Origin: Bradyrhizobium barranii subsp. barranii
GTDB lineage: Bacteria > Pseudomonadota > Alphaproteobacteria > Rhizobiales > Xanthobacteraceae
Direction: 5' to 3'
DNA: 64,000 nucleotides
Assembly (NCBI RefSeq): GCF_017565645.3
Contig: NZ_CP086136.1
Coordinates: forward strand, 4,757,501-4,821,500
Shown: in pieces, positions 1 through 64,000 of the stretch
Layout: each line of letters starts with the position of its first letter
Position numbering within the stretch: position 1 is the stretch's first letter
Notes under the pieces: generated by a model
The model's input: the letters and a program-made list of their open reading frames with translations, nothing else
Databases searched by the model: none
What the model was told of the DNA's origin: nothing
Made by a program: the position numbers and the translations under genes

Positions 1-1
1 T

Positions 2-28
2 CTCGTTCTCGAGGCTTACAGAGGGTGA
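2..28 (+). CDS. trbI: TrbI-like conjugal transfer protein, last eight codons (partial)
   Basis: An open frame entering from the left edge encodes LVLEAYRG and a stop at 26-28, seven bases before the DUF2274 gene. TrbI (VirB10-like) proteins of trb operons commonly end in a short motif of this type and are followed directly by a DUF2274 gene. The call rests on that context plus only eight residues. Confidence 0.4.
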   Translation, partial: LVLEAYRG

Positions 29-34
29 TACCAA

Positions 35-277
35 ATGGCGAAACTGAAACTCACAGCCCTTCAAGACGACAAGCCGGTCAAAGTCACTCTTGAGCTACCA
101 GCGCCCGTTCATCGAGATCTTGTCGCGTATGCTGAAGCATTGGCGGGTGAATCCGGCCAGCAGATCGATCCGACCAAGTTGATTCCGCCCATGTTAGCGC
201 GATTTATGGCCACTGACAGAGGGGTCGCCCGGCTGAGGCGCAGCCTTCACTCACCATCAACGGGCGGTGATGGATAG
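35..277 (+). CDS. DUF2274 family protein of the trb conjugation locus
   Basis: This 80-residue soluble protein begins MAKLKLTAL and contains the DDKPVKVTLELPAPVHRDL stretch near residues 11-29, which is the hallmark of DUF2274. The second half (KLIPPMLARFMATDR, about 48-62) is also typical. The family is found almost only at the 3' end of trb conjugation operons, right after trbI; its function is unknown. A GAGGGTGATACC stretch precedes the ATG. Its last 31 bases overlap the 3' end of the convergent LysR gene. Confidence 0.85.
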   Translation: MAKLKLTALQDDKPVKVTLELPAPVHRDLVAYAEALAGESGQQIDPTKLIPPMLARFMATDRGVARLRRSLHSPSTGGDG

Positions 278-1179
278 CGCTCGGCCAAGAGCGCCAAGAA
301 CCGCTGAAGAGCGGGATTTTCGTTGTCCTCTCGCCAATGAGCATGGAAGCTTATTCGACTTGGACCGGTACCGTCCTGTATTTCGCGATAAGTCAAACCA
401 GCAAAGCTGGCGCCGATATCTGATTCCATCACCAAACTAATTCCTAGTCCCATACTGATAAGGCTCTTTACGATACCGCGGCTGACATCATGACGTTCGA
501 TCCTAGGGCGCTTTTCTTCAGCCACCAAGTTAGACACCAGCAGATCCTCTATATCTGTTCCTGGATCATATTGGCTCAATAGGACCGTTTCATTCCGAAG
601 ATCGGTCCAATGGATGTCCTCGTGCGAGGCGAGGGGATGGTCTTTCGGAAGCAGGATCAAGATGCGCTCGCTCCAGACCGGGAGACGCGCGCTATCCGAC
701 AATGGGCCTTGTCCAGGAACAATCGCGATATCGATCGTACCATTCCGGAGTGCGCTCATGAGACGGATACGCGATCGTTCGACCGTTGCTAGTTCGACTT
801 GGGGCGCGCGATGTTTAAATTCAGTAAGGCTTGCCCTCAAGTTGCCGGCGGAAATTGACGTGCAAAAGCCTATCGAGAGACGCCCCGAGTCGCCGTTGCC
901 GCTAGATCGGCCCGTTACGACCAGTATGTCGACTTGTTCGAGGATCATTCGCGACATTCGCAGAATGCGTCGTCCGGCAAGAGTCGGAACAACTCCCACG
1001 CGCGATCGCTCAAATAATGTCGCTCCGACCCAGTGCTCAAGTTGACGAATCGAGCGGCTCAGCAAGGAATGACGAATGCCAAGCATCTCTGCTGCCTGCC
1101 GAAAACTTCCACAGTCGGCAGCAGCAACCGCTGAACGGAGATGATTTAGACCGATATTGTTTGCTCCGGCAATCGGCAT
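247..1179 (-). CDS. LysR-family transcriptional regulator
   Basis: A 310-residue LysR-type regulator. The N-terminal winged helix-turn-helix lies at about residues 9-68 (SFRQAAEMLGIRHSLLSRSI, with the usual Q-L-E and L-F-E-R motifs after it). A type 2 periplasmic-binding-like effector domain follows from about residue 95. LysR genes converging on DUF2274 are a recurrent feature of trb-type elements, so it may regulate the element rather than the neighbouring transporter. The 3' end overlaps the DUF2274 gene tail to tail. The effector is unknown. Confidence 0.88.
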   Translation of the reverse strand: MPIAGANNIGLNHLRSAVAAADCGSFRQAAEMLGIRHSLLSRSIRQLEHWVGATLFERSRVGVVPTLAGRRILRMSRMILEQVDILVVTGRSSGNGDSGRLSIGFCTSISAGNLRASLTEFKHRAPQVELATVERSRIRLMSALRNGTIDIAIVPGQGPLSDSARLPVWSERILILLPKDHPLASHEDIHWTDLRNETVLLSQYDPGTDIEDLLVSNLVAEEKRPRIERHDVSRGIVKSLISMGLGISLVMESDIGASFAGLTYREIQDGTGPSRISFHAHWREDNENPALQRFLALLAERYPSPPVDGE

Positions 1180-1342
1180 TTCGGTGTGCGCTTCGTCATC
1201 ACGTCCAATTTTTGCCTACCCGGCAGCGACTATCCGAATGATGATCTTCGAGGCGGTCCTCGGTTTCCTGGGGCTTGGCACGAAACTGGTGCGTCTCCTC
1301 GTTCGCGGCGACGGCACCGGTGGCTCCCGGAAAGAATGATAG

Positions 1343-2161
1343 TTACGTATCTTGAGGTCTGCTCGTGGGTCGATCAGTTCCCAGAAACGATCGAAACCTC
1401 TCGGATTGAGGATTGGCCATGATGTCGCGCGGCGCGCCATGCTCCACGATCACGCCACCGTCCATGAAGATGACGCGATCGGCAACCTCTCGGGCGAATC
1501 CCATCTCATGCGTGACCACGATCATCGTCATGCCTTCGTTGGCCAATTCCCGCATGACGCGGAGCACTTCGCCGACGAGCTCGGGGTCGAGGGCCGATGT
1601 CGCTTCGTCAAAGAGCATAACAGCCGGGCGCATCGCGAGAGCGCGGGCGATTGCCACGCGCTGCTGCTGGCCGCCGGAGAGGCGAGCGGGATATTGGTCG
1701 GCCTTGTCGGCCAAGCCGACCTTCTCGAGCAACTCCAGCGCCTGCTTCCTCGCTTCAGTCTTGTCTCGGTGTTGGACCGACACTGGCCCCATCATAACGT
1801 TCTGTAGGACGGTCCGATGCGGGAACAGATTGAAGCTTTGAAAGACCATGCCGACATGCTCACGGTTCTTCGCAACCACCTTCTCATCAAGCATGCGGCG
1901 ATGGCCTTCGCTGCCGCTCCTATAGCCGACCGGTGCGCCATCCACTGTGATGGTGCCGTCCTCGAATGTCTCAAGGAAGTTGACGCAGCGCAGCATGGTG
2001 GACTTGCCCGATCCGCTCGGGCCCAGAACGACTACGACTTCACCGCGCCGGACATCGAAAGAAACGCCGTTCAGGACACGATGCGTCCCGAAGGATTTCA
2101 CGAGGCCATTTACCGACACGACGATGGGCGATTCAGCGGATATGGTCATGGGCACCCTCAT
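1343..2161 (-). CDS. Polar amino acid ABC transporter, ATP-binding protein
   Basis: This 272-residue ATPase energises the adjacent permease pair. Walker [10 protein letters not shown] lies at about residues 47-55, the signature LSGGQQQR at about 161-168, and Walker B with the D-loop ([10 protein letters not shown]) at about 183-192, as in the GlnQ/HisP group. I start it at 2161 because the ATG there overlaps the permease stop as ATGA; an earlier in-frame ATG at 2188 lies inside the permease gene, and another ATG at 2149 is possible. It is the last gene of a leftward LysR-SBP-permease-permease-ATPase run. Confidence 0.93.
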
Positions 2162-2808
2162 TGATCGAAGGAGAGTTTCCGCTCGCAATAGTTCGCGAGC
2201 AGCGAAATGGGGTAGCAGATCAAAAAGTAGATCAGCATGACCCCCAGGAAGATTTGGAAAGCCGCGAGTGTTCTCTCCACGACCTCGCGAGCCGCAAAGG
2301 AGAGTTCCCAGGCTCCGACGACCGAGGCGTAAGAGGTCTGCTTGATCGCCATAAGCGAGATGTTGAGGATCGGCGCAATCGAGAGACGGGCTGCCTGAGG
2401 GAGGACGACCTCACGGAGCATCGTCAGCCGCCGCATGCCAAGGCTCTTAGCTGCTGCGATCTGGCCGGTCGGCACGGCTGCTATGGCGCCGCGCACTGCC
2501 TCGGTGACGAAGGCGCCGACATAGAAGATCATCGATATCATGACTGCGGCGTAGGCGCTGAGACGGATTCCAAATGCCGGGAAAGTGTAGAAGCCGAGAA
2601 ACATCACGACCAATACCGGAATGCCCCGAAATACGAAGACGTAGGACGTAACGATCGCCCGGAGGATCGGTCCGCTGCCGCTCGCGATTGTTCCAACGAC
2701 CGCGCCAAGAAACGTGCCAGCTATGACGACGACGAAGGCAAGCCAAAGCGTCACCAGAGCACCCTGCAACAGGTAGGGCAGATTTGCGAGAAGGACGGAT
2801 ATGCTCAT
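2158..2808 (-). CDS. Polar amino acid ABC transporter, permease 2
   Basis: A 216-residue inner-membrane subunit of the His/Glu/Gln/Arg opine (HEQRo) permease family. Hydrophobic segments start at about residues 10, 50, 75 and 180. The EAA-type coupling loop reads [20 protein letters not shown] at about 133-152. The ATG at 2808 overlaps the stop of permease 1 (ATGA), and its own stop overlaps the ATPase start, so translation of the three genes is probably coupled. The in-frame extension up to 3111 only runs antisense-like through permease 1 and is not used. Confidence 0.92.
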
Positions 2809-3473
2809 CCGAGCCTCCGCGCGAAGCGCATCTCGCTGATCCGAAACCCGACGCCGATGACGGAAGTCAGGATCAGATAGAGCGCTGCAACGAGAATGAA
2901 GACTTCGAAGGATGCCCCTGATCTTTCGATGATGACCTTGCCCGATAGCGTCAGGTCGAGCACACCGATCGCCGATACGAGAGACGTATCCTTCACAAGG
3001 ACGATCAGTTGGTTCGAGACGGGTGCCATGACCTTGATAACGGCCTGCGGAAGAACGATCAGGCGAAAAACCGCCCAACGACGCATGCCGATCGCCTGTC
3101 CCGCCTCCCACTGCTTGGTGCCCACGGCCGCGATGCCGCTGCGAATGAGCTCAGACAAAAAGGCTGCGTGCTGAAGCGCGACGGCGAGGACACCGCAGGT
3201 GATCTCACCCCAGAAGATTCCCACGAGTGGCAGGCCGAAGAAGAGGAGGTACATCTGGACGAGGAGCGGTGTATTCCTCATCACCTCGACATAGGCTCGT
3301 ACAAGAGCGCTGGGTAGCCGCCAGCCGGCGACGCGCGGCACAGTGAGAAGCACGCCGATTGCGAGAGCCGTCGGCGCCGCGAGCGCCGCGACAGCGATGG
3401 TAACGAGCATCCCGTTCCAGAGTTGCGGAAGGTAGCGGACGGCGAAGTTGCCAAACTGTGACCAATCCATCAC
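2805..3473 (-). CDS. Polar amino acid ABC transporter, permease 1
   Basis: A 222-residue permease of the HEQRo family with several membrane helices. The binding-protein-dependent transport motif AGQAIGMRRWAVFRLIVLPQ lies at about residues 123-142. It follows the binding-protein gene after 21 bases and overlaps permease 2 by 4 bases. Two ATG codons in tandem begin the frame, so the start could be 3473 or 3470. It should form a heterodimeric channel with permease 2. Confidence 0.92.
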   Translation of the reverse strand: MMDWSQFGNFAVRYLPQLWNGMLVTIAVAALAAPTALAIGVLLTVPRVAGWRLPSALVRAYVEVMRNTPLLVQMYLLFFGLPLVGIFWGEITCGVLAVALQHAAFLSELIRSGIAAVGTKQWEAGQAIGMRRWAVFRLIVLPQAVIKVMAPVSNQLIVLVKDTSLVSAIGVLDLTLSGKVIIERSGASFEVFILVAALYLILTSVIGVGFRISEMRFARRLG

Positions 3474-3494
3474 CCGCCCTCTCTGCGCAGTCGA

Positions 3495-4343
3495 TCAGTT
3501 ATTGTTGAGATACCACTTTGCATTCTTCGGCTTTTCGCCGAACCACTTCTCGTAGATCGCGCTGTACTCGGCGAAGAGATACCCGCCGGTCATCTCGGAC
3601 ACGACGAGATCGAGGTACTGCCAGAGCCGGAAGTCGCCTGGCTTCATGAAGATGCCCGTGTTGACGACATCCGTCAGGCGAGTTTCCATCACGCGCATGT
3701 CCGGGTTGGACTTGACATACCAGGCGGCGACGGGAGCATCGAGCTGAGCGGCCTGGGCTCGGCCAAGCTTCACAGAGTTGAATTGCGAGGCGATGCCGTC
3801 AAAGGTCTGGAGCTTGGCCTGCGGGAAGAGGCGCTTGGCGCGCTCCTCCTGGGTCGGCGTGGTCAGATTGGCGATGGTGATGTTCGGCTTGTTCAAATCG
3901 TCGAGCGTCTTGAAGGGCGCATCCTTGCGGACGATGAGGACGATGCCGCCATCGATATAGTTGCGGGTGAACGCGACCCGCTGCGCGCGGTCGGCGTAGA
4001 TGGTTGTCGTCTGCGCGCCAAAGTCGATCGTGCCGTTCTGGGCATTGGGCCAGCGCTGGGCTGCGCTCTGGCGAATGAACTCGACCTTGTTGGGGTCACC
4101 GAAAGTCGCTTTGGCGATCAGCCGGGCAACATCGATGTCGAAGCCGACCAGCTCCCCCTTCTCGTCGACGAAGCCGAAAGGAGGTGACTCGCTCGACACG
4201 CCGACGACCAGCTTGCCCCGCGCCAGGATTTCATCCAGCCTGGACTTCTCCTGAGCGTGGCTCGCCCCGGCCGCGAGCGCGAACCCGCAGAATGCCGCAA
4301 CCAGACCGGTGACGAACCGGAGTCCATAGCTTCGCATGTCCAT
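3495..4343 (-). CDS. Polar amino acid ABC transporter, periplasmic binding protein
   Basis: A 282-residue precursor. The signal peptide has a hydrophobic core and cleavage near ASHAQ (about residue 30). The mature part has the SBP family 3 layout: LDEILARGKLVVGVSSESP, then FGFVDEKGELVGFDIDVAR, then an Arg-rich FIRQSAAQRWPNAQNG section. This family binds glutamate, aspartate, glutamine and similar amino acids. I chose the ATG at 4343 because it starts directly before the signal peptide; ATG 4337 is also possible, while the frame extension to 4433 adds a non-signal leader. The ligand cannot be read from sequence. Confidence 0.9.
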   Translation of the reverse strand: MDMRSYGLRFVTGLVAAFCGFALAAGASHAQEKSRLDEILARGKLVVGVSSESPPFGFVDEKGELVGFDIDVARLIAKATFGDPNKVEFIRQSAAQRWPNAQNGTIDFGAQTTTIYADRAQRVAFTRNYIDGGIVLIVRKDAPFKTLDDLNKPNITIANLTTPTQEERAKRLFPQAKLQTFDGIASQFNSVKLGRAQAAQLDAPVAAWYVKSNPDMRVMETRLTDVVNTGIFMKPGDFRLWQYLDLVVSEMTGGYLFAEYSAIYEKWFGEKPKNAKWYLNNN

Positions 4344-4460
4344 GTTCCATTGGTTGTTGGAAAGATGTGGCCTTTGCTCAACGACTAGCGCTCGACTTGC
4401 CGCGGCGAAAGAACACGGTTCCTGACGGAGCACGTTAGAAATAGTTACGCTGCCAACGTT

Positions 4461-5432
4461 TTAGAGGCGGCAATTGAGGGCCGCTCGCTCCAGGGCCGCC
4501 AATGCAGCGGCAACGATAGGGCGCCGGGATGTGCCCTTGGGAACGGCGCTGAATATGTGTCTGTGTAAGGCGGGCGCAATGGGAAGAACGCGAAAGTCGG
4601 GATCCTTGTCGAGGGGCTGCACCGCAAGACCGGGCAGGACTGTTACGAATTGTCCGGTGCGTACCATCTCAAGGGTGGCAGAAATATTACGAGCGCTGCA
4701 GCCAATCTTCATTTCGAATCCGGCAGCCAAGCACGCGTTAGTCAAGTTCTGCTGATAGGCGACCGCCGTTTGGTTGATCGCCCACTTCTCGTTCGAGAGA
4801 TCCTTGAGCTCTATGCTTGTCAAGTCGGCCTTCGCGAAGCGGTGGTCTGACGAAAGGATCGCACTCAAGGCGTCGACATAGAGGGGGTGGAATTCGAGGG
4901 CCTGTTGGTACGCACTTGCATCGGCATAATCGTCGACAATTGCGATATCGACCTGCTTGGCGACGGTTGCCTTGAGGCCTTCGGTCGGCTCGAGTTCGAC
5001 GAAGCTTGCATCGATCAGGGGGTGTGTCTTGTGGAGATAGCCCAAGGCTCTTGGAACGATGCTGGTCGCGACACTCCCGAATGCGGCAAGTCGTAGTTCG
5101 CCCGCAGGAGGTCCGTCCTTCTCGTCGAGCTCGGCTTGGATGCGCTCTGCCAGTTGCAGCAGCGGCGTGACGCGATCCAGGAGTTGCTGCCCTTTGGTTG
5201 TCAGGCGCAGCCCTCCTGCCGAACGCTCGAAAAGTACCGCTCCCGCCTCGCGTTCGAGCAGCGCCAACTGTTGCGACACGGCTGGCCGTGTCTGGCCGAG
5301 CGCTCGTGCCACCGCCGAGATCGTGCCGAGCTCGGAAAGCTCATGAAAGAGACGTAGTCGTGAAAGACTGAGGGCCAAACTCGCATATCTCCAAAGAACC
5401 AGAGAGTAAGAATTTCTTTCGCCTCGCGTCAA
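4461..5432 (-). CDS. LysR-family regulator next to the amino acid transporter
   Basis: A LysR-type regulator of up to 323 residues. The helix-turn-helix reads LRLFHELSELGTISAVARAL from about residue 26, followed by PAVSQQLALLE. The effector domain starts at about residue 115. The real start may be 15-20 codons inside the frame, because LysR proteins normally begin just before the HTH. It lies upstream of the transporter on the same strand and diverges from the dehydrogenase operon, so it is well placed to control both through the 5433-5569 region. Confidence 0.88.
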   Translation of the reverse strand: MTRGERNSYSLVLWRYASLALSLSRLRLFHELSELGTISAVARALGQTRPAVSQQLALLEREAGAVLFERSAGGLRLTTKGQQLLDRVTPLLQLAERIQAELDEKDGPPAGELRLAAFGSVATSIVPRALGYLHKTHPLIDASFVELEPTEGLKATVAKQVDIAIVDDYADASAYQQALEFHPLYVDALSAILSSDHRFAKADLTSIELKDLSNEKWAINQTAVAYQQNLTNACLAAGFEMKIGCSARNISATLEMVRTGQFVTVLPGLAVQPLDKDPDFRVLPIAPALHRHIFSAVPKGTSRRPIVAAALAALERAALNCRL

Positions 5433-5569
5433 TTGGACTGGTCTTCCGGGGCCGGTCGAACCGGCCCAAAACCGGCGGCATCACCCTTGTGATCGCGATC
5501 ATCGCGAAGATGAGGCCGCGATCGCCGAGTTTTGACCGGCCTATTGGCCAATATCGCGAGGATTTATCG
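5433..5569. promoter_or_regulatory. Divergent intergenic region between LysR gene and catabolic operon
   Basis: This 137-base gap lies between the LysR start and the dehydrogenase start. It is the natural site for a divergent promoter pair and LysR binding. It contains a partly inverted GACTGGTCTTCCGGGGCCGG / CCGGTCGAACCGGCC section, but I cannot define a clear T-N11-A box. The ribosome binding site GAGGA lies just before the ATG at 5570. Confidence 0.4.
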
Positions 5570-6460
5570 ATGCCGACGATCGCCTTCTTGGGTGTTGGCC
5601 GCATGGGTTCACATATGGCGCGTCGGCTTGCCGAAGCCGGACATAAGGTGCGGGCCTTCGATCCCAACGCGCCGGCCGTCGCCAAGCTTGCCCCGGCTGG
5701 CGTGGAAGCTGCCGCAAGCCCCACGGCCGCTGCCGCTGGAGCCGATTTTATTCTGGCGAGCCTCCCTTCTCCAGTGGCCCTGAGGGCGGCAGTAACCGGT
5801 GAGGACGGGATCCTCGCCGCTGCGAAGAAGGGCGCGACAGTGGTCGATTTCAGTACGGTAGACCCCGCGACCACCAAGGCGGTCGCTGCGATCTGCGACA
5901 AAGCCGGGATCAACTATCTCGATGCGCCCGTCAGCGGCGGCGTCGCCGGCGCAGAAAATGGCAAGCTCCTGATCATGATCGGGGGCGACCAGACCGTGCT
6001 GGATGCGACGCGCCCTGTGCTTGAGACGCTGGCTGGCAAGATCATTCATTGCGGCCCGGTCGGTTCCGGACAACTTATGAAGTTGAGCCACAACCTGTTG
6101 ACCGCGATCAACACGGTAGCACTCGGCGAGGTGCTGGCAGCTAGCGTGAAGTCCGGCGCGAAGCTCGACGTGTTGCTCGAGGTTCTCGGCGGAGGTCTCG
6201 CCGGCAGCAAGATGCTGGATTGGCTCGGCAAGACGCTCTTTACGCAGGAGCGGCCAGCCTTTTTCGCGCTCGACCTGATGCACAAGGACATCTCGCTCGC
6301 ACTCGACGAGTTCACGGCTTCACCGATGTATCTCGGGCAGCTCGTTCGCCAGATCTACAATACCGCCCGCGCGGACGGTCTGGGCGGAAAGGATTCCACT
6401 AGCGTCTCGGAGGTCTACGAGCGTTTGCTCAAGGTCAATCTCCGTCAGCCCGCAGCATGA
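5570..6460 (+). CDS. NAD(P)-dependent beta-hydroxyacid dehydrogenase (3-hydroxyisobutyrate dehydrogenase family)
   Basis: A 296-residue cytosolic oxidoreductase that should interconvert a beta-hydroxy acid and its semialdehyde. The Rossmann motif GVGRMG lies at 8-13, the substrate motif DAPVSGG at 118-124, and the catalytic lysine at about 171 (GSGQLMKLSHN). The ATG at 5570 has GAGGA upstream; the longer frame to 5489 lacks a matching leader. It is the first gene of the plus-strand catabolic operon and is directly followed by an aldehyde dehydrogenase, which suggests it makes the semialdehyde that the next enzyme oxidises. The substrate is unknown. Confidence 0.9.
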   Translation: MPTIAFLGVGRMGSHMARRLAEAGHKVRAFDPNAPAVAKLAPAGVEAAASPTAAAAGADFILASLPSPVALRAAVTGEDGILAAAKKGATVVDFSTVDPATTKAVAAICDKAGINYLDAPVSGGVAGAENGKLLIMIGGDQTVLDATRPVLETLAGKIIHCGPVGSGQLMKLSHNLLTAINTVALGEVLAASVKSGAKLDVLLEVLGGGLAGSKMLDWLGKTLFTQERPAFFALDLMHKDISLALDEFTASPMYLGQLVRQIYNTARADGLGGKDSTSVSEVYERLLKVNLRQPAA

Positions 6461-6483
6461 TTTCGAAGAATAGGAACGAACAA

Positions 6484-7989
6484 ATGAGAGCGCAACGCAC
6501 CACCACCAGCTACGATTCCGAACTGACGTTGCCCCGCTCCGGGCTGCTTGGCAACTTCATCGGCGGAAAGTGGATCAAGCCGGTCTCGGGCCGCACGATG
6601 GCAGTCGAGAATCCCTGCCGACGCGACACCATCGCCATGGTCGGGGCTGCGGAGAAGCAGGACGTCGATGCCGCAGTCGCGGCGGCCAAGGCGGCCTTTC
6701 CGAACTGGCGCCGCATGGCGGCACGAGCCCGCGGCGCGCTTTTGACTGAACTCGGCAATCGCGTATCGGCGCATGCCGAAGAGATCGCCAACATCCTCGC
6801 GGCCGAAACGGGTAACGCGCTGCGCACGCAAAGCCGACCTGAGGTCGCGAGCACTGCCGAGGTCCTGCGCTACTACGGCGGCGTGGTATCCGAGCAGAAG
6901 GGCGAGACGTTGCCGCTCGGCCCGGGGATATTCAGCTACACTACGCGAGAGCCGCTTGGCGTCGTCGGCGCGATCATCCCCTGGAATTCGCCCCTCGTAC
7001 TCGCGGCCGTGAAGATCGGCATGGCGCTCGGCACCGGTAACACGCTGGTTCTGAAGCCTGCCGAGGACGCGCCGCTAGCGGTCATCAAGGTCGCGGAACT
7101 TGCAGCCGACATCTTCCCAGCCGGCGTCTTCAATGTCGTCACCGGAACGGGCATCGAGGCCGGTGCGCCGCTTTCGAACCATCCCGACGTGTCGAAGATC
7201 TCGTTCACAGGCTCGGTCGAGGTGGGAAAGCTCGTGGCGCATGCCGCCGCCGACCGCATTGCGAAGGTCACCCTTGAGCTCGGCGGCAAGAGTCCCTGCG
7301 TCGTCTATCCAGATGCGGCGACGCCCGAGCAACTCGATACCTGCGCGACAAACGTCATCAATGCCATGCGCTTCGCGCGCCAAGGGCAGTCCTGCACGGC
7401 GGGCTCGCGGCTCTTCATCCACCGGGACGTGTTCGCGCCGGTGGTTGCAAAGGTTGTCGAGAAGCTGAAGGCCATGAAAGTCGGCGACGCGCTCGACGAG
7501 GCCTCTGACATCGGCGCGATCATCAACGCCGAACGCTACGGAGAGGTTTGCGCTTTTATCCGTGAGGCCGTCGATCGTGGCGCGAAGGTGGAGATTGGCC
7601 AGGTCCCAGCTCCCGCCAACGACACCGACGGCTTCATGCCGGGCCCCGTCGTGCTGACGGGCGTCGACAATAGCTGGCGGGTTGTGCGCGAGGAGGTCTT
7701 CGGGCCTGTCCTGGTTGCGATCCCCTGGACGAATGAAGACGAGATGATCGGCTGGGCGAACGACACCCATTACGGTCTCGCCGCCTACATCTTCACGAAC
7801 GACATCACCACCGCCCTGCGCGCAGCGGAGCGAATCGATGCAGGCTGGCTCCAGATCAACCGTGCCGGCGGGCAGATCCCGGGCATGTCCTACGGCGGCG
7901 CCAAACAGAGCGGCATCGGTGCCGAATATTCCATCGAAGGAGCCCTCGAGAGCTACACCTATCGCAAGAGCGTGACCGTCACGGTGTGA
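6484..7989 (+). CDS. NAD(P)+-dependent aldehyde dehydrogenase
   Basis: A 501-residue ALDH-superfamily enzyme. The cofactor section PWNSPL is at about 166-171, the general-base glutamate in LELGGKS at about 265, and the catalytic cysteine in GQSCTAGS at about 304. I prefer the ATG at 6484, which has AGGAAC upstream. An earlier ATG at 6457 overlaps the previous stop as ATGA and would add nine residues. Context suggests oxidation of a semialdehyde released by the preceding dehydrogenase or by the PLP enzyme downstream. Confidence 0.93.
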   Translation: MRAQRTTTSYDSELTLPRSGLLGNFIGGKWIKPVSGRTMAVENPCRRDTIAMVGAAEKQDVDAAVAAAKAAFPNWRRMAARARGALLTELGNRVSAHAEEIANILAAETGNALRTQSRPEVASTAEVLRYYGGVVSEQKGETLPLGPGIFSYTTREPLGVVGAIIPWNSPLVLAAVKIGMALGTGNTLVLKPAEDAPLAVIKVAELAADIFPAGVFNVVTGTGIEAGAPLSNHPDVSKISFTGSVEVGKLVAHAAADRIAKVTLELGGKSPCVVYPDAATPEQLDTCATNVINAMRFARQGQSCTAGSRLFIHRDVFAPVVAKVVEKLKAMKVGDALDEASDIGAIINAERYGEVCAFIREAVDRGAKVEIGQVPAPANDTDGFMPGPVVLTGVDNSWRVVREEVFGPVLVAIPWTNEDEMIGWANDTHYGLAAYIFTNDITTALRAAERIDAGWLQINRAGGQIPGMSYGGAKQSGIGAEYSIEGALESYTYRKSVTVTV

Positions 7990-8016
7990 GCCGAACAGAC
8001 AGGCCAAGAGGTCTCC

Positions 8017-9063
8017 ATGGTTATGCTCTTAACCGAAGACTCCACCGGTCCGGACCCTCTTCTGGCCATGGCGGGCGAGCGGTTTGATCGTCTGATGACG
8101 ATTGAATCCCGTCCTCTTTCGGGCGGGCTTCCACCGGGTCTCGTCGTTCCGATGTACGAGATCTGCCGTCGTCATCACGGCGAGCCGTTGTCCACGTTGG
8201 CAGCCAGGGCACTCATGTCGCGCGTCGTCTACGGTGACAACGTCATCGTGGCGACAGGTGCCGGCGTTCCGCCCAAACTCCCGCAGGGCGAAACCGACGG
8301 ACCGCCAGGCGCCGCTGTCCTTGCCCGGGCCATAGCTCTCGGTCTTGGCGCCCAGGTCACGATCGTCTCGGAAGAGGCTCATTCTAAGCCGGTGGAGGCC
8401 TGCGCCGCGCTCGTTGGATCCTTCACGGCAAGGCCGATCAAGGTGGAGACTATCCCGCCTCATCCTAAGTATGGGCCCAAGGCCGTCGAGGCGCTGATGG
8501 CGCGATACCAGCCATCGGCAATCGTCTTCGTCGAGCTCGACGGCCCCAACCCCGATGGTCTTTTCCACGGTGTCCGGGGCGACCGTCGCCCTGCAGGCAC
8601 GATGGCGCATCTTCATTTGCTCGCGGAGGCCGGACGCGCGGCGAAGCGCTTGACGATAGGAATTGGCGACGGCGGTAACGAGGTCGGCTTCGGCGCGGTG
8701 CGGACCGCGCTTGCCGCGTTCCATCCCAACAGCTTCGTTGTCACGGCAGTCGAGACAGACGTGGTCGTCAGCGCTGCGATATCGAACTGGGGTGCGTACG
8801 CCGTTTGCGCCGGACTTGCTGTCGGAATAGGCAGTCCCGACCTGCTACATAACGATGCTCTCGAAGGGGATCTGATCAGAGCCTGCGTTAGCGCGGGCGC
8901 TCGTGATGGCGCTACCGCAAGAACCGAACCCCTCGTTGACGGTGTCCCTGAGAGCGGTCATCGGGGCTTTGTCAGTCTACTCCAAAGCATCGTTGCAAGT
9001 TCGTCAAGCGAACCTGGTCCGGATTCGTCGTCGCGTCAGCGATCTCGCGAGGTGACCCAATGA
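8017..9063 (+). CDS. DUF4392 / D-glutamate cyclase-like protein, copy A
   Basis: A 348-residue protein with the features of the DUF4392 (glutamate cyclase C-terminal-like) family, whose mammalian member converts D-glutamate to 5-oxo-D-proline. Conserved stretches seen: VATGAGVPPKLPQGETDGPPG (about 78-98), a VELDGPNPDG section near 172-181, and GIGDGGNEVGFG at about 215-226. The C-terminal 25 residues are Ser/Arg-rich and poorly conserved in look. It is one of two members in the same operon, separated by a PLP enzyme gene. Activity on D-glutamate is an inference from family membership only. Confidence 0.8.
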   Translation: MVMLLTEDSTGPDPLLAMAGERFDRLMTIESRPLSGGLPPGLVVPMYEICRRHHGEPLSTLAARALMSRVVYGDNVIVATGAGVPPKLPQGETDGPPGAAVLARAIALGLGAQVTIVSEEAHSKPVEACAALVGSFTARPIKVETIPPHPKYGPKAVEALMARYQPSAIVFVELDGPNPDGLFHGVRGDRRPAGTMAHLHLLAEAGRAAKRLTIGIGDGGNEVGFGAVRTALAAFHPNSFVVTAVETDVVVSAAISNWGAYAVCAGLAVGIGSPDLLHNDALEGDLIRACVSAGARDGATARTEPLVDGVPESGHRGFVSLLQSIVASSSSEPGPDSSSRQRSREVTQ

Positions 9064-9272
9064 CGCCGAGCTACGACCCCGCTGTTGGGCCCGACTTCGT
9101 CGGTCTTGTACCGGGCTTGAAGCATCGAGAATGCCTCGCGTGGCGTATTCGCGCGGCAAGACGCTTTCGCCGAATGCTCCTGACAAGAACGCCCATTTCA
9201 TCGCGCATCGCCGGTCACCTTGGCTCCCTGGTTATCCGCATCGCCAAGTCACACTGGTTCTAGGAGAAGATG

Positions 9273-10583
9273 ATGACAGCCGTCGCCTCGGAGTCGAAAA
9301 CGCAATCCCCGAAGCCCACAGATCGCTTCGGCAATCCCATCGATCCCATTGTCGGCTTTGCGCGTGGTACCATCATCCGATCCAGTGTCGACGAAGCGCG
9401 TCGCCTTCGGCAGGGACAGGCCGTAGCGGCCGATCGTGTCCGCAAGCTCGGCCCGCATTCCATTGGTGTGTTCACAGGAAATCAGCGAGACTTTCCGCTC
9501 AAGCCGGAGGATCTTACGACACTGTGCGAGGAATGGGTCGGCCCGGGCCTCTTCGCCGAAGACCTCAGAGTGGCAGCTATCACTCACCTCGGTGGTGAGG
9601 ACGGGGATGGCGTCGCTGTATTCAATCGCACCAGCGCGGGAATCATTGCCACCATCGTCGCTCATGCCGCCGGCAGCCCCGTGATTTCGGTCGTCCCTCC
9701 GGGCGGGCGATCGCACGCTTCGGTGATCCGAGGCTGTTCCATCGCCCGGGTGGAACTCGTCGAAATCGGGGGCGATCGCGACTGGCAGGCGGCTCTGACC
9801 AAGGCGAAACCCAACCTCGTCGTCGTCACCACCGTAACGAGCGCCCTCGAGCTTCTGGACGACACCGTGACCTCGGCTGTCGTCAAAGCCACCCACGCGG
9901 TCGGCGCTATTGCGTTCGTGGACGACGCTTATGGCGCCCGTCTGCGTCCTGTGCTCCACGGCGGTAAGCCGGGCCTCGCCCTCGGCGCCGATCTCGCGAT
10001 TACCAATTGCGACAAGGCGGGTCTCGCCGGACCGCGCGCAGGCGTCCTTGCCGGCCGCCCCAATCTTGTCACGGCGGCGTCAGCTAAGGGCGCTGAATTC
10101 GGGATGGAGGCACGGGCGCCGATCGCCGCTGGCGCCATGCGGTCTCTCCTGGCTTTTCGGCCCGAGGACCTGCGGGAGGAGGCTCGCTCCGGACAGGCGC
10201 TCGCTGTCGCACTCGCCGAGAAGCTGGGTCGTGACCTCGTGGTTGTCAGCGATCTCGGACCAATGGTCGACGAGCAAGATGTGCTCGCCGTTGTCCTGCG
10301 GCGCGCCGGCCGTTCCGCCGAAGGCCTCGGGCTCGTTCCCTGCGAGGTCTCCTCTGCGCTCGGCATGGTCCTCCTGCGCGACGCTGGAATCCTCACGGTC
10401 AACACCCACGGACAGCCTGGGGCGCGTGTGTCGCTGCGCCTGAAGCCGACACTCGACGCGATCGGGAGAGTTGGCGGCCAGGATGCCGTCGTCGCCGCCG
10501 TCGATACTGCACTCGATCATCTCGCCTCGCGGATCGACGATGTATCCGCAATCTCACAGCTCGTTCTCGGAGACCAGGCATGA
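9273..10583 (+). CDS. PLP-dependent enzyme, SelA / D-glucosaminate-6-phosphate ammonia-lyase-like
   Basis: A 436-residue fold-type I PLP enzyme. The cofactor aspartate lies in FVDDAYG (about 216-221) and the Schiff-base lysine in NCDKAGLAGPR (about 248). The pattern of a lysine followed by a Gly-Pro-containing loop resembles SelA and DgaE-type proteins rather than classic aminotransferases. An AGGAG lies just upstream; the second ATG (9273) gives better spacing than 9270. Its gene lies between two DUF4392 genes and overlaps the second by 4 bases. Elimination, racemisation or transamination of an amino acid are all possible. Confidence 0.78.
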   Translation: MTAVASESKTQSPKPTDRFGNPIDPIVGFARGTIIRSSVDEARRLRQGQAVAADRVRKLGPHSIGVFTGNQRDFPLKPEDLTTLCEEWVGPGLFAEDLRVAAITHLGGEDGDGVAVFNRTSAGIIATIVAHAAGSPVISVVPPGGRSHASVIRGCSIARVELVEIGGDRDWQAALTKAKPNLVVVTTVTSALELLDDTVTSAVVKATHAVGAIAFVDDAYGARLRPVLHGGKPGLALGADLAITNCDKAGLAGPRAGVLAGRPNLVTAASAKGAEFGMEARAPIAAGAMRSLLAFRPEDLREEARSGQALAVALAEKLGRDLVVVSDLGPMVDEQDVLAVVLRRAGRSAEGLGLVPCEVSSALGMVLLRDAGILTVNTHGQPGARVSLRLKPTLDAIGRVGGQDAVVAAVDTALDHLASRIDDVSAISQLVLGDQA

Positions 10584-11596
10584 GCAACGCCAACACTGCC
10601 TTTGCGGGCATGGATGACCGGCTCGACCGACTGGTCAATCTCGATCTCGGGGGCCGAGGCGTCGAACATCTTTACGAGGCGGCTCGCGCGCGGCAAGGCG
10701 GTGCCCTGTGCGGCGCGGCCGCCGAGGCGCTCGCCGCTATCCCGGTGGGGGCGACGGTCGTGGTGACGACGGGCTCCGTCTCGCGGGCCTGGATTTCGCC
10801 CACTATCGGCGAGAACGACGGGCCTGCCGGCGCCGCCGCGGTCGTGCGAGCGCTTGCCCTATCCAAGCGAGCGACCTGTGTCGTTGTCGCGGAGGAGACC
10901 CTGCTCGACGGCACCGCCAAGATCCTTACCAGCGCCGGCCTGTCGGTGCTCCCCTACGAGCAGGCGCGGATTGCGAGCGGCGACGGAAGCCTCGCGGTCG
11001 CCAGCACGCGCTCCTTTCCCGTGACGGACGCCGAGGCGAAGGCCGCCTCCGCCGCCTTGCTCGATGAATTCAAGCCTGCCTTGGTCTTCTCAACGGAGCG
11101 GGTCGGCCGTAACGCCGACGGCATCTATTGCTCGATGCGCGGTATCGACTACGGCATGGGGCGGGCCCGGATTGACTACTTGTTCGACGAGGCGCTCGCC
11201 CGCGGGATTCCTAGCGTCTGCGTGGGCGACGGGGGCAATGAGATAGGCATGGGGGTCGTCGCCGACGCCGTGCGGCGCCATGTGAAGTTCGGCGACGCGC
11301 GGCCGGAAGGCGGTGCCGGCATCGGAGCGGTGACTGGCACCGATGTCCTAGTCACCGCAGCCTGCTCGAACTGGGGTTGCTACGCCATCCTGGGGGCGCT
11401 TGCGGCCCGTCTGAAGAGGCCCGACCTCCTCCATGCGCCAAAAATGGAAGAACACCTGCTGCGTCGCGGTGTCGACATCGGCTTGATCAACTCGGTCGGC
11501 AACGTCGTCGATGCTGACGTCGATGGGATTCCTCTCCAGACGCATGTCGCGATGACCGACTTGATCTCCGCGGTCGTTCGACCAGCGTTGCGCTGA
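10580..11596 (+). CDS. DUF4392 / D-glutamate cyclase-like protein, copy B
   Basis: A 338-residue paralogue of the protein at 8017-9063. It keeps the ENDGPAGA motif (about 78-85) and the [12 protein letters not shown] motif (about 214-225), but the middle motif reads [11 protein letters not shown] instead of VELDGPNPDG, so the pocket probably differs. The ATG overlaps the stop of the PLP enzyme gene (ATGA), indicating translational coupling. Having both copies intact in one operon suggests two successive or stereospecific steps, or a heteromer. The family function is known only from a few members. Confidence 0.8.
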
Positions 11597-11613
11597 AAAC
11601 AGAGAGGCGCCCA

Positions 11614-12363
11614 GTGTCAACCGAACCGATTGCACCCTTCCTCGATCTGCGTGGCATACGCGTTTCGTACGGATCAAACGAGGTTCTGAAGGGCGTCGAT
11701 CTCTCGGTTCGTCAAGGCGAGGTCGTCGTCATCATTGGCCCGAGCGGCAGCGGCAAGAGCTCGCTCCTGCGAACGGTTAACATGCTTCAGCCGGTCGTCG
11801 GCGGTGAGATCGTGCTGGAAGGCCAGGACTTGCTCTCCGGCAAGCAGGACGTGAATAAGGTCCGCCAGCGCGTGGGAATGGTGTTCCAGCACTACAACCT
11901 GTTTCCGCATCTCACCGTTTTGAAGAATCTCACCTTGGTTCCGCGTCGCGTTTTGAAGGAGCCGACTGCGGAATCGGAAGCTCGCGCCCGAGAGTTGCTC
12001 GCGAAGGTCGGTTTGGCAGACAAGGAGAGCAGTTATCCCGACCAGCTTTCGGGAGGCCAGCAGCAGCGTGTCGCGATTGCCCGAGCCCTAATGATGCGTC
12101 CTCACGTGATGTTGTTCGATGAGGTCACATCGGCGCTCGATCCTCAGCTCGTACGCGAGGTCTTGAACGTCATGAAGGATCTCGCGCGCTCCGGCATGAC
12201 TATGCTCGTCGTGACGCACGAAATGAGTTTCGCGCGAGAGGTCGGCGACACACTCGTATTTATGGCCGACGGTGTGGTCGTTGAGAAAGGGCATCCGGCC
12301 GACGTCCTCGATCGACCAGGTCACGACCGCACGCGCCAGTTCCTGTCGCACACTGACGTCTGA
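11614..12363 (+). CDS. Second polar amino acid ABC transporter, ATP-binding protein
   Basis: A 249-residue GlnQ-type ATPase with Walker [10 protein letters not shown] (about 42-50), signature LSGGQQQR (145-152) and [10 protein letters not shown] (about 167-176). Translation starts at a GTG 17 bases after copy B of DUF4392; GAGAGG lies upstream. Unlike the minus-strand system, the ATPase gene comes first, ahead of the binding protein and the two permeases. Confidence 0.93.
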
Positions 12364-12407
12364 CCTACTTTTTTCGCCATACCAAGATCAACAGGAAGGT
12401 TGAGATT

Positions 12408-13283
12408 ATGAACATGCTGAAATGCCTAGCCGCGATCGCGGCCCTGTCATTTTCGATAGTGGCGTTGCCGGCCATCGCGCAGTCGAAGGTGGACGTGCCG
12501 CTGCCCACGGACCTCGCCACGCCAAAGGTGCTGACGATCGGCATCAATTGCCAGTATCCGCCCGCCGGCTATGTCGGGCTCGATGGAAAGCCTGCCGGCT
12601 TTGAGTATGGGCTCGTCAAGCGCATCGCCGAATTTGCCTTCGGCACCGAAGCCGGTCTCCAGACCCAATGTATGAATGACAGCAACCGTATCCCGTTCTT
12701 GCAGTCCAGCAAGGTCGACCTCGTGCTCGCGTCGCTTGCCAGAACTCCGGCGCGCGCCGAGCAAATCGACTTCTCGGATCCGATCTGGTTGAGCAATCTC
12801 CAGCTTGTTGTGAAGAAGGATTCTCCCATCAACAACTACGCCGACCTCGCCGGTCGCACGGTCGTGACGCCGACAGGGAGCACCTACCAGACCTGGTTAC
12901 AGAAGTGTCATCCGAAGGCGAACCTGATCACGGCCCAAAGCCCGGCCGATTCCTCCACGATGCTGATCCAGGGGCGTGCTGACGCCTTCGCCTATATCGA
13001 CGTCTACGACTACAACTTCGTGCAGAACAACAAAAACTTCAAAGTCGTTGGCGAGCTCGCTTCACCTGCGATCCAGGGTATTGGCGTCAAGAAGGGCAAT
13101 GCGGCCATGCTTGCCTGGATCAACGCAGTGATCGCCAAGATGCGCGAAGAAGATGCCTTCTACAAAGCCTTCGCCGAAGAAGTCAAGGATCCGACGATGG
13201 TCGCGAAGTATCGCAATGTCGTCCCGGGGCCGAAGGTCAAGCTCGACTATGCCGGCGTCGATCCCATGGAGTGCAAATCTTGA
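12408..13283 (+). CDS. Second polar amino acid ABC transporter, periplasmic binding protein
   Basis: A 291-residue SBP family 3 precursor. A typical signal peptide ends near PAIAQ (about residue 25). The mature part contains LTIGINCQYPPAGYVGLDGK, GFEYGLVKRIAEFAFG and the VDLVLASLARTPARAEQIDF section typical of amino acid binders. It has an extra cysteine pair candidate (Cys in INCQ and in TQCMND). An AGGAAGG motif lies upstream of the ATG. The ligand may be related to that of the minus-strand system, but the two binding proteins are clearly different in sequence. Confidence 0.9.
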   Translation: MNMLKCLAAIAALSFSIVALPAIAQSKVDVPLPTDLATPKVLTIGINCQYPPAGYVGLDGKPAGFEYGLVKRIAEFAFGTEAGLQTQCMNDSNRIPFLQSSKVDLVLASLARTPARAEQIDFSDPIWLSNLQLVVKKDSPINNYADLAGRTVVTPTGSTYQTWLQKCHPKANLITAQSPADSSTMLIQGRADAFAYIDVYDYNFVQNNKNFKVVGELASPAIQGIGVKKGNAAMLAWINAVIAKMREEDAFYKAFAEEVKDPTMVAKYRNVVPGPKVKLDYAGVDPMECKS

Positions 13284-13336
13284 GGGTCCCGGCAGCGCGA
13301 TAGCGTCCCAATTCGGCTTGAGCGGAGGTGCGGATC

Positions 13337-13999
13337 GTGCAGAACGATCTCATGAAAGAGGTAACTGAGCTGCTGGCGGGGCTCGGCAACAGCCTCCTCA
13401 TCAGCGCGATCGGCATCGCGCTCGGAATTGGGATCGGGCTCGTGCTCGGGGCAATACGCTATGCACGGATCCCCATCACCAACATTGCAATCGTTGGATT
13501 CGTAAATGCATTCCGCTGCACGCCGCTCCTCGTACAGATATTCCTCCTGTTCTACGCGCTACCCGACATAGGCATCCGTCTGACGCCATTCGAAACTTCC
13601 TGGCTAGCGCTCGCATTGTGGGGCGGTGCTTATCAAACGGAGGTCTTCAGGGCCGCATTCGAAGCTGTGCCGAAAGGCGAAGTGACGGCAGCTCGCGCTC
13701 TCGGCTTGCCGGCGTTCCAGACCTTTCTTGACGTCACACTCCCGATCGCGTTGCGCATGGCGATCACCGGAACAACGACCACGGCGATCACGCAGTTCAG
13801 ATCGTCCTCCTTCATGATCGTCGTCGGCTATCAGGAATTGACTTATGTCGCCAACCGGATCGTGTCGGATACGTTTAAAGTGTTTGAGACCTTCGGCATC
13901 GCTTGTCTCATGTACCTGCTGGTGTGCAGCATTCTCAGCGCTTTGTCTCGTACGTTCGAGCGCAGGCTCGCGATTCCGGGGCTGGGAGTAGTTAAATGA
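13337..13999 (+). CDS. Second polar amino acid ABC transporter, permease 1
   Basis: A 220-residue HEQRo-family permease with the coupling loop AARALGLPAFQTFLDVTLPI at about residues 118-137. A GTG at 13337 sits eight bases after GGAGG and is my preferred start. A GTG at 13328 overlaps that ribosome binding site and an ATG at 13352 lies further in. Its stop overlaps the ATG of permease 2 by 4 bases. Confidence 0.9.
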   Translation: MQNDLMKEVTELLAGLGNSLLISAIGIALGIGIGLVLGAIRYARIPITNIAIVGFVNAFRCTPLLVQIFLLFYALPDIGIRLTPFETSWLALALWGGAYQTEVFRAAFEAVPKGEVTAARALGLPAFQTFLDVTLPIALRMAITGTTTTAITQFRSSSFMIVVGYQELTYVANRIVSDTFKVFETFGIACLMYLLVCSILSALSRTFERRLAIPGLGVVK

Positions 14000-14658
14000 A
14001 CAACTGGGTTTGGCCTGTCACCCTTTACCTTGGTAAGGGCCTTTTGGTCACTTTGTGGATCTCGCTGCTCACCGTCATTTTGGCGACAATGCTTGGTCTC
14101 CTGATCGCGGCGCTGTCGCAAAGCACGCTCACGTTCGCGCGCTTTGTCGGACGGCTTTACGTCGAGTTGTTCCGCGGCGTGCCGTCGCTTATGATACTCC
14201 TCTTCGTGTTCTTTGCCCTTCCGCAAATTGGTCTCCGCACGGGCCCACTCACTGCCGCAATAATCGGATTGGGGCTCTGGGGCGGGGCGAACATCGGTGA
14301 GGTCTTTCGAGGCGCCTTGGATTCAATTCCACATCGCCAAGAGCAGGGCGCCCGAGCGCTTGGCTTGAGCGCAACGGAAGCGCTTGTGTTCGTCATTTTG
14401 CCACAAGCATTTCGGCGTGCGTTGCCGCCCTACGTCGGGCAGCTCACTGTTCTCGTCCAGGCGAGTGCACTGACGTCCGTTGTCGGCGTGTCGGATCTCT
14501 TGGGATCGGCGCGTCAAATGATAGAAAGACTAGCGTATGTCGGAACCGGAGACTCACACGCCATCGAGATCTATCTGGGTGTGCTGAGCATATTCTTTGT
14601 GATCTGCTACTCGTTGACCGGGCTGGCCAGTATGATCGAACGCCGTCTTCGAGTCTGA
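13996..14658 (+). CDS. Second polar amino acid ABC transporter, permease 2
   Basis: A 220-residue integral membrane subunit. The RLYVELFRGVPSLMILLFVF stretch and the GARALGLSATEALVFVILPQ coupling loop are typical of amino acid permeases. It overlaps permease 1 (ATGA) and ends the transporter operon. The 219 bases that follow, up to the dehydrogenase gene, have no clear terminator. Confidence 0.92.
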   Translation: MNNWVWPVTLYLGKGLLVTLWISLLTVILATMLGLLIAALSQSTLTFARFVGRLYVELFRGVPSLMILLFVFFALPQIGLRTGPLTAAIIGLGLWGGANIGEVFRGALDSIPHRQEQGARALGLSATEALVFVILPQAFRRALPPYVGQLTVLVQASALTSVVGVSDLLGSARQMIERLAYVGTGDSHAIEIYLGVLSIFFVICYSLTGLASMIERRLRV

Positions 14659-14877
14659 AAACAATTCCTAGTCGATCGAAACCTTCGAGGGAAAGGCAAT
14701 TGCCCCGTTTTGGCGAGACCCGATCGACTCCATCGAGGGCTTTGCGCGGAGACGTGTTCTAGTTCAAGCAAAGCCCAAACTACACCGAGAGCGCGCCCAT
14801 ACCCGTCAGATCATCGCCTAAAAAGCAGCCGTGCGGACGACCATCGACCGTCAACGCTAACTTACAAGGATTGTGCA

Positions 14878-16137
14878 ATGAGCATCTACAGCGGACCGGT
14901 GTTCGCAATGGCGCAGGAGCAGTTTAATCTTGTCGCAGACTACATCGGAATCGAATCGGAACATCGTGACCGGTTGCTATACCCGAAGCGCGCGATCAGC
15001 GTGTCGATACCGCTGCACACAGACGATGGGCGAACAAAAGTGTTCCAAGGGTATCGTGTTCAGCATCATCTTACTTTGGGACCGACAAAGGGCGGTACTC
15101 GATTCTCGCCGCAGTTAGATGTTGGCGAAGTCGCTGCCTTAGCGATTTGGATGAGTTGGAAATGCGCATTGTCGGGGTTGCCTTATGGTGGCGCTAAGGG
15201 CGGAGTTGCCTGCGATCCCAATAGCCTCTCCGCGCGCGAACTCGAGGCGATAAGCCGCCGCTACATGCAAGAGATGATTCCTTTCGTAGGACCGAATACG
15301 GATGTCATGGCGCCCGACATGGGGACGAATGAACAAGTCATGGCCTGGTTCATGGACACGTACTCCATGTACAAGGGGCACGCGATCAATGAGATAGTAA
15401 CCGGGAAGCCCGTCGCGATTGGCGGCACTGCGGGACGGCGGGAGGCGACTGGACGGGGTGTTGCGCATCTCGTCAAACGCGCGCTGGAGTCAATTCAGCT
15501 CGATTCGTCCAGATCGACAGCGATCGTTCAAGGGTTTGGCAACGTAGGAAGTATCTCGGCGTATATTTTGGCCCGAGAGATGGGCGTGAGAATTGTAGGT
15601 CTGAGCGATCACACGGCTGCCTACTACGATCCCGCTGGACTACCGGTAGATGCGATTGAGCGCTACGTCGGTCAGAAGCGGTATTTGGCTGGCTGGTCCA
15701 ACGAGTCGGCCATTGATCCTTCGGAGCTTTTGACCCGCGAATGTGACATTTTGATCCCCGCCGCCACCGAACAGGTCATTACAGCCACAAATGCTTCGGA
15801 GCTTTCGTGTCGGATTCTAGCCGAGGGAGCAAATGGTCCGACAACGCCAGATGCCGACGCGATTATCGAAGAACGAGGCGATATCTTTGTATTGCCGGAT
15901 ATCCTCTGCAACTCCGGCGGAGTGATCGTTTCCTATTTTGAGTGGGTTCAAGACCTGCAGCGGCTCTTCTGGACCGAGAAAGAAGTGAATGATCGATTGA
16001 AAGACATCCTAAATGTGACTTTCGATCGGGTCATTCGCCGCGCCCGCAAAGATGCCATTTCCCACCGCATGGCTGCAATGGCGATAGGGATTGAAAAGGT
16101 TCGTGAAGGGAAAAAGCTGCGTGGATTGTTTCCTTAA
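14878..16137 (+). CDS. Glu/Leu/Phe/Val-type NAD(P) dehydrogenase (glutamate dehydrogenase-like)
   Basis: A 419-residue amino acid dehydrogenase catalysing reversible oxidative deamination to a 2-oxo acid and ammonium. Substrate-binding and catalytic lysines are in GPTKGGTRF (about 71), WKCALSG (about 95) and GGAKGG (about 107). Asp in VMAPDMGT lies near 147, and the nucleotide motif GFGNVG at about 219-224. The ATG at 14878 follows AAGGA; the in-frame extension to 14710 has no family-like content. Base use is lower in GC than the upstream operon. Its position behind the transporters suggests it handles the 2-amino acid product of the pathway. Confidence 0.92.
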   Translation: MSIYSGPVFAMAQEQFNLVADYIGIESEHRDRLLYPKRAISVSIPLHTDDGRTKVFQGYRVQHHLTLGPTKGGTRFSPQLDVGEVAALAIWMSWKCALSGLPYGGAKGGVACDPNSLSARELEAISRRYMQEMIPFVGPNTDVMAPDMGTNEQVMAWFMDTYSMYKGHAINEIVTGKPVAIGGTAGRREATGRGVAHLVKRALESIQLDSSRSTAIVQGFGNVGSISAYILAREMGVRIVGLSDHTAAYYDPAGLPVDAIERYVGQKRYLAGWSNESAIDPSELLTRECDILIPAATEQVITATNASELSCRILAEGANGPTTPDADAIIEERGDIFVLPDILCNSGGVIVSYFEWVQDLQRLFWTEKEVNDRLKDILNVTFDRVIRRARKDAISHRMAAMAIGIEKVREGKKLRGLFP

Positions 16138-16463
16138 TTGAGCTTGGCGTGGTCATCCAACCCGCTGAAGCCGAGACGGTGAAAAGTTCAACATGACGGT
16201 AACAAGGTCGTGCAAGCGACCCATGATCTTACGGTAGGCCGTGCTGAGCATGGGTGAATTCGATGCGGGCAATCTTCGTTGCGGATGCGGGAGGACCCCC
16301 CTGTCAAGATGTGTTGACCAATGTTCCCAGTTCCTCCCTGACTGGGCCACCGCGTGAGCGGTGGCCCTTCTTTTTGTTGAGCTAGCAAATCTTAGCTTCG
16401 CCGTCGTCGCAAGGTGACGTCGCCGTTCGCTAATAAAGATGCATTCGACCCCAGTTTCGAAGC
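16138..16463. other. Intergenic region without a clear gene
   Basis: This 326-base gap contains a strong terminator (16344-16376). Just before it, a frame reading VDQCSQFLPDWATA and a stop ends inside the hairpin and may be a fragment of an old gene. I see no complete coding sequence. The region upstream of 16464 is A/T-richer and probably holds the promoter of the DUF3422 gene. Confidence 0.4.
16344..16376 (+). terminator. Rho-independent terminator
   Basis: A ten-base perfect stem GGGCCACCGC / GCGGTGGCCC with a GTGA loop is followed by TTCTTTTTG. It lies 200 bases after the dehydrogenase stop and probably ends that transcript. Confidence 0.85.
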
Positions 16464-17717
16464 ATGCGTGAGTTGGACATTATGGACTTGAATTTCTCGC
16501 ATCCCTTGCGTGCGGAGCTTCACAATGAACTCCACGCACGACCATCCTTGTATTTCGAGGGTGATACAGACGTCTGGCATGTCGCCATAGTAGACGACAA
16601 CCGTCAGCCCTGTGTACCGAGTTGCCTCTCATCCCTTGAGGGATTGTCGATCACGCAGCAAGGGAAGCACGGGATCGCACGCTATATGGACGGGCGCATT
16701 AAGTGGGAGTTGCACGCTGAGTTTCTTACGTTGACCTTTGTCACTGCCCCCTCGGAACAATCGGCGGTGCCACCGGAGTCATTTCTCAAGCTGTGCGCTC
16801 TTGTTGAAGGACAGACAATTGCGGCGATTCATGTGCGCGTTCGCGATGAAAAGTGCGGCAAGCGAACTGATGAGCCAAACGTCGATTGTGTGGCCTCCGA
16901 AGTCGGGGGTGGCGACGCGGAAGTGCACTCTAACTTCCGCCTCGACCAGAATGGCTTTGTTGAGATGATCCTCTTCAATAAGAGTCTGAATGCATATCGA
17001 ACCGGTCGGATGGTTCGCCGCCTTCTCGAGATTGAAACGTATAGAATGATGGCGTTGTTGGCCATGCCAGTGGCGCGTCGGACTCTCCTAGAGCTTGCCG
17101 GATACGATCGTCGGTTGAGCCGTCTGATTGCACACATGCAGAGTGCTACAAAAGTCGACAAAGCGTTGCTGTCGGAAGTAACCAGCCTTTCATCCGACGT
17201 CCTCAACTTTTCTGCGACGGCGCGCAAACGATTCGGAGCGGCCAGAGCATATGCCGAAATTGTCGCAAGCAGGATCGAGGAGATTCGGGAGGGGCGCGTC
17301 GAACAGCGACAAAGAATTGGAACGTTCATAGGGAGGCGCTTCCAACCAGCGATTCGTACCTGCCATGCCGCCGAAAGGCGCTTGGACGAGTTGTCGGAGC
17401 GGGTCCGTTTGGCAGGAGATCTCTTGCGCACTACCGTCCAGGTGCAACTGGAGGACCAGAACGCGTCTCTTTTGGCTGCGATGGGGGAGCGCGCGAAAGC
17501 CGCGCTGCACATCCAGCAGGCGGTAGAAGGGTTTTCGGTGATAGCGATCACCTACTACGTTATCGGCCTTGTAAAGAACGTTCTAGAAAGTGTTTCTGAG
17601 CTGGGGGTTAATACGCATTTTGCGAAATCTCTATTGCTCTTGGCAATCCCGCTTGTTCTCTTTGCCGTCTGGCGGAGCATTCAGCACATCCGCGGATCCC
17701 ATCCGTCGCTTAGTTGA
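16464..17717 (+). CDS. DUF3422 family membrane-anchored protein
   Basis: A 417-residue protein of unknown function. The N-terminus has the family pattern HPLRAELHNELHARPS (about 12-27), followed by KWELHAEFLTLTF (about 79-91). Helical, charge-rich segments fill residues 190-345, and two C-terminal membrane helices lie near 357-378 and 388-405, so the bulk is likely cytoplasmic. Starts at 16464 or the internal ATG at 16482 are both possible. DUF3422 genes are sometimes found with dehydrogenases and transporters in Proteobacteria, but no activity is established. Confidence 0.82.
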   Translation: MRELDIMDLNFSHPLRAELHNELHARPSLYFEGDTDVWHVAIVDDNRQPCVPSCLSSLEGLSITQQGKHGIARYMDGRIKWELHAEFLTLTFVTAPSEQSAVPPESFLKLCALVEGQTIAAIHVRVRDEKCGKRTDEPNVDCVASEVGGGDAEVHSNFRLDQNGFVEMILFNKSLNAYRTGRMVRRLLEIETYRMMALLAMPVARRTLLELAGYDRRLSRLIAHMQSATKVDKALLSEVTSLSSDVLNFSATARKRFGAARAYAEIVASRIEEIREGRVEQRQRIGTFIGRRFQPAIRTCHAAERRLDELSERVRLAGDLLRTTVQVQLEDQNASLLAAMGERAKAALHIQQAVEGFSVIAITYYVIGLVKNVLESVSELGVNTHFAKSLLLLAIPLVLFAVWRSIQHIRGSHPSLS

Positions 17718-17849
17718 ATCCGTAACGTAACGCTGCGGCAATCGCCAGTGCACCAACTCGGGTGTTCGCGACCCGCCGGTGAGCCGACTCGCAAGTTATC
17801 TTGCGTCGCCGCAAGGGGCGGGTTTCCGTCGGTGAGAGATGAGAATCGT

Positions 17850-18647
17850 ATGGTAAAGCCACCGAAATCTGACGGACCTCTCGACCGCGCATTCGCGATC
17901 GTTGGCCATGTCGCCAATCAGACGAAGGCCATTTCGGTTGCGGAGATTGCGAACGCGCTTTCGTTGCCTCTTCCGACCGCGCACCGGCTGGTCGGAAACT
18001 TGGAAGAACGCGGGCTACTTCAGAAGGCGCTTGGATCTAAGCGCTACGTGGTCGGCAATCAGTTGGTCACGCTGTCCGCCAAAGTGATCGGCGCAGCCTT
18101 TCGAACGGCGAGCCGCCACGCCGTGTTGCGCACCGTTGCGGGCGAAATCGGCGAGCAATGTGAAATCGGGGTCGTGCGCGACAACGTCGTCACCTATGTC
18201 GACAGCGTGCGCGTATCCCAGCCGCAAGGCCTTCAATTCAATCCGGGCGAAGCCGCTCCACTTCACTGCACGTCGACGGGAAAAATCTACATGAGCCGCT
18301 TACCCGCGAGAGCGCGTGAGAAATTGTGTCGTTCACTCGCTCTGACTAAGTACACGGAGAACACTATCGTTGATTGCGATACGTTTCTGACGGTTCTTGA
18401 GGAGACCCGCCGTCGCGGCTGGGCTAAGACGAATGAGGAGTACGTGAAGGGCGTTGTCGGTTGCGCCGTGCCCATCGTTTCGCCGGATCGCGAGCTGATC
18501 GCTTGCCTTGGTGTATCCGTCCCCGTGGCACGGGTCAGTTTCGCTGAATTAGACCGGTTCATTCCCCCGCTGCAAAAGGCCGCCGCCCTCCTATCGGAAA
18601 CTATCCTTCAGACCGACAGCGAGGACGAAACGCTAAAGGACGCTTGA
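17850..18647 (+). CDS. IclR-family transcriptional regulator
   Basis: A 265-residue regulator. The winged HTH reads ISVAEIANALSLPLPTAHRL at about residues 25-44. The IclR effector domain follows from about 80, with the HCTSTGKIYMSRLP motif near 140-153 and the cysteine-containing VVGCAVPIVSPDRELIACLG near 200-219. I chose the ATG at 17850, preceded by GAGAGATGAG; the frame extension to 17748 has no domain. It probably responds to a small organic acid from the pathway encoded upstream, a common role of IclR proteins, but this is inference. Confidence 0.9.
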   Translation: MVKPPKSDGPLDRAFAIVGHVANQTKAISVAEIANALSLPLPTAHRLVGNLEERGLLQKALGSKRYVVGNQLVTLSAKVIGAAFRTASRHAVLRTVAGEIGEQCEIGVVRDNVVTYVDSVRVSQPQGLQFNPGEAAPLHCTSTGKIYMSRLPARAREKLCRSLALTKYTENTIVDCDTFLTVLEETRRRGWAKTNEEYVKGVVGCAVPIVSPDRELIACLGVSVPVARVSFAELDRFIPPLQKAAALLSETILQTDSEDETLKDA

Positions 18648-19035
18648 AAGCGAAATTCGCCCCATCGGCTTAGATCGTCATCATGGAGCAGAGGAGGGTA
18701 TGATGAACGTTGCACGTCTATTGGGAGTTTGCCCGCCCTCATGATGGCGAGCACAATGGTCGAGCCGCCGGCTGCAGCCGACAGTCCGACGCTGAACAAG
18801 ATCAAGTGCAGCGGCGCCATCACGATAGGCTACCGTGAGGCCTCCATTCCTATTTAATGGAGGTAGTTCGCGCTTGTGCGCTCATGTCAGCTTTGTTGCT
18901 TCCAATGATGCCAGCGCAACTTGATGTCAAACATTTCATTTCCGAGGGCAAGCAAGCGAAATTATCATTTTTCGGAATTGACGATCCGATGAGGTTAGCC
19001 AAGGCAATCTGATCTTAATTCTTGTCAAACAGGAT
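18648..19035. other. Intergenic region with a gene remnant
   Basis: The 388 bases between the IclR gene and the chemoreceptor contain the binding-protein remnant at 18700-18857. The rest (about 18858-19035) is A/T-rich, with stop codons in all frames, and probably carries the chemoreceptor promoter. Confidence 0.5.
18700..18857 (+). pseudogene. Remnant of a glutamate/aspartate-type ABC binding protein
   Basis: An ATG after GGAGGGT opens MMNVARLLGVCPPS and stops. Shifting frame near 18735 continues the signal-peptide-like sequence as LMMASTMVEPPAAADSP, and then TLNKIKCSGAITIGYREASI, which is the N-terminus typical of GltI-type (SBP family 3) proteins. It ends in a stop at 18855. About 85 percent of the gene is missing. 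The frameshift plus truncation mark it as dead. It may be the stump of a third transporter of the same island. Confidence 0.72.
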
Positions 19036-20745
19036 ATGTCGATTCCAACTTGGAGACGTCAGGTGAAGCAAACCAAGATTGCGTGGCGCCTTGCTATCAT
19101 TACTCTCGTCATGTTCGTCGGCGTGATTGCCGTGGCGACAACGGCGTTGCTCGAGCTGCGGACTCAGATCGAATCTGAAAGAGCGCGGTCGCTGCGCAGC
19201 GTCGTGGATGTAGTTGCGTCGCAGATCGACGGCCTGGCGCCTGATTTGCGCTCGGGACGACTGACAAGGGATGGTCTCATAGAAAAGGTGAGATCGATCG
19301 TCTCCGCGGCTCGATACGATGGAAACAACTACTTTTTTGTTTGGGACTGGGATGGGACCATCCTGGCGGACCGTGGCACTCCTCAGAACATCGGGAAAAA
19401 CCTGCTCGATAAGGGAGACGTGAAGGGGACCCTGTTCCGCAAGGAGATTGTAGACAAGGCGCAGCAGACGGGGTCCGGCGTCGTTACTTATTACTTTCCC
19501 CGAGCGGGGCAAACGGAGCCACTCCGAAAGAAGGCGTTCGTGATAGGTCTTCCGGAGTTGAAACTGATCGTTGCCTCCGGCATGTACGTAGACGATCTCG
19601 AAGGTGCTTTCGGTGCTGCTGCGTTTCGACTTGGTGGATTTATGTTGCTGATCGTCCTGGTCAGCGGAGCTTTCACGATGCTGGTTGCGAGGTCCATCTC
19701 GAGACCGCTTGTGGCGATGGATCGGCGTCTTCGGGAGATAGTTGCGGGCGACCTCGATGGGGAGATACCCGGACTGGATCGCCGTGATGAAATTGGTCGG
19801 ATGGCGTCCTCGGTGGCGGTGCTGCGGGATCACTCGGTCGAGGTGGTGCGTCTGAGAAAGCTCCAGGAGGAGGCTGAGCGACAGGCTGCTGAAACCCGTC
19901 GCATCGATATGAACAGTCTGGCTGACCGGTTCGAGCAAGCTGTGGGCGAGGTCGTAGAAGCCGTATCATCTGCTTCGACCGAACTCGAAGCGTCGGCAAA
20001 AGCCCTGCGGAACACGGCGGACCATTCCGAGAACCTCACGGGCATCGTCGCGGATGCATCAGGGGTGGCTTCGACGAATGTTCAATCCGTAGCTGCCGCA
20101 ACGGAACAACTGTCTTCTTCGATCAATGAGATCAGCCGTCAGGTTCTGGAATCTGCCCGAATTGCCTCTGAAGCCGTCGGCCAAGCGCGAGATACAAATA
20201 GACGTGTCAGCGAACTGACAGAGGCTGCAGGCCGCATCGGAGATGTAGTCGAGCTCATCAACGGCATTGCTGGACAAACCAATCTCCTGGCCCTTAACGC
20301 CACGATCGAGGCGGCGCGGGCTGGTGAGGCGGGGCGAGGCTTCGCGGTAGTGGCCTCTGAAGTCAAAGCCCTGGCGGAGCAGACGGCAAAAGCGACGGGT
20401 GAAATCGGTCAGCAAATATCGGGAATTCAGGTTGCGACGCAAGAGTCGGTTGTTGCGATCAAGGCGATCTCAAATACCATCGAGCGTCTCTCCGAATCCG
20501 CTTCGGCTATTTCGGCCGCAGTCGAAGAGCAGCACGCTGCCACCCAGGAGATTTCACGCAATGTGCAGCACGCGGCCGAAGGTACTCACCGTGTGTCGAC
20601 CAACATCGCGGACGTAAAGCGCGGAGCAACCGACACGGGTTCAGCGTCCGCCCAAGTCTTGTCCGCTGCCCAAACTCTGTCGGTCGACAGCGAGAAACTT
20701 AGGTCGGAGATCGGCCACTTTCTCTCGTCGGTCCGGGCGGCGTGA
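19036..20745 (+). CDS. Methyl-accepting chemotaxis protein with Cache-type sensor
   Basis: A 569-residue membrane chemoreceptor. TM1 is at about 19-39. A periplasmic single-Cache-like domain (DGNNYFFVWDWDGTILAD, about 95-112, and the ELKLIVASGMYVDDLE stretch at 175-190) lies before TM2 at about 200-217. A HAMP domain follows at about 218-275. The signalling domain carries the hairpin tip INGIAGQTNLLALNATIEAA near 413-432. No C-terminal CheR-binding pentapeptide is seen. sCache receptors often sense small carboxylates or amino acids, which fits the nearby uptake genes. Confidence 0.92.
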   Translation: MSIPTWRRQVKQTKIAWRLAIITLVMFVGVIAVATTALLELRTQIESERARSLRSVVDVVASQIDGLAPDLRSGRLTRDGLIEKVRSIVSAARYDGNNYFFVWDWDGTILADRGTPQNIGKNLLDKGDVKGTLFRKEIVDKAQQTGSGVVTYYFPRAGQTEPLRKKAFVIGLPELKLIVASGMYVDDLEGAFGAAAFRLGGFMLLIVLVSGAFTMLVARSISRPLVAMDRRLREIVAGDLDGEIPGLDRRDEIGRMASSVAVLRDHSVEVVRLRKLQEEAERQAAETRRIDMNSLADRFEQAVGEVVEAVSSASTELEASAKALRNTADHSENLTGIVADASGVASTNVQSVAAATEQLSSSINEISRQVLESARIASEAVGQARDTNRRVSELTEAAGRIGDVVELINGIAGQTNLLALNATIEAARAGEAGRGFAVVASEVKALAEQTAKATGEIGQQISGIQVATQESVVAIKAISNTIERLSESASAISAAVEEQHAATQEISRNVQHAAEGTHRVSTNIADVKRGATDTGSASAQVLSAAQTLSVDSEKLRSEIGHFLSSVRAA

Positions 20746-21051
20746 GGGCCAATCTAGTAAGAACTCGATCGTCATCAGGTGAGAGTTCTTTCATGTGAAT
20801 AGAACCAACTGGCGTTCCTTGGCACCGTCGATCCGAAACATGGTCGTATCGGAGACGGCTGATCTTGTCGCAACCGGAAAGGTAGCGATCTGGATCGACG
20901 GTGCACGGGTGCAACCGCGAATTAAGCGCAGTGCATGAATAGATGGGCTGGAGCGACACTTGTCGCTCCAGCCCTCTCGCTTATTCAGGCGCGACGAGCT
21001 GGCGTTCATCGTCTTCGGCAGAGTGCGCGAGCAGGCTCCTCTATGGTCGTT
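20746..21051. other. Intergenic region with hairpin and possible micro-ORF
   Basis: A GTG-started 47-codon frame at 20795-20938 (VNRTNWRSLAPSI at its start) has no recognised match and no good ribosome binding site. It is followed by a strong hairpin at 20945-20974. Nothing else is recognisable in these 306 bases, which separate the metabolic island from the phage-like genes. Confidence 0.35.
20945..20974. terminator. Strong hairpin, probable terminator
   Basis: A perfect 12-base stem GGGCTGGAGCGA / TCGCTCCAGCCC with a six-base loop is followed by TCTCGCTT. The T-run is weak, so a structural or repeat origin is also possible. It lies 200 bases after the chemoreceptor stop and 78 bases beyond the 3' end of the leftward DUF3800 remnant. 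Confidence 0.55.
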
Positions 21052-21645
21052 TCAGCTTTTGCGTGGGCCAGAACAGTTTGCAGAAAAATAGTCGATCAGC
21101 TCGGACGCCTGGGTGCCTTGCCTGAAACGGCGTTGCTCCTCGAAGTCGATGGATGGGATCAGATGGATATATTGATTGTCGGCGTAAAGTGACATCACCG
21201 CCTCGGGGTCTAGCCCGCCGGATCGCAACCCAGTCAGATTAGTTGCCGCCTCGATCGCGGCGCCGATCATGACGTCGGCCAGTTGCACCGCGGAACTCGT
21301 CTTGGAATCGACCTGGGTGACTTCTGCGAGCTTGAGCGGGAACTTCAGGGATGCAATTTCGGTTTGGTGAAACTCGATTTCCTGGTCGTGATCGATGAAG
21401 CGCTGGAGTAGGTTGTGATAGGTCAGCAGGTTCTTCGACTGGTCGTGCTCGACCCGATACGCGCTCTCGGCCATCACTTCCATTCGATTGATGAGCGACT
21501 GCAACACTACCAGAGCAGCGTCGGTGTTCACGTCGGGTGTCGCGATTGCCGACAGACATTCCGGCGCCGCGTACTGGGCAAGTGGTCCCAGGGCTTCTGG
21601 GAGCTCTCGCCAACGGGTCGCGCGCGCGGCGGCAACTAGCCCGTC
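21052..21645 (-). pseudogene. N-terminally truncated DUF3800 protein
   Basis: The frame is open from just after a TAG at 21646 to 21052. Its C-terminal part contains VDSKTSSAVQLADVMIGAAI, the conserved C-terminal motif of DUF3800 proteins, which are often linked to mobile elements. In-frame coding character continues upstream of the first usable start, a GTG at 21531 (ELPEALGPLAQYAAPECLSA), without any start codon. The expected N-terminal DESG-type motif is absent. I infer loss of roughly the first 40 residues; translation from the GTG would give 159 residues. Confidence 0.62.
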
Positions 21646-21770
21646 CTATTCGTGAGAGTGCGGCTTTTGGGCCCGATTGATGCGGCCGCACATCTTGTCT
21701 GACGAGGCGCACAGGATTGCCTTCGGCTTTTCGCCGCCTGACGACCGGTACTTTGCAACGCGCTTGAGGG

Positions 21771-22307
21771 ATGGGTTGGGCGAACGGGGGCGGACGCCCC
21801 GCCGGTCAAGGACCGAGCGGCAGCAGCGCGCCGGGCAAGCCGCAGATCAGGTCGGCTTCGGGACATGCCGCGTACGCCATTTGGGGTCGTGATCTGCTGA
21901 AGCAAATTCCGTGGTTCCAGCCGTTCTTCGACTGGATCGAGCCGTGGGAAGTCACGCTCTACAAGAAGTCTCAGACGATTCTGTTCGCGCGCTTGAAGAT
22001 GATCTCGGGCGTCGTCCTGATGGTCCTCACTCAGGCCGGAACCATCGATCTGACCCCGATCATGCCGCTGGTCCCGGATGCTTACGAGCCGTATCTCAGG
22101 ATCGCGTTCAACCTCCTTCCTCTGGTCCTCACCTTGATGGGCGCGGTCGACGAGAAACTCCGTAACGCAACGACGCTTCCCATCGAAGTCGTCGCTGTCA
22201 CCGATAAGGATGTCGCTGAAAATCCCAAGGTGGCTGCGGCCGTACAGGCGGCGGTTGTGGCGAAGACTGAGGCTGTCGCCGTGGTGCAGGAAGCGAAGGC
22301 CGCCTGA
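21771..22307 (+). CDS. Phage-associated membrane protein of unknown function
   Basis: A 178-residue protein. The first 45 residues are Gly/Pro/Ser-rich and may not be translated. Then come LKQIPWFQPFFDWIEPWEV, a KSQTILFARLK stretch, and two hydrophobic segments (about 77-93 and 110-126). The tail is Ala/Val-rich with repeated AVVAKTEAVAVV. Similar short proteins sit in rhizobial prophages near lysis genes. No better start codon is found in frame until the ATG at the first hydrophobic segment. It directly precedes the holin-like gene. Confidence 0.55.
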   Translation: MGWANGGGRPAGQGPSGSSAPGKPQIRSASGHAAYAIWGRDLLKQIPWFQPFFDWIEPWEVTLYKKSQTILFARLKMISGVVLMVLTQAGTIDLTPIMPLVPDAYEPYLRIAFNLLPLVLTLMGAVDEKLRNATTLPIEVVAVTDKDVAENPKVAAAVQAAVVAKTEAVAVVQEAKAA

Positions 22308-22308
22308 G

Positions 22309-22773
22309 ATGTTCTCCGCAATCATCTCGTCGCTGGGCGGCGTCTTCATCAACAAGTTCATTGATGGAGCGCTTGCTGCCTTCACTGCCTACCAGAACAA
22401 GCAGATCAGCGTAGAGCAGCTGAAGGACCAGCTTTACGGCCTCATGGTCAACGCTGCGCGAGATGTCGAAGTGTCACACGCCGATGCGCTCGCAAAGACC
22501 TACGCGAGCTTCATGGATGCCATGAAGACGAACAAGCTCCTTCAGATCATGTGGGCGTTTACCGTTGGAACGCAGTTGTTCGTTCTGGTTTGGTCGCAGT
22601 TCTTCGTTCCGCTGCTATTCGCCTACGCGATCCTGCCGAGCTGGAAGGCCGGCACCACAGGAGAGTGGGCATATCTGCTGCTTGGCGCTTGCCTTGGTCT
22701 TGGACCTTTGGTTTTGCGGAATGGTCCAGGCGCGATGTCAACGGACAAATTTAAGGCGCTGATCACGAAATGA
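22309..22773 (+). CDS. Holin-like phage membrane protein
   Basis: A 154-residue protein. A short hydrophobic or amphipathic stretch lies at 1-25, a charged middle section covers residues 30-80 (NKQISVEQLKDQLYGLMVNA), and two or three membrane segments cover 82-140. This layout resembles the three-TM holins of gene-transfer-agent and phage lysis modules. The ATG lies one base after the stop of the preceding gene, so the two are probably translated together. The assignment is by topology and context, not by a firm motif. Confidence 0.5.
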   Translation: MFSAIISSLGGVFINKFIDGALAAFTAYQNKQISVEQLKDQLYGLMVNAARDVEVSHADALAKTYASFMDAMKTNKLLQIMWAFTVGTQLFVLVWSQFFVPLLFAYAILPSWKAGTTGEWAYLLLGACLGLGPLVLRNGPGAMSTDKFKALITK

Positions 22774-22890
22774 AGCGGCCCGCACCTGCGCTGGAACGCC
22801 GGTGCGAGCCTGACCCGCAAAGAGAGGGTATCTCTTCACAGGCTGGGAATATCCTAGCGAGTACTTCTTAATGAAAGCTGGGAAAGCGTA

Positions 22891-23259
22891 ATGTGGGAGC
22901 CTGGTGTTGTCATCTCTTTGGTGGTCGGAGTTGTTGCCATCGTAGGGCAAATTATCTCGATCACGGTTTTCGTCGTTAAGTTGGGCGGAAAAATAGACGT
23001 GAACAATTCGCGGCTAGTTGGGAAGATTGACGTCATTGACCACCGTGTCAAAAACGTTGAGGCGAGCATCATTGATCTAAAAAATACCGATCGGCGCCTC
23101 TCACTGGTCGAAGACAGGCAGGCCGCTCTCGCAACCCGGCAGGGAAATATGGAGCAGGACAATCTCCTGATCCGCGAGGATCTGGGCAAGCTTCACCAAG
23201 GGCTGGATCGTCACGGCTCTGTAATGCAGCGGTTCAACGAGACGCAGTTTTCAAAATAG
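22891..23259 (+). CDS. Small membrane-anchored coiled-coil protein, spanin-like or unknown
   Basis: A 122-residue protein with one N-terminal membrane helix (about 7-30, [20 protein letters not shown]) followed by a heptad-like, charged segment up to the C-terminus. This is the topology of an inner-membrane spanin or of phage DUF-type coiled-coil proteins. It sits between the holin-like gene and the RlpA-like gene. The ATG at 22891 follows GGGAAAG. Confidence 0.55.
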
Positions 23260-23299
23260 AGCTGCTGCCCGAACTAAAGTTTCAATTAGAGAGCATCAC

Positions 23300-23632
23300 A
23301 TGATCCGCCTACTTCTGGCGGCGCCGCTTTTGTGCGCCGCAACGAACCTGCGTGCCGAAACCTGCATCGCCAGCCAGTATGGGGTGGGGGACGGTTACCA
23401 CGGGCGCCGGACGGCCTCCGGGGAGCGCTTCAACACCTACGCACTCACGGCGGCGCACCGGACGAAGCCCTTCGGAACGATCCTCGCCGTGACCTCTCAG
23501 GCGACCGGCAGAACGGTCCTGGTGCGCGTCAACGATCGGGGACCGTTCGTGCGCGGGCGCTGCGTCGACCTTTCCAGGGCCGCCGCAAACGCCATCGGCA
23601 TGGGCGGGACGGCGAGGGTGTCGGTCCGATGA
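23300..23632 (+). CDS. RlpA-like double-psi beta-barrel secreted protein
   Basis: A 110-residue precursor with a signal peptide of about 19 residues (ending LRAET). The rest is a nearly minimal RlpA domain: [19 protein letters not shown] (about 24-42), the [11 protein letters not shown] section (50-60), [18 protein letters not shown] (75-92) and AAANAIGM. RlpA-type domains bind or cleave denuded peptidoglycan. The catalytic-type Asp and His seen in lytic RlpA proteins appear present (DRGPF, AAH). It ends exactly at the domain boundary, with no SPOR domain. Its place in a lysis-like cassette suggests a cell-wall role. Confidence 0.82.
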
Positions 23633-23856
23633 ACCGAGACGATCGGAAGGTCTTCCTTTGGGCCGGCCTGATTGCTGCTGCCATCGTGCTGACAGCGGCA
23701 GGCGTGGCCGGCGCGGCCGAGCTCCCGCCGGGCGTCGACTGCCAGACCGTCAGGCGCCTTGTAGCCGAGCACGGGAAGGCTAGGGCACTCGCTTGGGCTC
23801 TCAGGCAGGGTTACTCGTGGGACCAGATCCAGGAGGCGCGCAAATGCCTCCGGTGA
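23629..23856 (+). CDS. Small exported protein of unknown function
   Basis: A 75-residue protein with a hydrophobic N-terminal segment (about 9-30) and an Ala-rich cleavage region ending AGAAE. The mature part reads [20 protein letters not shown] and contains two cysteines that could pair. The ATG overlaps the stop of the RlpA-like gene (ATGA), and its last 13 bases overlap the next gene. The family is not recognised with certainty, though similar Cys-containing small proteins are common in rhizobial prophages. Confidence 0.65.
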
Positions 23857-24197
23857 TCCGCGTGGCTCTCACGGTCCTCGTACTGGCGCTCCCGAACTGG
23901 GCCGTTGCTCGAGATGATGGGCGCTACGCCAATTCTCCGCTCAAACCATGGTTCGATAGCCTCAAGAGCAAGGGCGGCGGGCCGTGTTGCTCAGACGCCG
24001 ACGGCTTGGCCCTGTCCGATGTCGACTGGGACACGAAGGATGGCCACTACCGCGTCCGCATAGAGGGGCAGTGGATCGACGTTCCCGACGACACCGTAAT
24101 CACCGAGCCCAACCGCGCCGGCCGCACCATGGTTTGGCCAATCTACCTGAACGGCCGGCCGGTCGTTCGCTGTTTCATGCCCGGCAGCATGATCTAA
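23844..24197 (+). CDS. Exported hypothetical phage-associated protein
   Basis: A 117-residue precursor with a signal peptide (about 1-22, ending AVAR). The mature part has a Cys-Cys pair (GGGPCCSDADG, about 47-57) and the sequence WIDVPDDTVITEPNRAGRTM. I started it at 23844 because that ATG leads straight into the signal sequence; the frame is open from 23793. The function is unknown. The set of three overlapping genes suggests one exported, possibly cell-wall-directed, module. Confidence 0.68.
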   Translation: MPPVIRVALTVLVLALPNWAVARDDGRYANSPLKPWFDSLKSKGGGPCCSDADGLALSDVDWDTKDGHYRVRIEGQWIDVPDDTVITEPNRAGRTMVWPIYLNGRPVVRCFMPGSMI

Positions 24198-24222
24198 AAA
24201 AACCGACAAGGAAGAGATAGAG

Positions 24223-25851
24223 ATGACACGCAACCTCACGGTCCGCGAAAACGAAGAGTGGGCCGAGACCATCATCACCTATCACGAGTCGATTGGATAT
24301 ACCTTCGATCGCTCGTCACAGTCACTCGCGAGATACCTGGCCTACTTGCTGAGCTCGCTCACGGGATCGAGCTACACGATCTACAATCGGTCCGTGAAGG
24401 CCTTGGTTATCCATCTGGCCGATTACTATACCGGCTTCGGTCTTACCACAAAGAATATCGATTTCGATGATGCCTTGGCTCTGCTGAACAGCTCTCTCCT
24501 TACTGGTAGCGGTGCGTTGCAACCTCCATCCGGATTCAACTGGCCGTTTGCGACCTATCCACTGAAGGTCCGCCAGACAGGCGCTTACGCCTTCACGACC
24601 AACTTCGTCCCTGAGGCCTATGCTGCTCCGGCGCTCGCAGGGGTCGTCTATTGGGCAGACGTTGGCGCCGGCTCAAACACCAATCCTGGGTCTCAGGCTT
24701 CCCCCGTTAAATCGATCTGGAAAGCCACTCAGCTCGCGAACGCTGGAGGCGTGCCGGCGACCGTAATGGTGAAATACAACTCCGCCGGTTATGGCCGCGC
24801 CGATGGGTTTACCAATACGTCTACGCCCGTTCCGAACACTGTCCCCATCGCCTACATCGCTTACGGGGCCACCTTCCCGGCTCAAGGTGGGATCGTCGAT
24901 TGCTGGGTGGGAGATGCATTGACATGGCCCGGCACGCCGGACGGCACGTTCACGAATTGCTATGTCGCCGCGCGCTCGAACGTCTCCCAGATCATCGACG
25001 TCAGCGCCACGGATGCGAACGGCGACTATCTGCGCATGGTCCAGGTGGCAGATGCGGCAACGTGCAACAGCACGCCTAATTCATGGGCTCAGGTCACGAC
25101 CAACATCTACGTGCATCGCACCAACAACGACGCGGTGACGAACGCGAATACCCGCGCGATGCTGAAGGCGACCCCGAACTTCGTTCAGGATGGAACATCC
25201 AAAGATGTCTACCTCAAGGGCTTCAATTTCCAAGGCGGCGCTGCCGCCGCTGTAGCCTGCACCGCCGCGGCCACGATGAACTTCATGGCCGTAAATTGCA
25301 GCGCGAAATATGCCGGCGATTCCGCCACCAACGTCAACGGCTGGAAGCTCGACTACATGACCGGGCTGGCGGCGCTGGTCAACTGCATCGGCTCCCAGAA
25401 CGAAGCGGACGGCATTAACACGCACTGGACGCCCGGCGGCACGCCTGCGTTGTTCACGCTCACGATCAACTGCAAGGGCTACAACAACGGCCGGGATGCC
25501 GTGCAGTCCTGCAATGGCCTGACCTCGCATGACAATGCGATCAACATTGAGGTAACCGGTGAGTATTATGGCAACTACGGCGCCAACGTGATCCCGATCA
25601 ACGGCAACCAGATGTGGTGCCTTGGGACGTATGCCCATGACAGCGTCGGCGACGTCAGCCATGGTGGATCAACAACCCCGACCGACTTCCAGACGCAGGC
25701 GACCGCCGTCATGTGGCTTCAGAATTGCCGCTCGGCGGTCTCGGCAACGTCGCTGCTCGCCTCGAACACCTCGACGATCAAGACGAGGAACTTCCTGCCT
25801 GGCGGTGGTCAGACTCCGGGGGCAGGGGGCGGGACGATCACGACGTTCTAG
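24223..25851 (+). CDS. Putative phage tail-spike / right-handed beta-helix protein
   Basis: A 542-residue protein without a signal peptide. The first 130 residues look like a head-binding or adaptor domain. After WADVGAGSNTNPGSQASPVK (about 147-166), a motif frequent at the start of beta-helix polysaccharide-binding proteins, the rest is rich in Asn, Thr, Gly and Ala with spaced short hydrophobic strands, as in tail spikes. The C-terminus ends in a Gly-rich tail. Preceded by GGAAGAGATAG. A receptor-binding or depolymerase role is inferred from architecture only. Confidence 0.6.
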   Translation: MTRNLTVRENEEWAETIITYHESIGYTFDRSSQSLARYLAYLLSSLTGSSYTIYNRSVKALVIHLADYYTGFGLTTKNIDFDDALALLNSSLLTGSGALQPPSGFNWPFATYPLKVRQTGAYAFTTNFVPEAYAAPALAGVVYWADVGAGSNTNPGSQASPVKSIWKATQLANAGGVPATVMVKYNSAGYGRADGFTNTSTPVPNTVPIAYIAYGATFPAQGGIVDCWVGDALTWPGTPDGTFTNCYVAARSNVSQIIDVSATDANGDYLRMVQVADAATCNSTPNSWAQVTTNIYVHRTNNDAVTNANTRAMLKATPNFVQDGTSKDVYLKGFNFQGGAAAAVACTAAATMNFMAVNCSAKYAGDSATNVNGWKLDYMTGLAALVNCIGSQNEADGINTHWTPGGTPALFTLTINCKGYNNGRDAVQSCNGLTSHDNAINIEVTGEYYGNYGANVIPINGNQMWCLGTYAHDSVGDVSHGGSTTPTDFQTQATAVMWLQNCRSAVSATSLLASNTSTIKTRNFLPGGGQTPGAGGGTITTF

Positions 25852-26068
25852 CGGATCACCCGATAAGTCCGCGCCGTCTTCTCCCTGACCGGCTCTGGCT
25901 TGCCGTGGTTCAGCGCCCGCAGCATTCCGACGCGGGCATGGAGGGCCGGACCAGTCCCTTCCGCTGCCATCAGCAGGGCCTCTCTGCCGCGGCTTGCCAG
26001 TGGGGTTTGGCCTGCTCTACCTTGGGCAGGCGGGTGATGTATTCGGCCGCATCACGCAGCGTCCTCAT
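25848..26068 (-). pseudogene. Small phage-type gene broken by a frameshift
   Basis: From an ATG at 26068 the frame reads MRTLRDAAEYITRLPKVEQ and continues to HWQAAAE, then leaves frame and stops. In a second frame the coding continues as ALLMAAEGTGPALHARVGML, then RALNHGKPEPVREK, and ends RVIR with a TAG at 25848-25850. The break falls in a GAGAGG run near 25980, so a two-base duplication (or one-base deletion) would explain it. Joined, it would be about 72 residues. The layout resembles small conserved rhizobial prophage proteins. A sequencing error cannot be excluded. Confidence 0.55.
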
Positions 26069-26103
26069 GCCGGGAACTGGATCGTCGAACGCGCGGGACC
26101 AGG

Positions 26104-26430
26104 TCATTTGTGCCAAGGTCGGCTACGGTCGCTATCAATCGCGCGGGCTTCCTTGATCTGGTCGTAGCTGATCTGCGATTGCAGGTCCGTCCAGGCGGTC
26201 CGGAAGGCGCCCTTGGCTGCCTCGAGGCTATCGGCACGGCCGCGATGCGTGCTCCGCTGTGGCACGTTCGGCAGGGCGCATGACCACGACCATACGTCCT
26301 TGCCGCCGAGGCCGATCGAGCGGTGAATACGGCCGATCGCAAGCTCATCCCAGATCACAATGTAATCGTCGGGCGCTGTTTGGCCGCCGATCACGGTGCG
26401 GCGCAAGGAGAGGTCGTCGGGGCCAGGCAT
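26104..26430 (-). CDS. Conserved hypothetical protein, prophage-associated type
   Basis: A 108-residue soluble protein. The pattern GRIHRSIGLGGKDVWSWSCA (about 33-52), followed by RADSLEAAKGAFRTAWTDLQ (about 65-84), is the shape of a small family common in Bradyrhizobium genomes and prophages (W-x-W-S motif, then an EAK...F...W helix). The function is unknown. It lies 35 bases upstream of the frameshifted gene on the same strand. The start at 26430 is the first ATG. Confidence 0.6.
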   Translation of the reverse strand: MPGPDDLSLRRTVIGGQTAPDDYIVIWDELAIGRIHRSIGLGGKDVWSWSCALPNVPQRSTHRGRADSLEAAKGAFRTAWTDLQSQISYDQIKEARAIDSDRSRPWHK

Positions 26431-26706
26431 GCCGGGGATCTATGTGCGGGCGGGGGAAATGGGAGTCTGCAGCTTCGCCCGGAACGGGCTTGGGCCCCCC
26501 GCGTTGAAAACCATGCGACAATTTACTATGTGACGTTCGTCACAGTCACCCCTTTGTGCTGTTGCGAGAGCGGCACACCAGGGCCATAATTGTCTCACAC
26601 ATGCACTGAACCTTATTGGACCAACTGGAAACTACAGTTAGCGTAAGGCTTCCTTAACTCGAACGCGCAGAATCAAGAATCAGAATATGCGCTGGAAAGA
26701 CGCGTC

Positions 26707-26919
26707 ATGGCTGCTCTGATGAGATATTTTCAGGCTACCGTTGCCGACTTCTCCGAGTGGGTACATCCGTCCAAAAAAGCCGAGCCAACGGTCGACGTCG
26801 ACTCGCCGATGGTTGGAAAGTATCGGGCGAACTACTCCAGGCTCACCCCTGAGGAGATCGCTCAGGAAGACCCCGAGCTGACCGACCTTTACGCTAACAG
26901 CCGCCCGGTTTCGCGTTAA
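26707..26919 (+). CDS. Small hypothetical protein, possible partner of the PemK-like gene
   Basis: A 70-residue acidic-to-neutral protein (MAALMRYFQATVADF at its start; TPEEIAQEDPELTDLY near its end). No domain is recognised. The ATG follows GGAAAG at good spacing. It ends 26 bases before the PemK/MazF-like gene, the classic spacing for an antitoxin, but it lacks an obvious DNA-binding motif. That role is a guess. Confidence 0.5.
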   Translation: MAALMRYFQATVADFSEWVHPSKKAEPTVDVDSPMVGKYRANYSRLTPEEIAQEDPELTDLYANSRPVSR

Positions 26920-26944
26920 CCGCGAGTGTGATAGTTCCATCCCT

Positions 26945-27400
26945 ATGGGATGGACGTTCTACGATTCTGCCTCCGCTCCAGCAGTGTTCGATATCGTTTG
27001 GTGCAAATGGCCCTATTCGAAGGCCAAGCTCCAGCCGAGCGATGAGGCGCGTCCTGTCCTGGTGATCGACGTCAGGGACCAAGTCTACGACCCGACGGGG
27101 GAGACTTTCAAGGACATCACCGTCGCCTACGGCACTGGCGCCGAAAACATCGAAAAGCCCAACTGGCGCAGCGATCTCGTGATAGGCCCCTCCGAATACC
27201 GCGCGGCCGGCTTACACAAGCCCACGATCTTTCGGCTCGACTTGATGAACAGAAAGCGGCTGCCTTGGTGCGAAAAATACTTCGTGCCAAACGACTATGT
27301 CCGTGGGCAGAACATCATCTGCGGTACGCTTTCAGATGCTCAGAGGTCCGCCGCGCTCTCGTGCTTCGTCGCGCAAAACCTCAAATTCCCGCTTCCGTAA
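26945..27400 (+). CDS. PemK/MazF-like protein
   Basis: A 151-residue protein. The opening VFDIVWCKWPY, followed by ARPVLVIDVRDQVYD and VAYGTG, matches the beta-strand/loop order of PemK/MazF endoribonuclease-like proteins (G-D-V-W ... R-P-v-l-V). The second half (SDLVIGPSEYRAAGLHKPTI, then RLDLMNRKRLPW) fits the later strands. It could be a toxin of a type II system with the small upstream gene, or a phage accessory version without partner. A terminator follows within 45 bases. Confidence 0.6.
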   Translation: MGWTFYDSASAPAVFDIVWCKWPYSKAKLQPSDEARPVLVIDVRDQVYDPTGETFKDITVAYGTGAENIEKPNWRSDLVIGPSEYRAAGLHKPTIFRLDLMNRKRLPWCEKYFVPNDYVRGQNIICGTLSDAQRSAALSCFVAQNLKFPLP

Positions 27401-27442
27401 TTCGGTAGGTGCTCGTTCCTCAGCGAGAGTGAGATAGACAAT

Positions 27443-27476
27443 AAAAACCCCGGAGCAATCCGGGGTTTTGCTTTTT
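27443..27476. terminator. Bidirectional-looking Rho-independent terminator
   Basis: The hairpin AAAACCCCGGA / TCCGGGGTTTT, with a short GCAA loop, is flanked by A-runs on one side and TTTTGCTTTTT on the other. It separates the PemK-like gene from the hydrolase-like gene and could work on both strands. Confidence 0.85.
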
Positions 27477-27488
27477 GGAAGGTGACCT

Positions 27489-28679
27489 ATGATCAACTCG
27501 CCCGGCTCAGCCCTCCCGATCATCTGCGCAGCGCAATTCTCATTCGCGCCGCTGCCGACCGTCACGCAAATCATGGCGATGCTCGCCAACACAGGAGCGA
27601 CCGGCCTCCGGATTGATGTCCCATGGGCCGACACCGAGCTTGCGGTCGGGGTCTATGCGGTCTCGCCATATCTCGATGGGCTCATTGCGGCAGTGCGCGC
27701 GTCGGGCCGCTCGGCTGTGCTTGTGCTCGACTATGGCAATCGGCTTTACCCGGGGTCTGGCGACTGGAACCTGCCACCGCGCGATGCGGCTTCATGCGCG
27801 GGCTTCGCCAATTACGCAGCTTGGCTGGTCGGGCAGTACGCCGCGCCCGATGTCTGGTTCGAGATTTACAACGAGCCGAACAATCCGGCCTTCTGGGCGA
27901 ACGCGGTCAACCCGACGCAATACGCGGCGCTGCTCTCGGCGTGCATCTTGAAAATGCGGGCTGCGCCGAAGGGCGCGAGTGCGCAGATCATCAGCGCGGG
28001 GGTCGGCTCCGCGATGGCGCAGGACGATCAGAACCCCTTCATGAACACGGTGGCGGCGACGGTGGGCGCGACGACCATGGCGAAGCTGACCGCACAGGCT
28101 ATCCATCCTTACGACGCCAACAACCCGCCCGAAGCGCTCCTGTCGTTCATCGACCGCTATCGCGCGGCGGTGCCGTACAGCGGGCCGCTTGCGGTGACTG
28201 AGTGGGGTTACTGCAATCAATGGCTCGGCGCCGACGAGACGAAACGCGCGCTGTACGTGGCCCGCATGATCGGCTCTGCGGTCCTCGCGGGTGTGCCGCT
28301 GGTCACGATCTTTTCCCTGCACGATACCGGGACGGACGCGGCCAATCCGGACATGAGCTTTGGTCTTCATCGCTTTGACAATACGCCGAAGACGGCAGCG
28401 AAGGCGGTCAAGGCAATGGCGGATGCTCTGTCGGGCACAATCACCTATGACGCGGAGAAGGTTGGCACGATCTATCGGATCACGCTGCGCAAGGCGAACG
28501 GCGTGGTGACGAAGATCATCTGGAGCGACGCTCCGATCACGAGCATCGTAGAGCCGATGGGGTCACTGACTTTTGTCGATGACAGCAACGGGTATCATCC
28601 ATGGTTTCGGACTGTAGCCGGCGGGGTCATGATCACGGTCGGTCCGGCGATCGCGCCGCAGATCATCACTGGCACATAG
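27489..28679 (+). CDS. Glycoside-hydrolase-like protein (clan GH-A type), phage-associated
   Basis: A 396-residue TIM-barrel-like protein without a signal peptide. Clan GH-A acid/base and nucleophile candidates are Glu 129 in EIYNEPNN and Glu 238 in LAVTEWGYC. Other fitting motifs are LRIDVPWADTE (about 40-50) and the HPYD section near 206-209. A small C-terminal beta domain follows residue 310. It is preceded by GGAAGGTGACC. As a cytoplasmic-type protein between phage genes, it may be a virion-associated depolymerase or a moron gene; the sugar substrate is unknown. Confidence 0.68.
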   Translation: MINSPGSALPIICAAQFSFAPLPTVTQIMAMLANTGATGLRIDVPWADTELAVGVYAVSPYLDGLIAAVRASGRSAVLVLDYGNRLYPGSGDWNLPPRDAASCAGFANYAAWLVGQYAAPDVWFEIYNEPNNPAFWANAVNPTQYAALLSACILKMRAAPKGASAQIISAGVGSAMAQDDQNPFMNTVAATVGATTMAKLTAQAIHPYDANNPPEALLSFIDRYRAAVPYSGPLAVTEWGYCNQWLGADETKRALYVARMIGSAVLAGVPLVTIFSLHDTGTDAANPDMSFGLHRFDNTPKTAAKAVKAMADALSGTITYDAEKVGTIYRITLRKANGVVTKIIWSDAPITSIVEPMGSLTFVDDSNGYHPWFRTVAGGVMITVGPAIAPQIITGT

Positions 28680-28687
28680 GGGCTCAC

Positions 28688-28981
28688 TCAGGGAGAGCGC
28701 GGATGTGCCCGGGCGAATTCGCGGTCATAGGCCTCTGAGCACCGCTTCTGATCGGCGTCCAGACTTGCTTCCAGTTCGCGCAACGGTGCGGTGATTGCAT
28801 CCCGTTCGGCAATCTTTCGCACGTGGCGAGGGTGGAAATTGCCCGTGTACTGGCTATGGAAGCGCTGGCGCATTGATCGAACTGCCAACAGCGCGTGAAT
28901 GTATCCATCACGTGCGCCGAGGAGTCGGCTTAGAGCCTCATCCGTCCAGATTGGCAGATCCTCAGCTTTCTTTACCGCCAT
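28688..28981 (-). CDS. Small hypothetical protein of the leftward phage block
   Basis: A 97-residue charged, mostly helical protein (MAVKKAEDLPIWTDEALSRL at its start). No family is recognised. Its ATG lies inside the last bases of the upstream gene (10-base overlap), so it belongs to the same leftward transcript. The stop is nine bases from the hydrolase-like gene on the other strand. Confidence 0.6.
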   Translation of the reverse strand: MAVKKAEDLPIWTDEALSRLLGARDGYIHALLAVRSMRQRFHSQYTGNFHPRHVRKIAERDAITAPLRELEASLDADQKRCSEAYDREFARAHPRSP

Positions 28982-29193
28982 CCTCGTCTCCGCTTCGTGC
29001 TGCGCTCAGTATCGATCAGGACGCCTTGAGGCTTCGGCCCAAGGCCGTCTTGCCACAGCGCCACTTCCGTCTCCAGTGCGGCCATGCGCTCGAACAAGGC
29101 CCGTTTCTCCGGTGAGAGCCCCTTGACGAACCCCGCGCGGTCCTCTTCCTCTGGACTCAAGCCCAAGAACGCCGCCATCTCCTCGTCGGTCAC
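28972..29193 (-). CDS. Small hypothetical protein of the leftward phage block
   Basis: A 73-residue protein from a GTG at 29193 that overlaps the upstream stop as GTGA. The sequence TDEEMAAFLGLSPEEEDRAG, followed by SPEKRALFERMAALETEVAL, predicts helices. No domain is recognised. The longer frame to 29280 runs antisense to Cys-rich coding sequence in the neighbour and is not used. Confidence 0.55.
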   Translation of the reverse strand: MTDEEMAAFLGLSPEEEDRAGFVKGLSPEKRALFERMAALETEVALWQDGLGPKPQGVLIDTERSTKRRRGWR

Positions 29194-29396
29194 TTCAGCG
29201 CTCCTTGCCCAGGATCGTAAGGGCAGCCAGGGAGCGGTCCGCCCGGAAGACCGGAGCAGTCCCATCCGCCGCACGGGCAATTGTAAGCGCGGTCGCGAAG
29301 CTCCTTGTCTCTCGCCTCTTCAATTTCGCGTTCCTGCTCCGGCGTGATGTCGTGATAGCCGGAATCAATTAGGTGGTCGCCATAGGTTATGCCCAT
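29190..29396 (-). CDS. Small Cys-containing protein of the leftward phage block
   Basis: A 68-residue protein from the ATG at 29396 (MGITYGDHLIDSGYHDITPE). A C-terminal section with CPCGGWDCSGLPGGPLPGCP holds four cysteines and could bind a metal. The upstream gene stops at 29398, so the two are adjacent. The function is unknown. Confidence 0.58.
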   Translation of the reverse strand: MGITYGDHLIDSGYHDITPEQEREIEEARDKELRDRAYNCPCGGWDCSGLPGGPLPGCPYDPGQGALK

Positions 29397-29397
29397 G

Positions 29398-29586
29398 CTA
29401 TTTCTCGCTCCCGTTAAAGCCAGTCTCCTGCTCCAGAACGGAAAGGAGAATTTCTCCAATCCAAAACCCGTCGCCCTTCGTGTTTTCTACAATCGAATCC
29501 CATAACTTTTGGAGTTGGTTGGTCGGATTAACGGGAGGTGCCGGGTGGTCGGTCGGAAGCGGCTCAATGTGCGGTCTTGCTCTCAT
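29398..29586 (-). CDS. Small hypothetical protein of the leftward phage block
   Basis: A 62-residue protein (MRARPHIEPLPTDHPAPPVN, then a helical NQLQKLWDSIVENTKGDGFW). Nothing is recognised. It starts at an ATG preceded by CCGAGGAACCC and stops one base before the next gene of the block. Confidence 0.5.
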   Translation of the reverse strand: MRARPHIEPLPTDHPAPPVNPTNQLQKLWDSIVENTKGDGFWIGEILLSVLEQETGFNGSEK

Positions 29587-29604
29587 GGGTTCCTCGGTGT
29601 TCGG

Positions 29605-29736
29605 TCACAAATGTGGATGAGGCCAGCCGGCCGCCATACGGCGACCTTTCGCGGCGCGTCCGCGTTCCTCATATCCCCGGCCGTTGACGCGCGTTACCTT
29701 TACGCAGGGGCGCTCCGGGTGCTGGTAATTGGTCAA
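29605..29736 (-). CDS. Short basic protein, too small for standard gene calling
   Basis: A 43-residue frame opens at a TTG that overlaps the preceding stop (TTGA) and is preceded by AAGGAACGG at good spacing. It begins (M)TNYQHPERPCVKVTRVNG and continues RGYEERGRAAKGRRMAAGWP, ending HPHL. Basic, one cysteine. An alternative 29-residue frame on the same strand (29583-29672, from MRNADAPRK) overlaps it and has a weaker start. Overlap with the upstream stop and the ribosome binding site favour this one. Confidence 0.45.
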   Translation of the reverse strand: MTNYQHPERPCVKVTRVNGRGYEERGRAAKGRRMAAGWPHPHL

Positions 29737-30008
29737 AGATTCCGTTCCTTGTTGACCTGATCTAGTACCTGATCGATATGGCCCGCCAATAGCTTCGTAA
29801 GAGGGCGACCGCGGAAGACTTGGTGGGGCGCGTGCATCCAGTTACGTTCGGCCTCAGCGTCTTCGTTGAAAAGGGCACCAAGCCCAATGCTTATGGCAAG
29901 TAGCTTCCCGACCTGGTCACGATCCATGGCGGGGTAGGCGCTCGCACCCCAGCGCTGGAAAAGCTTTCTCGCTATCTCGTTCCAGAGGGTCATCTGTTCA
30001 GCACTCAT
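29733..30008 (-). CDS. Hypothetical protein with weak MbcA/ParS (DUF2384)-like C-terminus
   Basis: A 91-residue protein. The last third, NWMHAPHQVFRGRPLTKLLA (about 56-75) plus GHIDQVLDQVN, resembles the toxin-binding C-terminal helix pair of MbcA/ParS/Xre antitoxins (W-L...N-...-G-x-x-P-...L). The N-terminal helices (WNEIARKLFQRWGASAYPAM) are of a size that fits a short HTH-like domain. No RES-domain toxin gene is adjacent, so this may be a phage regulator rather than an antitoxin. Low-to-moderate certainty. Confidence 0.5.
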   Translation of the reverse strand: MSAEQMTLWNEIARKLFQRWGASAYPAMDRDQVGKLLAISIGLGALFNEDAEAERNWMHAPHQVFRGRPLTKLLAGHIDQVLDQVNKERNL

Positions 30009-30011
30009 CGG

Positions 30012-30179
30012 TCAGGACAGGTGGACAGTCGGGGCGCGGGTCACCAAAGGGTCTCGGTTGCGCCGCCACTCGACTGTCGTAATTTCGTCTATGCAGCCCA
30101 GCGGCGGTATCCGCACGACTGGAAACCAACGGCAAAGCCCGTACCGCTTCGCCATTTCGATGGCTTCTTGATCGCTCAT
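30012..30179 (-). CDS. Small hypothetical protein of the leftward phage block
   Basis: A 55-residue protein from the ATG at 30179 (MSDQEAIEMAKRYGLCRWFP). The ATG overlaps the upstream stop (ATGA), which decides the start over the longer frame to 30230. The C-terminal half contains ITTVEWRRNRDP. Not recognised. Confidence 0.55.
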   Translation of the reverse strand: MSDQEAIEMAKRYGLCRWFPVVRIPPLGCIDEITTVEWRRNRDPLVTRAPTVHLS

Positions 30180-30391
30180 CCGCGCGTTCCATTCGAGACC
30201 GTTGGGACGTCGCGCCAATCCTGGCGGCACTCGACGATCTTCCCATCCTCGTACTCGACCACTTCAAACCGTTGCTGAAGGATCTGGAGCGGGCCTACCT
30301 CGTCGGGCTTAGCCTGCCTGAACCGCACCTCGCCGGCACAGGTGACGAGTTCATATTTCTGGGCGACGTTCGCAAAAGTTAGCTCGCCCAT
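30176..30391 (-). CDS. Small hypothetical protein of the leftward phage block
   Basis: A 71-residue protein (MGELTFANVAQKYELVTCAG, then EVVEYEDGKIVECRQDWRD), probably a small beta-rich fold. It is coupled to the downstream gene by an ATGA overlap. No match recognised. Confidence 0.58.
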   Translation of the reverse strand: MGELTFANVAQKYELVTCAGEVRFRQAKPDEVGPLQILQQRFEVVEYEDGKIVECRQDWRDVPTVSNGTRG

Positions 30392-30400
30392 GGTCGTTCC

Positions 30401-30514
30401 CTACTGAAGAGTTCTGTTGGACACTTCCAGCTTCCACTTCAGGTACAGCCACCAAACGGCCATTCCATTGTCGAGCCGATAGAGTTGCCGCGCTATTTTC
30501 TGCTTCATGCTCAT
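30401..30514 (-). CDS. Micro-protein of the leftward phage block
   Basis: A 37-residue frame (MSMKQKIARQLYRLDNGMAV, then WWLYLKWKLEVSNR) with a Trp-rich amphipathic or membrane-associating segment. It ends nine bases before the next gene start and begins 16 bases after the upstream stop. It is too short for usual gene callers; a second ATG at 30508 is also possible. Confidence 0.5.
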   Translation of the reverse strand: MSMKQKIARQLYRLDNGMAVWWLYLKWKLEVSNRTLQ

Positions 30515-30530
30515 TTGCCTTGCCTCTGCG

Positions 30531-30716
30531 CTAGCGTGTGCTGGCGACGATCTCGCCAGTCACTTTGTCGATCAGAACGAGTTGAACCAAGGACTGCGGC
30601 TTCGGACCATTGCGCCGCGCCTGACAGACGCCGCGGACGGGGTCCTTACCTTCCTTCGTTGCGCCGCAGACGCAGGGCGTGTCCTCGTCAACGGCTTCGC
30701 AATATTCCGGTCTCAT
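30531..30716 (-). CDS. Small Cys-containing hypothetical protein
   Basis: A 61-residue protein from the ATG at 30716 (MRPEYCEAVDEDTPCVCGAT). Three cysteines in the first third could form a metal-binding knuckle. It ends QLVLIDKVTGEIVASTR. The frame runs on to 30824 without better start signals. It is part of the leftward block. Confidence 0.52.
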   Translation of the reverse strand: MRPEYCEAVDEDTPCVCGATKEGKDPVRGVCQARRNGPKPQSLVQLVLIDKVTGEIVASTR

Positions 30717-30739
30717 GTTTGTTGGCCCCTGCTGAGCGG

Positions 30740-30946
30740 TTATGCGGGTACGCGTTCTGGTGTGCATCGGACCCACTTCCTCGGGTCGGCGTCTTTGGTC
30801 AGCTGCTTCGCGCAATGACCGCACAGCTCATACTGGCCGCCTGACCCCGGACTAGTCCCGGTGAATTCCACGCGAACCGTGACCTTCTTGATTAGGTCGT
30901 TAGCCACCTGCTCATCGCAGCCATCGCAGTAATACTTGATTGCCAT
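30740..30946 (-). CDS. Small zinc-ribbon-like protein
   Basis: A 68-residue protein from the ATG at 30946 with two Cys pairs, CDGCDEQ (about 7-13) and CGHCAKQ (about 42-48). This is the layout of a small zinc ribbon common in phage early genes. It is the most upstream gene of the leftward block, so the promoter should lie within about 30950-31100. A start at 30958 is also possible. Confidence 0.58.
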   Translation of the reverse strand: MAIKYYCDGCDEQVANDLIKKVTVRVEFTGTSPGSGGQYELCGHCAKQLTKDADPRKWVRCTPERVPA

Positions 30947-31361
30947 CGGCATCTCCATGCAGCTACACGCTGCTGTTTGCGGTGGAGATGACTGACCCTG
31001 ATCAATGATTTCAACGACTTAATTCTGTATCCGCAAAACCGCCAGCTCGCGCTCCGCCTGCGCGTCTTCCTCGACTGGATATCAGGCATCTTTGCCGAGG
31101 CGAAGCTGTAGCGCTTCGCAGCCCGACAGGCAAAATGCCCGAACAGTCGGTCAATCCGCTCTACCGGAATTCGGAAACGGCGTCGTTGCGAGCGCGGCGG
31201 AGCAATCCAAAAATATCCGCGGAAAGATTCTGGATTGCTTCGCCGCGATCGTATTGACGATGTTGGAACAATCGCCCGCCTCTTTGTGAGTTGTGCCTGC
31301 GCCACGAGCCGCTACCATGTGACCGCTCCCGACCACGGGACGCACAGCGAGCGGAGGCGAC
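30947..31361. other. Intergenic region at the phage/core junction
   Basis: These 415 bases contain the presumed leftward promoter of the phage-type block and a degenerate copy of a dispersed rhizobial inverted repeat (31181-31250). They also contain the upstream region of the acetolactate-synthase-like gene. No coding sequence is supported here, and no tRNA gene is visible as an integration target. Confidence 0.45.
31181..31250. repeat. Dispersed rhizobial inverted repeat, degenerate copy
   Basis: The pattern GTTGCGAGCG...GCGGAGCAATCC...TCCGCGGA...GGATTGCTTCGCCGCG resembles the better-preserved copy at 33051-33134. The two halves AGCAATCCA and TGGATTGCT can pair. The family is common in Bradyrhizobium intergenic DNA; the function is unknown. 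Confidence 0.7.
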
Positions 31362-33026
31362 ATGAGCGGGCAGGAACGCAAGGCAAAAGGATCGGACCTG
31401 TTTGTGGCGGCGCTGGAGAACGAGGGCGTCGATCGCATCTTCGGTATCCCCGGAGAGGAAAATCTCGACCTTGTCGAATCGCTGCGCACCTCCAAAATCG
31501 AGCTGGTCCTGACCCGTCACGAGCAGGCCGCGGCCTTCATGGCCGCCACGCACGGTCGGCTGACCGGCAAGCCGGGAGTGTGTCTCTCGACGCTCGGCCC
31601 GGGCGCGCTCAACCTGTCCACGGGCGCCGCCTATGCCCATCTCGGCGCGATGCCGATGATCTTGATCACCGGCCAGAAGCCGATCATGAGCAGCCGGCAG
31701 GCGCGCTTCCAGATCGTGGACGTGGTTGCGACCATGAAGCCGCTGACCAAGCTCTCTCGGCAGATCATCAGCGCCTCCAGCATTCCGACCGTGGTGCGCG
31801 ATGCCTTTCGCGTGGCGATGGAGGAACGGCCGGGGCCGGTGCATCTCGAGCTGCCCGAGGACATCGCGGGCGACGAAGTGCCGGCCGTCCCCGTGATCCC
31901 GGTCCATCCGATCGAAATTCCGGTCGCCCATCGCGCCGCCCTCGACCGCGCCGCCGAGATGATCCTGGCCGCAAGACGTCCATTGGTGATGATGGGAGCT
32001 GCGACCAGCCGGCCGCGCTCGACCCACGGCATCGCCAGCTTCGTGCGGCGAACCGGCATTCCGTTTTTCACGACACAGATGGGGAAGGGCACGGTGCCCG
32101 GCGGCACCAATCTCTACATGGGCACGGCAGCGCTATCCGAGCGCGACTATGTCCATGACGCGATCGACGCAGCCGATCTGATCGTGGCGATCGGCCATGA
32201 CCCGATCGAGAAGCCGCCCTTCATCATGGGGCCGTCGGGACCGAAGGTCATTCACGTCAGCTACACGCCGGCGAGCGTCGAGCTGGTCTATTTCCCCGAT
32301 GCCGAGGTCGTCGGCGACGTCGGTCCGAGCCTGGAGCTGCTCGCCGACCGGCTCGAAGGCAAGCTGCCGCAGGCGGCGGCGCTGTTGCCGTTGCGCGAGG
32401 AGATCCTCACGCACATCGCAGACCGCGCCACCGAGGCGCGCTGGCCGCCGACACCGCAGCGCATCGTGCACGACATTCGCCAGATGATCCCGGAGAATGG
32501 CATCGTCGCGCTCGACAACGGCATGTACAAGATCTGGTTCGCGCGCAACTACCGAACCCGCGTCGCCAACACGCTGCTGCTCGACAATGCGCTGGCGACG
32601 ATGGGCGCCGGCCTGCCGTCGGCCATGATGGCCGCGATGCTTTATCCCGATCGCCGCGTGCTCGCGGTGGCCGGCGACGGCGGTTTCATGATGAACAGCC
32701 AGGAGATGGAGACCGCCGTCCGCCTCAAGCTCAATTTGGTCGTGCTGGTGCTCGAGGACAACGCCTACGGCATGATCCGCTGGAAGCAGGCCGTCGATCA
32801 CTTCGCCGATTACGGCATGACCTTTGGCAATCCCGATTTTGTCCTTTACGCGAAGGCCTACGGCGCCAAGGGACATCGCATCGAGAGCATCGACAGCTTC
32901 GGCCCGACGCTCGATGCGGCCTTCAAGGAGGGCGGCGTGCATCTGGTTGTAATCCCGATCGACTATTCGGAGAACGTGCGCGTGCTGGTCGACGAGCTGC
33001 GGGCGCACGAGAAGTCGAAGGCGTGA
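31362..33026 (+). CDS. Acetolactate synthase large-subunit-like ThDP enzyme
   Basis: A 554-residue thiamine-diphosphate-dependent enzyme. The catalytic glutamate lies in LTRHEQAAAFM (about 54), the PYR-domain motif in LSTLGPGALN, and the ThDP motif GDGGFMMNSQEMETAVRL with NAYG near 434-465. No regulatory (IlvN-type) subunit gene follows, so a catabolic or specialised role is as likely as branched-chain amino acid synthesis. A stand-alone ALS-like gene at this spot is common in Bradyrhizobium. The ATG at 31362 follows GGAGGCGAC. Confidence 0.88.
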   Translation: MSGQERKAKGSDLFVAALENEGVDRIFGIPGEENLDLVESLRTSKIELVLTRHEQAAAFMAATHGRLTGKPGVCLSTLGPGALNLSTGAAYAHLGAMPMILITGQKPIMSSRQARFQIVDVVATMKPLTKLSRQIISASSIPTVVRDAFRVAMEERPGPVHLELPEDIAGDEVPAVPVIPVHPIEIPVAHRAALDRAAEMILAARRPLVMMGAATSRPRSTHGIASFVRRTGIPFFTTQMGKGTVPGGTNLYMGTAALSERDYVHDAIDAADLIVAIGHDPIEKPPFIMGPSGPKVIHVSYTPASVELVYFPDAEVVGDVGPSLELLADRLEGKLPQAAALLPLREEILTHIADRATEARWPPTPQRIVHDIRQMIPENGIVALDNGMYKIWFARNYRTRVANTLLLDNALATMGAGLPSAMMAAMLYPDRRVLAVAGDGGFMMNSQEMETAVRLKLNLVVLVLEDNAYGMIRWKQAVDHFADYGMTFGNPDFVLYAKAYGAKGHRIESIDSFGPTLDAAFKEGGVHLVVIPIDYSENVRVLVDELRAHEKSKA

Positions 33027-33050
33027 TGTGGTCGATGCTCTCGCCACATC

Positions 33051-33134
33051 GTCATTGCGAGCGCAGCGAAGCAATCCAGAATCTTTCCGCGGAGGCAGTC
33101 TGGATTGCTTCGTCGCTTTGCTCCTCGCAATGAC
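33051..33134. repeat. Dispersed rhizobial inverted repeat, full copy
   Basis: The outer arms GTCATTGCGAG and CTCGCAATGAC (11 bases) pair perfectly. The inner part holds GAAGCAATCCAGA and TCTGGATTGCTTC around CCGCGGAGG. It sits 25 bases after the acetolactate-synthase-like gene and may stabilise the 3' end or end transcription. A degenerate copy is at 31181-31250. Confidence 0.85.
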
Positions 33135-33206
33135 GGAGTATGCTGATCAGCCAAAATCCGATAACAACCTGCATCAACGTAGCTCAACCAACCACAGGAA
33201 TAAGAC

Positions 33207-33554
33207 ATGACTCGCGTTCGCTGTATCACCGAGATGGGCATGGGCGTTGACGTCCACGGCAGGGACGCCACCAAGGCGGCGAAGCGTGCGGTGTCGGATG
33301 CCATCAGGCATTCGAGCCTTGGTTTCTTCCGGATGATCGGGAAGACCGCGAACGATATGTTCGTCGATGTCACGATTGCGGTGCCCAATCCTGAAGCGGT
33401 GGACAAGGACGCCGTTGCGAAAGAGCTGCCTTACGGCACGGTGACCGTAACTGCGGTCAAGGGCGGGCTAGAGATTCCCTCGGCCACGGAAGTGGCCAAC
33501 GATCCCATCCTGATCGCCAATGCGGCGGTGATCGTCAGCTTCGACAAGGACTAG
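33207..33554 (+). CDS. Lin0512 family protein
   Basis: A 115-residue protein with the family features RCITEMGMGVDVHGRDATKA (about 4-23) and VDVTIAVPNPE (about 53-63). Members resemble the ring-opening amidohydrolase/cyanuric-acid-hydrolase-like small beta/alpha fold; no activity is known. It is followed after four bases by an acetyltransferase gene, suggesting an operon. Confidence 0.85.
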   Translation: MTRVRCITEMGMGVDVHGRDATKAAKRAVSDAIRHSSLGFFRMIGKTANDMFVDVTIAVPNPEAVDKDAVAKELPYGTVTVTAVKGGLEIPSATEVANDPILIANAAVIVSFDKD

Positions 33555-33558
33555 GCCG

Positions 33559-34251
33559 GTGTCCGACAGCGATGAGCGGCTACTGGATCGTCCGATCTGG
33601 AGCGCGCTGACGACGAGCCAGAAGCATCTGGCGGAGGGCGGCCCGCGCGCGCGGCGCTATCCCGTGGACATGACACCGTTTGCCGACATGGTCGACATGT
33701 CCGAGGCAAGCTTCGCCGCGCTCGGTGATCTCCTGGCGGGCTCGCAGGTCGCCGCGCTGTTCACGCCGGAGCCGGTCGACGTTCCCGCCAATTTCAAGGT
33801 CGTTCTGGCCGAGACCGGCGAGCAGATGATCGGCTCGCCGGCCGACAGTCCGCTTCGCGATGCCGAGATCGTCAAATTGGGCGCGGCCGACGTCGCCGCC
33901 ATGATGGCGCTGACGGAGCTGACCAAGCCTGGTCCGTTCGCGTTGCGCACGCATGAGCTCGGCACCTTCCTTGGCATCCGCGTTGGTGGAGAATTGGTCG
34001 CGATGACGGGCGAGCGGATGAAGCCGGGCAAGTTCGTCGAGATGACGGCCGTCTGCGTGCATCCGGACTATCGTGGGCGCGGCTACGCGCAGGCGCTGCT
34101 CGCGGCGGTCGCGCGCCGGATCGAGGCGCGCGGCGAAATTCCGTTCCTGCACGTCTTTTCGAACAACGCGTCGGCGATCGCACTGTATCAGCGGCAGGGC
34201 ATGCGCATCCGCCGCCGCCTGTATGTGACGGTGCTGGCGAAGCAGGGATGA
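33559..34251 (+). CDS. GNAT-family N-acetyltransferase (FR47-like)
   Basis: A 230-residue protein with a C-terminal GNAT domain. The acetyl-CoA loop HPDYRGRGYAQALLA lies at about 174-188, and NNASAIALYQRQGMRIRRRL at about 205-224. The N-terminal part is family-specific and might bind substrate. A GTG start lies four bases after the Lin0512 stop. The acceptor is unknown. Confidence 0.88.
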   Translation: MSDSDERLLDRPIWSALTTSQKHLAEGGPRARRYPVDMTPFADMVDMSEASFAALGDLLAGSQVAALFTPEPVDVPANFKVVLAETGEQMIGSPADSPLRDAEIVKLGAADVAAMMALTELTKPGPFALRTHELGTFLGIRVGGELVAMTGERMKPGKFVEMTAVCVHPDYRGRGYAQALLAAVARRIEARGEIPFLHVFSNNASAIALYQRQGMRIRRRLYVTVLAKQG

Positions 34252-34326
34252 GCTGCGCGGTCCGGACGGGCTTTATATCCCACGAATTCGCGCTATATCC
34301 GTCCCAACCATAATTTGGGGAAACAC

Positions 34327-35511
34327 ATGGACGCCAGAACACCTGATTTTTCCGCCGCGCGGACGGCAATGCAGCGCTACGTCGATCAGGAGATCGTTCC
34401 AGGCGTGTCCTGGGCGGTGCTGCGGGGGCGCGATGTCGTTGATCAGCAATGCGTCGGCTTCGCCGATCGCGAGGCAAAAGCCGCGCTCCGGCCCGACCAC
34501 ATTTTTCGCGCGTTCTCCAACACCAAGATATTCGTGACTTGCTCGATCATGCTGCTGGTCGAGGAGGGCCGCATCGGGCTTGATGACCCCGTCGAGAAAT
34601 TCCTGCCGCAGCTCGGCAATCGCAAGGTGCTGAAGCAGGGTGCCTCGAGCCTTGCCGATGTCGAGCTGGCGAAGGGCCTGATCACGATCCGCCAGCTTCT
34701 GACCCACACCTCGGGTCTCAGCTACGGCATCTTCGATCCCGGCACGGTGCTGTTCAAAGGCTATAACGAGGCGCGCGTGCTCAACCCGCTGACGCCGCTC
34801 TCCGACATGATCGACAAGCTCGCCGATCTGCCGCTGTCCTATCATCCCGGCACGGGTTGGGAATATTCGGTGGCGACCGACGTGCTCGGCCGCGTGGTCG
34901 AGGTCGTCTCCGGCCATGCGCTCGACACCTTCCTCAAGGCGCGCATCTTCGATCGCCTCGGGATGGTCGATACCGGCTTCTCAGTGCCCGAGACGCAGCA
35001 GGGCAGGCTGGTTGCGCTCTACACCGGCGCCGACGTGCTCGATCCGATGAAGCCGGGCCTGACGCGGGCCGACAATCTGCCCTATCCGGGGGCCTATCGG
35101 CAGCCGTTTCCGCGGCTCTCGGGCGGCGGCGGTCTGGTCTCGACCTTGCCCGACATGCTGGCGCTGGTACGCGCGCTGCTACCCGGTCCGGATGCACTGC
35201 TGAAGCCCGACACGCTGCGGCAGATGATGACGAACCAGTTGCCCGCGGGCCAGACCATCCGATTTGCCAATCTCGGCCCGATCCCCGGCAAGGGCTTTGG
35301 TCTCGGCGGCGCCGTCACCTTTGCGCCGACGCCGTTCGATCCCCCGAATTCGACCGGCGAATTTCAGTGGGGTGGGCTTGCCGGCACCCATTGGTGGATT
35401 TGTCCGCAGGCCAACACCGCCGGCGTGCTGATGGCCCAGCGCCATATGGGCTTTTGGAACCCCTTCTTCTTCGAGTTCAAGCGCCTGGCCTACCAGGCGG
35501 TCGGGGGCTGA
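34327..35511 (+). CDS. Serine hydrolase of the beta-lactamase/esterase (class C-like) family
   Basis: A 394-residue protein without a signal peptide. Ser and Lys of the S-x-x-K motif are in FSNTKIF (about 64-67), the Tyr motif in WEYSVATD (about 178-181), and the third motif near GGLAGTHWW. The YSV variant and cytosolic location point to an esterase or EstB-like enzyme rather than a beta-lactamase. The ATG follows TTGGGGAAACAC; a TTG at 34315 is a less likely start. Confidence 0.87.
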   Translation: MDARTPDFSAARTAMQRYVDQEIVPGVSWAVLRGRDVVDQQCVGFADREAKAALRPDHIFRAFSNTKIFVTCSIMLLVEEGRIGLDDPVEKFLPQLGNRKVLKQGASSLADVELAKGLITIRQLLTHTSGLSYGIFDPGTVLFKGYNEARVLNPLTPLSDMIDKLADLPLSYHPGTGWEYSVATDVLGRVVEVVSGHALDTFLKARIFDRLGMVDTGFSVPETQQGRLVALYTGADVLDPMKPGLTRADNLPYPGAYRQPFPRLSGGGGLVSTLPDMLALVRALLPGPDALLKPDTLRQMMTNQLPAGQTIRFANLGPIPGKGFGLGGAVTFAPTPFDPPNSTGEFQWGGLAGTHWWICPQANTAGVLMAQRHMGFWNPFFFEFKRLAYQAVGG

Positions 35512-35606
35512 TCGCGAAAAAATTGCCGGCGTCCGCGAATCCTTTCCGGCCTTCGCGTCCTCTTGATGGTCGAGGCATTTTGCTTCGGCTCATTTCGGAG
35601 GATGTG

Positions 35607-35816
35607 ATGGCATTCAACAGGAAGAATATCGGCGGTCTGCATCAGGCGGTACGGGTTGCGCTCGGAATTGCGGTTGCGATTGCCGCATTCGTTTTTCTCA
35701 CCGGCGTCGCAGCGTGGCTGGTGGCGCTCGGTGGCGCAGGCTTCGCATTGACGGGGCTCGTCGGCTATTGCCCGATGTGCGCGATGGCCGGGATCGGACG
35801 AGGAGGCGTGTCGTGA
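35607..35816 (+). CDS. DUF2892 (YgaP-type) inner-membrane protein
   Basis: A 69-residue protein with two hydrophobic segments (about 17-35 and 37-50) and a Cys pair in YCPMCAMAG. It fits DUF2892, the membrane part of rhodanese YgaP. It is preceded by GGAGGATGTG. Its stop overlaps the GTG of the sigma factor gene. The nearby Cys-containing AhpD-like gene suggests redox or sulfur chemistry. Confidence 0.82.
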   Translation: MAFNRKNIGGLHQAVRVALGIAVAIAAFVFLTGVAAWLVALGGAGFALTGLVGYCPMCAMAGIGRGGVS

Positions 35817-36334
35817 GTGCGGCGGCGATCTCGTCAAGCCTGTTCGAGGCGGCCCGGCTCGGCGATCCCCAGGCGATCGCGTCTCTGCTCGAGACGGCGC
35901 AGCCGGATATCCGCCGCTACGCACGCGCCACCTGCCGCAGCTCGGCGGATGCCGAGGATGCAACCCAGGAGGCGATGTGGATCCTGTTCCGCCATGTCGG
36001 TACGATCCGCTCGCTCGTCGCCTTTTCCGCGTGGCTGTTCAGCGTGGTCCGCCGCGAATGTCTGCGGCTCGCGCGCAAGGCGGGGCTTGCGCCATCGATC
36101 GACGACGGCGAGGCGGAGGCTCTGCTGCTGTCGCGCTCCGAAGCGGATTTGCGTCTTGACGTGGCGGCTGCGTTTGAAGCGTTGCCAGCGCACTATCGCG
36201 ATGTCGCGCTGATGCGGGACGTCAAGGAAATGACCATCGACGAAATCGCCGCCGCGCTTGGTGCGTCCAGGCAGACCGTGAAGGCGCGCCTGCATCGCGC
36301 CCGCGCCCTGATGCGCGAATATCTGACGAGGTGA
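35813..36334 (+). CDS. ECF-type RNA polymerase sigma factor
   Basis: A 173-residue sigma-70 protein. Region 2 covers about 16-80 (ATCRSSADAEDATQEAMWIL and AFSAWLFSVVRRECLRLAR) and region 4 about 120-170 (HYRDVALMRDVKEMTIDEIA, then LGASRQTVKARLHRARALMR). A GTG at 35813, six bases after a full AGGAGG, is the start; it overlaps the DUF2892 stop. No anti-sigma gene is adjacent. It is followed after three bases by an AhpD-like gene, so it probably controls a small redox regulon including its own operon. Confidence 0.9.
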   Translation: MSAAAISSSLFEAARLGDPQAIASLLETAQPDIRRYARATCRSSADAEDATQEAMWILFRHVGTIRSLVAFSAWLFSVVRRECLRLARKAGLAPSIDDGEAEALLLSRSEADLRLDVAAAFEALPAHYRDVALMRDVKEMTIDEIAAALGASRQTVKARLHRARALMREYLTR

Positions 36335-36337
36335 GAC

Positions 36338-36679
36338 ATGACCGATTATCAAACGCCTGACGATCTGAAGTCTGTCCCGGCTTTCGTGGCGCTGGCGCCG
36401 GTCGAGGCCAACGCGTTTCTGGCGTTCAACCACGCGGTCGAGCGCAAGGACGGATTGATCCCGCCGAAATATCGCGAGCTGATCTCGCTCGCGGTCGCGC
36501 TCACCACGCAATGCGCCTATTGCCTCGACGTGCATACGGCGCAGGCAGCGAAGGCCGGCGCGACGCGTGAGGAAGTCGCGGAAGCGGCATTGATTGCCGC
36601 GGCCGTGCGCGCCGGCGGCACGCTCGGCCATGCGCTGCTGGCGCAGCGCTTGTTCGATCGCAGTGAAACGAAAGCATAG
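36338..36679 (+). CDS. Carboxymuconolactone decarboxylase / AhpD-like protein
   Basis: A 113-residue protein. The alkylhydroperoxidase-D motif CAYCLDVHTAQAAKAGATRE lies at about 54-73, with the CxxC pair and the histidine needed for thiol peroxidase chemistry. It is the last gene of the DUF2892-sigma-AhpD operon. AhpD-like proteins reduce peroxides or act as peroxidase partners; which applies here is unknown. Confidence 0.9.
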   Translation: MTDYQTPDDLKSVPAFVALAPVEANAFLAFNHAVERKDGLIPPKYRELISLAVALTTQCAYCLDVHTAQAAKAGATREEVAEAALIAAAVRAGGTLGHALLAQRLFDRSETKA

Positions 36680-36721
36680 ATGATGCAGGCGGGAGGTGAT
36701 GCCTCCCGCCTGCGGTTCGCG

Positions 36722-38068
36722 TCAGTCCTTCCAGGGGTCGAACTCGCCTTCACCGGCCATGGCGACGGCGAACGGCCGCAGCGTGTGCAGCACCCGCACG
36801 GTGCCGGCATGCTGCGCGAGCACGTCGGGCAGGCGGCGATAGGCCATCGGGCTCTCGTCGAGGTCGGCACCGATCAAGGTGACGCCACGCTCGTTCAGCC
36901 AGTGGTCCATCTCCGCACGCGAGAAGCGCCGCTTCGCCTCCTTTCGTCCGAACATGCGGCCGGCGCCGTGTACGGTCGAGTAAAGCGAAGCCCTGGCTTC
37001 CGGACTGTCGACGCCTTCGAGAATGACGGCGTCGTCCCCCATCGAGCCGCCGACGAATCCCTTCTGGCCGGGAAACGCCGGCGTCGCGCCCTTGCGCACC
37101 ACCCACAGATCACGCCCGTCGTGGGTCTCACGCCAGGCGTAGTTGTGGTGGTTGTGCACGCTCTCGGTCGCGCGGCCGCCGATGATCTGACGGACGCGTT
37201 CGACGACCCACTCGCGGCCCGCATAGGCATAACGCCCGGCGAGCTGCATCGCCGCGATGTAGCGGCGGCCGAGCTCGGACTCCTCGTCGACGACGGCGGG
37301 CGGGACGTTCATGCCGTCCTTGCCGCCGGCGGCCTTGAGGTAGCGCGTCGCGGAAGTATGCCCGAGACCACGGCTTCCGAAGTGGACGCCGATCCAGACA
37401 AAACCTTCCTCGTCGCGCATGAGGTCGACATAGTGGTTGCCCGACCCGACCGTGCCGAGCTGCGCCACCGCCTTCTGACGGTAGGCTTCCATGTCGCTCT
37501 CGCGCCAGGCGTCACCGTCGTCGAACAGCTCGTGCTCGGCCCGTTCGGCGTTGGCGCGACCAACACCAAACGAGATGACCTTGGCGACGTCGCGGATGAT
37601 CGTGGGCACGATCGCCGCAATGTCGTCGAAGCGCGTGTCGAGCCGTGCGGCCATGTTGCCGCAGCCGATGTCGAAGCCGACGCCGGAGATGCTGATCTGC
37701 TTCTCGTAGGCGATGACCCCGCCGACCGGCTGGGCGTAGCCGAGATGGCCGTCGGCGCAGATCACGCCGGACACGACATTGCCGACCGCCATGCAGTTGC
37801 GCATCTGCGCGATGGTCGCTTCCTCATGCGGGCCAAAAATCTTCAGCGGCGCATTCTGAAAGCGGGCCTCCTGCGGATGGAGCTGCGCGATCGCGTCGGC
37901 CGTCGCATTGGCCTCGCGTGCCAGATGCTCCTTGCGCGCGGCGTCCTTGTACAGGCACCAGGCCGGCTGGCCGCGTCCTTCACCGACGCGCGAGTCCGGA
38001 TCGACGCCGACGGCGAGGCAGAGCTCTGGGGCGCGTTCCATGTAGGGATCAGATCGTCGCATGGTCAT
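36722..38068 (-). CDS. rtcB: RNA-splicing ligase RtcB
   Basis: A 448-residue RNA ligase that joins 2',3'-cyclic-phosphate or 3'-phosphate ends to 5'-OH ends using GTP and Mn2+. The metal-binding Cys is in GFDIGCGNMA (about 136). GTVGSGNHYVD lies at about 205-215 and HNHHNYAW at about 305-312. The guanylylated His is in YSTVHGAGR (about 367). The start is 38068 or 38062. No rtcA or rtcR gene is nearby. A strong leftward terminator lies only 31 bases before the start, see the leader entry. Confidence 0.94.
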   Translation of the reverse strand: MTMRRSDPYMERAPELCLAVGVDPDSRVGEGRGQPAWCLYKDAARKEHLAREANATADAIAQLHPQEARFQNAPLKIFGPHEEATIAQMRNCMAVGNVVSGVICADGHLGYAQPVGGVIAYEKQISISGVGFDIGCGNMAARLDTRFDDIAAIVPTIIRDVAKVISFGVGRANAERAEHELFDDGDAWRESDMEAYRQKAVAQLGTVGSGNHYVDLMRDEEGFVWIGVHFGSRGLGHTSATRYLKAAGGKDGMNVPPAVVDEESELGRRYIAAMQLAGRYAYAGREWVVERVRQIIGGRATESVHNHHNYAWRETHDGRDLWVVRKGATPAFPGQKGFVGGSMGDDAVILEGVDSPEARASLYSTVHGAGRMFGRKEAKRRFSRAEMDHWLNERGVTLIGADLDESPMAYRRLPDVLAQHAGTVRVLHTLRPFAVAMAGEGEFDPWKD

Positions 38069-38373
38069 GTGTCCTGCTTAACATATTGCTTTGAATAACA
38101 AAAAACCCTCCGGAGCGTTGGCTCGGGAGGGCCCGTGATACCTGGACTTTTGATCTCGCTATCAGGCAAGACCTCTCCCATGAGCCAAGCGTGCGCAATC
38201 GATTGACCGTAGGTCATTCGACGGGCCGACCAGGATTGCGTAGCGGTGCGGCATTGCTCGGTTCATGATGTGTGTCACGAACGGAAGTGCTCGTGAGGGC
38301 GCGGGAAATACTCTCGCAACTTACGGATGTCAAGCGACGCGTGTGTGAAGATTGAAAACGATGGACGCATGAT
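38069..38373. other. Leader / intergenic region between rtcB and a DUF429 gene
   Basis: These 305 bases separate divergent genes. On the minus strand they contain a Rho-independent terminator (38099-38131) and, further upstream, a section with short complementary stretches (TGATA ... TATCA at about 38136-38170). No open frame is convincing. They may hold an rtcB leader RNA or a separate small RNA gene, plus the promoter of the DUF429 gene. Confidence 0.45.
38099..38131 (-). terminator. Rho-independent terminator in the rtcB leader
   Basis: Read on the minus strand: CCCTCC, one mismatch, GAGC, loop, GCTC, GGAGGG, then TTTTTTG. Eleven positions of stem with a single G/G mismatch and six Ts. 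It would stop transcripts coming from the right about 30 bases before rtcB. Because no gene ends there, it looks like an attenuator or the end of a small RNA. Confidence 0.75.
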
Positions 38374-39039
38374 TTGCCAAACTATCTCGGTCTCGATGGA
38401 TTTCGCTTCGGCTGGGTCGCAGCCTGGATCGACGGGCGCGGCGATCACGGCTTCGATTATTCGCCTGGCCTGACGCGCTTGCTTGCGTTGCCGCATGCGC
38501 GTGCGATGATCGACATGCCGATCGGATTGAATCCGAGCGGCTATCGAGCCTGCGACTTGCGTGCACGCGAGCTGGTCGGCCCCGCCGTGTTTCTTGGCGC
38601 GCGCCGCGATCTCTGGACATTTCCCGACATGGCGGCAGCCAATCGCCACTATTGGGAGCGGGAAGGCAAGGGCAGGGGCGTGTCGGCGCAGCTCTGGAAC
38701 ATCAGGGACAAGATCAGGGATGTCGACGAGATCATGACGCCGGTGCGGCAGGCGACAATTGGCGAAGCGCATCCGGAATTGATTTTCTGGAATCTGGCAG
38801 GGCGCGTCCTTCTTCCGAAGAAGACGTCGGCGCAAGGTCGTGAGCAGCGCATCTCGCTGCTGGCGCAACGCGGCTTCACGCGCCTGGAGACATGGCTGAC
38901 GCAGCGTCATGGCACCGGCATCGGCCGCGACGATCTCATCGATGCCTGTGCCTGCGCGGTCGCGGCCCGCGACAGCACACAGCGTGTCGGCGGCGAGGAG
39001 GTCGATCCGCGCGGACTGCGGATGGAGATCAATTATTGA
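38374..39039 (+). CDS. DUF429 domain protein
   Basis: A 221-residue protein of the DUF429 (predicted RNase H-like fold) family: LGLDGFRFGWVAAWIDG near the start, AMIDMPIGLN (about 44-53), and GEAHPELIFWNLAG (about 130-143), then DDLIDACACAVAAR near the end. The only in-frame start after the upstream stop is a TTG at 38374. No activity is established for the family. Confidence 0.82.
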   Translation: MPNYLGLDGFRFGWVAAWIDGRGDHGFDYSPGLTRLLALPHARAMIDMPIGLNPSGYRACDLRARELVGPAVFLGARRDLWTFPDMAAANRHYWEREGKGRGVSAQLWNIRDKIRDVDEIMTPVRQATIGEAHPELIFWNLAGRVLLPKKTSAQGREQRISLLAQRGFTRLETWLTQRHGTGIGRDDLIDACACAVAARDSTQRVGGEEVDPRGLRMEINY

Positions 39040-39157
39040 GGTCGCGGCCTCGTGCGTCTCGAGTCGGGATAAAGTGGCAATTTATTTGAAGCGTGCAGGA
39101 ACTGTCGATGGTCAGCCCGCGTTCCCCGTGCGAACCGATGACGGAGAAGCTCGTGCG

Positions 39158-39301
39158 ATGAAGGATGCCAGTCAGTTCGCGACCGCGATGCTCGCGCTCG
39201 TTTTCACCGGAGCGCTGCTCGTCACCGGGCAGCTCTTCATCGAGCAGCGCGCGCAGCGCGATATCGCGTACGCCGCCAGGAATTTGCTGCGGCCCTTGTA
39301 G
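39158..39301 (+). CDS. Small single-pass membrane protein
   Basis: A 47-residue protein (MKDASQFATAMLALVFTGAL then a hydrophobic run to about 24) with a short charged tail. GGAGAAG lies upstream of the ATG. The frame is open far upstream but only antisense-type sequence precedes the ATG. The function is unknown; such small proteins are frequent in rhizobia. Confidence 0.55.
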   Translation: MKDASQFATAMLALVFTGALLVTGQLFIEQRAQRDIAYAARNLLRPL

Positions 39302-39393
39302 TCCGGCTTCGATGCATGATCACTGCTCGGCCTTGCGTCGTTCGACGGCTCGCCTAGATTAGGCGGCATCTCACGAACGAAGCCGGGGTTCCG

Positions 39394-40098
39394 ATGCCTG
39401 ATCTGTCCGCCTTTCCCATCACCAAGCGCTGGCCTGCCAGGCATCCGGAGTTGCTTCAGCTTTATTCGCTGCCGACGCCGAACGGCGTCAAGGTTTCGAT
39501 CATGCTGGAGGAGATCGGTCTGCCTTACGAGGTCCACCTCGTCGACTTCGGCAAGGACGACCAGAAGACGGCGGAATTCCTCTCGCTCAATCCGAACGGC
39601 AAGATCCCGGCGATCCTCGATCCCAACGGTCCCGGCGGCCGGCCGCTGCCGCTGTTCGAGTCCGGGGCGATCCTGCAATACCTCGCCGAGAAGACCGGCA
39701 AGCTTCTGCCGGAGGACGCCGCGCGCCGCTACCAGGCCATCCAGTGGGTGCATTTCCAGATGGGCGGCATCGGGCCGATGTTCGGCCAGGTCGGCTTCTT
39801 CCACAAATTCGCCGGCAAGGATTTCGAGGACAAGCGGCCGCTCGACCGCTATGTCAGCGAGGCCAAGCGTCTGCTCGGCGTGATGGAGACGCATCTTTCC
39901 GGCCGGCAGTGGTTCATGGATGACGACTACACCATCGCCGACATCTCCATGCTCGGCTGGGTGCGCAATCTCATCGGCTTCTACGGCGCCGGCGATCTCG
40001 TCGAGTTCAGCCAGTTCAAGTCGGTCGGTGCCTGGCTCGAACGGGGGCTGGCGCGTCCTGCCGTGCAGCGCGGGCTGAACATTCCGGAGCGGCCGTAG
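39394..40098 (+). CDS. Glutathione S-transferase (Nu/YfcG-like)
   Basis: A 234-residue two-domain protein. The thioredoxin-like N-domain contains LYSLPTPNGVKVSIMLEE (about 23-40) and the glutathione-binding LFESGAILQYLAE (about 87-99). The alpha-helical C-domain contains DYTIADISMLGW (about 178-189). The TPNG loop at the active site is typical of Ure2p/YghU/YfcG proteins, which act as disulfide or peroxide reductases with glutathione. Confidence 0.92.
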   Translation: MPDLSAFPITKRWPARHPELLQLYSLPTPNGVKVSIMLEEIGLPYEVHLVDFGKDDQKTAEFLSLNPNGKIPAILDPNGPGGRPLPLFESGAILQYLAEKTGKLLPEDAARRYQAIQWVHFQMGGIGPMFGQVGFFHKFAGKDFEDKRPLDRYVSEAKRLLGVMETHLSGRQWFMDDDYTIADISMLGWVRNLIGFYGAGDLVEFSQFKSVGAWLERGLARPAVQRGLNIPERP

Positions 40099-40100
40099 AA

Positions 40101-40883
40101 TCAGGTCAGCGCCTTATGCGTCATGTAGAGCGCCATCACCGAGATGAGGGCGATCATGACCCTGTGCAGCACCGCTTTGCCGACGCCGTTGGCCGCGCGT
40201 GCGCCGAGATCGGTGCCGATCCAGAGGCCGGCGAGAATCCCGATGATGGCCGGCCAGCCGACCATGAGCCCCTTGCTCCAGTAGATCCAGGCCGCCGGAA
40301 TGTTGGTCGGGATGACCGAGAAGATGAGGCTGACGAGTTGCGCCTGGTGCTGCGGGACGCGTAGGCCCGCGGCGAGGCCGACGGTGATCGCGAGCCCGCC
40401 GCCGATGCCCATGAAGCCGGAGGAAAATCCGGCAAGCGCGCCGATGAGGAGCAGGGGGAGCCAAGGCAGTTCGTCTCGGTCGGCGGCCGCGTGGCTCCCG
40501 TCCTTGCGGTCGCGGCGCAGGATCAGAAGGGCGATCAGCGCGACGAGATAGACGACGTAGGTCCATTGCAGCACCGAGTCGGAGACCGCCGCCGCGGCGT
40601 AACCGCCGCCGGCGCCGCCGATGAGAAATCCGAGGCCGATCCAGGCGATCCATTGCAGCGGGCTGCGATTGCCGCTCTGCCAGTAGCGGCGTACGCCGGC
40701 GAGGCCAGTGGGCGGGACCTGCGTGATCAGCGACGTCCCCTGGGCGACATGCTGCACCGCGCCGAGCAGCAGCACGGTGAAGACGACAAGCCCGCCGCCC
40801 GGGCTCGTTCCCATGAAGCCCGATGTCAGCCCGCCGACGAGACCGACGCCAATGCCTGCGAGGAGATGGTGAATCCAGGACAT
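40101..40883 (-). CDS. TauE/SafE family sulfite/anion exporter
   Basis: A 260-residue polytopic membrane protein with about eight helices and the two internal family repeats (GLVGGLTSGFMGTSPGGGLV near 14-33 and GALAGFSSGFMGIGGGLAIT near 153-172). Members export sulfite, sulfoacetate or other organosulfur anions. It starts four bases after the TetR gene, so the regulator and exporter share a transcript. The substrate is unknown. Confidence 0.92.
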   Translation of the reverse strand: MSWIHHLLAGIGVGLVGGLTSGFMGTSPGGGLVVFTVLLLGAVQHVAQGTSLITQVPPTGLAGVRRYWQSGNRSPLQWIAWIGLGFLIGGAGGGYAAAAVSDSVLQWTYVVYLVALIALLILRRDRKDGSHAAADRDELPWLPLLLIGALAGFSSGFMGIGGGLAITVGLAAGLRVPQHQAQLVSLIFSVIPTNIPAAWIYWSKGLMVGWPAIIGILAGLWIGTDLGARAANGVGKAVLHRVMIALISVMALYMTHKALT

Positions 40884-40886
40884 CGC

Positions 40887-41519
40887 TTACGTCCTGGTCC
40901 GTCGCTTGATGTCAGGCCTGGTCGTGCGAAATCCCTCGATCACGCCGCCGACGGCCTTCATGCAGGCCTCGATGTCAAAATCCTCGCCCCAGCATTTCTG
41001 TAGCACGAAGCCCTGGAAGATCGCGATGAGCACGCGTGCGACCGCGTCGGCGTCGAGGTCGCGCTTGATCAGGCCGTCATGCTGGCCGCGCTCGACCAGC
41101 GCCACGATCAGCGCGCGCGGCATGTCGATGCCTTCGACGACGCTGGTGCGGACGCGGCGGTTGCGCAGGGCCTCCGCCCAGCCGTGGATGCCGACGCGAC
41201 GCCGCGCTTCGCCGGCGGGATCGGTGAGCCATTGCGCGTAGACGCGGATCAGTGCGTGGAGTCCTTCGATCGGATCACCCGATCCCTGCGCCACCGAGTT
41301 GAGCACGGCCTCGCGACGATGCCGGTCGTCGGCGAGCGCCTCGATCAAATCGTCCTTGCTCTGGAAGTAGAGATAGACCGCGCCGTGGCTCAAGCCCGAC
41401 CGTTTGACGATGTCGGCCATGCCGGTCTGGTGGAAGCCTTGCTCGGCGAAGCAGGCGAGGGCCGCTTCGAGGATCTGCTGCCGCCTTCCTTCGCGTTGCT
41501 TGTCGCTGATCTTGGGCAT
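40887..41519 (-). CDS. TetR-family transcriptional regulator
   Basis: A 210-residue repressor. The HTH is at about 9-55 (ILEAALACFAEQGFHQTGMA, then LSHGAVYLYFQSKDDL), followed by a helical ligand domain. I start it at 41519 (MPKISDKQREGRR); the longer frame includes the operator DNA. Two similar operator-like sequences lie just upstream, suggesting autoregulation and control of the exporter. Confidence 0.92.
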   Translation of the reverse strand: MPKISDKQREGRRQQILEAALACFAEQGFHQTGMADIVKRSGLSHGAVYLYFQSKDDLIEALADDRHRREAVLNSVAQGSGDPIEGLHALIRVYAQWLTDPAGEARRRVGIHGWAEALRNRRVRTSVVEGIDMPRALIVALVERGQHDGLIKRDLDADAVARVLIAIFQGFVLQKCWGEDFDIEACMKAVGGVIEGFRTTRPDIKRRTRT

Positions 41520-41536
41520 TTTGGCCGTCCATAAAT

Positions 41537-41624
41537 AACTGACAGATCGGTCGTTTTGACCGTTTGCTCGAGGCGGCAACTACAAAGCCGGGTATTAATA
41601 AAAAACGATCAGTCAGTCAGTTTT
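41537..41624. promoter_or_regulatory. Paired TetR operator candidates upstream of the TetR/TauE genes
   Basis: Two related 20-base sites occur in opposite orientation. ACTGACAGATCGGTCGTTTT is at 41538-41557. On the other strand, ACTGACTGACTGATCGTTTT lies within 41602-41624. They match at about 16 of 20 positions. Their place in the TetR promoter region fits autorepression. Confidence 0.6.
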
Positions 41625-41732
41625 ATTATCAAAGGCGATCTTGGTCAAGTCCAGACGGTCCGGAAACAGGAGGATCAAACCGTTGCCGGGGCCGTGGCTG
41701 AGGTGACGGCGGCCCGGCCCGCGATCGCGCGG

Positions 41733-42104
41733 CTAGAACAGCCGTCCGCCGTTCGGCACAGGCCTGCTCGGCTGCACCAGCACGACCTTGCCCTCGGCAT
41801 CGGGGAAGCCGAGCGTCAACACCTCGGAGACGACCGGGCCGATCTGTCGCGGCGGGAAGTTCACGACGGCCGCGACCTGCTGCCCCACCAGCGTCTCGAG
41901 CGGATGATTTTCGGTGACCTGGGCCGAGCTCTTGCGCACGCCGATCGCGGGACCGAAGTCGATCCACAGCCGCCAGGCCGGCTTGCGTGCCTCCGGGAAC
42001 GGTTTTGCATCGACGATGGTGCCGACGCGGATATCGACCGCGAGGAAGCTGTTGAAGTCGATGGTTGGCGACACGGCCGCGGCGGGATCGTGAGTGACGT
42101 GCAT
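41733..42104 (-). CDS. csaA: CsaA-like tRNA-binding domain protein
   Basis: A 123-residue OB-fold protein of the CsaA/EMAP-type tRNA-binding family: FLAVDIRVGTIVDAKPFPEA (about 19-38), LWIDFGPAIGVRKSSAQVTE (about 46-65), and the ending SRPVPNGGRLF typical of CsaA proteins. CsaA is described as a chaperone-like or tRNA-binding protein. The ATG at 42104 is chosen; longer frames lack family match. Divergent to the Spx/ArsC-like gene. Confidence 0.9.
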   Translation of the reverse strand: MHVTHDPAAAVSPTIDFNSFLAVDIRVGTIVDAKPFPEARKPAWRLWIDFGPAIGVRKSSAQVTENHPLETLVGQQVAAVVNFPPRQIGPVVSEVLTLGFPDAEGKVVLVQPSRPVPNGGRLF

Positions 42105-42208
42105 TGATGTATCCGTTCGGAGAGCGAGGTTCGTTCGCAATGTTGTCGCGCGAACCGGAGTTTCGTACAACGCTGCAGTCATCAAACGACGCATGCGCGA
42201 GGAAGGTC

Positions 42209-42562
42209 TTGCCCAACATCATCTACGGCATCAAGAACTGCGACACCATGAAGAAGGCACGCGCCTGGCTCGACACCCATGGCGTCGCCTACGAGTTCCA
42301 CGACTACAAGGCGGCGGGCGTCGAGAAGGACAAGCTCAAGCAGTGGAGCGACAAGGCTGGCTGGGAGACGCTGCTCAATCGCGCCGGCACGACCTTCAAG
42401 AAGCTGCCGGATTCCGACAAGGAAGGCCTCACCGAGAAGAAGGCGCTGGCGCTGATGCTAACGCAACCATCGATGATCAAGCGGCCGGTGCTCGAAGTCG
42501 GCGGCAAGCTTCTGGTCGGCTTCAAGCCGGATATCTATGCCAAGGAAGTCAAGGCCAAGTAG
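42209..42562 (+). CDS. Spx/ArsC (YffB-like) family reductase-like protein
   Basis: A 117-residue thioredoxin-fold protein: IIYGIKNCDTMKKARAWLD (about 4-22) carries the single active-site-type cysteine. RAGTTFKKLP and PSMIKRPVLEVGGKLLVGFK (about 90-109) are family marks. I start at a TTG (42209), where homologues begin MPNIIYGI. GAGGAAGG lies rather close, and an ATG at 42140 would add 23 residues without family character. Possible glutathione-dependent reductase; function unproven. Confidence 0.85.
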   Translation: MPNIIYGIKNCDTMKKARAWLDTHGVAYEFHDYKAAGVEKDKLKQWSDKAGWETLLNRAGTTFKKLPDSDKEGLTEKKALALMLTQPSMIKRPVLEVGGKLLVGFKPDIYAKEVKAK

Positions 42563-42601
42563 GTCAAGGCCGAGTAGGTCGGCGCCAGATCGCGCTGGCC
42601 T

Positions 42602-43282
42602 CTAATTCAGCTCGACGATCTCGGTGGTGACGCCGGGCTGATCGGCGAACTCGACGACGTCGGCCGCAGCGATCCGGCCGGGAGCGCGATGGAAGAGATC
42701 GCGGTCGATCACTGCGCGCAATTTCGGGCGCGGCAGCGCGTCATTTCCGCGCATCAGATTCTTGATCTCGAAGCCGCCGTCTTCGCAGAACGTCTTGAGC
42801 GAGGCGATCACGTGGCAGACCTTGCCATCGGTCTGGAACGGCAGCAGCAGCCGTTCATAGGCAACCACGCGGCCGTAGACGTCGTCGACGTCGGCCACGC
42901 TGTAAACCGGAAGCCCGCGTGCCACGCATTCATGATAGATCGGCATCACGAAGGGTGCGAGGCGCGGCCCGATATAGTCGTCGAGCAGAACGCCCTTGCC
43001 GGTCTGTCCATAGGCGCGCGAGATGCGCGTGCCTTCGCTCTGGATGATGAGGCGCGGCGCCGGCGCCGAGATGTCGACGGTATAATAGATGAGATCGGAC
43101 AGCTCTTCCTCGAGCCGCGCGGGCTGATACTCCCAGATCGCCGGCACCATCTGCCCGCGCGCATAAAGTCGCAGCCACGTGTTCAGGAGATCACGCTGCC
43201 TGATCGACTTGACGACAGAAGGAGCCGCGCTTGCAAAATCCAAGACAATATTCCCGACGCATAAAACCCGCGCATGATCCAT
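42602..43282 (-). CDS. PAS_5-type sensor-like protein
   Basis: A 226-residue protein resembling the PAS_5 family of alphaproteobacteria. The middle part has RLIIQSEGTRISRAYGQTGK (about 77-96), then the YHECVARGLPVYSVADVDD section (about 115-133) and VAYERLLLPFQTDG (about 139-152), which is the characteristic core of these single-domain PAS proteins. No output domain is attached. Ligand and partner are unknown. Confidence 0.75.
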   Translation of the reverse strand: MDHARVLCVGNIVLDFASAAPSVVKSIRQRDLLNTWLRLYARGQMVPAIWEYQPARLEEELSDLIYYTVDISAPAPRLIIQSEGTRISRAYGQTGKGVLLDDYIGPRLAPFVMPIYHECVARGLPVYSVADVDDVYGRVVAYERLLLPFQTDGKVCHVIASLKTFCEDGGFEIKNLMRGNDALPRPKLRAVIDRDLFHRAPGRIAAADVVEFADQPGVTTEIVELN

Positions 43283-43584
43283 GCGGCGGGAAAATTTTCT
43301 ATGAAGGCTGGCGCGCGGGATGAAAGACCGTTAACGACGGCTTGATGACCGGTGCCTTGCGAACCGGGAGGCCGGGCAGGCGACATCAAAACGCGTCCGA
43401 CTAAGGGAGCATAAGCCTCCCGGCCGGAGACCTGATCTGCTCAGCTTTCCGCCTTGCCTAACCCCCGTCACCTCCGGCATATTCCGCGCCCGGAGGCGAC
43501 GTTCCGGGACAGGCTCCAAGGCCCCCGGAAAGCCGAAGTAACTAAGGACAGCCACGCGTATTGTGCGGGCAGGGGGAAATCTGT
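43283..43584. promoter_or_regulatory. Upstream region of the liv operon
   Basis: These 302 bases lie between divergent genes. No open frame is convincing. A pair of related stretches (GGAGGCCGGGCAGG at about 43367 and AGCCTCCCGGCCGG at about 43414) could fold into a leader structure. The liv promoter is expected here, but I cannot name its -35/-10 boxes. Confidence 0.4.
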
Positions 43585-44340
43585 TTGGCCGATGAGTTCA
43601 TTCTCGAAACGGAAGGCTTGACCAAGGAGTTCGCGGGCTTCTTCGCCGTCCGCGACGTTGCGCTCAAGGTTCGCCGTGGGAGCATTCACGCGTTGATCGG
43701 CCCGAACGGGGCGGGCAAGACGACGTGCTTCAATCTTTTGACCAAGTTCCTCAAACCGTCCGCCGGCAAAATTCTGTACAAGGGGCAGGACATCACGGCG
43801 ATGGCGCCGGCCGATGTGGCGCGCCTGGGACTGGTCCGTTCATTCCAGATCTCGGCAGTGTTTCCGCATCTCACCGCGCTGGAAAACGTACGCGTCGCGC
43901 TTCAGCGCCAGCACGGCAGTTCCTTCGATTTCTGGCGCTCCAAGTCCGTGCTCAACCGCTTCAACGATCGCGCGCGTGAACTGTTGAACGATGTCGGCCT
44001 TAGCGAGTTTGCCAATACGCCCGCGGTCGAGATGGCCTACGGCCGCAAGCGCGCGCTCGAGATCGCAACGACGCTCGCGCTCGACCCCGAGATGATGTTG
44101 CTGGACGAGCCGATGGCCGGCATGGGCCACGAGGACATCGACAAGATCGCGGCGCTGATCAAGCGCATCTCGGCGAAATACACCATCCTGATGGTCGAGC
44201 ATAATCTGAGCGTCGTGGCCAATCTCTCCGACATCATCACCGTGCTGACGCGCGGGCAGGTGCTGGCGCAGGGCCATTACAGCGAACTCACCAAGGACGA
44301 GCGCGTCAAGGAAGCCTATCTGGGAGCCGGTCATGCCTGA
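43585..44340 (+). CDS. livG: Branched-chain amino acid-type ABC transporter, ATP-binding protein LivG
   Basis: A 251-residue ATPase: Walker A GPNGAGKTT (about 39-47). The family signature position reads VEMAYGRKRALEIA instead of LSxGQ, a variant typical of this LivG subgroup. Walker B is MMLLDEPMAGM. I chose a TTG at 43585, which follows AGGGGGAAAT; the earlier TTG at 43561 overlaps that site. First gene of livG-livF-livK-livH-livM. This subgroup often carries amides, urea or short peptides as well as branched-chain amino acids. Confidence 0.9.
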   Translation: MADEFILETEGLTKEFAGFFAVRDVALKVRRGSIHALIGPNGAGKTTCFNLLTKFLKPSAGKILYKGQDITAMAPADVARLGLVRSFQISAVFPHLTALENVRVALQRQHGSSFDFWRSKSVLNRFNDRARELLNDVGLSEFANTPAVEMAYGRKRALEIATTLALDPEMMLLDEPMAGMGHEDIDKIAALIKRISAKYTILMVEHNLSVVANLSDIITVLTRGQVLAQGHYSELTKDERVKEAYLGAGHA

Positions 44341-45079
44341 GACTGCAACCGCGGACGCTCCCGCAAAAGCCGCAACCGGCGGCAACATCCTCCAGGTCCG
44401 CAACCTGGAAGCATGGTACGGCGAGTCCCACATCCTGCACGGGATCAATTTCGACGTGAACGCGGGCGAGGTGGTTACGCTGCTCGGCCGCAACGGCGCC
44501 GGCAAGACGACCACGCTGAAGTCGATCATGGGCATCATCGGCAAGCGGACCGGCTCGGTGAAGTTCAACAACCAGGACATCATCAGCGCGACCTCCGACA
44601 AGATCGCGCGGATGGGCATCGCGTTCTGCCCGGAGGAACGCGGCATTTTCTCCAGTCTCGATGTGCGGGAGAATTTGTTGCTGCCGCCGGTGGTTCGCCC
44701 GGGTGGATTGCCGCTCGAGCAGATCTTCGATCTGTTTCCGAATCTGAAGGAACGTCTCAACAGCCAGGGCACCAAGCTCTCCGGCGGTGAGCAGCAGATG
44801 CTCGCGATCGCGCGCATCCTGCGCACCGGCGCGAGCTTCCTGATGCTGGACGAGCCGACCGAGGGCCTTGCGCCCGTCATCATCCAGCAGATCGGCCACA
44901 CCATTGCACGGCTCAAGAAGGAGGGTTTTACCATCCTCCTGGTCGAGCAGAACTTCCGCTTCGCATCCACCGTCGCCGACCGTTATTACGTGGTCGAACA
45001 CGGCAAGATCATTGACGGATTTTCCAATTCGGAGCTTGCCGCCAACATGGACAAGCTCCACACCTATCTCGGCGTCTAG
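44333..45079 (+). CDS. livF: Branched-chain amino acid-type ABC transporter, ATP-binding protein LivF
   Basis: A 248-residue ATPase: Walker A GRNGAGKTT (about 53-61), signature LSGGEQQM (about 146-153) and Walker B FLMLDEPTEGLAP (about 167-179). The first 20 residues form an Ala/Thr-rich extension before ILQVRNLEAWYG. It overlaps the livG stop by 8 bases. Confidence 0.93.
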   Translation: MPETATADAPAKAATGGNILQVRNLEAWYGESHILHGINFDVNAGEVVTLLGRNGAGKTTTLKSIMGIIGKRTGSVKFNNQDIISATSDKIARMGIAFCPEERGIFSSLDVRENLLLPPVVRPGGLPLEQIFDLFPNLKERLNSQGTKLSGGEQQMLAIARILRTGASFLMLDEPTEGLAPVIIQQIGHTIARLKKEGFTILLVEQNFRFASTVADRYYVVEHGKIIDGFSNSELAANMDKLHTYLGV

Positions 45080-45127
45080 AACGGCCAAGCGTCAAACGGC
45101 CAACAGAAAATTCACAAGGGAAGTAGC

Positions 45128-46351
45128 ATGAAGACAAAGTCGATTGCATCGTTTCTGCTCGGCACGGCGTTGGCCGTGACCACCGCCGGCGTAGCCTTCG
45201 CGCAGGACAAGACCGTCAAGATCGGCGCACTGTCTGATCAGTCCGGCCTCTACGCAGACCTCGGCGGTCCCGGCTCGACGCTCGCCGCCCAGATGGCCGT
45301 TGAAGATTCCGGCCTTGCGGCGAAGGGCTGGAAGATCGACATCATCTCCGGCGATCACCAGAACAAGCCCGACATCGGCACTGCGATCGCGCGGCAATGG
45401 TTCGACGTCGAAAAAGTCGACGTTATCGTCGACGTGCCGAACTCCGGCGTGGCGCTTGCGGTCAACAACGTCGTCAAGGAGAAGAACGGCGTCTACATCA
45501 ACTCCGGTGCGGCGACCTCGGACCTCACCAACGCGCAGTGCTCGCCCAACACCGTGCACTGGACCTACGACACCTACATGCTGGCCCACACCACGGGCCA
45601 GGCTCTGGTGAAGGCCGGTGGCGACAGCTGGTTCTTCCTGACCGCGGACTACGCCTTCGGTGCGGCGCTCGAGCGCGACACCACGGCCGTGGTCACCGCC
45701 AACGGCGGCAAGGTCGTCGGCGGCGTCAAGCATCCGCTCAACACGCCGGACTTCTCCTCGTTCCTGCTGCAGGCACAGGCTTCCAAGGCCAAGATCATCG
45801 GCCTTGCCAATGCCGGCGGCGACACCACCAACTCGATCAAGCAGGCGGCCGAGTTCGGCATCGTCAAGGGCGGACAGAAGCTCGCGGCGCTGCTGCTGTT
45901 CCTGACCGACGTCAAGGCGATTGGCCTCGAGACCGCGCAGGGCCTCAACTTCACTGAGACGTTCTATTGGGACATGGACGACAAGACCCGGGCCTTCTCC
46001 AAGCGCTTCTCCGACAAGATGAAGAACAACGCGCCGCCCACCATGGTGCAGGCCGGCGTCTATGCGGGCGTGCGTCACTATCTCAAGACGCTGGAAGCGC
46101 TCGGCGACAATCCCCATGACGGCGTCAAGGTCGTCGAGAAGATGAAGTCGTTGCCGACGGAGGACGACCTGTTCGGCAAGGGCGAGATCCAGCCGAACGG
46201 CCGCACCATCCACAGCGCCTACCTGTTCGAGGTGAAGAAGCCTTCGGAGTCCAAGGGGCCGTGGGACTTCTACAAGCTGGTCGGCACCGTGCCGGGCGAC
46301 CAGGCTTTCACGCCGCTGTCCGAGAGCAAGTGCGCGCTCTTGAAGAAGTAA
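45128..46351 (+). CDS. ABC transporter periplasmic binding protein, LivK family
   Basis: A 407-residue precursor with a signal peptide cleaved near AFAQ (about residue 26). It is a type I periplasmic-binding fold: KTVKIGALSDQSGLYADLGG (about 28-47), SGDHQNKPDIG, and a central AGGDTTNSIKQAAEFGI section. The mature protein is very similar to the orphan binding protein at 59573-60799. AAGGGAAGTAGC precedes the ATG. The ligand is not certain; this cluster of homologues is usually annotated as branched-chain amino acid binding. Confidence 0.92.
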   Translation: MKTKSIASFLLGTALAVTTAGVAFAQDKTVKIGALSDQSGLYADLGGPGSTLAAQMAVEDSGLAAKGWKIDIISGDHQNKPDIGTAIARQWFDVEKVDVIVDVPNSGVALAVNNVVKEKNGVYINSGAATSDLTNAQCSPNTVHWTYDTYMLAHTTGQALVKAGGDSWFFLTADYAFGAALERDTTAVVTANGGKVVGGVKHPLNTPDFSSFLLQAQASKAKIIGLANAGGDTTNSIKQAAEFGIVKGGQKLAALLLFLTDVKAIGLETAQGLNFTETFYWDMDDKTRAFSKRFSDKMKNNAPPTMVQAGVYAGVRHYLKTLEALGDNPHDGVKVVEKMKSLPTEDDLFGKGEIQPNGRTIHSAYLFEVKKPSESKGPWDFYKLVGTVPGDQAFTPLSESKCALLKK

Positions 46352-46357
46352 GATAAC

Positions 46358-46390
46358 CGCCCGCAGGCCATCCGGCCTGCGGGCGATTTT
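46358..46390 (+). terminator. Terminator / attenuator between livK-type and livH genes
   Basis: A perfect 12-base stem CGCCCGCAGGCC / GGCCTGCGGGCG with an ATCC loop is followed by ATTTTC. Its place inside an operon, after the binding-protein gene, suggests partial termination that keeps the binding protein in excess, as is common for ABC systems. Confidence 0.8.
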
Positions 46391-46423
46391 CAGGGAACGC
46401 CGAAGGGACCGGGTGCGGGATCG

Positions 46424-47287
46424 ATGCAGGCTCTTTACGCTCAGCTACTGGTGGGATTGATCAACGGCTCGTTCTACGCGCTGCTCAGTCTCGGGCTTGC
46501 CGTGATCTTCGGCATGCTCAACATCATCAATTTCGCCCATGGCGCGCTCTACATGATGGGCGCGTTCGTTGCCTATTTCCTGCTGAGCCTCGGCGGCATC
46601 AACTACTGGTGGGCGCTGCTGATCGCGCCGATCATTGTCGGCATCTTCGGCATGATCCTGGAGCGGACCATGCTGCAATGGCTGACCGGGCTCGACCACC
46701 TTTACGGCCTGCTCCTGACCTTCGGCATCGCGCTGATCGTGCAGGGCGTGTTCCAGAACTATTTCGGCTCCTCCGGTCTGCCTTATGCCATTCCGGACCA
46801 GCTCAAGGGCGGCATGAATCTCGGCTTCATGTTCCTGCCGATCTATCGCGGCTGGGTCGTCATCTTCTCGCTGGTGGTGTGTATCGCCACCTGGTTCCTG
46901 ATCGAGAAGACGCGGCTCGGTGCTAACCTGCGCGCCGCCACTGAAAATCCGACGCTGGTGCGCGCTTTCGGCATCAACGTGCCGCGCATGATTACGCTGA
47001 CCTACGGTCTTGGCGTCGGCCTTGCCGCGCTCGCCGGTGTGCTCTCGGCGCCGATCAACCAGGTGCGGCCGTTGATGGGCGCCGACCTCATCATCGTCGT
47101 GTTCGCGGTGGTCGTGATCGGCGGCATGGGATCGATCATGGGCTCCATCATCACCGGCTTTGCGCTCGGTGTGATCGAGGGCCTGACCAAGTATTTCTAC
47201 CCCGAGGCCTCCAACACCGTCGTCTTCGTGCTGATGGTGCTGGTGCTCTTGGTGAAGCCAACGGGACTGACGGGAAGGGCGGCCTGA
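46424..47287 (+). CDS. livH: Branched-chain amino acid-type ABC permease LivH
   Basis: A 287-residue membrane permease with about eight helices: GLINGSFYALLSLGLAVIFG (about 11-30), INFAHGALYMMGAF (about 35-48), and the GGMGSIMGSIITGFALGVIE stretch (about 229-248) typical of LivH. It forms the transmembrane pair with LivM. Confidence 0.93.
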   Translation: MQALYAQLLVGLINGSFYALLSLGLAVIFGMLNIINFAHGALYMMGAFVAYFLLSLGGINYWWALLIAPIIVGIFGMILERTMLQWLTGLDHLYGLLLTFGIALIVQGVFQNYFGSSGLPYAIPDQLKGGMNLGFMFLPIYRGWVVIFSLVVCIATWFLIEKTRLGANLRAATENPTLVRAFGINVPRMITLTYGLGVGLAALAGVLSAPINQVRPLMGADLIIVVFAVVVIGGMGSIMGSIITGFALGVIEGLTKYFYPEASNTVVFVLMVLVLLVKPTGLTGRAA

Positions 47288-47288
47288 T

Positions 47289-48257
47289 ATGACAGCCTTG
47301 ACGGACGACACGCTGCCGGTAACCCCGCGCGCGATGCGTGACGAGATGGTCGTGTTCGTGGTGATGGCGCTGCTGCTGGCGTCGGTGCCCTTCACGGGCG
47401 TCTATCCGTTCTTCGTGATGCAGGCGCTGTGCTTTGCGCTGCTTGCCTGCGCCTTCAACCTGCTGATCGGCTATGGCGGCCTGTTGTCGTTCGGCCACGC
47501 AATGTTCATGGGCACCGCCGGCTATTGCAGCGCGCACGCGCTGAAAGTGTGGGCGTTGCCGCCGGAGCTCGGCATCCTCGTCGGAATCGCCGCGGCGTTC
47601 GGGCTGTCGCTCATCACCGGCTATATCTCGATCCGCCGCCAGGGCATCTATTTCTCGATGATCACGCTGGCGCTGTCGCAGCTCCTGTACTTCATCTACC
47701 TCCAGGCGCCGTTCACCCATGGTGAGGACGGCATCCAGGGCATTCCGCAGGGGCGGATGTTCGGTTTGCTCGATCTCTCCAAGCCGACGGTGCTTTATTA
47801 CGTCGTGCTGGTCGGCTTCCTCGCCGGCTTCCTGCTGATCTACCGCATCATCAACTCGCCGTTCGGTGAAGTGCTGAAGTCGATCCGCGAGAACGAGCCG
47901 CGCGCGATCTCGCTCGGCTACCGGACCGACCAATATAAATTCCTGGCTTTCGTCCTGTCCGGCACGCTGGCCGGCTTTGCCGGATCGCTGAAGGTGTTCG
48001 TGGCGCAGAATGCCTCGCTCACCGACGTGCACTGGACGATGTCGGGCGAGGTCGTGCTGATGACGCTGGTTGGCGGTCTCGGCACCATCTTCGGCCCCGT
48101 GGTTGGTGCCTTCGCGATCATCGCCATGCAGCAATATCTGGCGGGTTTTGGCCAATGGGTGACGGTGATCCAGGGCTCGATCTTCGTGGTCTGCGTGCTC
48201 ACCTTCCGCCGCGGCGTCATCGGCGAAATCGCCCATTACTTCCGGCGCTCGCTATAA
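47289..48257 (+). CDS. livM: Branched-chain amino acid-type ABC permease LivM
   Basis: A 322-residue membrane permease. Family motifs: YGGLLSFGHAMFMGTAGYC (about 62-80), the coupling section SIRENEPRAISLGY (about 198-211), and VGGLGTIFGPVVGAFAI (about 260-276). It starts one base after livH and ends the operon. A small hairpin at 48269-48289 (CGCACCAAT / ATTGGTGCG) follows, but without a T-run. Confidence 0.93.
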   Translation: MTALTDDTLPVTPRAMRDEMVVFVVMALLLASVPFTGVYPFFVMQALCFALLACAFNLLIGYGGLLSFGHAMFMGTAGYCSAHALKVWALPPELGILVGIAAAFGLSLITGYISIRRQGIYFSMITLALSQLLYFIYLQAPFTHGEDGIQGIPQGRMFGLLDLSKPTVLYYVVLVGFLAGFLLIYRIINSPFGEVLKSIRENEPRAISLGYRTDQYKFLAFVLSGTLAGFAGSLKVFVAQNASLTDVHWTMSGEVVLMTLVGGLGTIFGPVVGAFAIIAMQQYLAGFGQWVTVIQGSIFVVCVLTFRRGVIGEIAHYFRRSL

Positions 48258-48354
48258 ACCTTTGATATCGCACCAATTTCATTGGTGCGCGAATCCGGTG
48301 GATGATCCTGCTCCGCGGGCGTGAGATGACACGCGCGCGGAGCGGAAATGGTCT

Positions 48355-48372
48355 ATGACAGTTTTGTGACGG
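48355..48372 (-). promoter_or_regulatory. PHO-box-like direct repeat upstream of the DUF47-pit operon
   Basis: On the minus strand the sequence is CCGTCAC-AAAA-CTGTCAT, two 7-base units with a 4-base spacer, close to the PhoB consensus CTGTCAT-N4-CTGTCAT. It lies 42 bases before the ATG of the DUF47 gene. In Sinorhizobium meliloti the homologous orfA-pit operon is repressed by PhoB. I infer the same here; the match was made by eye. Confidence 0.6.
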
Positions 48373-48413
48373 CCTATTCGGGCCGGGCCATTTCCAACCG
48401 GTAGCCTATCCCC

Positions 48414-49058
48414 ATGATGCGATGGTTTCGCGCTTTCCTGCCCAAGGAAGAACGGTTCTTCGACCTGTTCGACCGCCATGCACAGACCGTGATCCAGGGC
48501 TCGATCGCACTCCAGGGCATGCTCAACGGGGGCGAGGAGACGCCGGTCTACTGCCAGCGTGTCAACCAGTTCGAGAACGACGCCGACAACATCACCCGTG
48601 AGGTGCTGACGGCGGTGCGCCGTACCTTCATCACCCCCTTCGACCGTGGCGACATCAAAAATCTCATCACCTCGATGGACGATGCCATCGACCAGATGCA
48701 GCAGACGGCCAAGGCCGTGATGCTGTTCGAGGTCCGCACCTTCGAGCCGCCGATGCGGGAGATTGGCGGGCTCCTGATCGAATGCGCCAATCTCGTGGGG
48801 CGCGCGTTGCCGCTGATGCAGTCGATCGGCCCGAACGTCGCGATGCTGACCGCGATCACGGAAGAGCTGGGCAAGCTGGAGGGCCGGGTCGACGATCTCC
48901 ACGACATTGGGCTGAAGGAGCTGTTTCTCAAGCACCGTGATGGCAGCGCGATGGATTTCATCGTCGGCGTCGAGATCTACGACCATCTCGAAAAGGTGGC
49001 CGACCGTTTCGACGACGTCGCGAACGAGATCAACAGCATCGTCATCGAGCAAGTTTAG
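48414..49058 (+). CDS. DUF47 (PhoU-like) phosphate transport accessory protein
   Basis: A 214-residue helical cytoplasmic protein: RFFDLFDRHAQTV (about 15-27), and ITSMDDAIDQMQQTAKAVML (about 84-103), which carries the D-D-x-x-D-like metal motif of PhoU-type proteins. It ends just before the pit gene. DUF47 proteins help or regulate Pit phosphate transporters; in S. meliloti this is orfA of orfA-pit. Confidence 0.92.
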   Translation: MMRWFRAFLPKEERFFDLFDRHAQTVIQGSIALQGMLNGGEETPVYCQRVNQFENDADNITREVLTAVRRTFITPFDRGDIKNLITSMDDAIDQMQQTAKAVMLFEVRTFEPPMREIGGLLIECANLVGRALPLMQSIGPNVAMLTAITEELGKLEGRVDDLHDIGLKELFLKHRDGSAMDFIVGVEIYDHLEKVADRFDDVANEINSIVIEQV

Positions 49059-49073
49059 GGCAGGGGTCGCGCC

Positions 49074-50081
49074 GTGGATGCTGCGCTCGGACTTCCTGTC
49101 CTCGTCGGCTTGATCGCCGTCGCGCTGCTGTTCGACTTCCTGAACGGCCTGCACGACGCCGCCAATTCGATCGCGACCATCGTGTCCACCCGCGTGCTGC
49201 GGCCGCAATTCGCGGTGCTCTGGGCCGCGTTCTTCAATTTCATCGCCTTCATGGTGTTCGGGCTGCATGTTGCCCAGACCATCGGCACCGGCATCATCGA
49301 TCCCGCGGTCGTCGACGCCCAGGTGATCTTCGCGGCGCTCGTGGGTGCGATCGTCTGGAACCTGGTGACCTGGGGGCTGGGCATCCCGTCCTCCTCCTCG
49401 CATGCGCTGATCGGCGGTCTCGTCGGCGGCGGCATGGCCAAGGCGGGGATCTCGGCGGCGGTGTGGAGCGGCCTGTCCAAGGCGGTGCTTGCGATCGTGC
49501 TGTCGCCGCTGGTCGGCTTCCTGCTCGCGATGATGCTGGTCGCGATCGTGTCCTGGCTCTCGGTGCGCTCGACGCCGTTCGCTGTCGACCGCGCCTTCCG
49601 GATCCTGCAATTCGCCTCCGCCTCGCTCTATTCGCTTGGCCATGGCGGCAATGACGCCCAGAAGACCATGGGCATCATCGCCGTGCTGCTCTATTCGCAG
49701 GGGCATCTCGGCGGTGAATTCTCGGTACCGTTCTGGGTGGTGCTGTCCTGCCAGGCCGCGATGGCGCTGGGCACGCTGATGGGCGGCTGGCGCATCGTCC
49801 GCACCATGGGCCTGCGCATCACCAAGCTGACGCCAATGCAGGGCTTTTGCGCCGAAACCGGCGGCGCCGCGACGCTGTTCATGGCGACCTTCCTCGGCGT
49901 TCCCGTCTCGACCACCCACACCATTACCGGCGCGATCGTCGGCGTCGGCGCGGCCCGCCGCGTCTCGGCGGTGCGCTGGAACGTCGCGAGCTCGATCGTC
50001 TATGCCTGGGTGATCACGATCCCGGCCTCGGCCATTGTCGCGGCGCTGACCTGGTGGGCGGTCCAGATTTTCGTCAGGTGA
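49074..50081 (+). CDS. pit: Low-affinity inorganic phosphate transporter Pit
   Basis: A 335-residue membrane transporter with about ten helices. The PiT signatures are [20 protein letters not shown] (about 21-40) and the second repeat [20 protein letters not shown] (about 189-208). It moves phosphate with metal cations by proton coupling. A GTG start follows GGCAGGGG. It is coupled to the DUF47 gene 15 bases upstream; the stop overlaps the 3' end of the convergent exporter gene. Confidence 0.94.
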
Positions 50082-50388
50082 CGAATTTCAGCCCGGCGAT
50101 GCCGGCGACGATCAGCCCGATGCTGGCGAGACGGAACGCGGTGGCCGGCTCGCCGAACAGGATGATACCAAGCGCGGCGGTACCGACCGCGCCGATGCCG
50201 GTCCAGACCGCATAGGCGGTTCCGACGGGCAGTGTTTTGAGAGCAAGTCCGAGCAGAATGACGCTGCCGGCCATCGCCACGAGCGTAATGACGGACGGAA
50301 CAAGCTTGGTAAAGCCCTCGGTGTATTTCAGGCCGATCGCCCAGGTGATCTCGAGAAGACCGGCGACGAACAGGATGCTCCAGGCCAT
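50074..50388 (-). CDS. gdx: Small multidrug-resistance-type guanidinium exporter (SugE/Gdx)
   Basis: A 104-residue four-helix membrane protein. The essential Glu is at 13 in [20 protein letters not shown] (about 10-29), and the Gdx-type [18 protein letters not shown] (about 52-69) follows. The sequence closely follows the SugE/Gdx subtype of SMR proteins, which export guanidinium rather than bulky drugs. The presence of a guanidine-II riboswitch directly upstream strongly supports this role. The ATG at 50388 follows GGAGG; the longer frame runs through the riboswitch. Confidence 0.94.
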
Positions 50389-50406
50389 GACGACCCTCCA
50401 TTCAAG

Positions 50407-50452
50407 GCAGGGTCGTCCCCGCGGGCTGATGAGGGGGGAGGCCGTCCTCCCC
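50407..50452 (-). ncRNA. Guanidine-II (mini-ykkC) riboswitch
   Basis: On the minus strand two short hairpins with ACGR loops lie in tandem: GGGGAGG-ACGG-CCTCCCC (50435-50452) and GCGGGG-ACGA-CCCTGC (50407-50422, one G-U pair), with 12 bases between them. This is the complete architecture of the guanidine-II class. The ribosome binding site GGAGG follows about 10 bases downstream and the exporter ATG after that. Guanidine binding to the paired loops is expected to expose the ribosome binding site and raise exporter synthesis. Confidence 0.88.
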
Positions 50453-50539
50453 GAGAGCGGATATGGGGCTGGCCGAGGGGCTCCGCAATCACCACATGAG
50501 GCTTGATCAGGCCCATTTTCCCTGCCAAACGCTCCCGCC

Positions 50540-52159
<1,620 letters not shown>

Positions 52160-52173
52160 GGGCCACACTCCGC

Positions 52174-52275
52174 TGTCATTCCCCGCGAAGGCGGGGAATC
52201 CAGTACGCCGCAGCCTCTCGATTCCATCACCGCCGTCTCGGAGTACTGGGTCGCCCGGTCGAGCCGGGCGACGAC
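52174..52275. repeat. Dispersed inverted repeat of the rhizobial type
   Basis: The left arm TGTCATTCCCCGCGAAGGCGGGGAATCCAGTA contains its own hairpin (TTCCCCGC / GCGGGGAA). The right arm TACTGGGTCGCCCGGTCGAGCCGGGCGAC contains another (GTCGCCCGG / CCGGGCGAC). CCAGTA and TACTGG pair across the element. It starts 14 bases after prfC. This is a common intergenic element in Bradyrhizobium and Rhodopseudomonas. Confidence 0.8.
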
Positions 52276-52368
52276 ACCGGAGCCAAACGCGAGCATGTGA
52301 ACAGCCGCAGGCTTGACGCGTTCATTGTCGATGCCACGTTGGTTCGTGTGACATTGTGAGCTCGCATC

Positions 52369-52947
52369 ATGTGGCGCGGCATCCTGGTTTTTCTCCTGCT
52401 GGCGATATCGACGGTTGCCGCCGATGCGCAGCGCCGCCAGATCAATCCGATCCCGTTTTCGCATGAGCCGTGCAGCGTGCTCGACGGCCGGCCCTGCACG
52501 CCGTACTATTGCAGCCCGCTCGAGCCCGGCCCCTGCATTCCCGAGATCGATTATCCCTATGGTCAGAACCTCCAGCTCACGATCGAAACCGTGCCGGCGG
52601 AGGCTGATCGCGCCAAATATCAAAAGCCGGATCACGATCTCGATACGATTGGCGATCTCTTCGCCGAGCTGCGCACATGCTGGTCACCGCCATCGGACAA
52701 TGCGCGCGCGGGCATGCAGATGGCGGTGCGCTTCAGCTTCAACAAGGCGGGCGGCATGATCGGTCCGCCGCAGCTGACCTATGCGACCGCGGGCGTCCCG
52801 GCCGATACCCGAACGACCTATCTCAATGCGATCAATTCATCGCTGAAAGCCTGCCTGCCGCTCAAATTCACCAGCGGCCTCGGCGGCGCTCTGGCCGGAC
52901 GCCCGATCGCGATCCGCTATGTCGATAATCGCGAGCTTGGAAAATAG
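52369..52947 (+). CDS. Exported hypothetical protein, TonB/TolA C-terminus-like
   Basis: A 192-residue precursor with a signal peptide (about 1-20, ending AADAQ). Residues 30-65 are Cys/Pro-rich (HEPCSVLDGRPCTPYYCSPL), with five cysteines that may form disulfides. The second half, FAELRTCWSPPSDNARAGMQ then FSFNKAGGMIGPPQLTYA, resembles the TolA/TonB C-terminal-like repeat seen in alphaproteobacteria. Function not established. Confidence 0.65.
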   Translation: MWRGILVFLLLAISTVAADAQRRQINPIPFSHEPCSVLDGRPCTPYYCSPLEPGPCIPEIDYPYGQNLQLTIETVPAEADRAKYQKPDHDLDTIGDLFAELRTCWSPPSDNARAGMQMAVRFSFNKAGGMIGPPQLTYATAGVPADTRTTYLNAINSSLKACLPLKFTSGLGGALAGRPIAIRYVDNRELGK

Positions 52948-53113
52948 CTCTATCCCCGCATCTTGCGGACTGCGCTTGCGCGGGTCTCGCAGGATGAAGG
53001 CCGCGCTGTTGCAGACCCGAGCCTGCACGCCTCACCATGAGGCGTGAGAGTTGCGACCCGCGCCCAATCGATGATACGCCATGGGCGGGGGCGCTGGTTG
53101 AGGGGAGGATGTC

Positions 53114-53698
53114 GTGGGTCTGCTGGTCATGATCCTGGGGCTGATGCTGTTTTTTGCGGCCCATGTTTTCACAACGAAACGAGAGGCGCGCGCGCAGGCG
53201 ATCGCGAGACTGGGCGAGGGGACCTACAAGATCCTCTATGCGGCCGTCTCGCTTGCGGGACTGGCGCTGATCATCTGGGGCTTTGCCCATTATCGCGCTG
53301 CCGGAATGATCCCGGTTTGGGAGCCGCCGGTCGCATTCAAGCACATTACAGTCGCGCTGATGCTGCCCGCTGTCATCCTGGTGGTGGCGTCCTACTTGCG
53401 CGGGCGCATCTATGCGACGCTGAAGCATCCGATGCTGGCGGGCATCAAATTGTGGGCGGCCGCGCATCTGCTCGCCAATGGTGATCTCGGCTCCATCATC
53501 CTGTTTGGCTCGTTCCTGGGCTGGGCCGTGTACGACCGCATCTCGCTGAAGCATCGCACCGATGGCGGCGGCCCGCCGATTCCGGTGGGCGGGGTCACCA
53601 ATGATCTGATCGCCGTTGCAGTCGGTGTCGTCGCTTATCTCGCGCTGGCCTTCGCATTCCACCCGGTTGTGATCGGCGTTCCCGTCATGGGAGGCTGA
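53114..53698 (+). CDS. nnrU: NnrU family membrane protein
   Basis: A 194-residue protein with about five membrane helices. Family marks are LMLFFAAHVFTTKREARAQA (about 9-28), the RIYATLKHPMLAGIKLWAAA stretch (about 97-116), and HLLANGD (about 117-123). NnrU relatives are linked to nitric-oxide/denitrification metabolism and to MapEG-like membrane proteins, but the biochemical role is unknown. Translation starts at a GTG after GGGGAGGATGTC. Confidence 0.9.
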   Translation: MGLLVMILGLMLFFAAHVFTTKREARAQAIARLGEGTYKILYAAVSLAGLALIIWGFAHYRAAGMIPVWEPPVAFKHITVALMLPAVILVVASYLRGRIYATLKHPMLAGIKLWAAAHLLANGDLGSIILFGSFLGWAVYDRISLKHRTDGGGPPIPVGGVTNDLIAVAVGVVAYLALAFAFHPVVIGVPVMGG

Positions 53699-53773
53699 CG
53701 ACAGCCGATCAGCGCAAGGCGGTTCCGCGCAGCCGTGCGCGGAACGTGACAAGCAACAGCCGAGGGCATCCCG

Positions 53774-55366
53774 ATGGACTGGTCGCAATCTCAGATCCCG
53801 CCGATGCGGTTCGAGGCGCGCTTTGGCGATCGGGTGGTGCCGGCCTTCAGCGACCGGCCGGCGAGCCTGTGGGCGATGATCGCGGACGCTTGCGCCCGCA
53901 ATCCGGATGGCGAAGCGCTGATCGCAGGCGATGTCCGGTTGAGCTGGCGACAGGCGGTGGAGCAGGCAGCGCGGATCGCGGCGGGCTTTCGCAAGCTCGG
54001 CCTGCAGCGCGGCGACCGGGTCGCGATCCTGCTCGGCAATCGTATCGAATTTCCGCTGCTGCTGTTTGCCGCCGCGCATGAGGGGCTGGTGACGGTGCTG
54101 CTCGGCACGCGCCAGCAGAAGCCCGAGATCGCCTATGTCCTCGCCGATTGCGGCGCCAAGATCCTTATCCATGAAGCGGGGCTCACCGGGCGGCTGCCCG
54201 ATGCGCTTGATGTCCGCGCTGTCATCCACCGCATCGCCGTCGACAGCAATCAGGCCCTGTCGCGTTTCGCCGTGCTCGCCGACAACGTCCCGGCATCGGC
54301 GCCGGTCGAGATCGGCGAGGAGGACACCGCGATGATCCTCTACACCTCGGGCACGACGGGCAAGCCGAAGGGCGCGATGCTCGCCCATTGCAACATCGTC
54401 CATTCCTCGATGGTGTTCGTCTCCTGCCTGCAATTGACGGAAGCGGACCGCTCGATCGCGGCAGTGCCGCTCGGCCACGTCACCGGCGTCGTCGCCAACA
54501 TCACGACCATGATCCGCTGCGGCGGCGCGCTGATCATCATGCCGGAGTTCAAGGCTGCCGATTATCTCAAGCTCGCCGCGCGCGAGCGCGTCACCTACAC
54601 GGTGATGGTGCCGGCGATGTACAATCTCTGCCTGCTCCAGCCCAATTTCGAGGGCTACGATCTCTCGAGCTGGCGCATCGGTGGCTTTGGCGGCGCGCCG
54701 ATGCCGGTCGCGACCATCGAGAAGCTCAAGGCGACGATTCCCGGCCTGAAGCTCGCGAACTGCTACGGCTCGACCGAGACGACGTCCCCCTCGACGATCA
54801 TGCCGGGCGAGCTGACTGCAAGCCACATCGACAGTGTCGGCCTGCCGTGTCCCGGTGCCCGCATCGTCGCGATGGGAGCGGACGGGCGCGAGCTGCCTCA
54901 TGGCGAGATCGGCGAGCTCTGGATCCAGAGCGCCTCCGTCATCAAGGGCTACTGGAATAACCCGAAGGCCACGGCCGAAAGCTTCACGGGCGGATTCTGG
55001 CATTCCGGCGATCTCGGCTCGGTCGACGCGGAGGGGTTTGTCCGCGTGTTCGACCGGCAGAAGGACATGATCAATCGCGGCGGCCTGAAGATCTATTCGG
55101 CCGAGGTCGAGTCCGTGCTGGCCGGCCACCCCGCCGTGGTCGAGAGCGCGATCATTGCCAAGGCCTGCCCGGTGCTGGGCGAGCGCGTCCACGCCGTGGT
55201 GGTGACGTGCGCCCCGGTGACCGGCGAGGCCTTGCGCGCCTGGTGCGCGGAGCGGCTGTCCGACTACAAGGTCCCCGAAACCATGGCGATCACCCCCGAG
55301 CCGCTGCCGCGCAATGCCAACGGCAAGGTGCTGAAGCGGCAGCTGCGGGAGCTCCTGGGAACCTGA
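53774..55366 (+). CDS. AMP-forming acyl-CoA synthetase / class I adenylate-forming ligase
   Basis: A 530-residue ligase that activates a carboxylate with ATP and transfers it to CoA. The P-loop-like ILYTSGTTGKPKGAML lies at about 188-203, NCYGSTETTSPSTI at about 330-343, and HSGDLGSVDAEGFVRVFDRQ with the hinge near 411-430. The A10-type catalytic lysine is in NANGKVLKRQLRE at the C-terminus. Substrate class (fatty, aryl or short-chain acid) cannot be read from the sequence. No partner genes are adjacent. Confidence 0.92.
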   Translation: MDWSQSQIPPMRFEARFGDRVVPAFSDRPASLWAMIADACARNPDGEALIAGDVRLSWRQAVEQAARIAAGFRKLGLQRGDRVAILLGNRIEFPLLLFAAAHEGLVTVLLGTRQQKPEIAYVLADCGAKILIHEAGLTGRLPDALDVRAVIHRIAVDSNQALSRFAVLADNVPASAPVEIGEEDTAMILYTSGTTGKPKGAMLAHCNIVHSSMVFVSCLQLTEADRSIAAVPLGHVTGVVANITTMIRCGGALIIMPEFKAADYLKLAARERVTYTVMVPAMYNLCLLQPNFEGYDLSSWRIGGFGGAPMPVATIEKLKATIPGLKLANCYGSTETTSPSTIMPGELTASHIDSVGLPCPGARIVAMGADGRELPHGEIGELWIQSASVIKGYWNNPKATAESFTGGFWHSGDLGSVDAEGFVRVFDRQKDMINRGGLKIYSAEVESVLAGHPAVVESAIIAKACPVLGERVHAVVVTCAPVTGEALRAWCAERLSDYKVPETMAITPEPLPRNANGKVLKRQLRELLGT

Positions 55367-55532
55367 GCCGGACAGGCCGGTCCGGGCTGTTCCGGGTGGT
55401 TAACGCCTTGATTGGGCTCGCTTTGCCTTGCCACCGCCATATCGTTAGGGTACCCCGCCGCCACGTGGGGGACGGGATTCCTGACGCGAACGCATTGGCG
55501 CGCGCACCCGGACGGGCATGGGATTAACATAA

Positions 55533-56186
55533 GTGTCTGAATTATTTGACGAAGTCGACGAGGAAGTACGTCGCGAACAGCTCAAGAAGCTGTGGGACAA
55601 GTATTCGATCGTCTTCATTGCCCTGATGGTGCTGATCGTGGCTGCTGTGGGCGGCTGGCGCGGCTACCAGTACCTGGAGGGCAAGAAGGCCGCCGAGGCC
55701 GGCGCCGCCTTCGAGAAGGCCGCTGAGCTGTCCGACCAGGACAAGCACGCGGAGGCCGAGGCCGCCTTCACCGCGCTCGCCGCCAAGGCTCCCTCGGGTT
55801 ATCGCACCCTGGCGCGGCTACGTGCCGCGGCCGAGGCAGCGCCCCGCGATCCCAAGGCGGCCGCCAAGATGTTTGACGACATCGCCGCCGATCGCAGCAT
55901 CGGTGGTGAGTGGCAGGATCTGGCGAAGATCCGCGCCGCCGGCTTGCTGGTCGACAGCGCGTCCTATGCCGACATGCAGCAGCGGCTGGAGTCCTCCGCC
56001 GCGCCCAAATCCACGTTCCGCCACAGCGCCCGCGAGTTGCTGGCGCTATCGGCCTGGCGCAACAACGACATGACCGCGGCCCGCAAATGGCTCGACGCGA
56101 TTGCCGAGGACGGCGAAACGCCGCCCGGTTTGCGCTCACGCGCCGAGGCGCTCCAGGCCCTGCTGCCGCCCGTCGCCAAAAGCTGA
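55533..56186 (+). CDS. YfgM-like tetratricopeptide-repeat membrane protein
   Basis: A 217-residue protein anchored by one helix near the N-terminus (about 25-45, VFIALMVLIVAAVGGWRGYQ), with a periplasmic TPR-like helical domain (EAEAAFTALAAKAPSGYRTL and repeated pairs). It resembles the YfgM/DUF2133-type ancillary Sec-translocon chaperone often encoded just before der (EngA), as here with only a lipoprotein gene in between. A GTG start is used. Confidence 0.82.
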   Translation: MSELFDEVDEEVRREQLKKLWDKYSIVFIALMVLIVAAVGGWRGYQYLEGKKAAEAGAAFEKAAELSDQDKHAEAEAAFTALAAKAPSGYRTLARLRAAAEAAPRDPKAAAKMFDDIAADRSIGGEWQDLAKIRAAGLLVDSASYADMQQRLESSAAPKSTFRHSARELLALSAWRNNDMTAARKWLDAIAEDGETPPGLRSRAEALQALLPPVAKS

Positions 56187-56230
56187 CCAAGAGCTGACCT
56201 TCGGGCTCTCTGACGTAGACGAGACACAAG

Positions 56231-56782
56231 ATGCGCCGCACGCCCCGCTTGATCGCAGCCGCCGTCCTGATCGCCTTCACGGGCATCCTGGGCGGCTGCT
56301 CCAGCTTCGATCCAAGCGACATGCTCGACTTCCTCGACACCAAGAAGAAGCTGCCGGGCGACCGCAAGCCGGTCTTCCCGGAGGGCGTTCCGGGCCTCGA
56401 GCAGGGCGTGCCGCGGGAGATGTACAAGGGCGCAGCACAGCAGCAGCCGGATCCGAACGCACCGGCCGTCGCGGCTCTGCCCGCCGAGCCGTCGCCCGAG
56501 GCCAAGCCGGCAAAGGGTGCCAAGGCGAAGAAGACCAAACAGCCTTCCAGCACCGCGGCCGCGCCCGCTGAGGCGCCCGCGGGCGAGGTCGACGGCGAGG
56601 CCCAGCCGGAGGCCGCGCCGCCCACGGCCGCTCCGCCGCCCAAGCAGAAGATCGTGCGCAAGCGCACCACCGCCCCGCCGCCGGATCAACCCGTCCAGCA
56701 GGCGCAACCGACCCAAACCACCCAGCAGCAATCGCAGGGAGCTTTCCCGGCACCGATGCCGAGCGGCAGCTTTTCGCGCTGA
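56231..56782 (+). CDS. Pro/Ala-rich putative lipoprotein
   Basis: A 183-residue precursor with a lipoprotein signal peptide (LIAAAVLIAFTGILGGCSS; lipobox LGGC, Cys 23). After a conserved-looking section (FDPSDMLDFLDTKKKLPGDR, then KPVFPEGVPGLEQGVP), residues 75-183 are low-complexity Ala/Pro/Gln/Lys, probably a linker reaching into the periplasm. In rhizobia it sits between the TPR gene and der, and might act with BamB-like functions, but no BamB propeller is present. Confidence 0.75.
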   Translation: MRRTPRLIAAAVLIAFTGILGGCSSFDPSDMLDFLDTKKKLPGDRKPVFPEGVPGLEQGVPREMYKGAAQQQPDPNAPAVAALPAEPSPEAKPAKGAKAKKTKQPSSTAAAPAEAPAGEVDGEAQPEAAPPTAAPPPKQKIVRKRTTAPPPDQPVQQAQPTQTTQQQSQGAFPAPMPSGSFSR

Positions 56783-56831
56783 TCACTTCATTACATTGAC
56801 AGGCGCGGCCTTCGCAGCGCACGAATGACCG

Positions 56832-58214
56832 ATGTCCTTCACGATTGCTATTATCGGCCGGCCAAATGTCGGCAAATCGACGCTGTTCAACCGCCTGGTT
56901 GGGCAGAAGCTCGCGCTCGTCGATGACCTGCCGGGCGTCACCCGCGACCGCCGCGAAGGCGAGGCCAGGCTCGGCGACCTCGAATTCACCATCATCGATA
57001 CCGCCGGCCTCGACGAGGGCGCCAAGGGCTCGCTGACCGCGCGCATGCAGGAGCAGACCGAGGCCGCGATCGCACAGGCCGACGCGCTGTTCTTCGTCAT
57101 CGACGCCCGCATCGGCCTGACGCCCACCGATCGCGCCTTCGCCGATTTCGCCCGCAAGGCCGACAAGCCGGTACTGCTGGTCGCCAACAAGAGCGAAGGC
57201 AAGCACGGCGATGCCGGCGCGATGGAGGCCTTTGCGCTCGGCCTCGGCGATCCCATTCAGGTCTCGGCCGAGCACGGCGAAGGCATGGGCGAGCTGTATG
57301 ACGCCCTCCGCGAGTTGATGCCGGAGCCTGTCGAGGAAGATGAAGACGAGGACGACGAGCCGCTGACCGAGGAGGAGGCCGCGACGCGTCCGATCCGCGT
57401 CGCCATCGTCGGCCGGCCCAATGCCGGCAAGTCGACGCTGATCAATCATCTGCTCGGCGAGGAGCGCCTGCTGACGAGCCCGGAGGCCGGCACCACGCGC
57501 GATTCCATCGCGGTCGAGATCAACTGGAAGGGCCGCGATTTTCGCGTGTTCGATACCGCAGGCCTGCGCCGTCGCTCGCGCATCGAGGAAAAGCTGGAGA
57601 AGCTCTCGGTCGCCGACGCGTTGCGCGCGGTGCGCTTTGCCGAAGTCGTCGTGATGATGATGGACACGCAGAACCGCTTCGAGGAGCAGGACCTGCGCAT
57701 CGCCGATCTGATCGAGCGCGAGGGCCGCGCGGTCGTGCTCGCCGTCAACAAGTGGGATCTGATGGAGACCAAGGGCGGCGGCGCCATCTCGGGCCTGCGC
57801 CGGGATGCCGACCATTCGCTGCCGCAGATCAAGGGCGTGCCGATCGTCGCCGTATCAGGTCTGATGGGCGAGGGCATCGATCGTCTGATGCAGGCGATCC
57901 AGGACGCCTACGCGGTCTGGAACAGGCGCGTGCCGACATCCGCGCTCAATCGCTGGTTCGAGCAGGCCGTGCAGGCCAATCCGCCGCCGGCCGTGTCCGG
58001 CCGACGGCTCAAGCTGAATTACATCACGCAGAACAAGGCGCGTCCGCCGAGCTTCGTGCTGTTCTGCTCGCGCGCGGACGCGGTGCCGCAGTCCTATTTG
58101 CGCTACCTGACCAATTCCATGCGCGAGACCTTTGAGCTGCCGGGTACGCCGGTGCGCATCACCTTGCGCGAAAAGGCCAACCCCTTCGCCCACAAGCGCA
58201 AGCGGCCGTCGTGA
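56832..58214 (+). CDS. der: GTPase Der (EngA), ribosome assembly factor
   Basis: A 460-residue double-GTPase needed for 50S subunit assembly. The first G domain has GRPNVGKST (about 8-16), DTAGL and NKSEGK. The second has GRPNAGKST (about 194-202), [14 protein letters not shown] and NKWDLM. A C-terminal KH-like domain follows from about 375. A run of acidic residues ([19 protein letters not shown], about 165-183) links the two G domains, as is usual in rhizobia. Confidence 0.96.
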
Positions 58215-59467
58215 GCAACGATGCCGGCGAGGCGACGGCGCGAAGCGCTGCGCCGGTCCGGCGTGGTGCCGTCGCCTTCATCTTCGTCACCATCCTGCTC
58301 GACATGCTCGCGCTCGGCGTGATCATGCCGATCCTGCCGAAGCTGATCGAGAGCTTCGTCGACAACGACACCGCGCATGCGGCCCGCATCTTCGGCCTGT
58401 TCGGCACCGCCTGGGCGCTGATGCAGTTCGTGTTCTCGCCGGTGCTCGGCGCGCTGTCGGATCGCTTCGGACGGCGGCCGGTGGTGCTGCTGTCGAATTT
58501 CGGGCTCGCCGCCGACTATGTGCTGATGGCGCTCGCGCCGTCGCTGCTCTGGTTGTTCATCGGCCGCGTGATCTCGGGCATCACCTCGGCGAGCATTTCG
58601 ACCGCCTTTGCCTATATCGCCGACATCACGCCGCCGGAGCGGCGCGCGGCCGTCTTCGGCAGGATTGGAGCTGCCTTCGGCGCCGGCTTCATCCTGGGCC
58701 CGGCGCTCGGCGGCCTGCTCGGCGATATCGATCCGCGGCTGCCGTTCTGGGCGTCGGCGGCTTTGAGCTTTGCCAATGCGCTCTATGGGCTCTTCGTCCT
58801 GCCGGAATCGCTGGCGCCGGAGCGGCGCGCGCCGTTCCGCTGGACCAGCGCCAATCCGGTCGGAGCGCTGCACTTGCTGCGTTCCAACGCGGCACTGGCC
58901 GCGTTATCCATCGTCAACTTCATCGCACAAGTCGCGCATGTCGTGCTGCCCTCGACTTTCGTGCTCTATGCGACCTATCGCTACGGCTGGGATTCCAAGA
59001 CCGTGGGTCTGACGCTCGCGATGGTCGGCATCTGCGCCATGGTGGTGCAGGGGCTCGCCATCGGCCCGATCGTACGCGTGTTCGGTGAGCGGAATGCGCT
59101 GGTGCTCGGTCTGTGCTGTGGTGCGATCGGCTTCGTGATCTTCGGCGCCGCGCCGACCGGCCCGCTGTTCTGGATCGGCATTCCCGTGATGTCGCTGTGG
59201 GGCATCTCGGGCGCCGCCATGCAATCGCTGATGACCCGACTGGTCGCGCCCGATCAGCAGGGCCAGTTGCAGGGCGCGACCGCGAGCGTGCAGAGCGTGT
59301 CGCAACTCGTCGGACCGTTCCTGTTCACGCTGACGTTTTCCTATTTCATCGGCGCCAGCGCGCCGTTGCATCTGCCCGGCGCGCCGTTCCTGCTTGCGGC
59401 GGTATTGATGGTGGTATGTGTCGCGATCGCGATGCGGACGCTGGTGACTACGAAGACGGTTTCGTAG
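58211..59467 (+). CDS. MFS transporter, TetA-like family
   Basis: A 418-residue protein with 12 predicted helices. The MFS motif A reads [20 protein letters not shown] (about 80-99), and the 12-TMS drug-efflux motif near [20 protein letters not shown] (about 149-168) fits the TetA/DHA1 family. A GTG start overlaps the der stop (GTGA), suggesting co-transcription. Substrate unknown. Confidence 0.9.
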
Positions 59468-59557
59468 GGTGGGCAAAGCGAAGCGTGCCCACCGCTACTT
59501 CGTCAACTCGCGGAGAGAAGGTGGGCACGGCGCTTACGCGCCTTTGCCCACCCTACG
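59463..59557. repeat. Inverted repeat at the end of the MFS gene
   Basis: Perfect 16-base outer arms CGTAGGGTGGGCAAAG (59463-59478) and CTTTGCCCACCCTACG (59542-59557) enclose a second pair (CGTGCCCACC / GGTGGGCACG). The left arm overlaps the MFS stop codon. It is a recognisable dispersed rhizobial element, which may act as a convergent terminator between this gene and the next. Confidence 0.88.
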
Positions 59558-59572
59558 GCGGCGTCGACGGTC

Positions 59573-60799
59573 TTACTTCTTCACCAGCGGGCACTCGCTG
59601 TCCTTGAGCGGCTTGGCCGCGTCTTCCGCCGCGATCGTGGCGATCTGCTTGTAGTAGTCCCACGGGCCCTTCGACTCCTCGGGCTTCTTCACCTCGAACA
59701 GATAGGCCGGGATGAGACGGCGTCCGTCTTGGCGGAGCGGGCCATTGCCGAACAGCGGATCGTCGGTCGGCAGCTCCTTCATCTTGGCGACGACCTTGGC
59801 GCCGTCATGCGGGTTGCCGCCGAGCGCTTCCATCGCCTTGAGATAGTGCAGCACCATCGCGTAGTTGCCGGCCTGGGTCATCGACGGCATCGCGTTCTTG
59901 CTGGCCAGGGCGGCGAAGCGCTTCGACCAGGCGCGGGTCTGCTCGTTCATGTCCCAGTAGAAGGACTCAGTGAAGGTCAGGCCGTGCGCGGTCTTTAGGC
60001 CCAGCGAATGCACGTCGTTGATGAACAGCAGCAGCGCCGCGAGCTTCTGGCCGCCCGATACGATGCCGAATTCGGCCGCCTGCTTGATCGAGTTCGTGGT
60101 GTCGCCGCCGGCATTGGCGAGGCCGACCACCTTGGCCTTGGACGATTGGGCCTGCAGCAGGAAGGACGAGAAGTCCGAGCTGTTGATCGGGTGCTTGACG
60201 CTGCCCAGCACCTTGCCGCCGTTCGCCGTCACGACGGCCGTGGTGTCGCGTTCCAGCGCGTGGCCGAAGGCATAATCCGCGGTAAGAAAGAACCAGGTGT
60301 CGCCGCCGGCCTTGGTCAGCGCCTTGCCGGTGCCGTTGGCGAGCATGTAGGTGTCGTAAGTGTAGGAGATCGTGTTCGGCGTGCAGGCCTTGCCGGTCAA
60401 GTCGGCAGAGGCGGCGCCGGAATTCAGCAGCACCGAATTCTTTTCCTTGACGAGGTTGCTGACCGCGAGCGCGACGCCGGAGTTCGGCGTATCGGCGATC
60501 GCATCGACCTTCTCGTTGTCGATCCACTGCCGAGCGATATTGACGCCGACGTCCGGCTTGTTCTGGTGATCGCCGCTCAGCACGTCGATCTTCCAGCCCT
60601 TCTTGAGCAGGCCGGAATCCTCGACGGCCATCTTGATCGCGACCACGGAGTTCGGGCCGCCGATATCGGCATAAAGGCTCGACATGTCATTCAAGACGCC
60701 GATCTTGACGGTCTTGTCCTGCGCGTAGGCGGATGTTGCAAAACCGAAGGCGGCACAGGCCAGAAGGGCCGCATAGCGGCGCGCGAGCGTCGTCGTCAT
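59573..60799 (-). CDS. Orphan ABC periplasmic binding protein, LivK family
   Basis: A 408-residue precursor (signal peptide ending AYAQ, about residue 27). It is close to the liv-operon binding protein at 45128-46351: the stretches SGDHQNKPD, FFLTADYAFG, ALERDTTAVVTANGGKV and LANAGGDTTNSIKQAAEFGI are shared, and the lengths are 408 and 407. No permease or ATPase genes accompany it. It probably feeds the same LivGFHM complex with a different ligand. Confidence 0.92.
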   Translation of the reverse strand: MTTTLARRYAALLACAAFGFATSAYAQDKTVKIGVLNDMSSLYADIGGPNSVVAIKMAVEDSGLLKKGWKIDVLSGDHQNKPDVGVNIARQWIDNEKVDAIADTPNSGVALAVSNLVKEKNSVLLNSGAASADLTGKACTPNTISYTYDTYMLANGTGKALTKAGGDTWFFLTADYAFGHALERDTTAVVTANGGKVLGSVKHPINSSDFSSFLLQAQSSKAKVVGLANAGGDTTNSIKQAAEFGIVSGGQKLAALLLFINDVHSLGLKTAHGLTFTESFYWDMNEQTRAWSKRFAALASKNAMPSMTQAGNYAMVLHYLKAMEALGGNPHDGAKVVAKMKELPTDDPLFGNGPLRQDGRRLIPAYLFEVKKPEESKGPWDYYKQIATIAAEDAAKPLKDSECPLVKK

Positions 60800-60903
60800 A
60801 AAAGGTCTCCTCCATTTTCAATATGCGGACGGCTCTCTTGCGGAGCCTTGTTCCGGCTGATCGCTCTACCGTGTCCCACGGCCGGCGGCAATGCGCCTAA
60901 AGC

Positions 60904-60932
60904 CGGATGACGCTGCGGCGTAGCGTCATCCG
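60904..60932. terminator. Hairpin between NHL-repeat and orphan binding-protein genes
   Basis: An 11-base perfect stem CGGATGACGCT / AGCGTCATCCG with a seven-base loop. It lies just beyond the 3' end of the NHL-repeat gene on the minus strand. The downstream sequence (GGCTTTAGG on the minus strand) has only three Ts, so termination would be modest. Confidence 0.5.
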
Positions 60933-60965
60933 TCGGTTAACCTTTGGGCAAAGTGTGTTGAGACG

Positions 60966-62129
60966 CTATTTGAGCGCGTCCGACGTCAGCCTGAATTTCT
61001 GGATGCGCTTTCCGGTATCGACCTCGGCGGTATAGACGTTACCCTTGGCGTCGACCGCCATCGCATGCACCCAGTGGAATTGCCCGGCATTGCGGCCGTT
61101 GTGCCCGAAGCTGCCGACCACGCTGCCGTCGTCGCGCTTGATCACCCTGATCTCGTTGTTCTCGCCGTCGGCGCTGAGCAAATAGGTCTGCTTCGGATCG
61201 GGCCAGATCGCGACGTCCCACACCGCGCCGTTGCCAAGGGTGTTCTTCTCGAAGAAGAACTCCTTCACGAAGGTGCCGTCCTTCCTGAACACCTGGATGC
61301 GGTTGTTGATGCGGTCGCAGACGTAGACGAGACCGTCATTGGCGAGCTTCACGCAATGGACGGGATTTCCGAATTGCTGGGAGACGGGCGCCTTGGGATC
61401 ATACGCCGCCTGCTTGCTGTCATCGGGCTTGTTGCCATAGGCGCCCCAGTGCCGCTTGTAAGCGAGCGTCGTCGCATCGAACACGATGACGCGGCGGTTG
61501 CCATAACCGTCGGCGACGTAGATTTCGTTCGCCGCCTTGTCGATCGCGGTTTCGGCGGGCTTGCCGAGCTGCGTGGTGTCGTTGCTGCCGAGGCTCGGCG
61601 CGATCTTGCCGATCTGGGCGACGAACTTGCCGTCGAGCGAGAACTTCAAAATGGCGTTGTCGTTGTCGGCGTTGCCGCCGACCCAGACGAAGCCGCGCTC
61701 GTCGACCTCGATGCCGTGCTCGCGGCCGACCCATTCATAGCCTTCGCCTGGACCGCCCCACGACCGCAGCAAATTGCCGTCGGTGTCGAATTCGAGCACG
61801 GGAGGCGCCGACACGCAGCACTTCGAGCGCGGCGGGCTGAGGCTCGCGCCTTTCTCGTCATCGGTGAGCGAGCGCGGGCGATGGATCACCCAGATATGGC
61901 CCTGCCAATCCACGGTGATGCCGCCGACCTGGCCGAGGATCCAGTTGTTCGGCAGCTGTTTTGGCCAGGAGGCATCGACCGCGAAGGTCGGGACGTCACC
62001 CGCAGTCGCCGTGCCTGGAAGCACGAACGCGATGGCGGCAATCAGGATGGAGAACGTGTGAGAGACTCGTACGAGCGCAGGGCCGAGCCTTGTACAGACA
62101 AGCCCTGCGCGATCATGCCACGGCGCCAT
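60966..62129 (-). CDS. NHL-repeat beta-propeller protein
   Basis: An up to 387-residue exported protein. The hydrophobic segment at about 25-43 (TFSILIAAIAFVLPGTATAG) is the signal peptide, so the true start may be about 20 codons inside. The mature part consists of repeated NHL motifs: GHIWVIHRPRS, GFVWVGGNADNDNAILKFS, NEIYVADGYGNRRVIVFD, GLVYVCDRINNRIQVFRKD and GNVYTAEVDTGKRIQKF, which form a propeller as in peptidylglycine-amidating-lyase-like proteins. Catalytic role uncertain. Confidence 0.85.
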   Translation of the reverse strand: MAPWHDRAGLVCTRLGPALVRVSHTFSILIAAIAFVLPGTATAGDVPTFAVDASWPKQLPNNWILGQVGGITVDWQGHIWVIHRPRSLTDDEKGASLSPPRSKCCVSAPPVLEFDTDGNLLRSWGGPGEGYEWVGREHGIEVDERGFVWVGGNADNDNAILKFSLDGKFVAQIGKIAPSLGSNDTTQLGKPAETAIDKAANEIYVADGYGNRRVIVFDATTLAYKRHWGAYGNKPDDSKQAAYDPKAPVSQQFGNPVHCVKLANDGLVYVCDRINNRIQVFRKDGTFVKEFFFEKNTLGNGAVWDVAIWPDPKQTYLLSADGENNEIRVIKRDDGSVVGSFGHNGRNAGQFHWVHAMAVDAKGNVYTAEVDTGKRIQKFRLTSDALK

Positions 62130-62207
62130 GGCAACCTCCCTTTTTTGGCTTGCGGCTTGTTGCCGCTTGAGCGTGGGCAGTCAATCGCGGGGAGGCACAC
62201 GAGTCAA

Positions 62208-62948
62208 TCAGGCCGGCGAGCGGAAGCTCATCAGTGTGCGGGTCTTGTAGTCGTAGAACTTGCCGGTTTCGGTCCAGTCAGGCCCGCACATCGGGACGAT
62301 GAATTCGGCCACCTGCTCGGGTGTCTCCAGCGTCGCCGGATCTTCGCCCGGCATCAACGCGGCGCGCATGCGAGTGCGGATCGGGCCCGGGTTGAACAGG
62401 TTGACACGGAGCGGCGTGTTCGCGGTTTCCTGTGCCCAGGCGCGGGCCAGCGTTTCCAGCGCGGCCTTGGAGGCGGCGTAGGGGCTGACATAGGCGGTCG
62501 CCTTGTTGGCGGCGCCCGAGGTGATGAACACGGCCCGGCCTGCATCGGACTGCCTCAGCAGCGGCTCCATGCAGCGGATCAGCTGGAAGTTCGCGGAGAC
62601 GTTGACCGCCATCACGTCGGTGAAGGCTTTCAGTTCGATGTGGCCGACCGGCGAGGAGGGACCGAGCACGCCGGCATTGCCGACGAGGATGTCGAGCTTG
62701 CCATAGCGTTCGTGCAGGCCGGCCCCGAGCCGCGCGATGCCGTCGGAATCGGTGAGATTGAGCGGCACCAGCGTGGCGCTGCCGCCGTCTTTCCGGATCT
62801 CGTCATCGAGCTCTTCCAGCCCGCCCTGCGTGCGCGCCGTCGCAACGATATGCGCGCCGGCCCTCGCCAGCGCCCTGGCCGTGGCGAAGCCGATGCCGCG
62901 CGAGGCGCCGGTGACGAGAGCGATGCGGTTGGCGAGGGGTTTTGTCAT
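62208..62948 (-). CDS. SDR-family NAD(P)-dependent oxidoreductase
   Basis: A 246-residue classic SDR: the TGASRGIGFATARALARAGA cofactor motif at about 14-33, the NAGVLG motif near 91-96, the catalytic Ser in FITSGAANKA (about 143), and YAASK (about 156-160). It lies just downstream of purF on the same strand, a conserved rhizobial arrangement. The substrate is unknown. Confidence 0.92.
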   Translation of the reverse strand: MTKPLANRIALVTGASRGIGFATARALARAGAHIVATARTQGGLEELDDEIRKDGGSATLVPLNLTDSDGIARLGAGLHERYGKLDILVGNAGVLGPSSPVGHIELKAFTDVMAVNVSANFQLIRCMEPLLRQSDAGRAVFITSGAANKATAYVSPYAASKAALETLARAWAQETANTPLRVNLFNPGPIRTRMRAALMPGEDPATLETPEQVAEFIVPMCGPDWTETGKFYDYKTRTLMSFRSPA

Positions 62949-63018
62949 GGCGGGGTTTTACAGGCGTGGATGGCCGGGACAAGCCCGGAATTTCTGCCCT
63001 TGAGCTCCCGCCGCAGCC

Positions 63019-63150
63019 CTACTGGATATTGGTACTATTGTTCGGGCCGTTCCCCGAGCTGTCAGGCGGCACCTTCATGCCCTGCCTGAAGGCGAAGACG
63101 ATGAAGCCGACCAAAAGCCCTCCGCAGAGAATGGCGATGGCCAGCTGCAT
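63019..63150 (-). CDS. Small single-pass membrane protein downstream of purF
   Basis: A 43-residue frame: MQLAIAILCGGLLVGFIVFA at its start (a membrane helix), then FRQGMKVPPDSSGNGPNNST and a TAG. It starts 15 bases after the purF stop. It has no clear ribosome binding site, so it may depend on coupling to purF. Too short for standard gene calling. Confidence 0.45.
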   Translation of the reverse strand: MQLAIAILCGGLLVGFIVFAFRQGMKVPPDSSGNGPNNSTNIQ

Positions 63151-63165
63151 CGTCGCGGTCTGTCG

Positions 63166-64000
63166 TCAGCTCGCCTCCGCCAGCAACGACAATTGCCGCG
63201 GCTGCTGCTCGGTCTGGGTCTGGTCGGTGAGATGGGTCGGATACGCCCCGGTGAAGCAATGATCCGAGAATTTCGGATTGGCGGGGTCGCGGCCGGGCTC
63301 GCCCATGGCGCGATACATGCCGTCGATCGACAGGAAGGCGAGCGAGTCGGCGCCGATGATCTCGCGCATCTCCTCCAGCGAATGCGTCGCGGCCAGGAGG
63401 CCGCCGCGATCCGGCAGGTCGATGCCGTAATAATCGGGATAGAGGATCGGCGGCGAGGCGAGGCGGAAATGCACTTCCTTGGCGCCGGCATCGCGCATCA
63501 TGCGCACGATCTTCTTCGAGGTGGTACCGCGCACCAGCGAGTCGTCGATCAGGATGATGCGCTTGCCTTCGATCGCGGCGCGGTTGGCCGAATGCTTCAT
63601 GCGCACGCCGGACTCGCGGATCGCCTGGGTCGGCTGGATGAAGGTGCGGCCGACATAGTGGTTGCGGATGATGCCGAGCTCGAACGGCACGCCGGAATGC
63701 TGGCTGTAGCCGACCGCGGCGGGGACGCCGGAATCCGGCACCGGCACGACGACGTCGATCGGCACATGGCTCTCGCGCGCGAGCTGCGCACCAAAGGCCT
63801 TGCGCACTTCGTAGACCGAGCGGCCGTGAACGATGGAGTCCGGGCGGGAGAAATAAATGTATTCGAAGATGCAGGGGCGCGGCGCCATCGGCGGGAACGG
63901 CTTGTGGATGTCCTGGCCGTTCTCGTCGAACACGATGACTTCGCCGGGCTCGATGTCGCGAATGAAGCGCGCGCCGATGATGTCGAGCGCGCAAGTCTCC
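63166..64000 (-). CDS. purF: Amidophosphoribosyltransferase, C-terminal part (cut by window end)
   Basis: Partial; the 5' part lies beyond the right edge. This enzyme makes phosphoribosylamine from PRPP and glutamine, the first step of purine synthesis. The visible PRTase domain contains RPCIFEYIYFSRPDS, VVPVPDSGVPAAVGYSQHSG, the PRPP loop RIILIDDSLVRGTTSKKIVR and the YYGIDLPDR section. About 277 codons are present, ending in RQLSLLAEAS. Confidence 0.95.
   Translation of the reverse strand, partial: ETCALDIIGARFIRDIEPGEVIVFDENGQDIHKPFPPMAPRPCIFEYIYFSRPDSIVHGRSVYEVRKAFGAQLARESHVPIDVVVPVPDSGVPAAVGYSQHSGVPFELGIIRNHYVGRTFIQPTQAIRESGVRMKHSANRAAIEGKRIILIDDSLVRGTTSKKIVRMMRDAGAKEVHFRLASPPILYPDYYGIDLPDRGGLLAATHSLEEMREIIGADSLAFLSIDGMYRAMGEPGRDPANPKFSDHCFTGAYPTHLTDQTQTEQQPRQLSLLAEAS

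Follow-up and report, generated by a model that had tools for sequence, protein, structure and literature searches.

A conserved gene cluster pairing DUF4392 proteins with an MJ0158-like PLP enzyme in Bradyrhizobium: a likely route for feeding on an unusual amino acid

Introduction

The DUF4392 (PF14336) domain is found in mammalian D-glutamate cyclase (9030617O03Rik / C14orf159, DGLUCY), where it is joined to a PF07286 domain in one protein. The fold, with its six acidic metal ligands, is also seen in TON_0340 (PDB 4fc5, 5gl2-5gl4), for which a small-molecule phosphatase function was proposed. The studied activity of the family is the conversion of D-glutamate to 5-oxo-D-proline (PMC5339696). 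DUF4392 genes also adjoin a LysR gene and a gene for a PLP-dependent, threo-3-hydroxyaspartate ammonia-lyase-like enzyme on plasmids of Agrobacterium, S. meliloti and S. americanum. Among PLP enzymes, the closest described relative of the protein considered here is MJ0158 (PDB 2aeu, TIGR03576). Lastly, MtgB, a member of the MttB family, takes part in glycine betaine demethylation in Ruegeria pomeroyi (PMC12478193).

We analyzed a window of 64,000 nucleotides from Bradyrhizobium barranii subsp. barranii (NZ_CP086136.1, 4,757,501 to 4,821,500), in which two DUF4392 genes, here called A and B, lie around a PLP enzyme gene. No description of such an operon was found in titles and abstract openings on DUF4392, D-glutamate cyclase, MttB/betaine, homarine, trimethyllysine, DUF1445/5-oxoprolinase or DgaE/SelA, the last including PMC9529869. 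Searches for MJ0158, alone or with SelA, and for 'glutamate cyclase domain-containing' returned no literature; subscription papers and preprints lay outside the coverage of these searches.

Organization of the locus

The genes and other features of the cluster are as follows.

1314..14843, no strand: duplicated/mobile block of about 13.5 kb around the trio, from alignment to loci L005 and L078
1343..2188, minus: amino-acid ABC ATPase (annotation of the pUSDA76 counterpart)
2158..3473, minus: two amino-acid ABC permeases (annotation of the pUSDA76 counterpart)
3495..4433, minus: amino-acid ABC solute-binding protein (PDB matches to amino-acid binding proteins; pUSDA76 counterpart annotated)
4461..5432, minus: divergent LysR regulator (PF00126 and PF03466)
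5406..5420, no strand: candidate LysR operator GTAAG-N5-CTTTC (9 of 10 positions of GTAAG-N5-CTTAC)
5489..6460, plus: beta-hydroxyacid (HIBADH/TSAR-type) dehydrogenase (PF03446 and PF14833; likely true start 5570)
6457..7989, plus: aldehyde dehydrogenase, ALDH (PF00171, 491.5 bits)
8017..9063, plus: DUF4392-A, D-glutamate-cyclase-like, proposed accessory/entry enzyme (PF14336, 348 aa)
9270..10583, plus: MJ0158-like fold-type-I PLP enzyme (437 aa)
10580..11596, plus: DUF4392-B, ERVGRN type (PF14336, 203 bits, 338 aa)
11614..12363, plus: second amino-acid ABC ATPase (annotation of the pUSDA76 counterpart)
12408..13283, plus: second solute-binding protein, SBP_bac_3 (PF00497)
13328..14658, plus: second pair of ABC permeases (annotation of the pUSDA76 counterpart)
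14710..16137, plus: glutamate-dehydrogenase-like gene just outside the mobile block (PF00208/PF02812; likely start 14878)

An earlier note on this DNA described two intact DUF4392 genes around a PLP gene. All three reading frames are indeed intact, and both DUF4392 proteins pass the PF14336 (DUF4392 / GLUCM-like_C) cut-off of 27.9 bits, A with 182 and B with 203. Translational coupling of the second DUF4392 gene to the PLP gene, also claimed there, agrees with the 4 bases (10580-10583) shared by the PLP stop and the B start. A is separated from the PLP gene by 206 bases, so that coupling by overlap is limited to B.

The nearest PDB sequences to the HIBADH-like dehydrogenase are 2-hydroxymethylglutarate dehydrogenase (3cky) and tartronate semialdehyde reductase (1vpd). 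By homology search the ALDH is closest to phenylacetaldehyde/betaine-aldehyde types, and the solute-binding proteins to binders of polar amino acids; the best NCBIfam model for the second of these is a cystine-type one, with 98.8 bits under a cut-off of 312. The candidate operator was equaled in 2 of 500 shuffles, with a motif derived from the very sequences scored; by the same motif, 11 of 17 compared loci scored 9 or 10 positions and the other six only 8.

The two DUF4392 proteins

Both proteins carry the motif GETDGPPGA and a further shared motif of 15 protein letters, and they differ in the middle motif (VELDGPNPDG against a stretch of 11 protein letters), as the earlier note had it. They belong to separate DUF4392 clades. 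A and B share the fold of TON_0340, and every one of its six acidic metal ligands is present in all 23 A and all 64 B sequences; in B these are E78, D80, E173, D217, E221 and D315. At one position where TON_0340 and B (64/64) have Arg, A has Pro or Ala (23/23). Both window proteins are longer than TON_0340 and, unlike it, are found in an operon with a PLP gene.

In a tree of 9 of the 23 A and 15 of the 64 B sequences together with other DUF4392s, A grouped with DUF4392s from S. meliloti, Sagittula and Roseinatronobacter whose genes are linked to transporters (support 100/98). In one locus (L032) A lies apart from the PLP-B pair, with its own LysR gene and an NMT1_3 binding protein, which we take to be TAXI-type. 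Because of these transporter-linked tree partners and the arrangement in L032, A looks like an entry enzyme.

In contrast to DGLUCY, A and B are single-domain proteins, paired and tied to a PLP enzyme and dehydrogenases. A PF07286 (D-Glu_cyclase) gene is absent beside the window trio, with one copy elsewhere in the genome. It is present in 4 of 65 PLP loci, immediately after B in three and within the cluster in the fourth, an arrangement that recalls DGLUCY.

The PLP enzyme

The PLP protein had no Pfam match at E<=0.001. Its sole NCBIfam match was TIGR03576 (MJ0158), with 193.8 bits below the cut-off of 304.45, and its sole PDB sequence match was MJ0158, at 28-29% identity. MJ0158 was also the nearest solved fold, and the PLP-type lysine and aspartate are invariant. 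After MJ0158, threonine aldolases, not an eliminase, were closest among the best 50 fold matches listed; SelA and DgaE were not among these 50, an absence that excludes neither. The protein had been called SelA/DgaE-like. It is a predicted PLP enzyme; it matched no SelA-type profile in Pfam (E<=0.001) or NCBIfam (TIGR03576 only), no DgaE family match was reported, and in view of the Pfam, NCBIfam and PDB results we prefer the label MJ0158-like. Unlike MJ0158, it shares an operon with ALDH and DUF4392 genes.

A role in selenium metabolism, to which the annotation 'selenocysteine synthase' pointed, was dropped because no SelA profile matched and neither SelB nor SelD was among the recurrent neighbor clusters. 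An FAD protein closest to an 'N-terminal to SelD' model was seen in 6 of the 65 loci.

A conserved core with two front ends

With the PLP gene as the query, 65 loci from Pseudomonadota and Actinomycetota were collected, of which the 63 fetched ones cover 5 classes in 2 phyla; the cluster recurs in soil and sea bacteria. PF14336 itself was found in 10 of 398 sampled Pseudomonadota genomes, this one included. The core consists of ALDH (64/65), the PLP enzyme (65, as the query) and DUF4392-B (63/65). A search for the three-gene order in other genomes, suggested earlier as a check, gave A-PLP-B in 21 of the 23 loci having A (the window and its second copy included), with 45-71% identity outside Bradyrhizobium. 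Set against the rarity of PF14336, this recurrence speaks against a chance grouping.

The soil-type front end is HIBADH plus DUF4392-A. The marine type, missed by the first reading, lacks A and has MttB with one or two DAO/GcvT demethylases, together with an aminotransferase and/or HIBADH. No locus has both A and MttB: MttB occurs without A in 32 loci, A without MttB in 23, and 10 loci lack the two. The demethylase DMG3 accompanies MttB in 32 of 32. On the trees this split is about one event, so the exclusion does not amount to many independent replacements. The aminotransferase, closest by homology to class-III/omega-type transaminases, occurs without HIBADH in 23 loci and with it in 8; HIBADH alone occurs in 31, and the 3 loci with neither are cut by contig ends. 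The MttB-family gene is reminiscent of MtgB, but differs from it in accompanying DAO/GcvT demethylases and the aminotransferase/ALDH/PLP/DUF4392 core.

Recurrent neighbors are a divergent LysR gene, amino-acid ABC, MFS or TRAP importers, and HIBADH-like and aldehyde dehydrogenases. Leaving aside two weak matches (66 and 74 bits), 23 of the 65 loci have a LysR homologue. Glutamate dehydrogenase adjoins the cluster in 2 of 65 loci only (the window and L015), and the mobile block stops some 35 bases short of the start that this gene probably uses; the link is therefore weak, and we rejected this enzyme as a pathway member.

Mobility of the cluster

A second copy of the block in the same genome (L005) is 96.98% identical over 13,536 alignment columns, and that on the Bradyrhizobium plasmid pUSDA76 (L078) is 97.75% identical to the window block. 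IS6-family copies lie on each side of the block in both. Neither the second genomic copy nor the IS6 frame was noticed in the first reading. The PLP gene is carried by 18 plasmid records, 14 of them from Bradyrhizobium or Sinorhizobium; 13 of the 18 have been typed as conjugative, and many of the rhizobial plasmids with the cluster come from soybean.

DUF4392 genes in other contexts

In part of the contexts viewed elsewhere, DUF4392 genes adjoin DUF1445, 5-oxoprolinases and D-amino-acid enzymes. One (L095, by Pfam) occurs with PxpA, PxpB/C, PF07286, class-IV aminotransferase, NamZ and RpiR/SIS genes, and another (L115) with PxpA, PF07286 and an annotated D-amino-acid aminotransferase. In line with the earlier note, these neighbors support lactam or D-amino-acid chemistry for the family, in some contexts only; no such theme surrounds DUF4392 in L092-L094, L096, L100, L110 and L112. 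Three of the 12 plasmid contexts that carry annotation (L109, L113, L116) pair a DUF4392 gene with a PLP eliminase-type gene nearest to threo-3-hydroxyaspartate ammonia-lyase, at scores under the curated cut-offs, with RidA next in two. That enzyme belongs to PF00291, a family unrelated to the trio PLP enzyme, and HIBADH and ALDH do not directly adjoin the pair.

Proposed pathway and alternatives

The LysR gene, importers and dehydrogenases point to catabolism, in line with the amino acid-degrading route proposed earlier, and, judged from sequence, the cluster likely lets soil and sea bacteria feed on an unusual amino acid. Our tentative reading is an inducible pathway for uptake and breakdown of an amino acid resembling glutamate, which would enter the cell N-blocked or ring-closed. 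An ABC, MFS or TRAP importer would take the compound in (step 1). DUF4392-A, as a Mn/Mg enzyme, may open it or interconvert lactam and amino diacid (step 2), and would be the soil-type counterpart of the MttB and DAO/GcvT demethylases, whose marine-type substrate would be trimethylated. Hydrolysis of 5-oxoproline without ATP is uphill, so ring opening by a DUF4392 protein would need to be pulled by later steps. The HIBADH-like dehydrogenase would convert a primary alcohol to an aldehyde or, in many marine types, the class-III aminotransferase would convert an amine to an aldehyde, and ALDH would oxidize it to the carboxylate (step 3). On the amino acid so released, the MJ0158-like enzyme might then catalyze elimination or cleavage at the beta carbon (step 4), and B might act on the product or on an unwanted enantiomer (step 5). 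The end product would join the glutamate / 2-oxoglutarate pool. We infer the substrate, the step order and the direction of A and B, and have placed steps 2-5 in sequence by guesswork.

This pathway is supported by the conserved ALDH-PLP-B core, the A/MttB exclusion, the MttB-DMG3 pairing, the intact metal ligands, the tree position of A with L032, the DUF4392/hydroxyaspartate-lyase-like pairs and PF07286 in 4 of 65 loci. Against it stand the threonine-aldolase-like PLP fold, the sub-cut-off scores of the hydroxyaspartate-lyase-like genes, glutamate dehydrogenase in just two loci, the single-event nature of the A/MttB split and the DUF4392 contexts lacking a lactam or D-amino-acid theme. No substrate-specific gene was found among the neighbors, and homology of ALDH, HIBADH, aminotransferase and solute-binding proteins fixes no compound. 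Trimethyllysine, homoserine betaine (the DGTS head group), cysteinolic acid, 4-hydroxymethylglutamate and 5-hydroxynorvaline were considered as candidate compounds and set aside, as no evidence favored them.

The fold comparison would also suit a threonine-aldolase-type C-C lyase, which would cleave a beta-hydroxy amino acid to give glycine, or a different small amino acid, plus an aldehyde for the neighboring ALDH to oxidize, with the DUF4392s processing the other fragment. We consider this unlikely: these are general fold-type-I matches at about 15% identity, a common fold proves no function, and HIBADH or the aminotransferase would already provide an aldehyde. The family's studied activity (PMC5339696) and the genes around the L095 and L115 DUF4392s would fit A and B being plain D-glutamate cyclases, the operon disposing of D-glutamate (e.g., from peptidoglycan) as 5-oxo-D-proline. 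That seems improbable, since the L095 group falls in a clade other than A and B, PxpA and PxpC were not found in the 65 loci, and D-glutamate needs no HIBADH, ALDH, demethylases or MJ0158-like enzyme. A phosphatase role like that proposed for TON_0340 is very improbable; the reported activity of TON_0340 is low and spread over many compounds, and no kinase or enzyme of phosphorylated intermediates was among the named recurrent neighbor families. PLP, ALDH and demethylase-type enzymes are also used in biosynthesis, but the recurrent neighbors are importers, dehydrogenases and a divergent LysR gene, with no recurrent exporter or peptide-synthetase genes, which makes synthesis of an amino acid derivative the least probable of these alternatives.

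Conclusions

To return to the catabolic pathway, it is possible, though doubtful, that the cluster represents a route absent from the literature found, in which a constant core (ALDH, MJ0158-like PLP enzyme, DUF4392-B) is combined with either of two interchangeable front ends that unblock nitrogen. Marine types would N-demethylate a quaternary betaine, and soil types would use a second DUF4392 for metal-dependent ring opening. The presence of the cluster on plasmids of rhizobia, many soybean-derived, suggests that the substrate is a plant-linked nutrient. A conserved operon linking DUF4392 and an MJ0158-like enzyme in culturable bacteria makes both functions testable by growth. If true, the route would give MJ0158-like enzymes a physiological role and the D-glutamate cyclase family a second reaction.

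The gene trio and its cluster

As the earlier note had it, A, PLP and B are three intact open reading frames. Their positions and those of the regulator gene and its candidate operator are as follows.

4461-5432, minus strand: divergent LysR regulator gene
5406..5420: candidate LysR operator
8017-9063: DUF4392-A (A)
9270-10583: MJ0158-like fold-type-I PLP enzyme (PLP)
10580-11596: DUF4392-B (B)

In a Pfam profile search both A and B matched PF14336 (DUF4392, D-glutamate-cyclase-like) well above cut-off. The sole NCBIfam match of PLP was TIGR03576/MJ0158, with a score under that model's cut-off, and MJ0158 was its sole PDB sequence match. PLP and B overlap by 4 bases, and 206 bases separate A from PLP.

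The window and its second copy in the same genome (L005) were compared with 63 loci (57 from Pseudomonadota and 6 from Actinomycetota, five classes) from a one-genome-per-species scan, which requires exact short peptides and thus reaches close relatives only. Families were named with Pfam and NCBIfam on representatives, and several loci are cut by contig ends or the 10-kb flank.

Gene families in the 65 loci (number of loci)
PLP: 65
Aldehyde dehydrogenase (ALDH): 64
B: 63
A: 23
Beta-hydroxyacid dehydrogenase (HIBADH) type 10: 22
HIBADH type 14: 17
MttB: 32
DAO/GcvT demethylase DMG3: 34
Demethylase DMG8: 26
Class-III aminotransferase (AT3): 31
Class-V PLP enzyme V7: 30
MFS: 10
V18: 7
FAD oxidoreductase: 6

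In L077 B is cut off; in L071 only a remnant of 98 aa (11255-11551) survives, with PLP on one side and V7 on the other. No locus has both A and MttB (MttB alone 32, A alone 23, neither 10), and every MttB comes with DMG3 (32/32). AT3 and HIBADH largely alternate (both 8, AT3 alone 23, HIBADH alone 31, neither 3); the loci with neither (L033, L057, L073) are all contig-cut. Both versions cross phyla, with MttB in Acidimicrobiia (4 loci) and A in Actinomycetes (2 loci). L025 has a full cluster and, next to it, a further PLP-B pair in inverted orientation (62-63% identity to the window).

Phylogeny of A and B

A (n=23) and B (n=64) each formed one clade (100/99), with DUF4392 proteins from elsewhere outside, in a tree whose run warned of long branches and unsettled bootstrap. 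A second tree, of 9 A, 15 B and 13 other sequences, grouped A with transporter-linked DUF4392 proteins of S. meliloti, Sagittula and Roseinatronobacter (100/98). Because the clades are separate and A joins these proteins, A and B did not arise by a recent tandem duplication. In the B part of the large tree the loci with A fall on the same side, L032 being placed there at 80/89, so the A/MttB exclusion counts as about one evolutionary event; the smaller tree placed L032 among MttB-type loci.

Distribution, mobility and regulation

Among 398 sampled Pseudomonadota genomes, PF14336 was present in 10, our genome counted; full-length PLP matches were confined to our genome, and seven further genomes gave weak partial matches. 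The PLP gene occurs on 18 plasmid records (8 Bradyrhizobium, 6 Sinorhizobium), 13 of them typed conjugative.

The block 1314-14843 is 97.0% identical to L005 and 97.8% identical to plasmid pUSDA76 (L078). Each of these two blocks is flanked by oppositely oriented IS6-family transposase copies, 0.2 kb from its left end and 0.9-1.8 kb from its right end; those in L005 are at 3337-4053 and 18713-19534 (~3.07-3.09 Mb of C1 in our genome). The IS6 sequence has no match anywhere in the window, and in B. manausense (L015) similarity runs beyond the block into the glutamate-dehydrogenase gene; the window copy therefore appears to be the older, chromosomal form.

Close to the LysR start is a site that resembles GTAAG-N5-CTTAC (9/10 positions in the window, at 5406). 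It scores 9 or 10 of 10 in 11 of 17 compared loci, some of them near-copies, with a motif derived from the same sequences; the other six score only 8, which 41-48 of 500 shuffles reach. Seven sites in the whole window score 8 or more. Since the motif is self-derived, near-copies are among the 17 and six loci score 8, the site is a candidate LysR operator only.

DUF4392 in other contexts

Mammalian DGLUCY joins PF07286 (D-Glu_cyclase) and DUF4392 domains in one protein. The window cluster lacks PF07286; our genome has one PF07286 copy, outside the cluster, and one PxpA-family gene. By tblastn PF07286 was found in 4 of the 65 loci: it immediately follows B in L037, L051 and L054, and in L047 it has another place in the cluster (Pfam-confirmed for L047 and L054).

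Nine other DUF4392 contexts were fetched (L092-L100). L095 combines PxpA, PxpB/C, PF07286, a class-IV aminotransferase, NamZ and an RpiR/SIS regulator with DUF4392; L099 has PF07286, and L097 and L098 appear similar, judged by eye only. The remaining five showed no clear theme, among them L096 (4680-15401, genome G328), whose 3573-aa reading frame encodes a giant protein that has DUF4392 twice plus a DUF4781 region and is unlike the other members seen.

Thirteen plasmid contexts (L105-L117; 12 annotated, L117 without annotation) were hand-picked from match lists and are a non-random sample. A PF00291 enzyme, nearest to threo-3-hydroxyaspartate ammonia-lyase (291-303 bits, under the cut-off of 452), is directly upstream of DUF4392 in 3 of the 12, with RidA after DUF4392 in two of these. 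L113 and L109 have such a lyase-like gene with DUF4392, and in Agrobacterium bhcRABC is a few genes away. An Asp/Glu-racemase-superfamily neighbor (EutA/arylmalonate-decarboxylase-like, under cut-offs) is found in 2/12; in L108 (6644-14049) UbiD and an EutA-like gene flank DUF4392, with UbiX and an ABC importer also there. One context, on an S. meliloti plasmid (L105, 306-14679), has hydantoinase/oxoprolinase A and B, KdgD and an alpha-ketoglutarate-semialdehyde-type ALDH, with a TTT transporter adjoining DUF4392, and is apparently a different DUF4392 pathway. PF07286 is nearby in 3/12 (L109, L115, L116), and a TRAP or TTT transporter adjoins DUF4392 or is one gene off in 4/12 (L105, L106, L107, L111). 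L107 (7886-10023) has tandem DUF4392 genes and a TTT transporter, with no adjoining PLP gene. L114 holds a short fragment, with a hydantoinase/oxoprolinase gene ~6 kb away, and none of these themes was seen in L110 and L112.

Discussion

Gene content gives good support for a LysR-linked catabolic pathway. HIBADH or AT3, with ALDH, would convert a primary alcohol or amine to an acid; the nitrogen would be unblocked by A or by demethylation, and PLP and B would act next. MttB-family proteins are reported to have a role in demethylating glycine betaine in R. pomeroyi, and in Eubacterium to demethylate other quaternary amines (PMC12478193). In L032, A is located away from the PLP-B genes with its own LysR gene and an NMT1_3-type binding protein, an arrangement that fits an entry role for A. 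For the family at large, the contexts elsewhere support lactam or amino-diacid chemistry, and they support a partnership of DUF4392 with a PLP eliminase-type enzyme of an unrelated family, seen three times.
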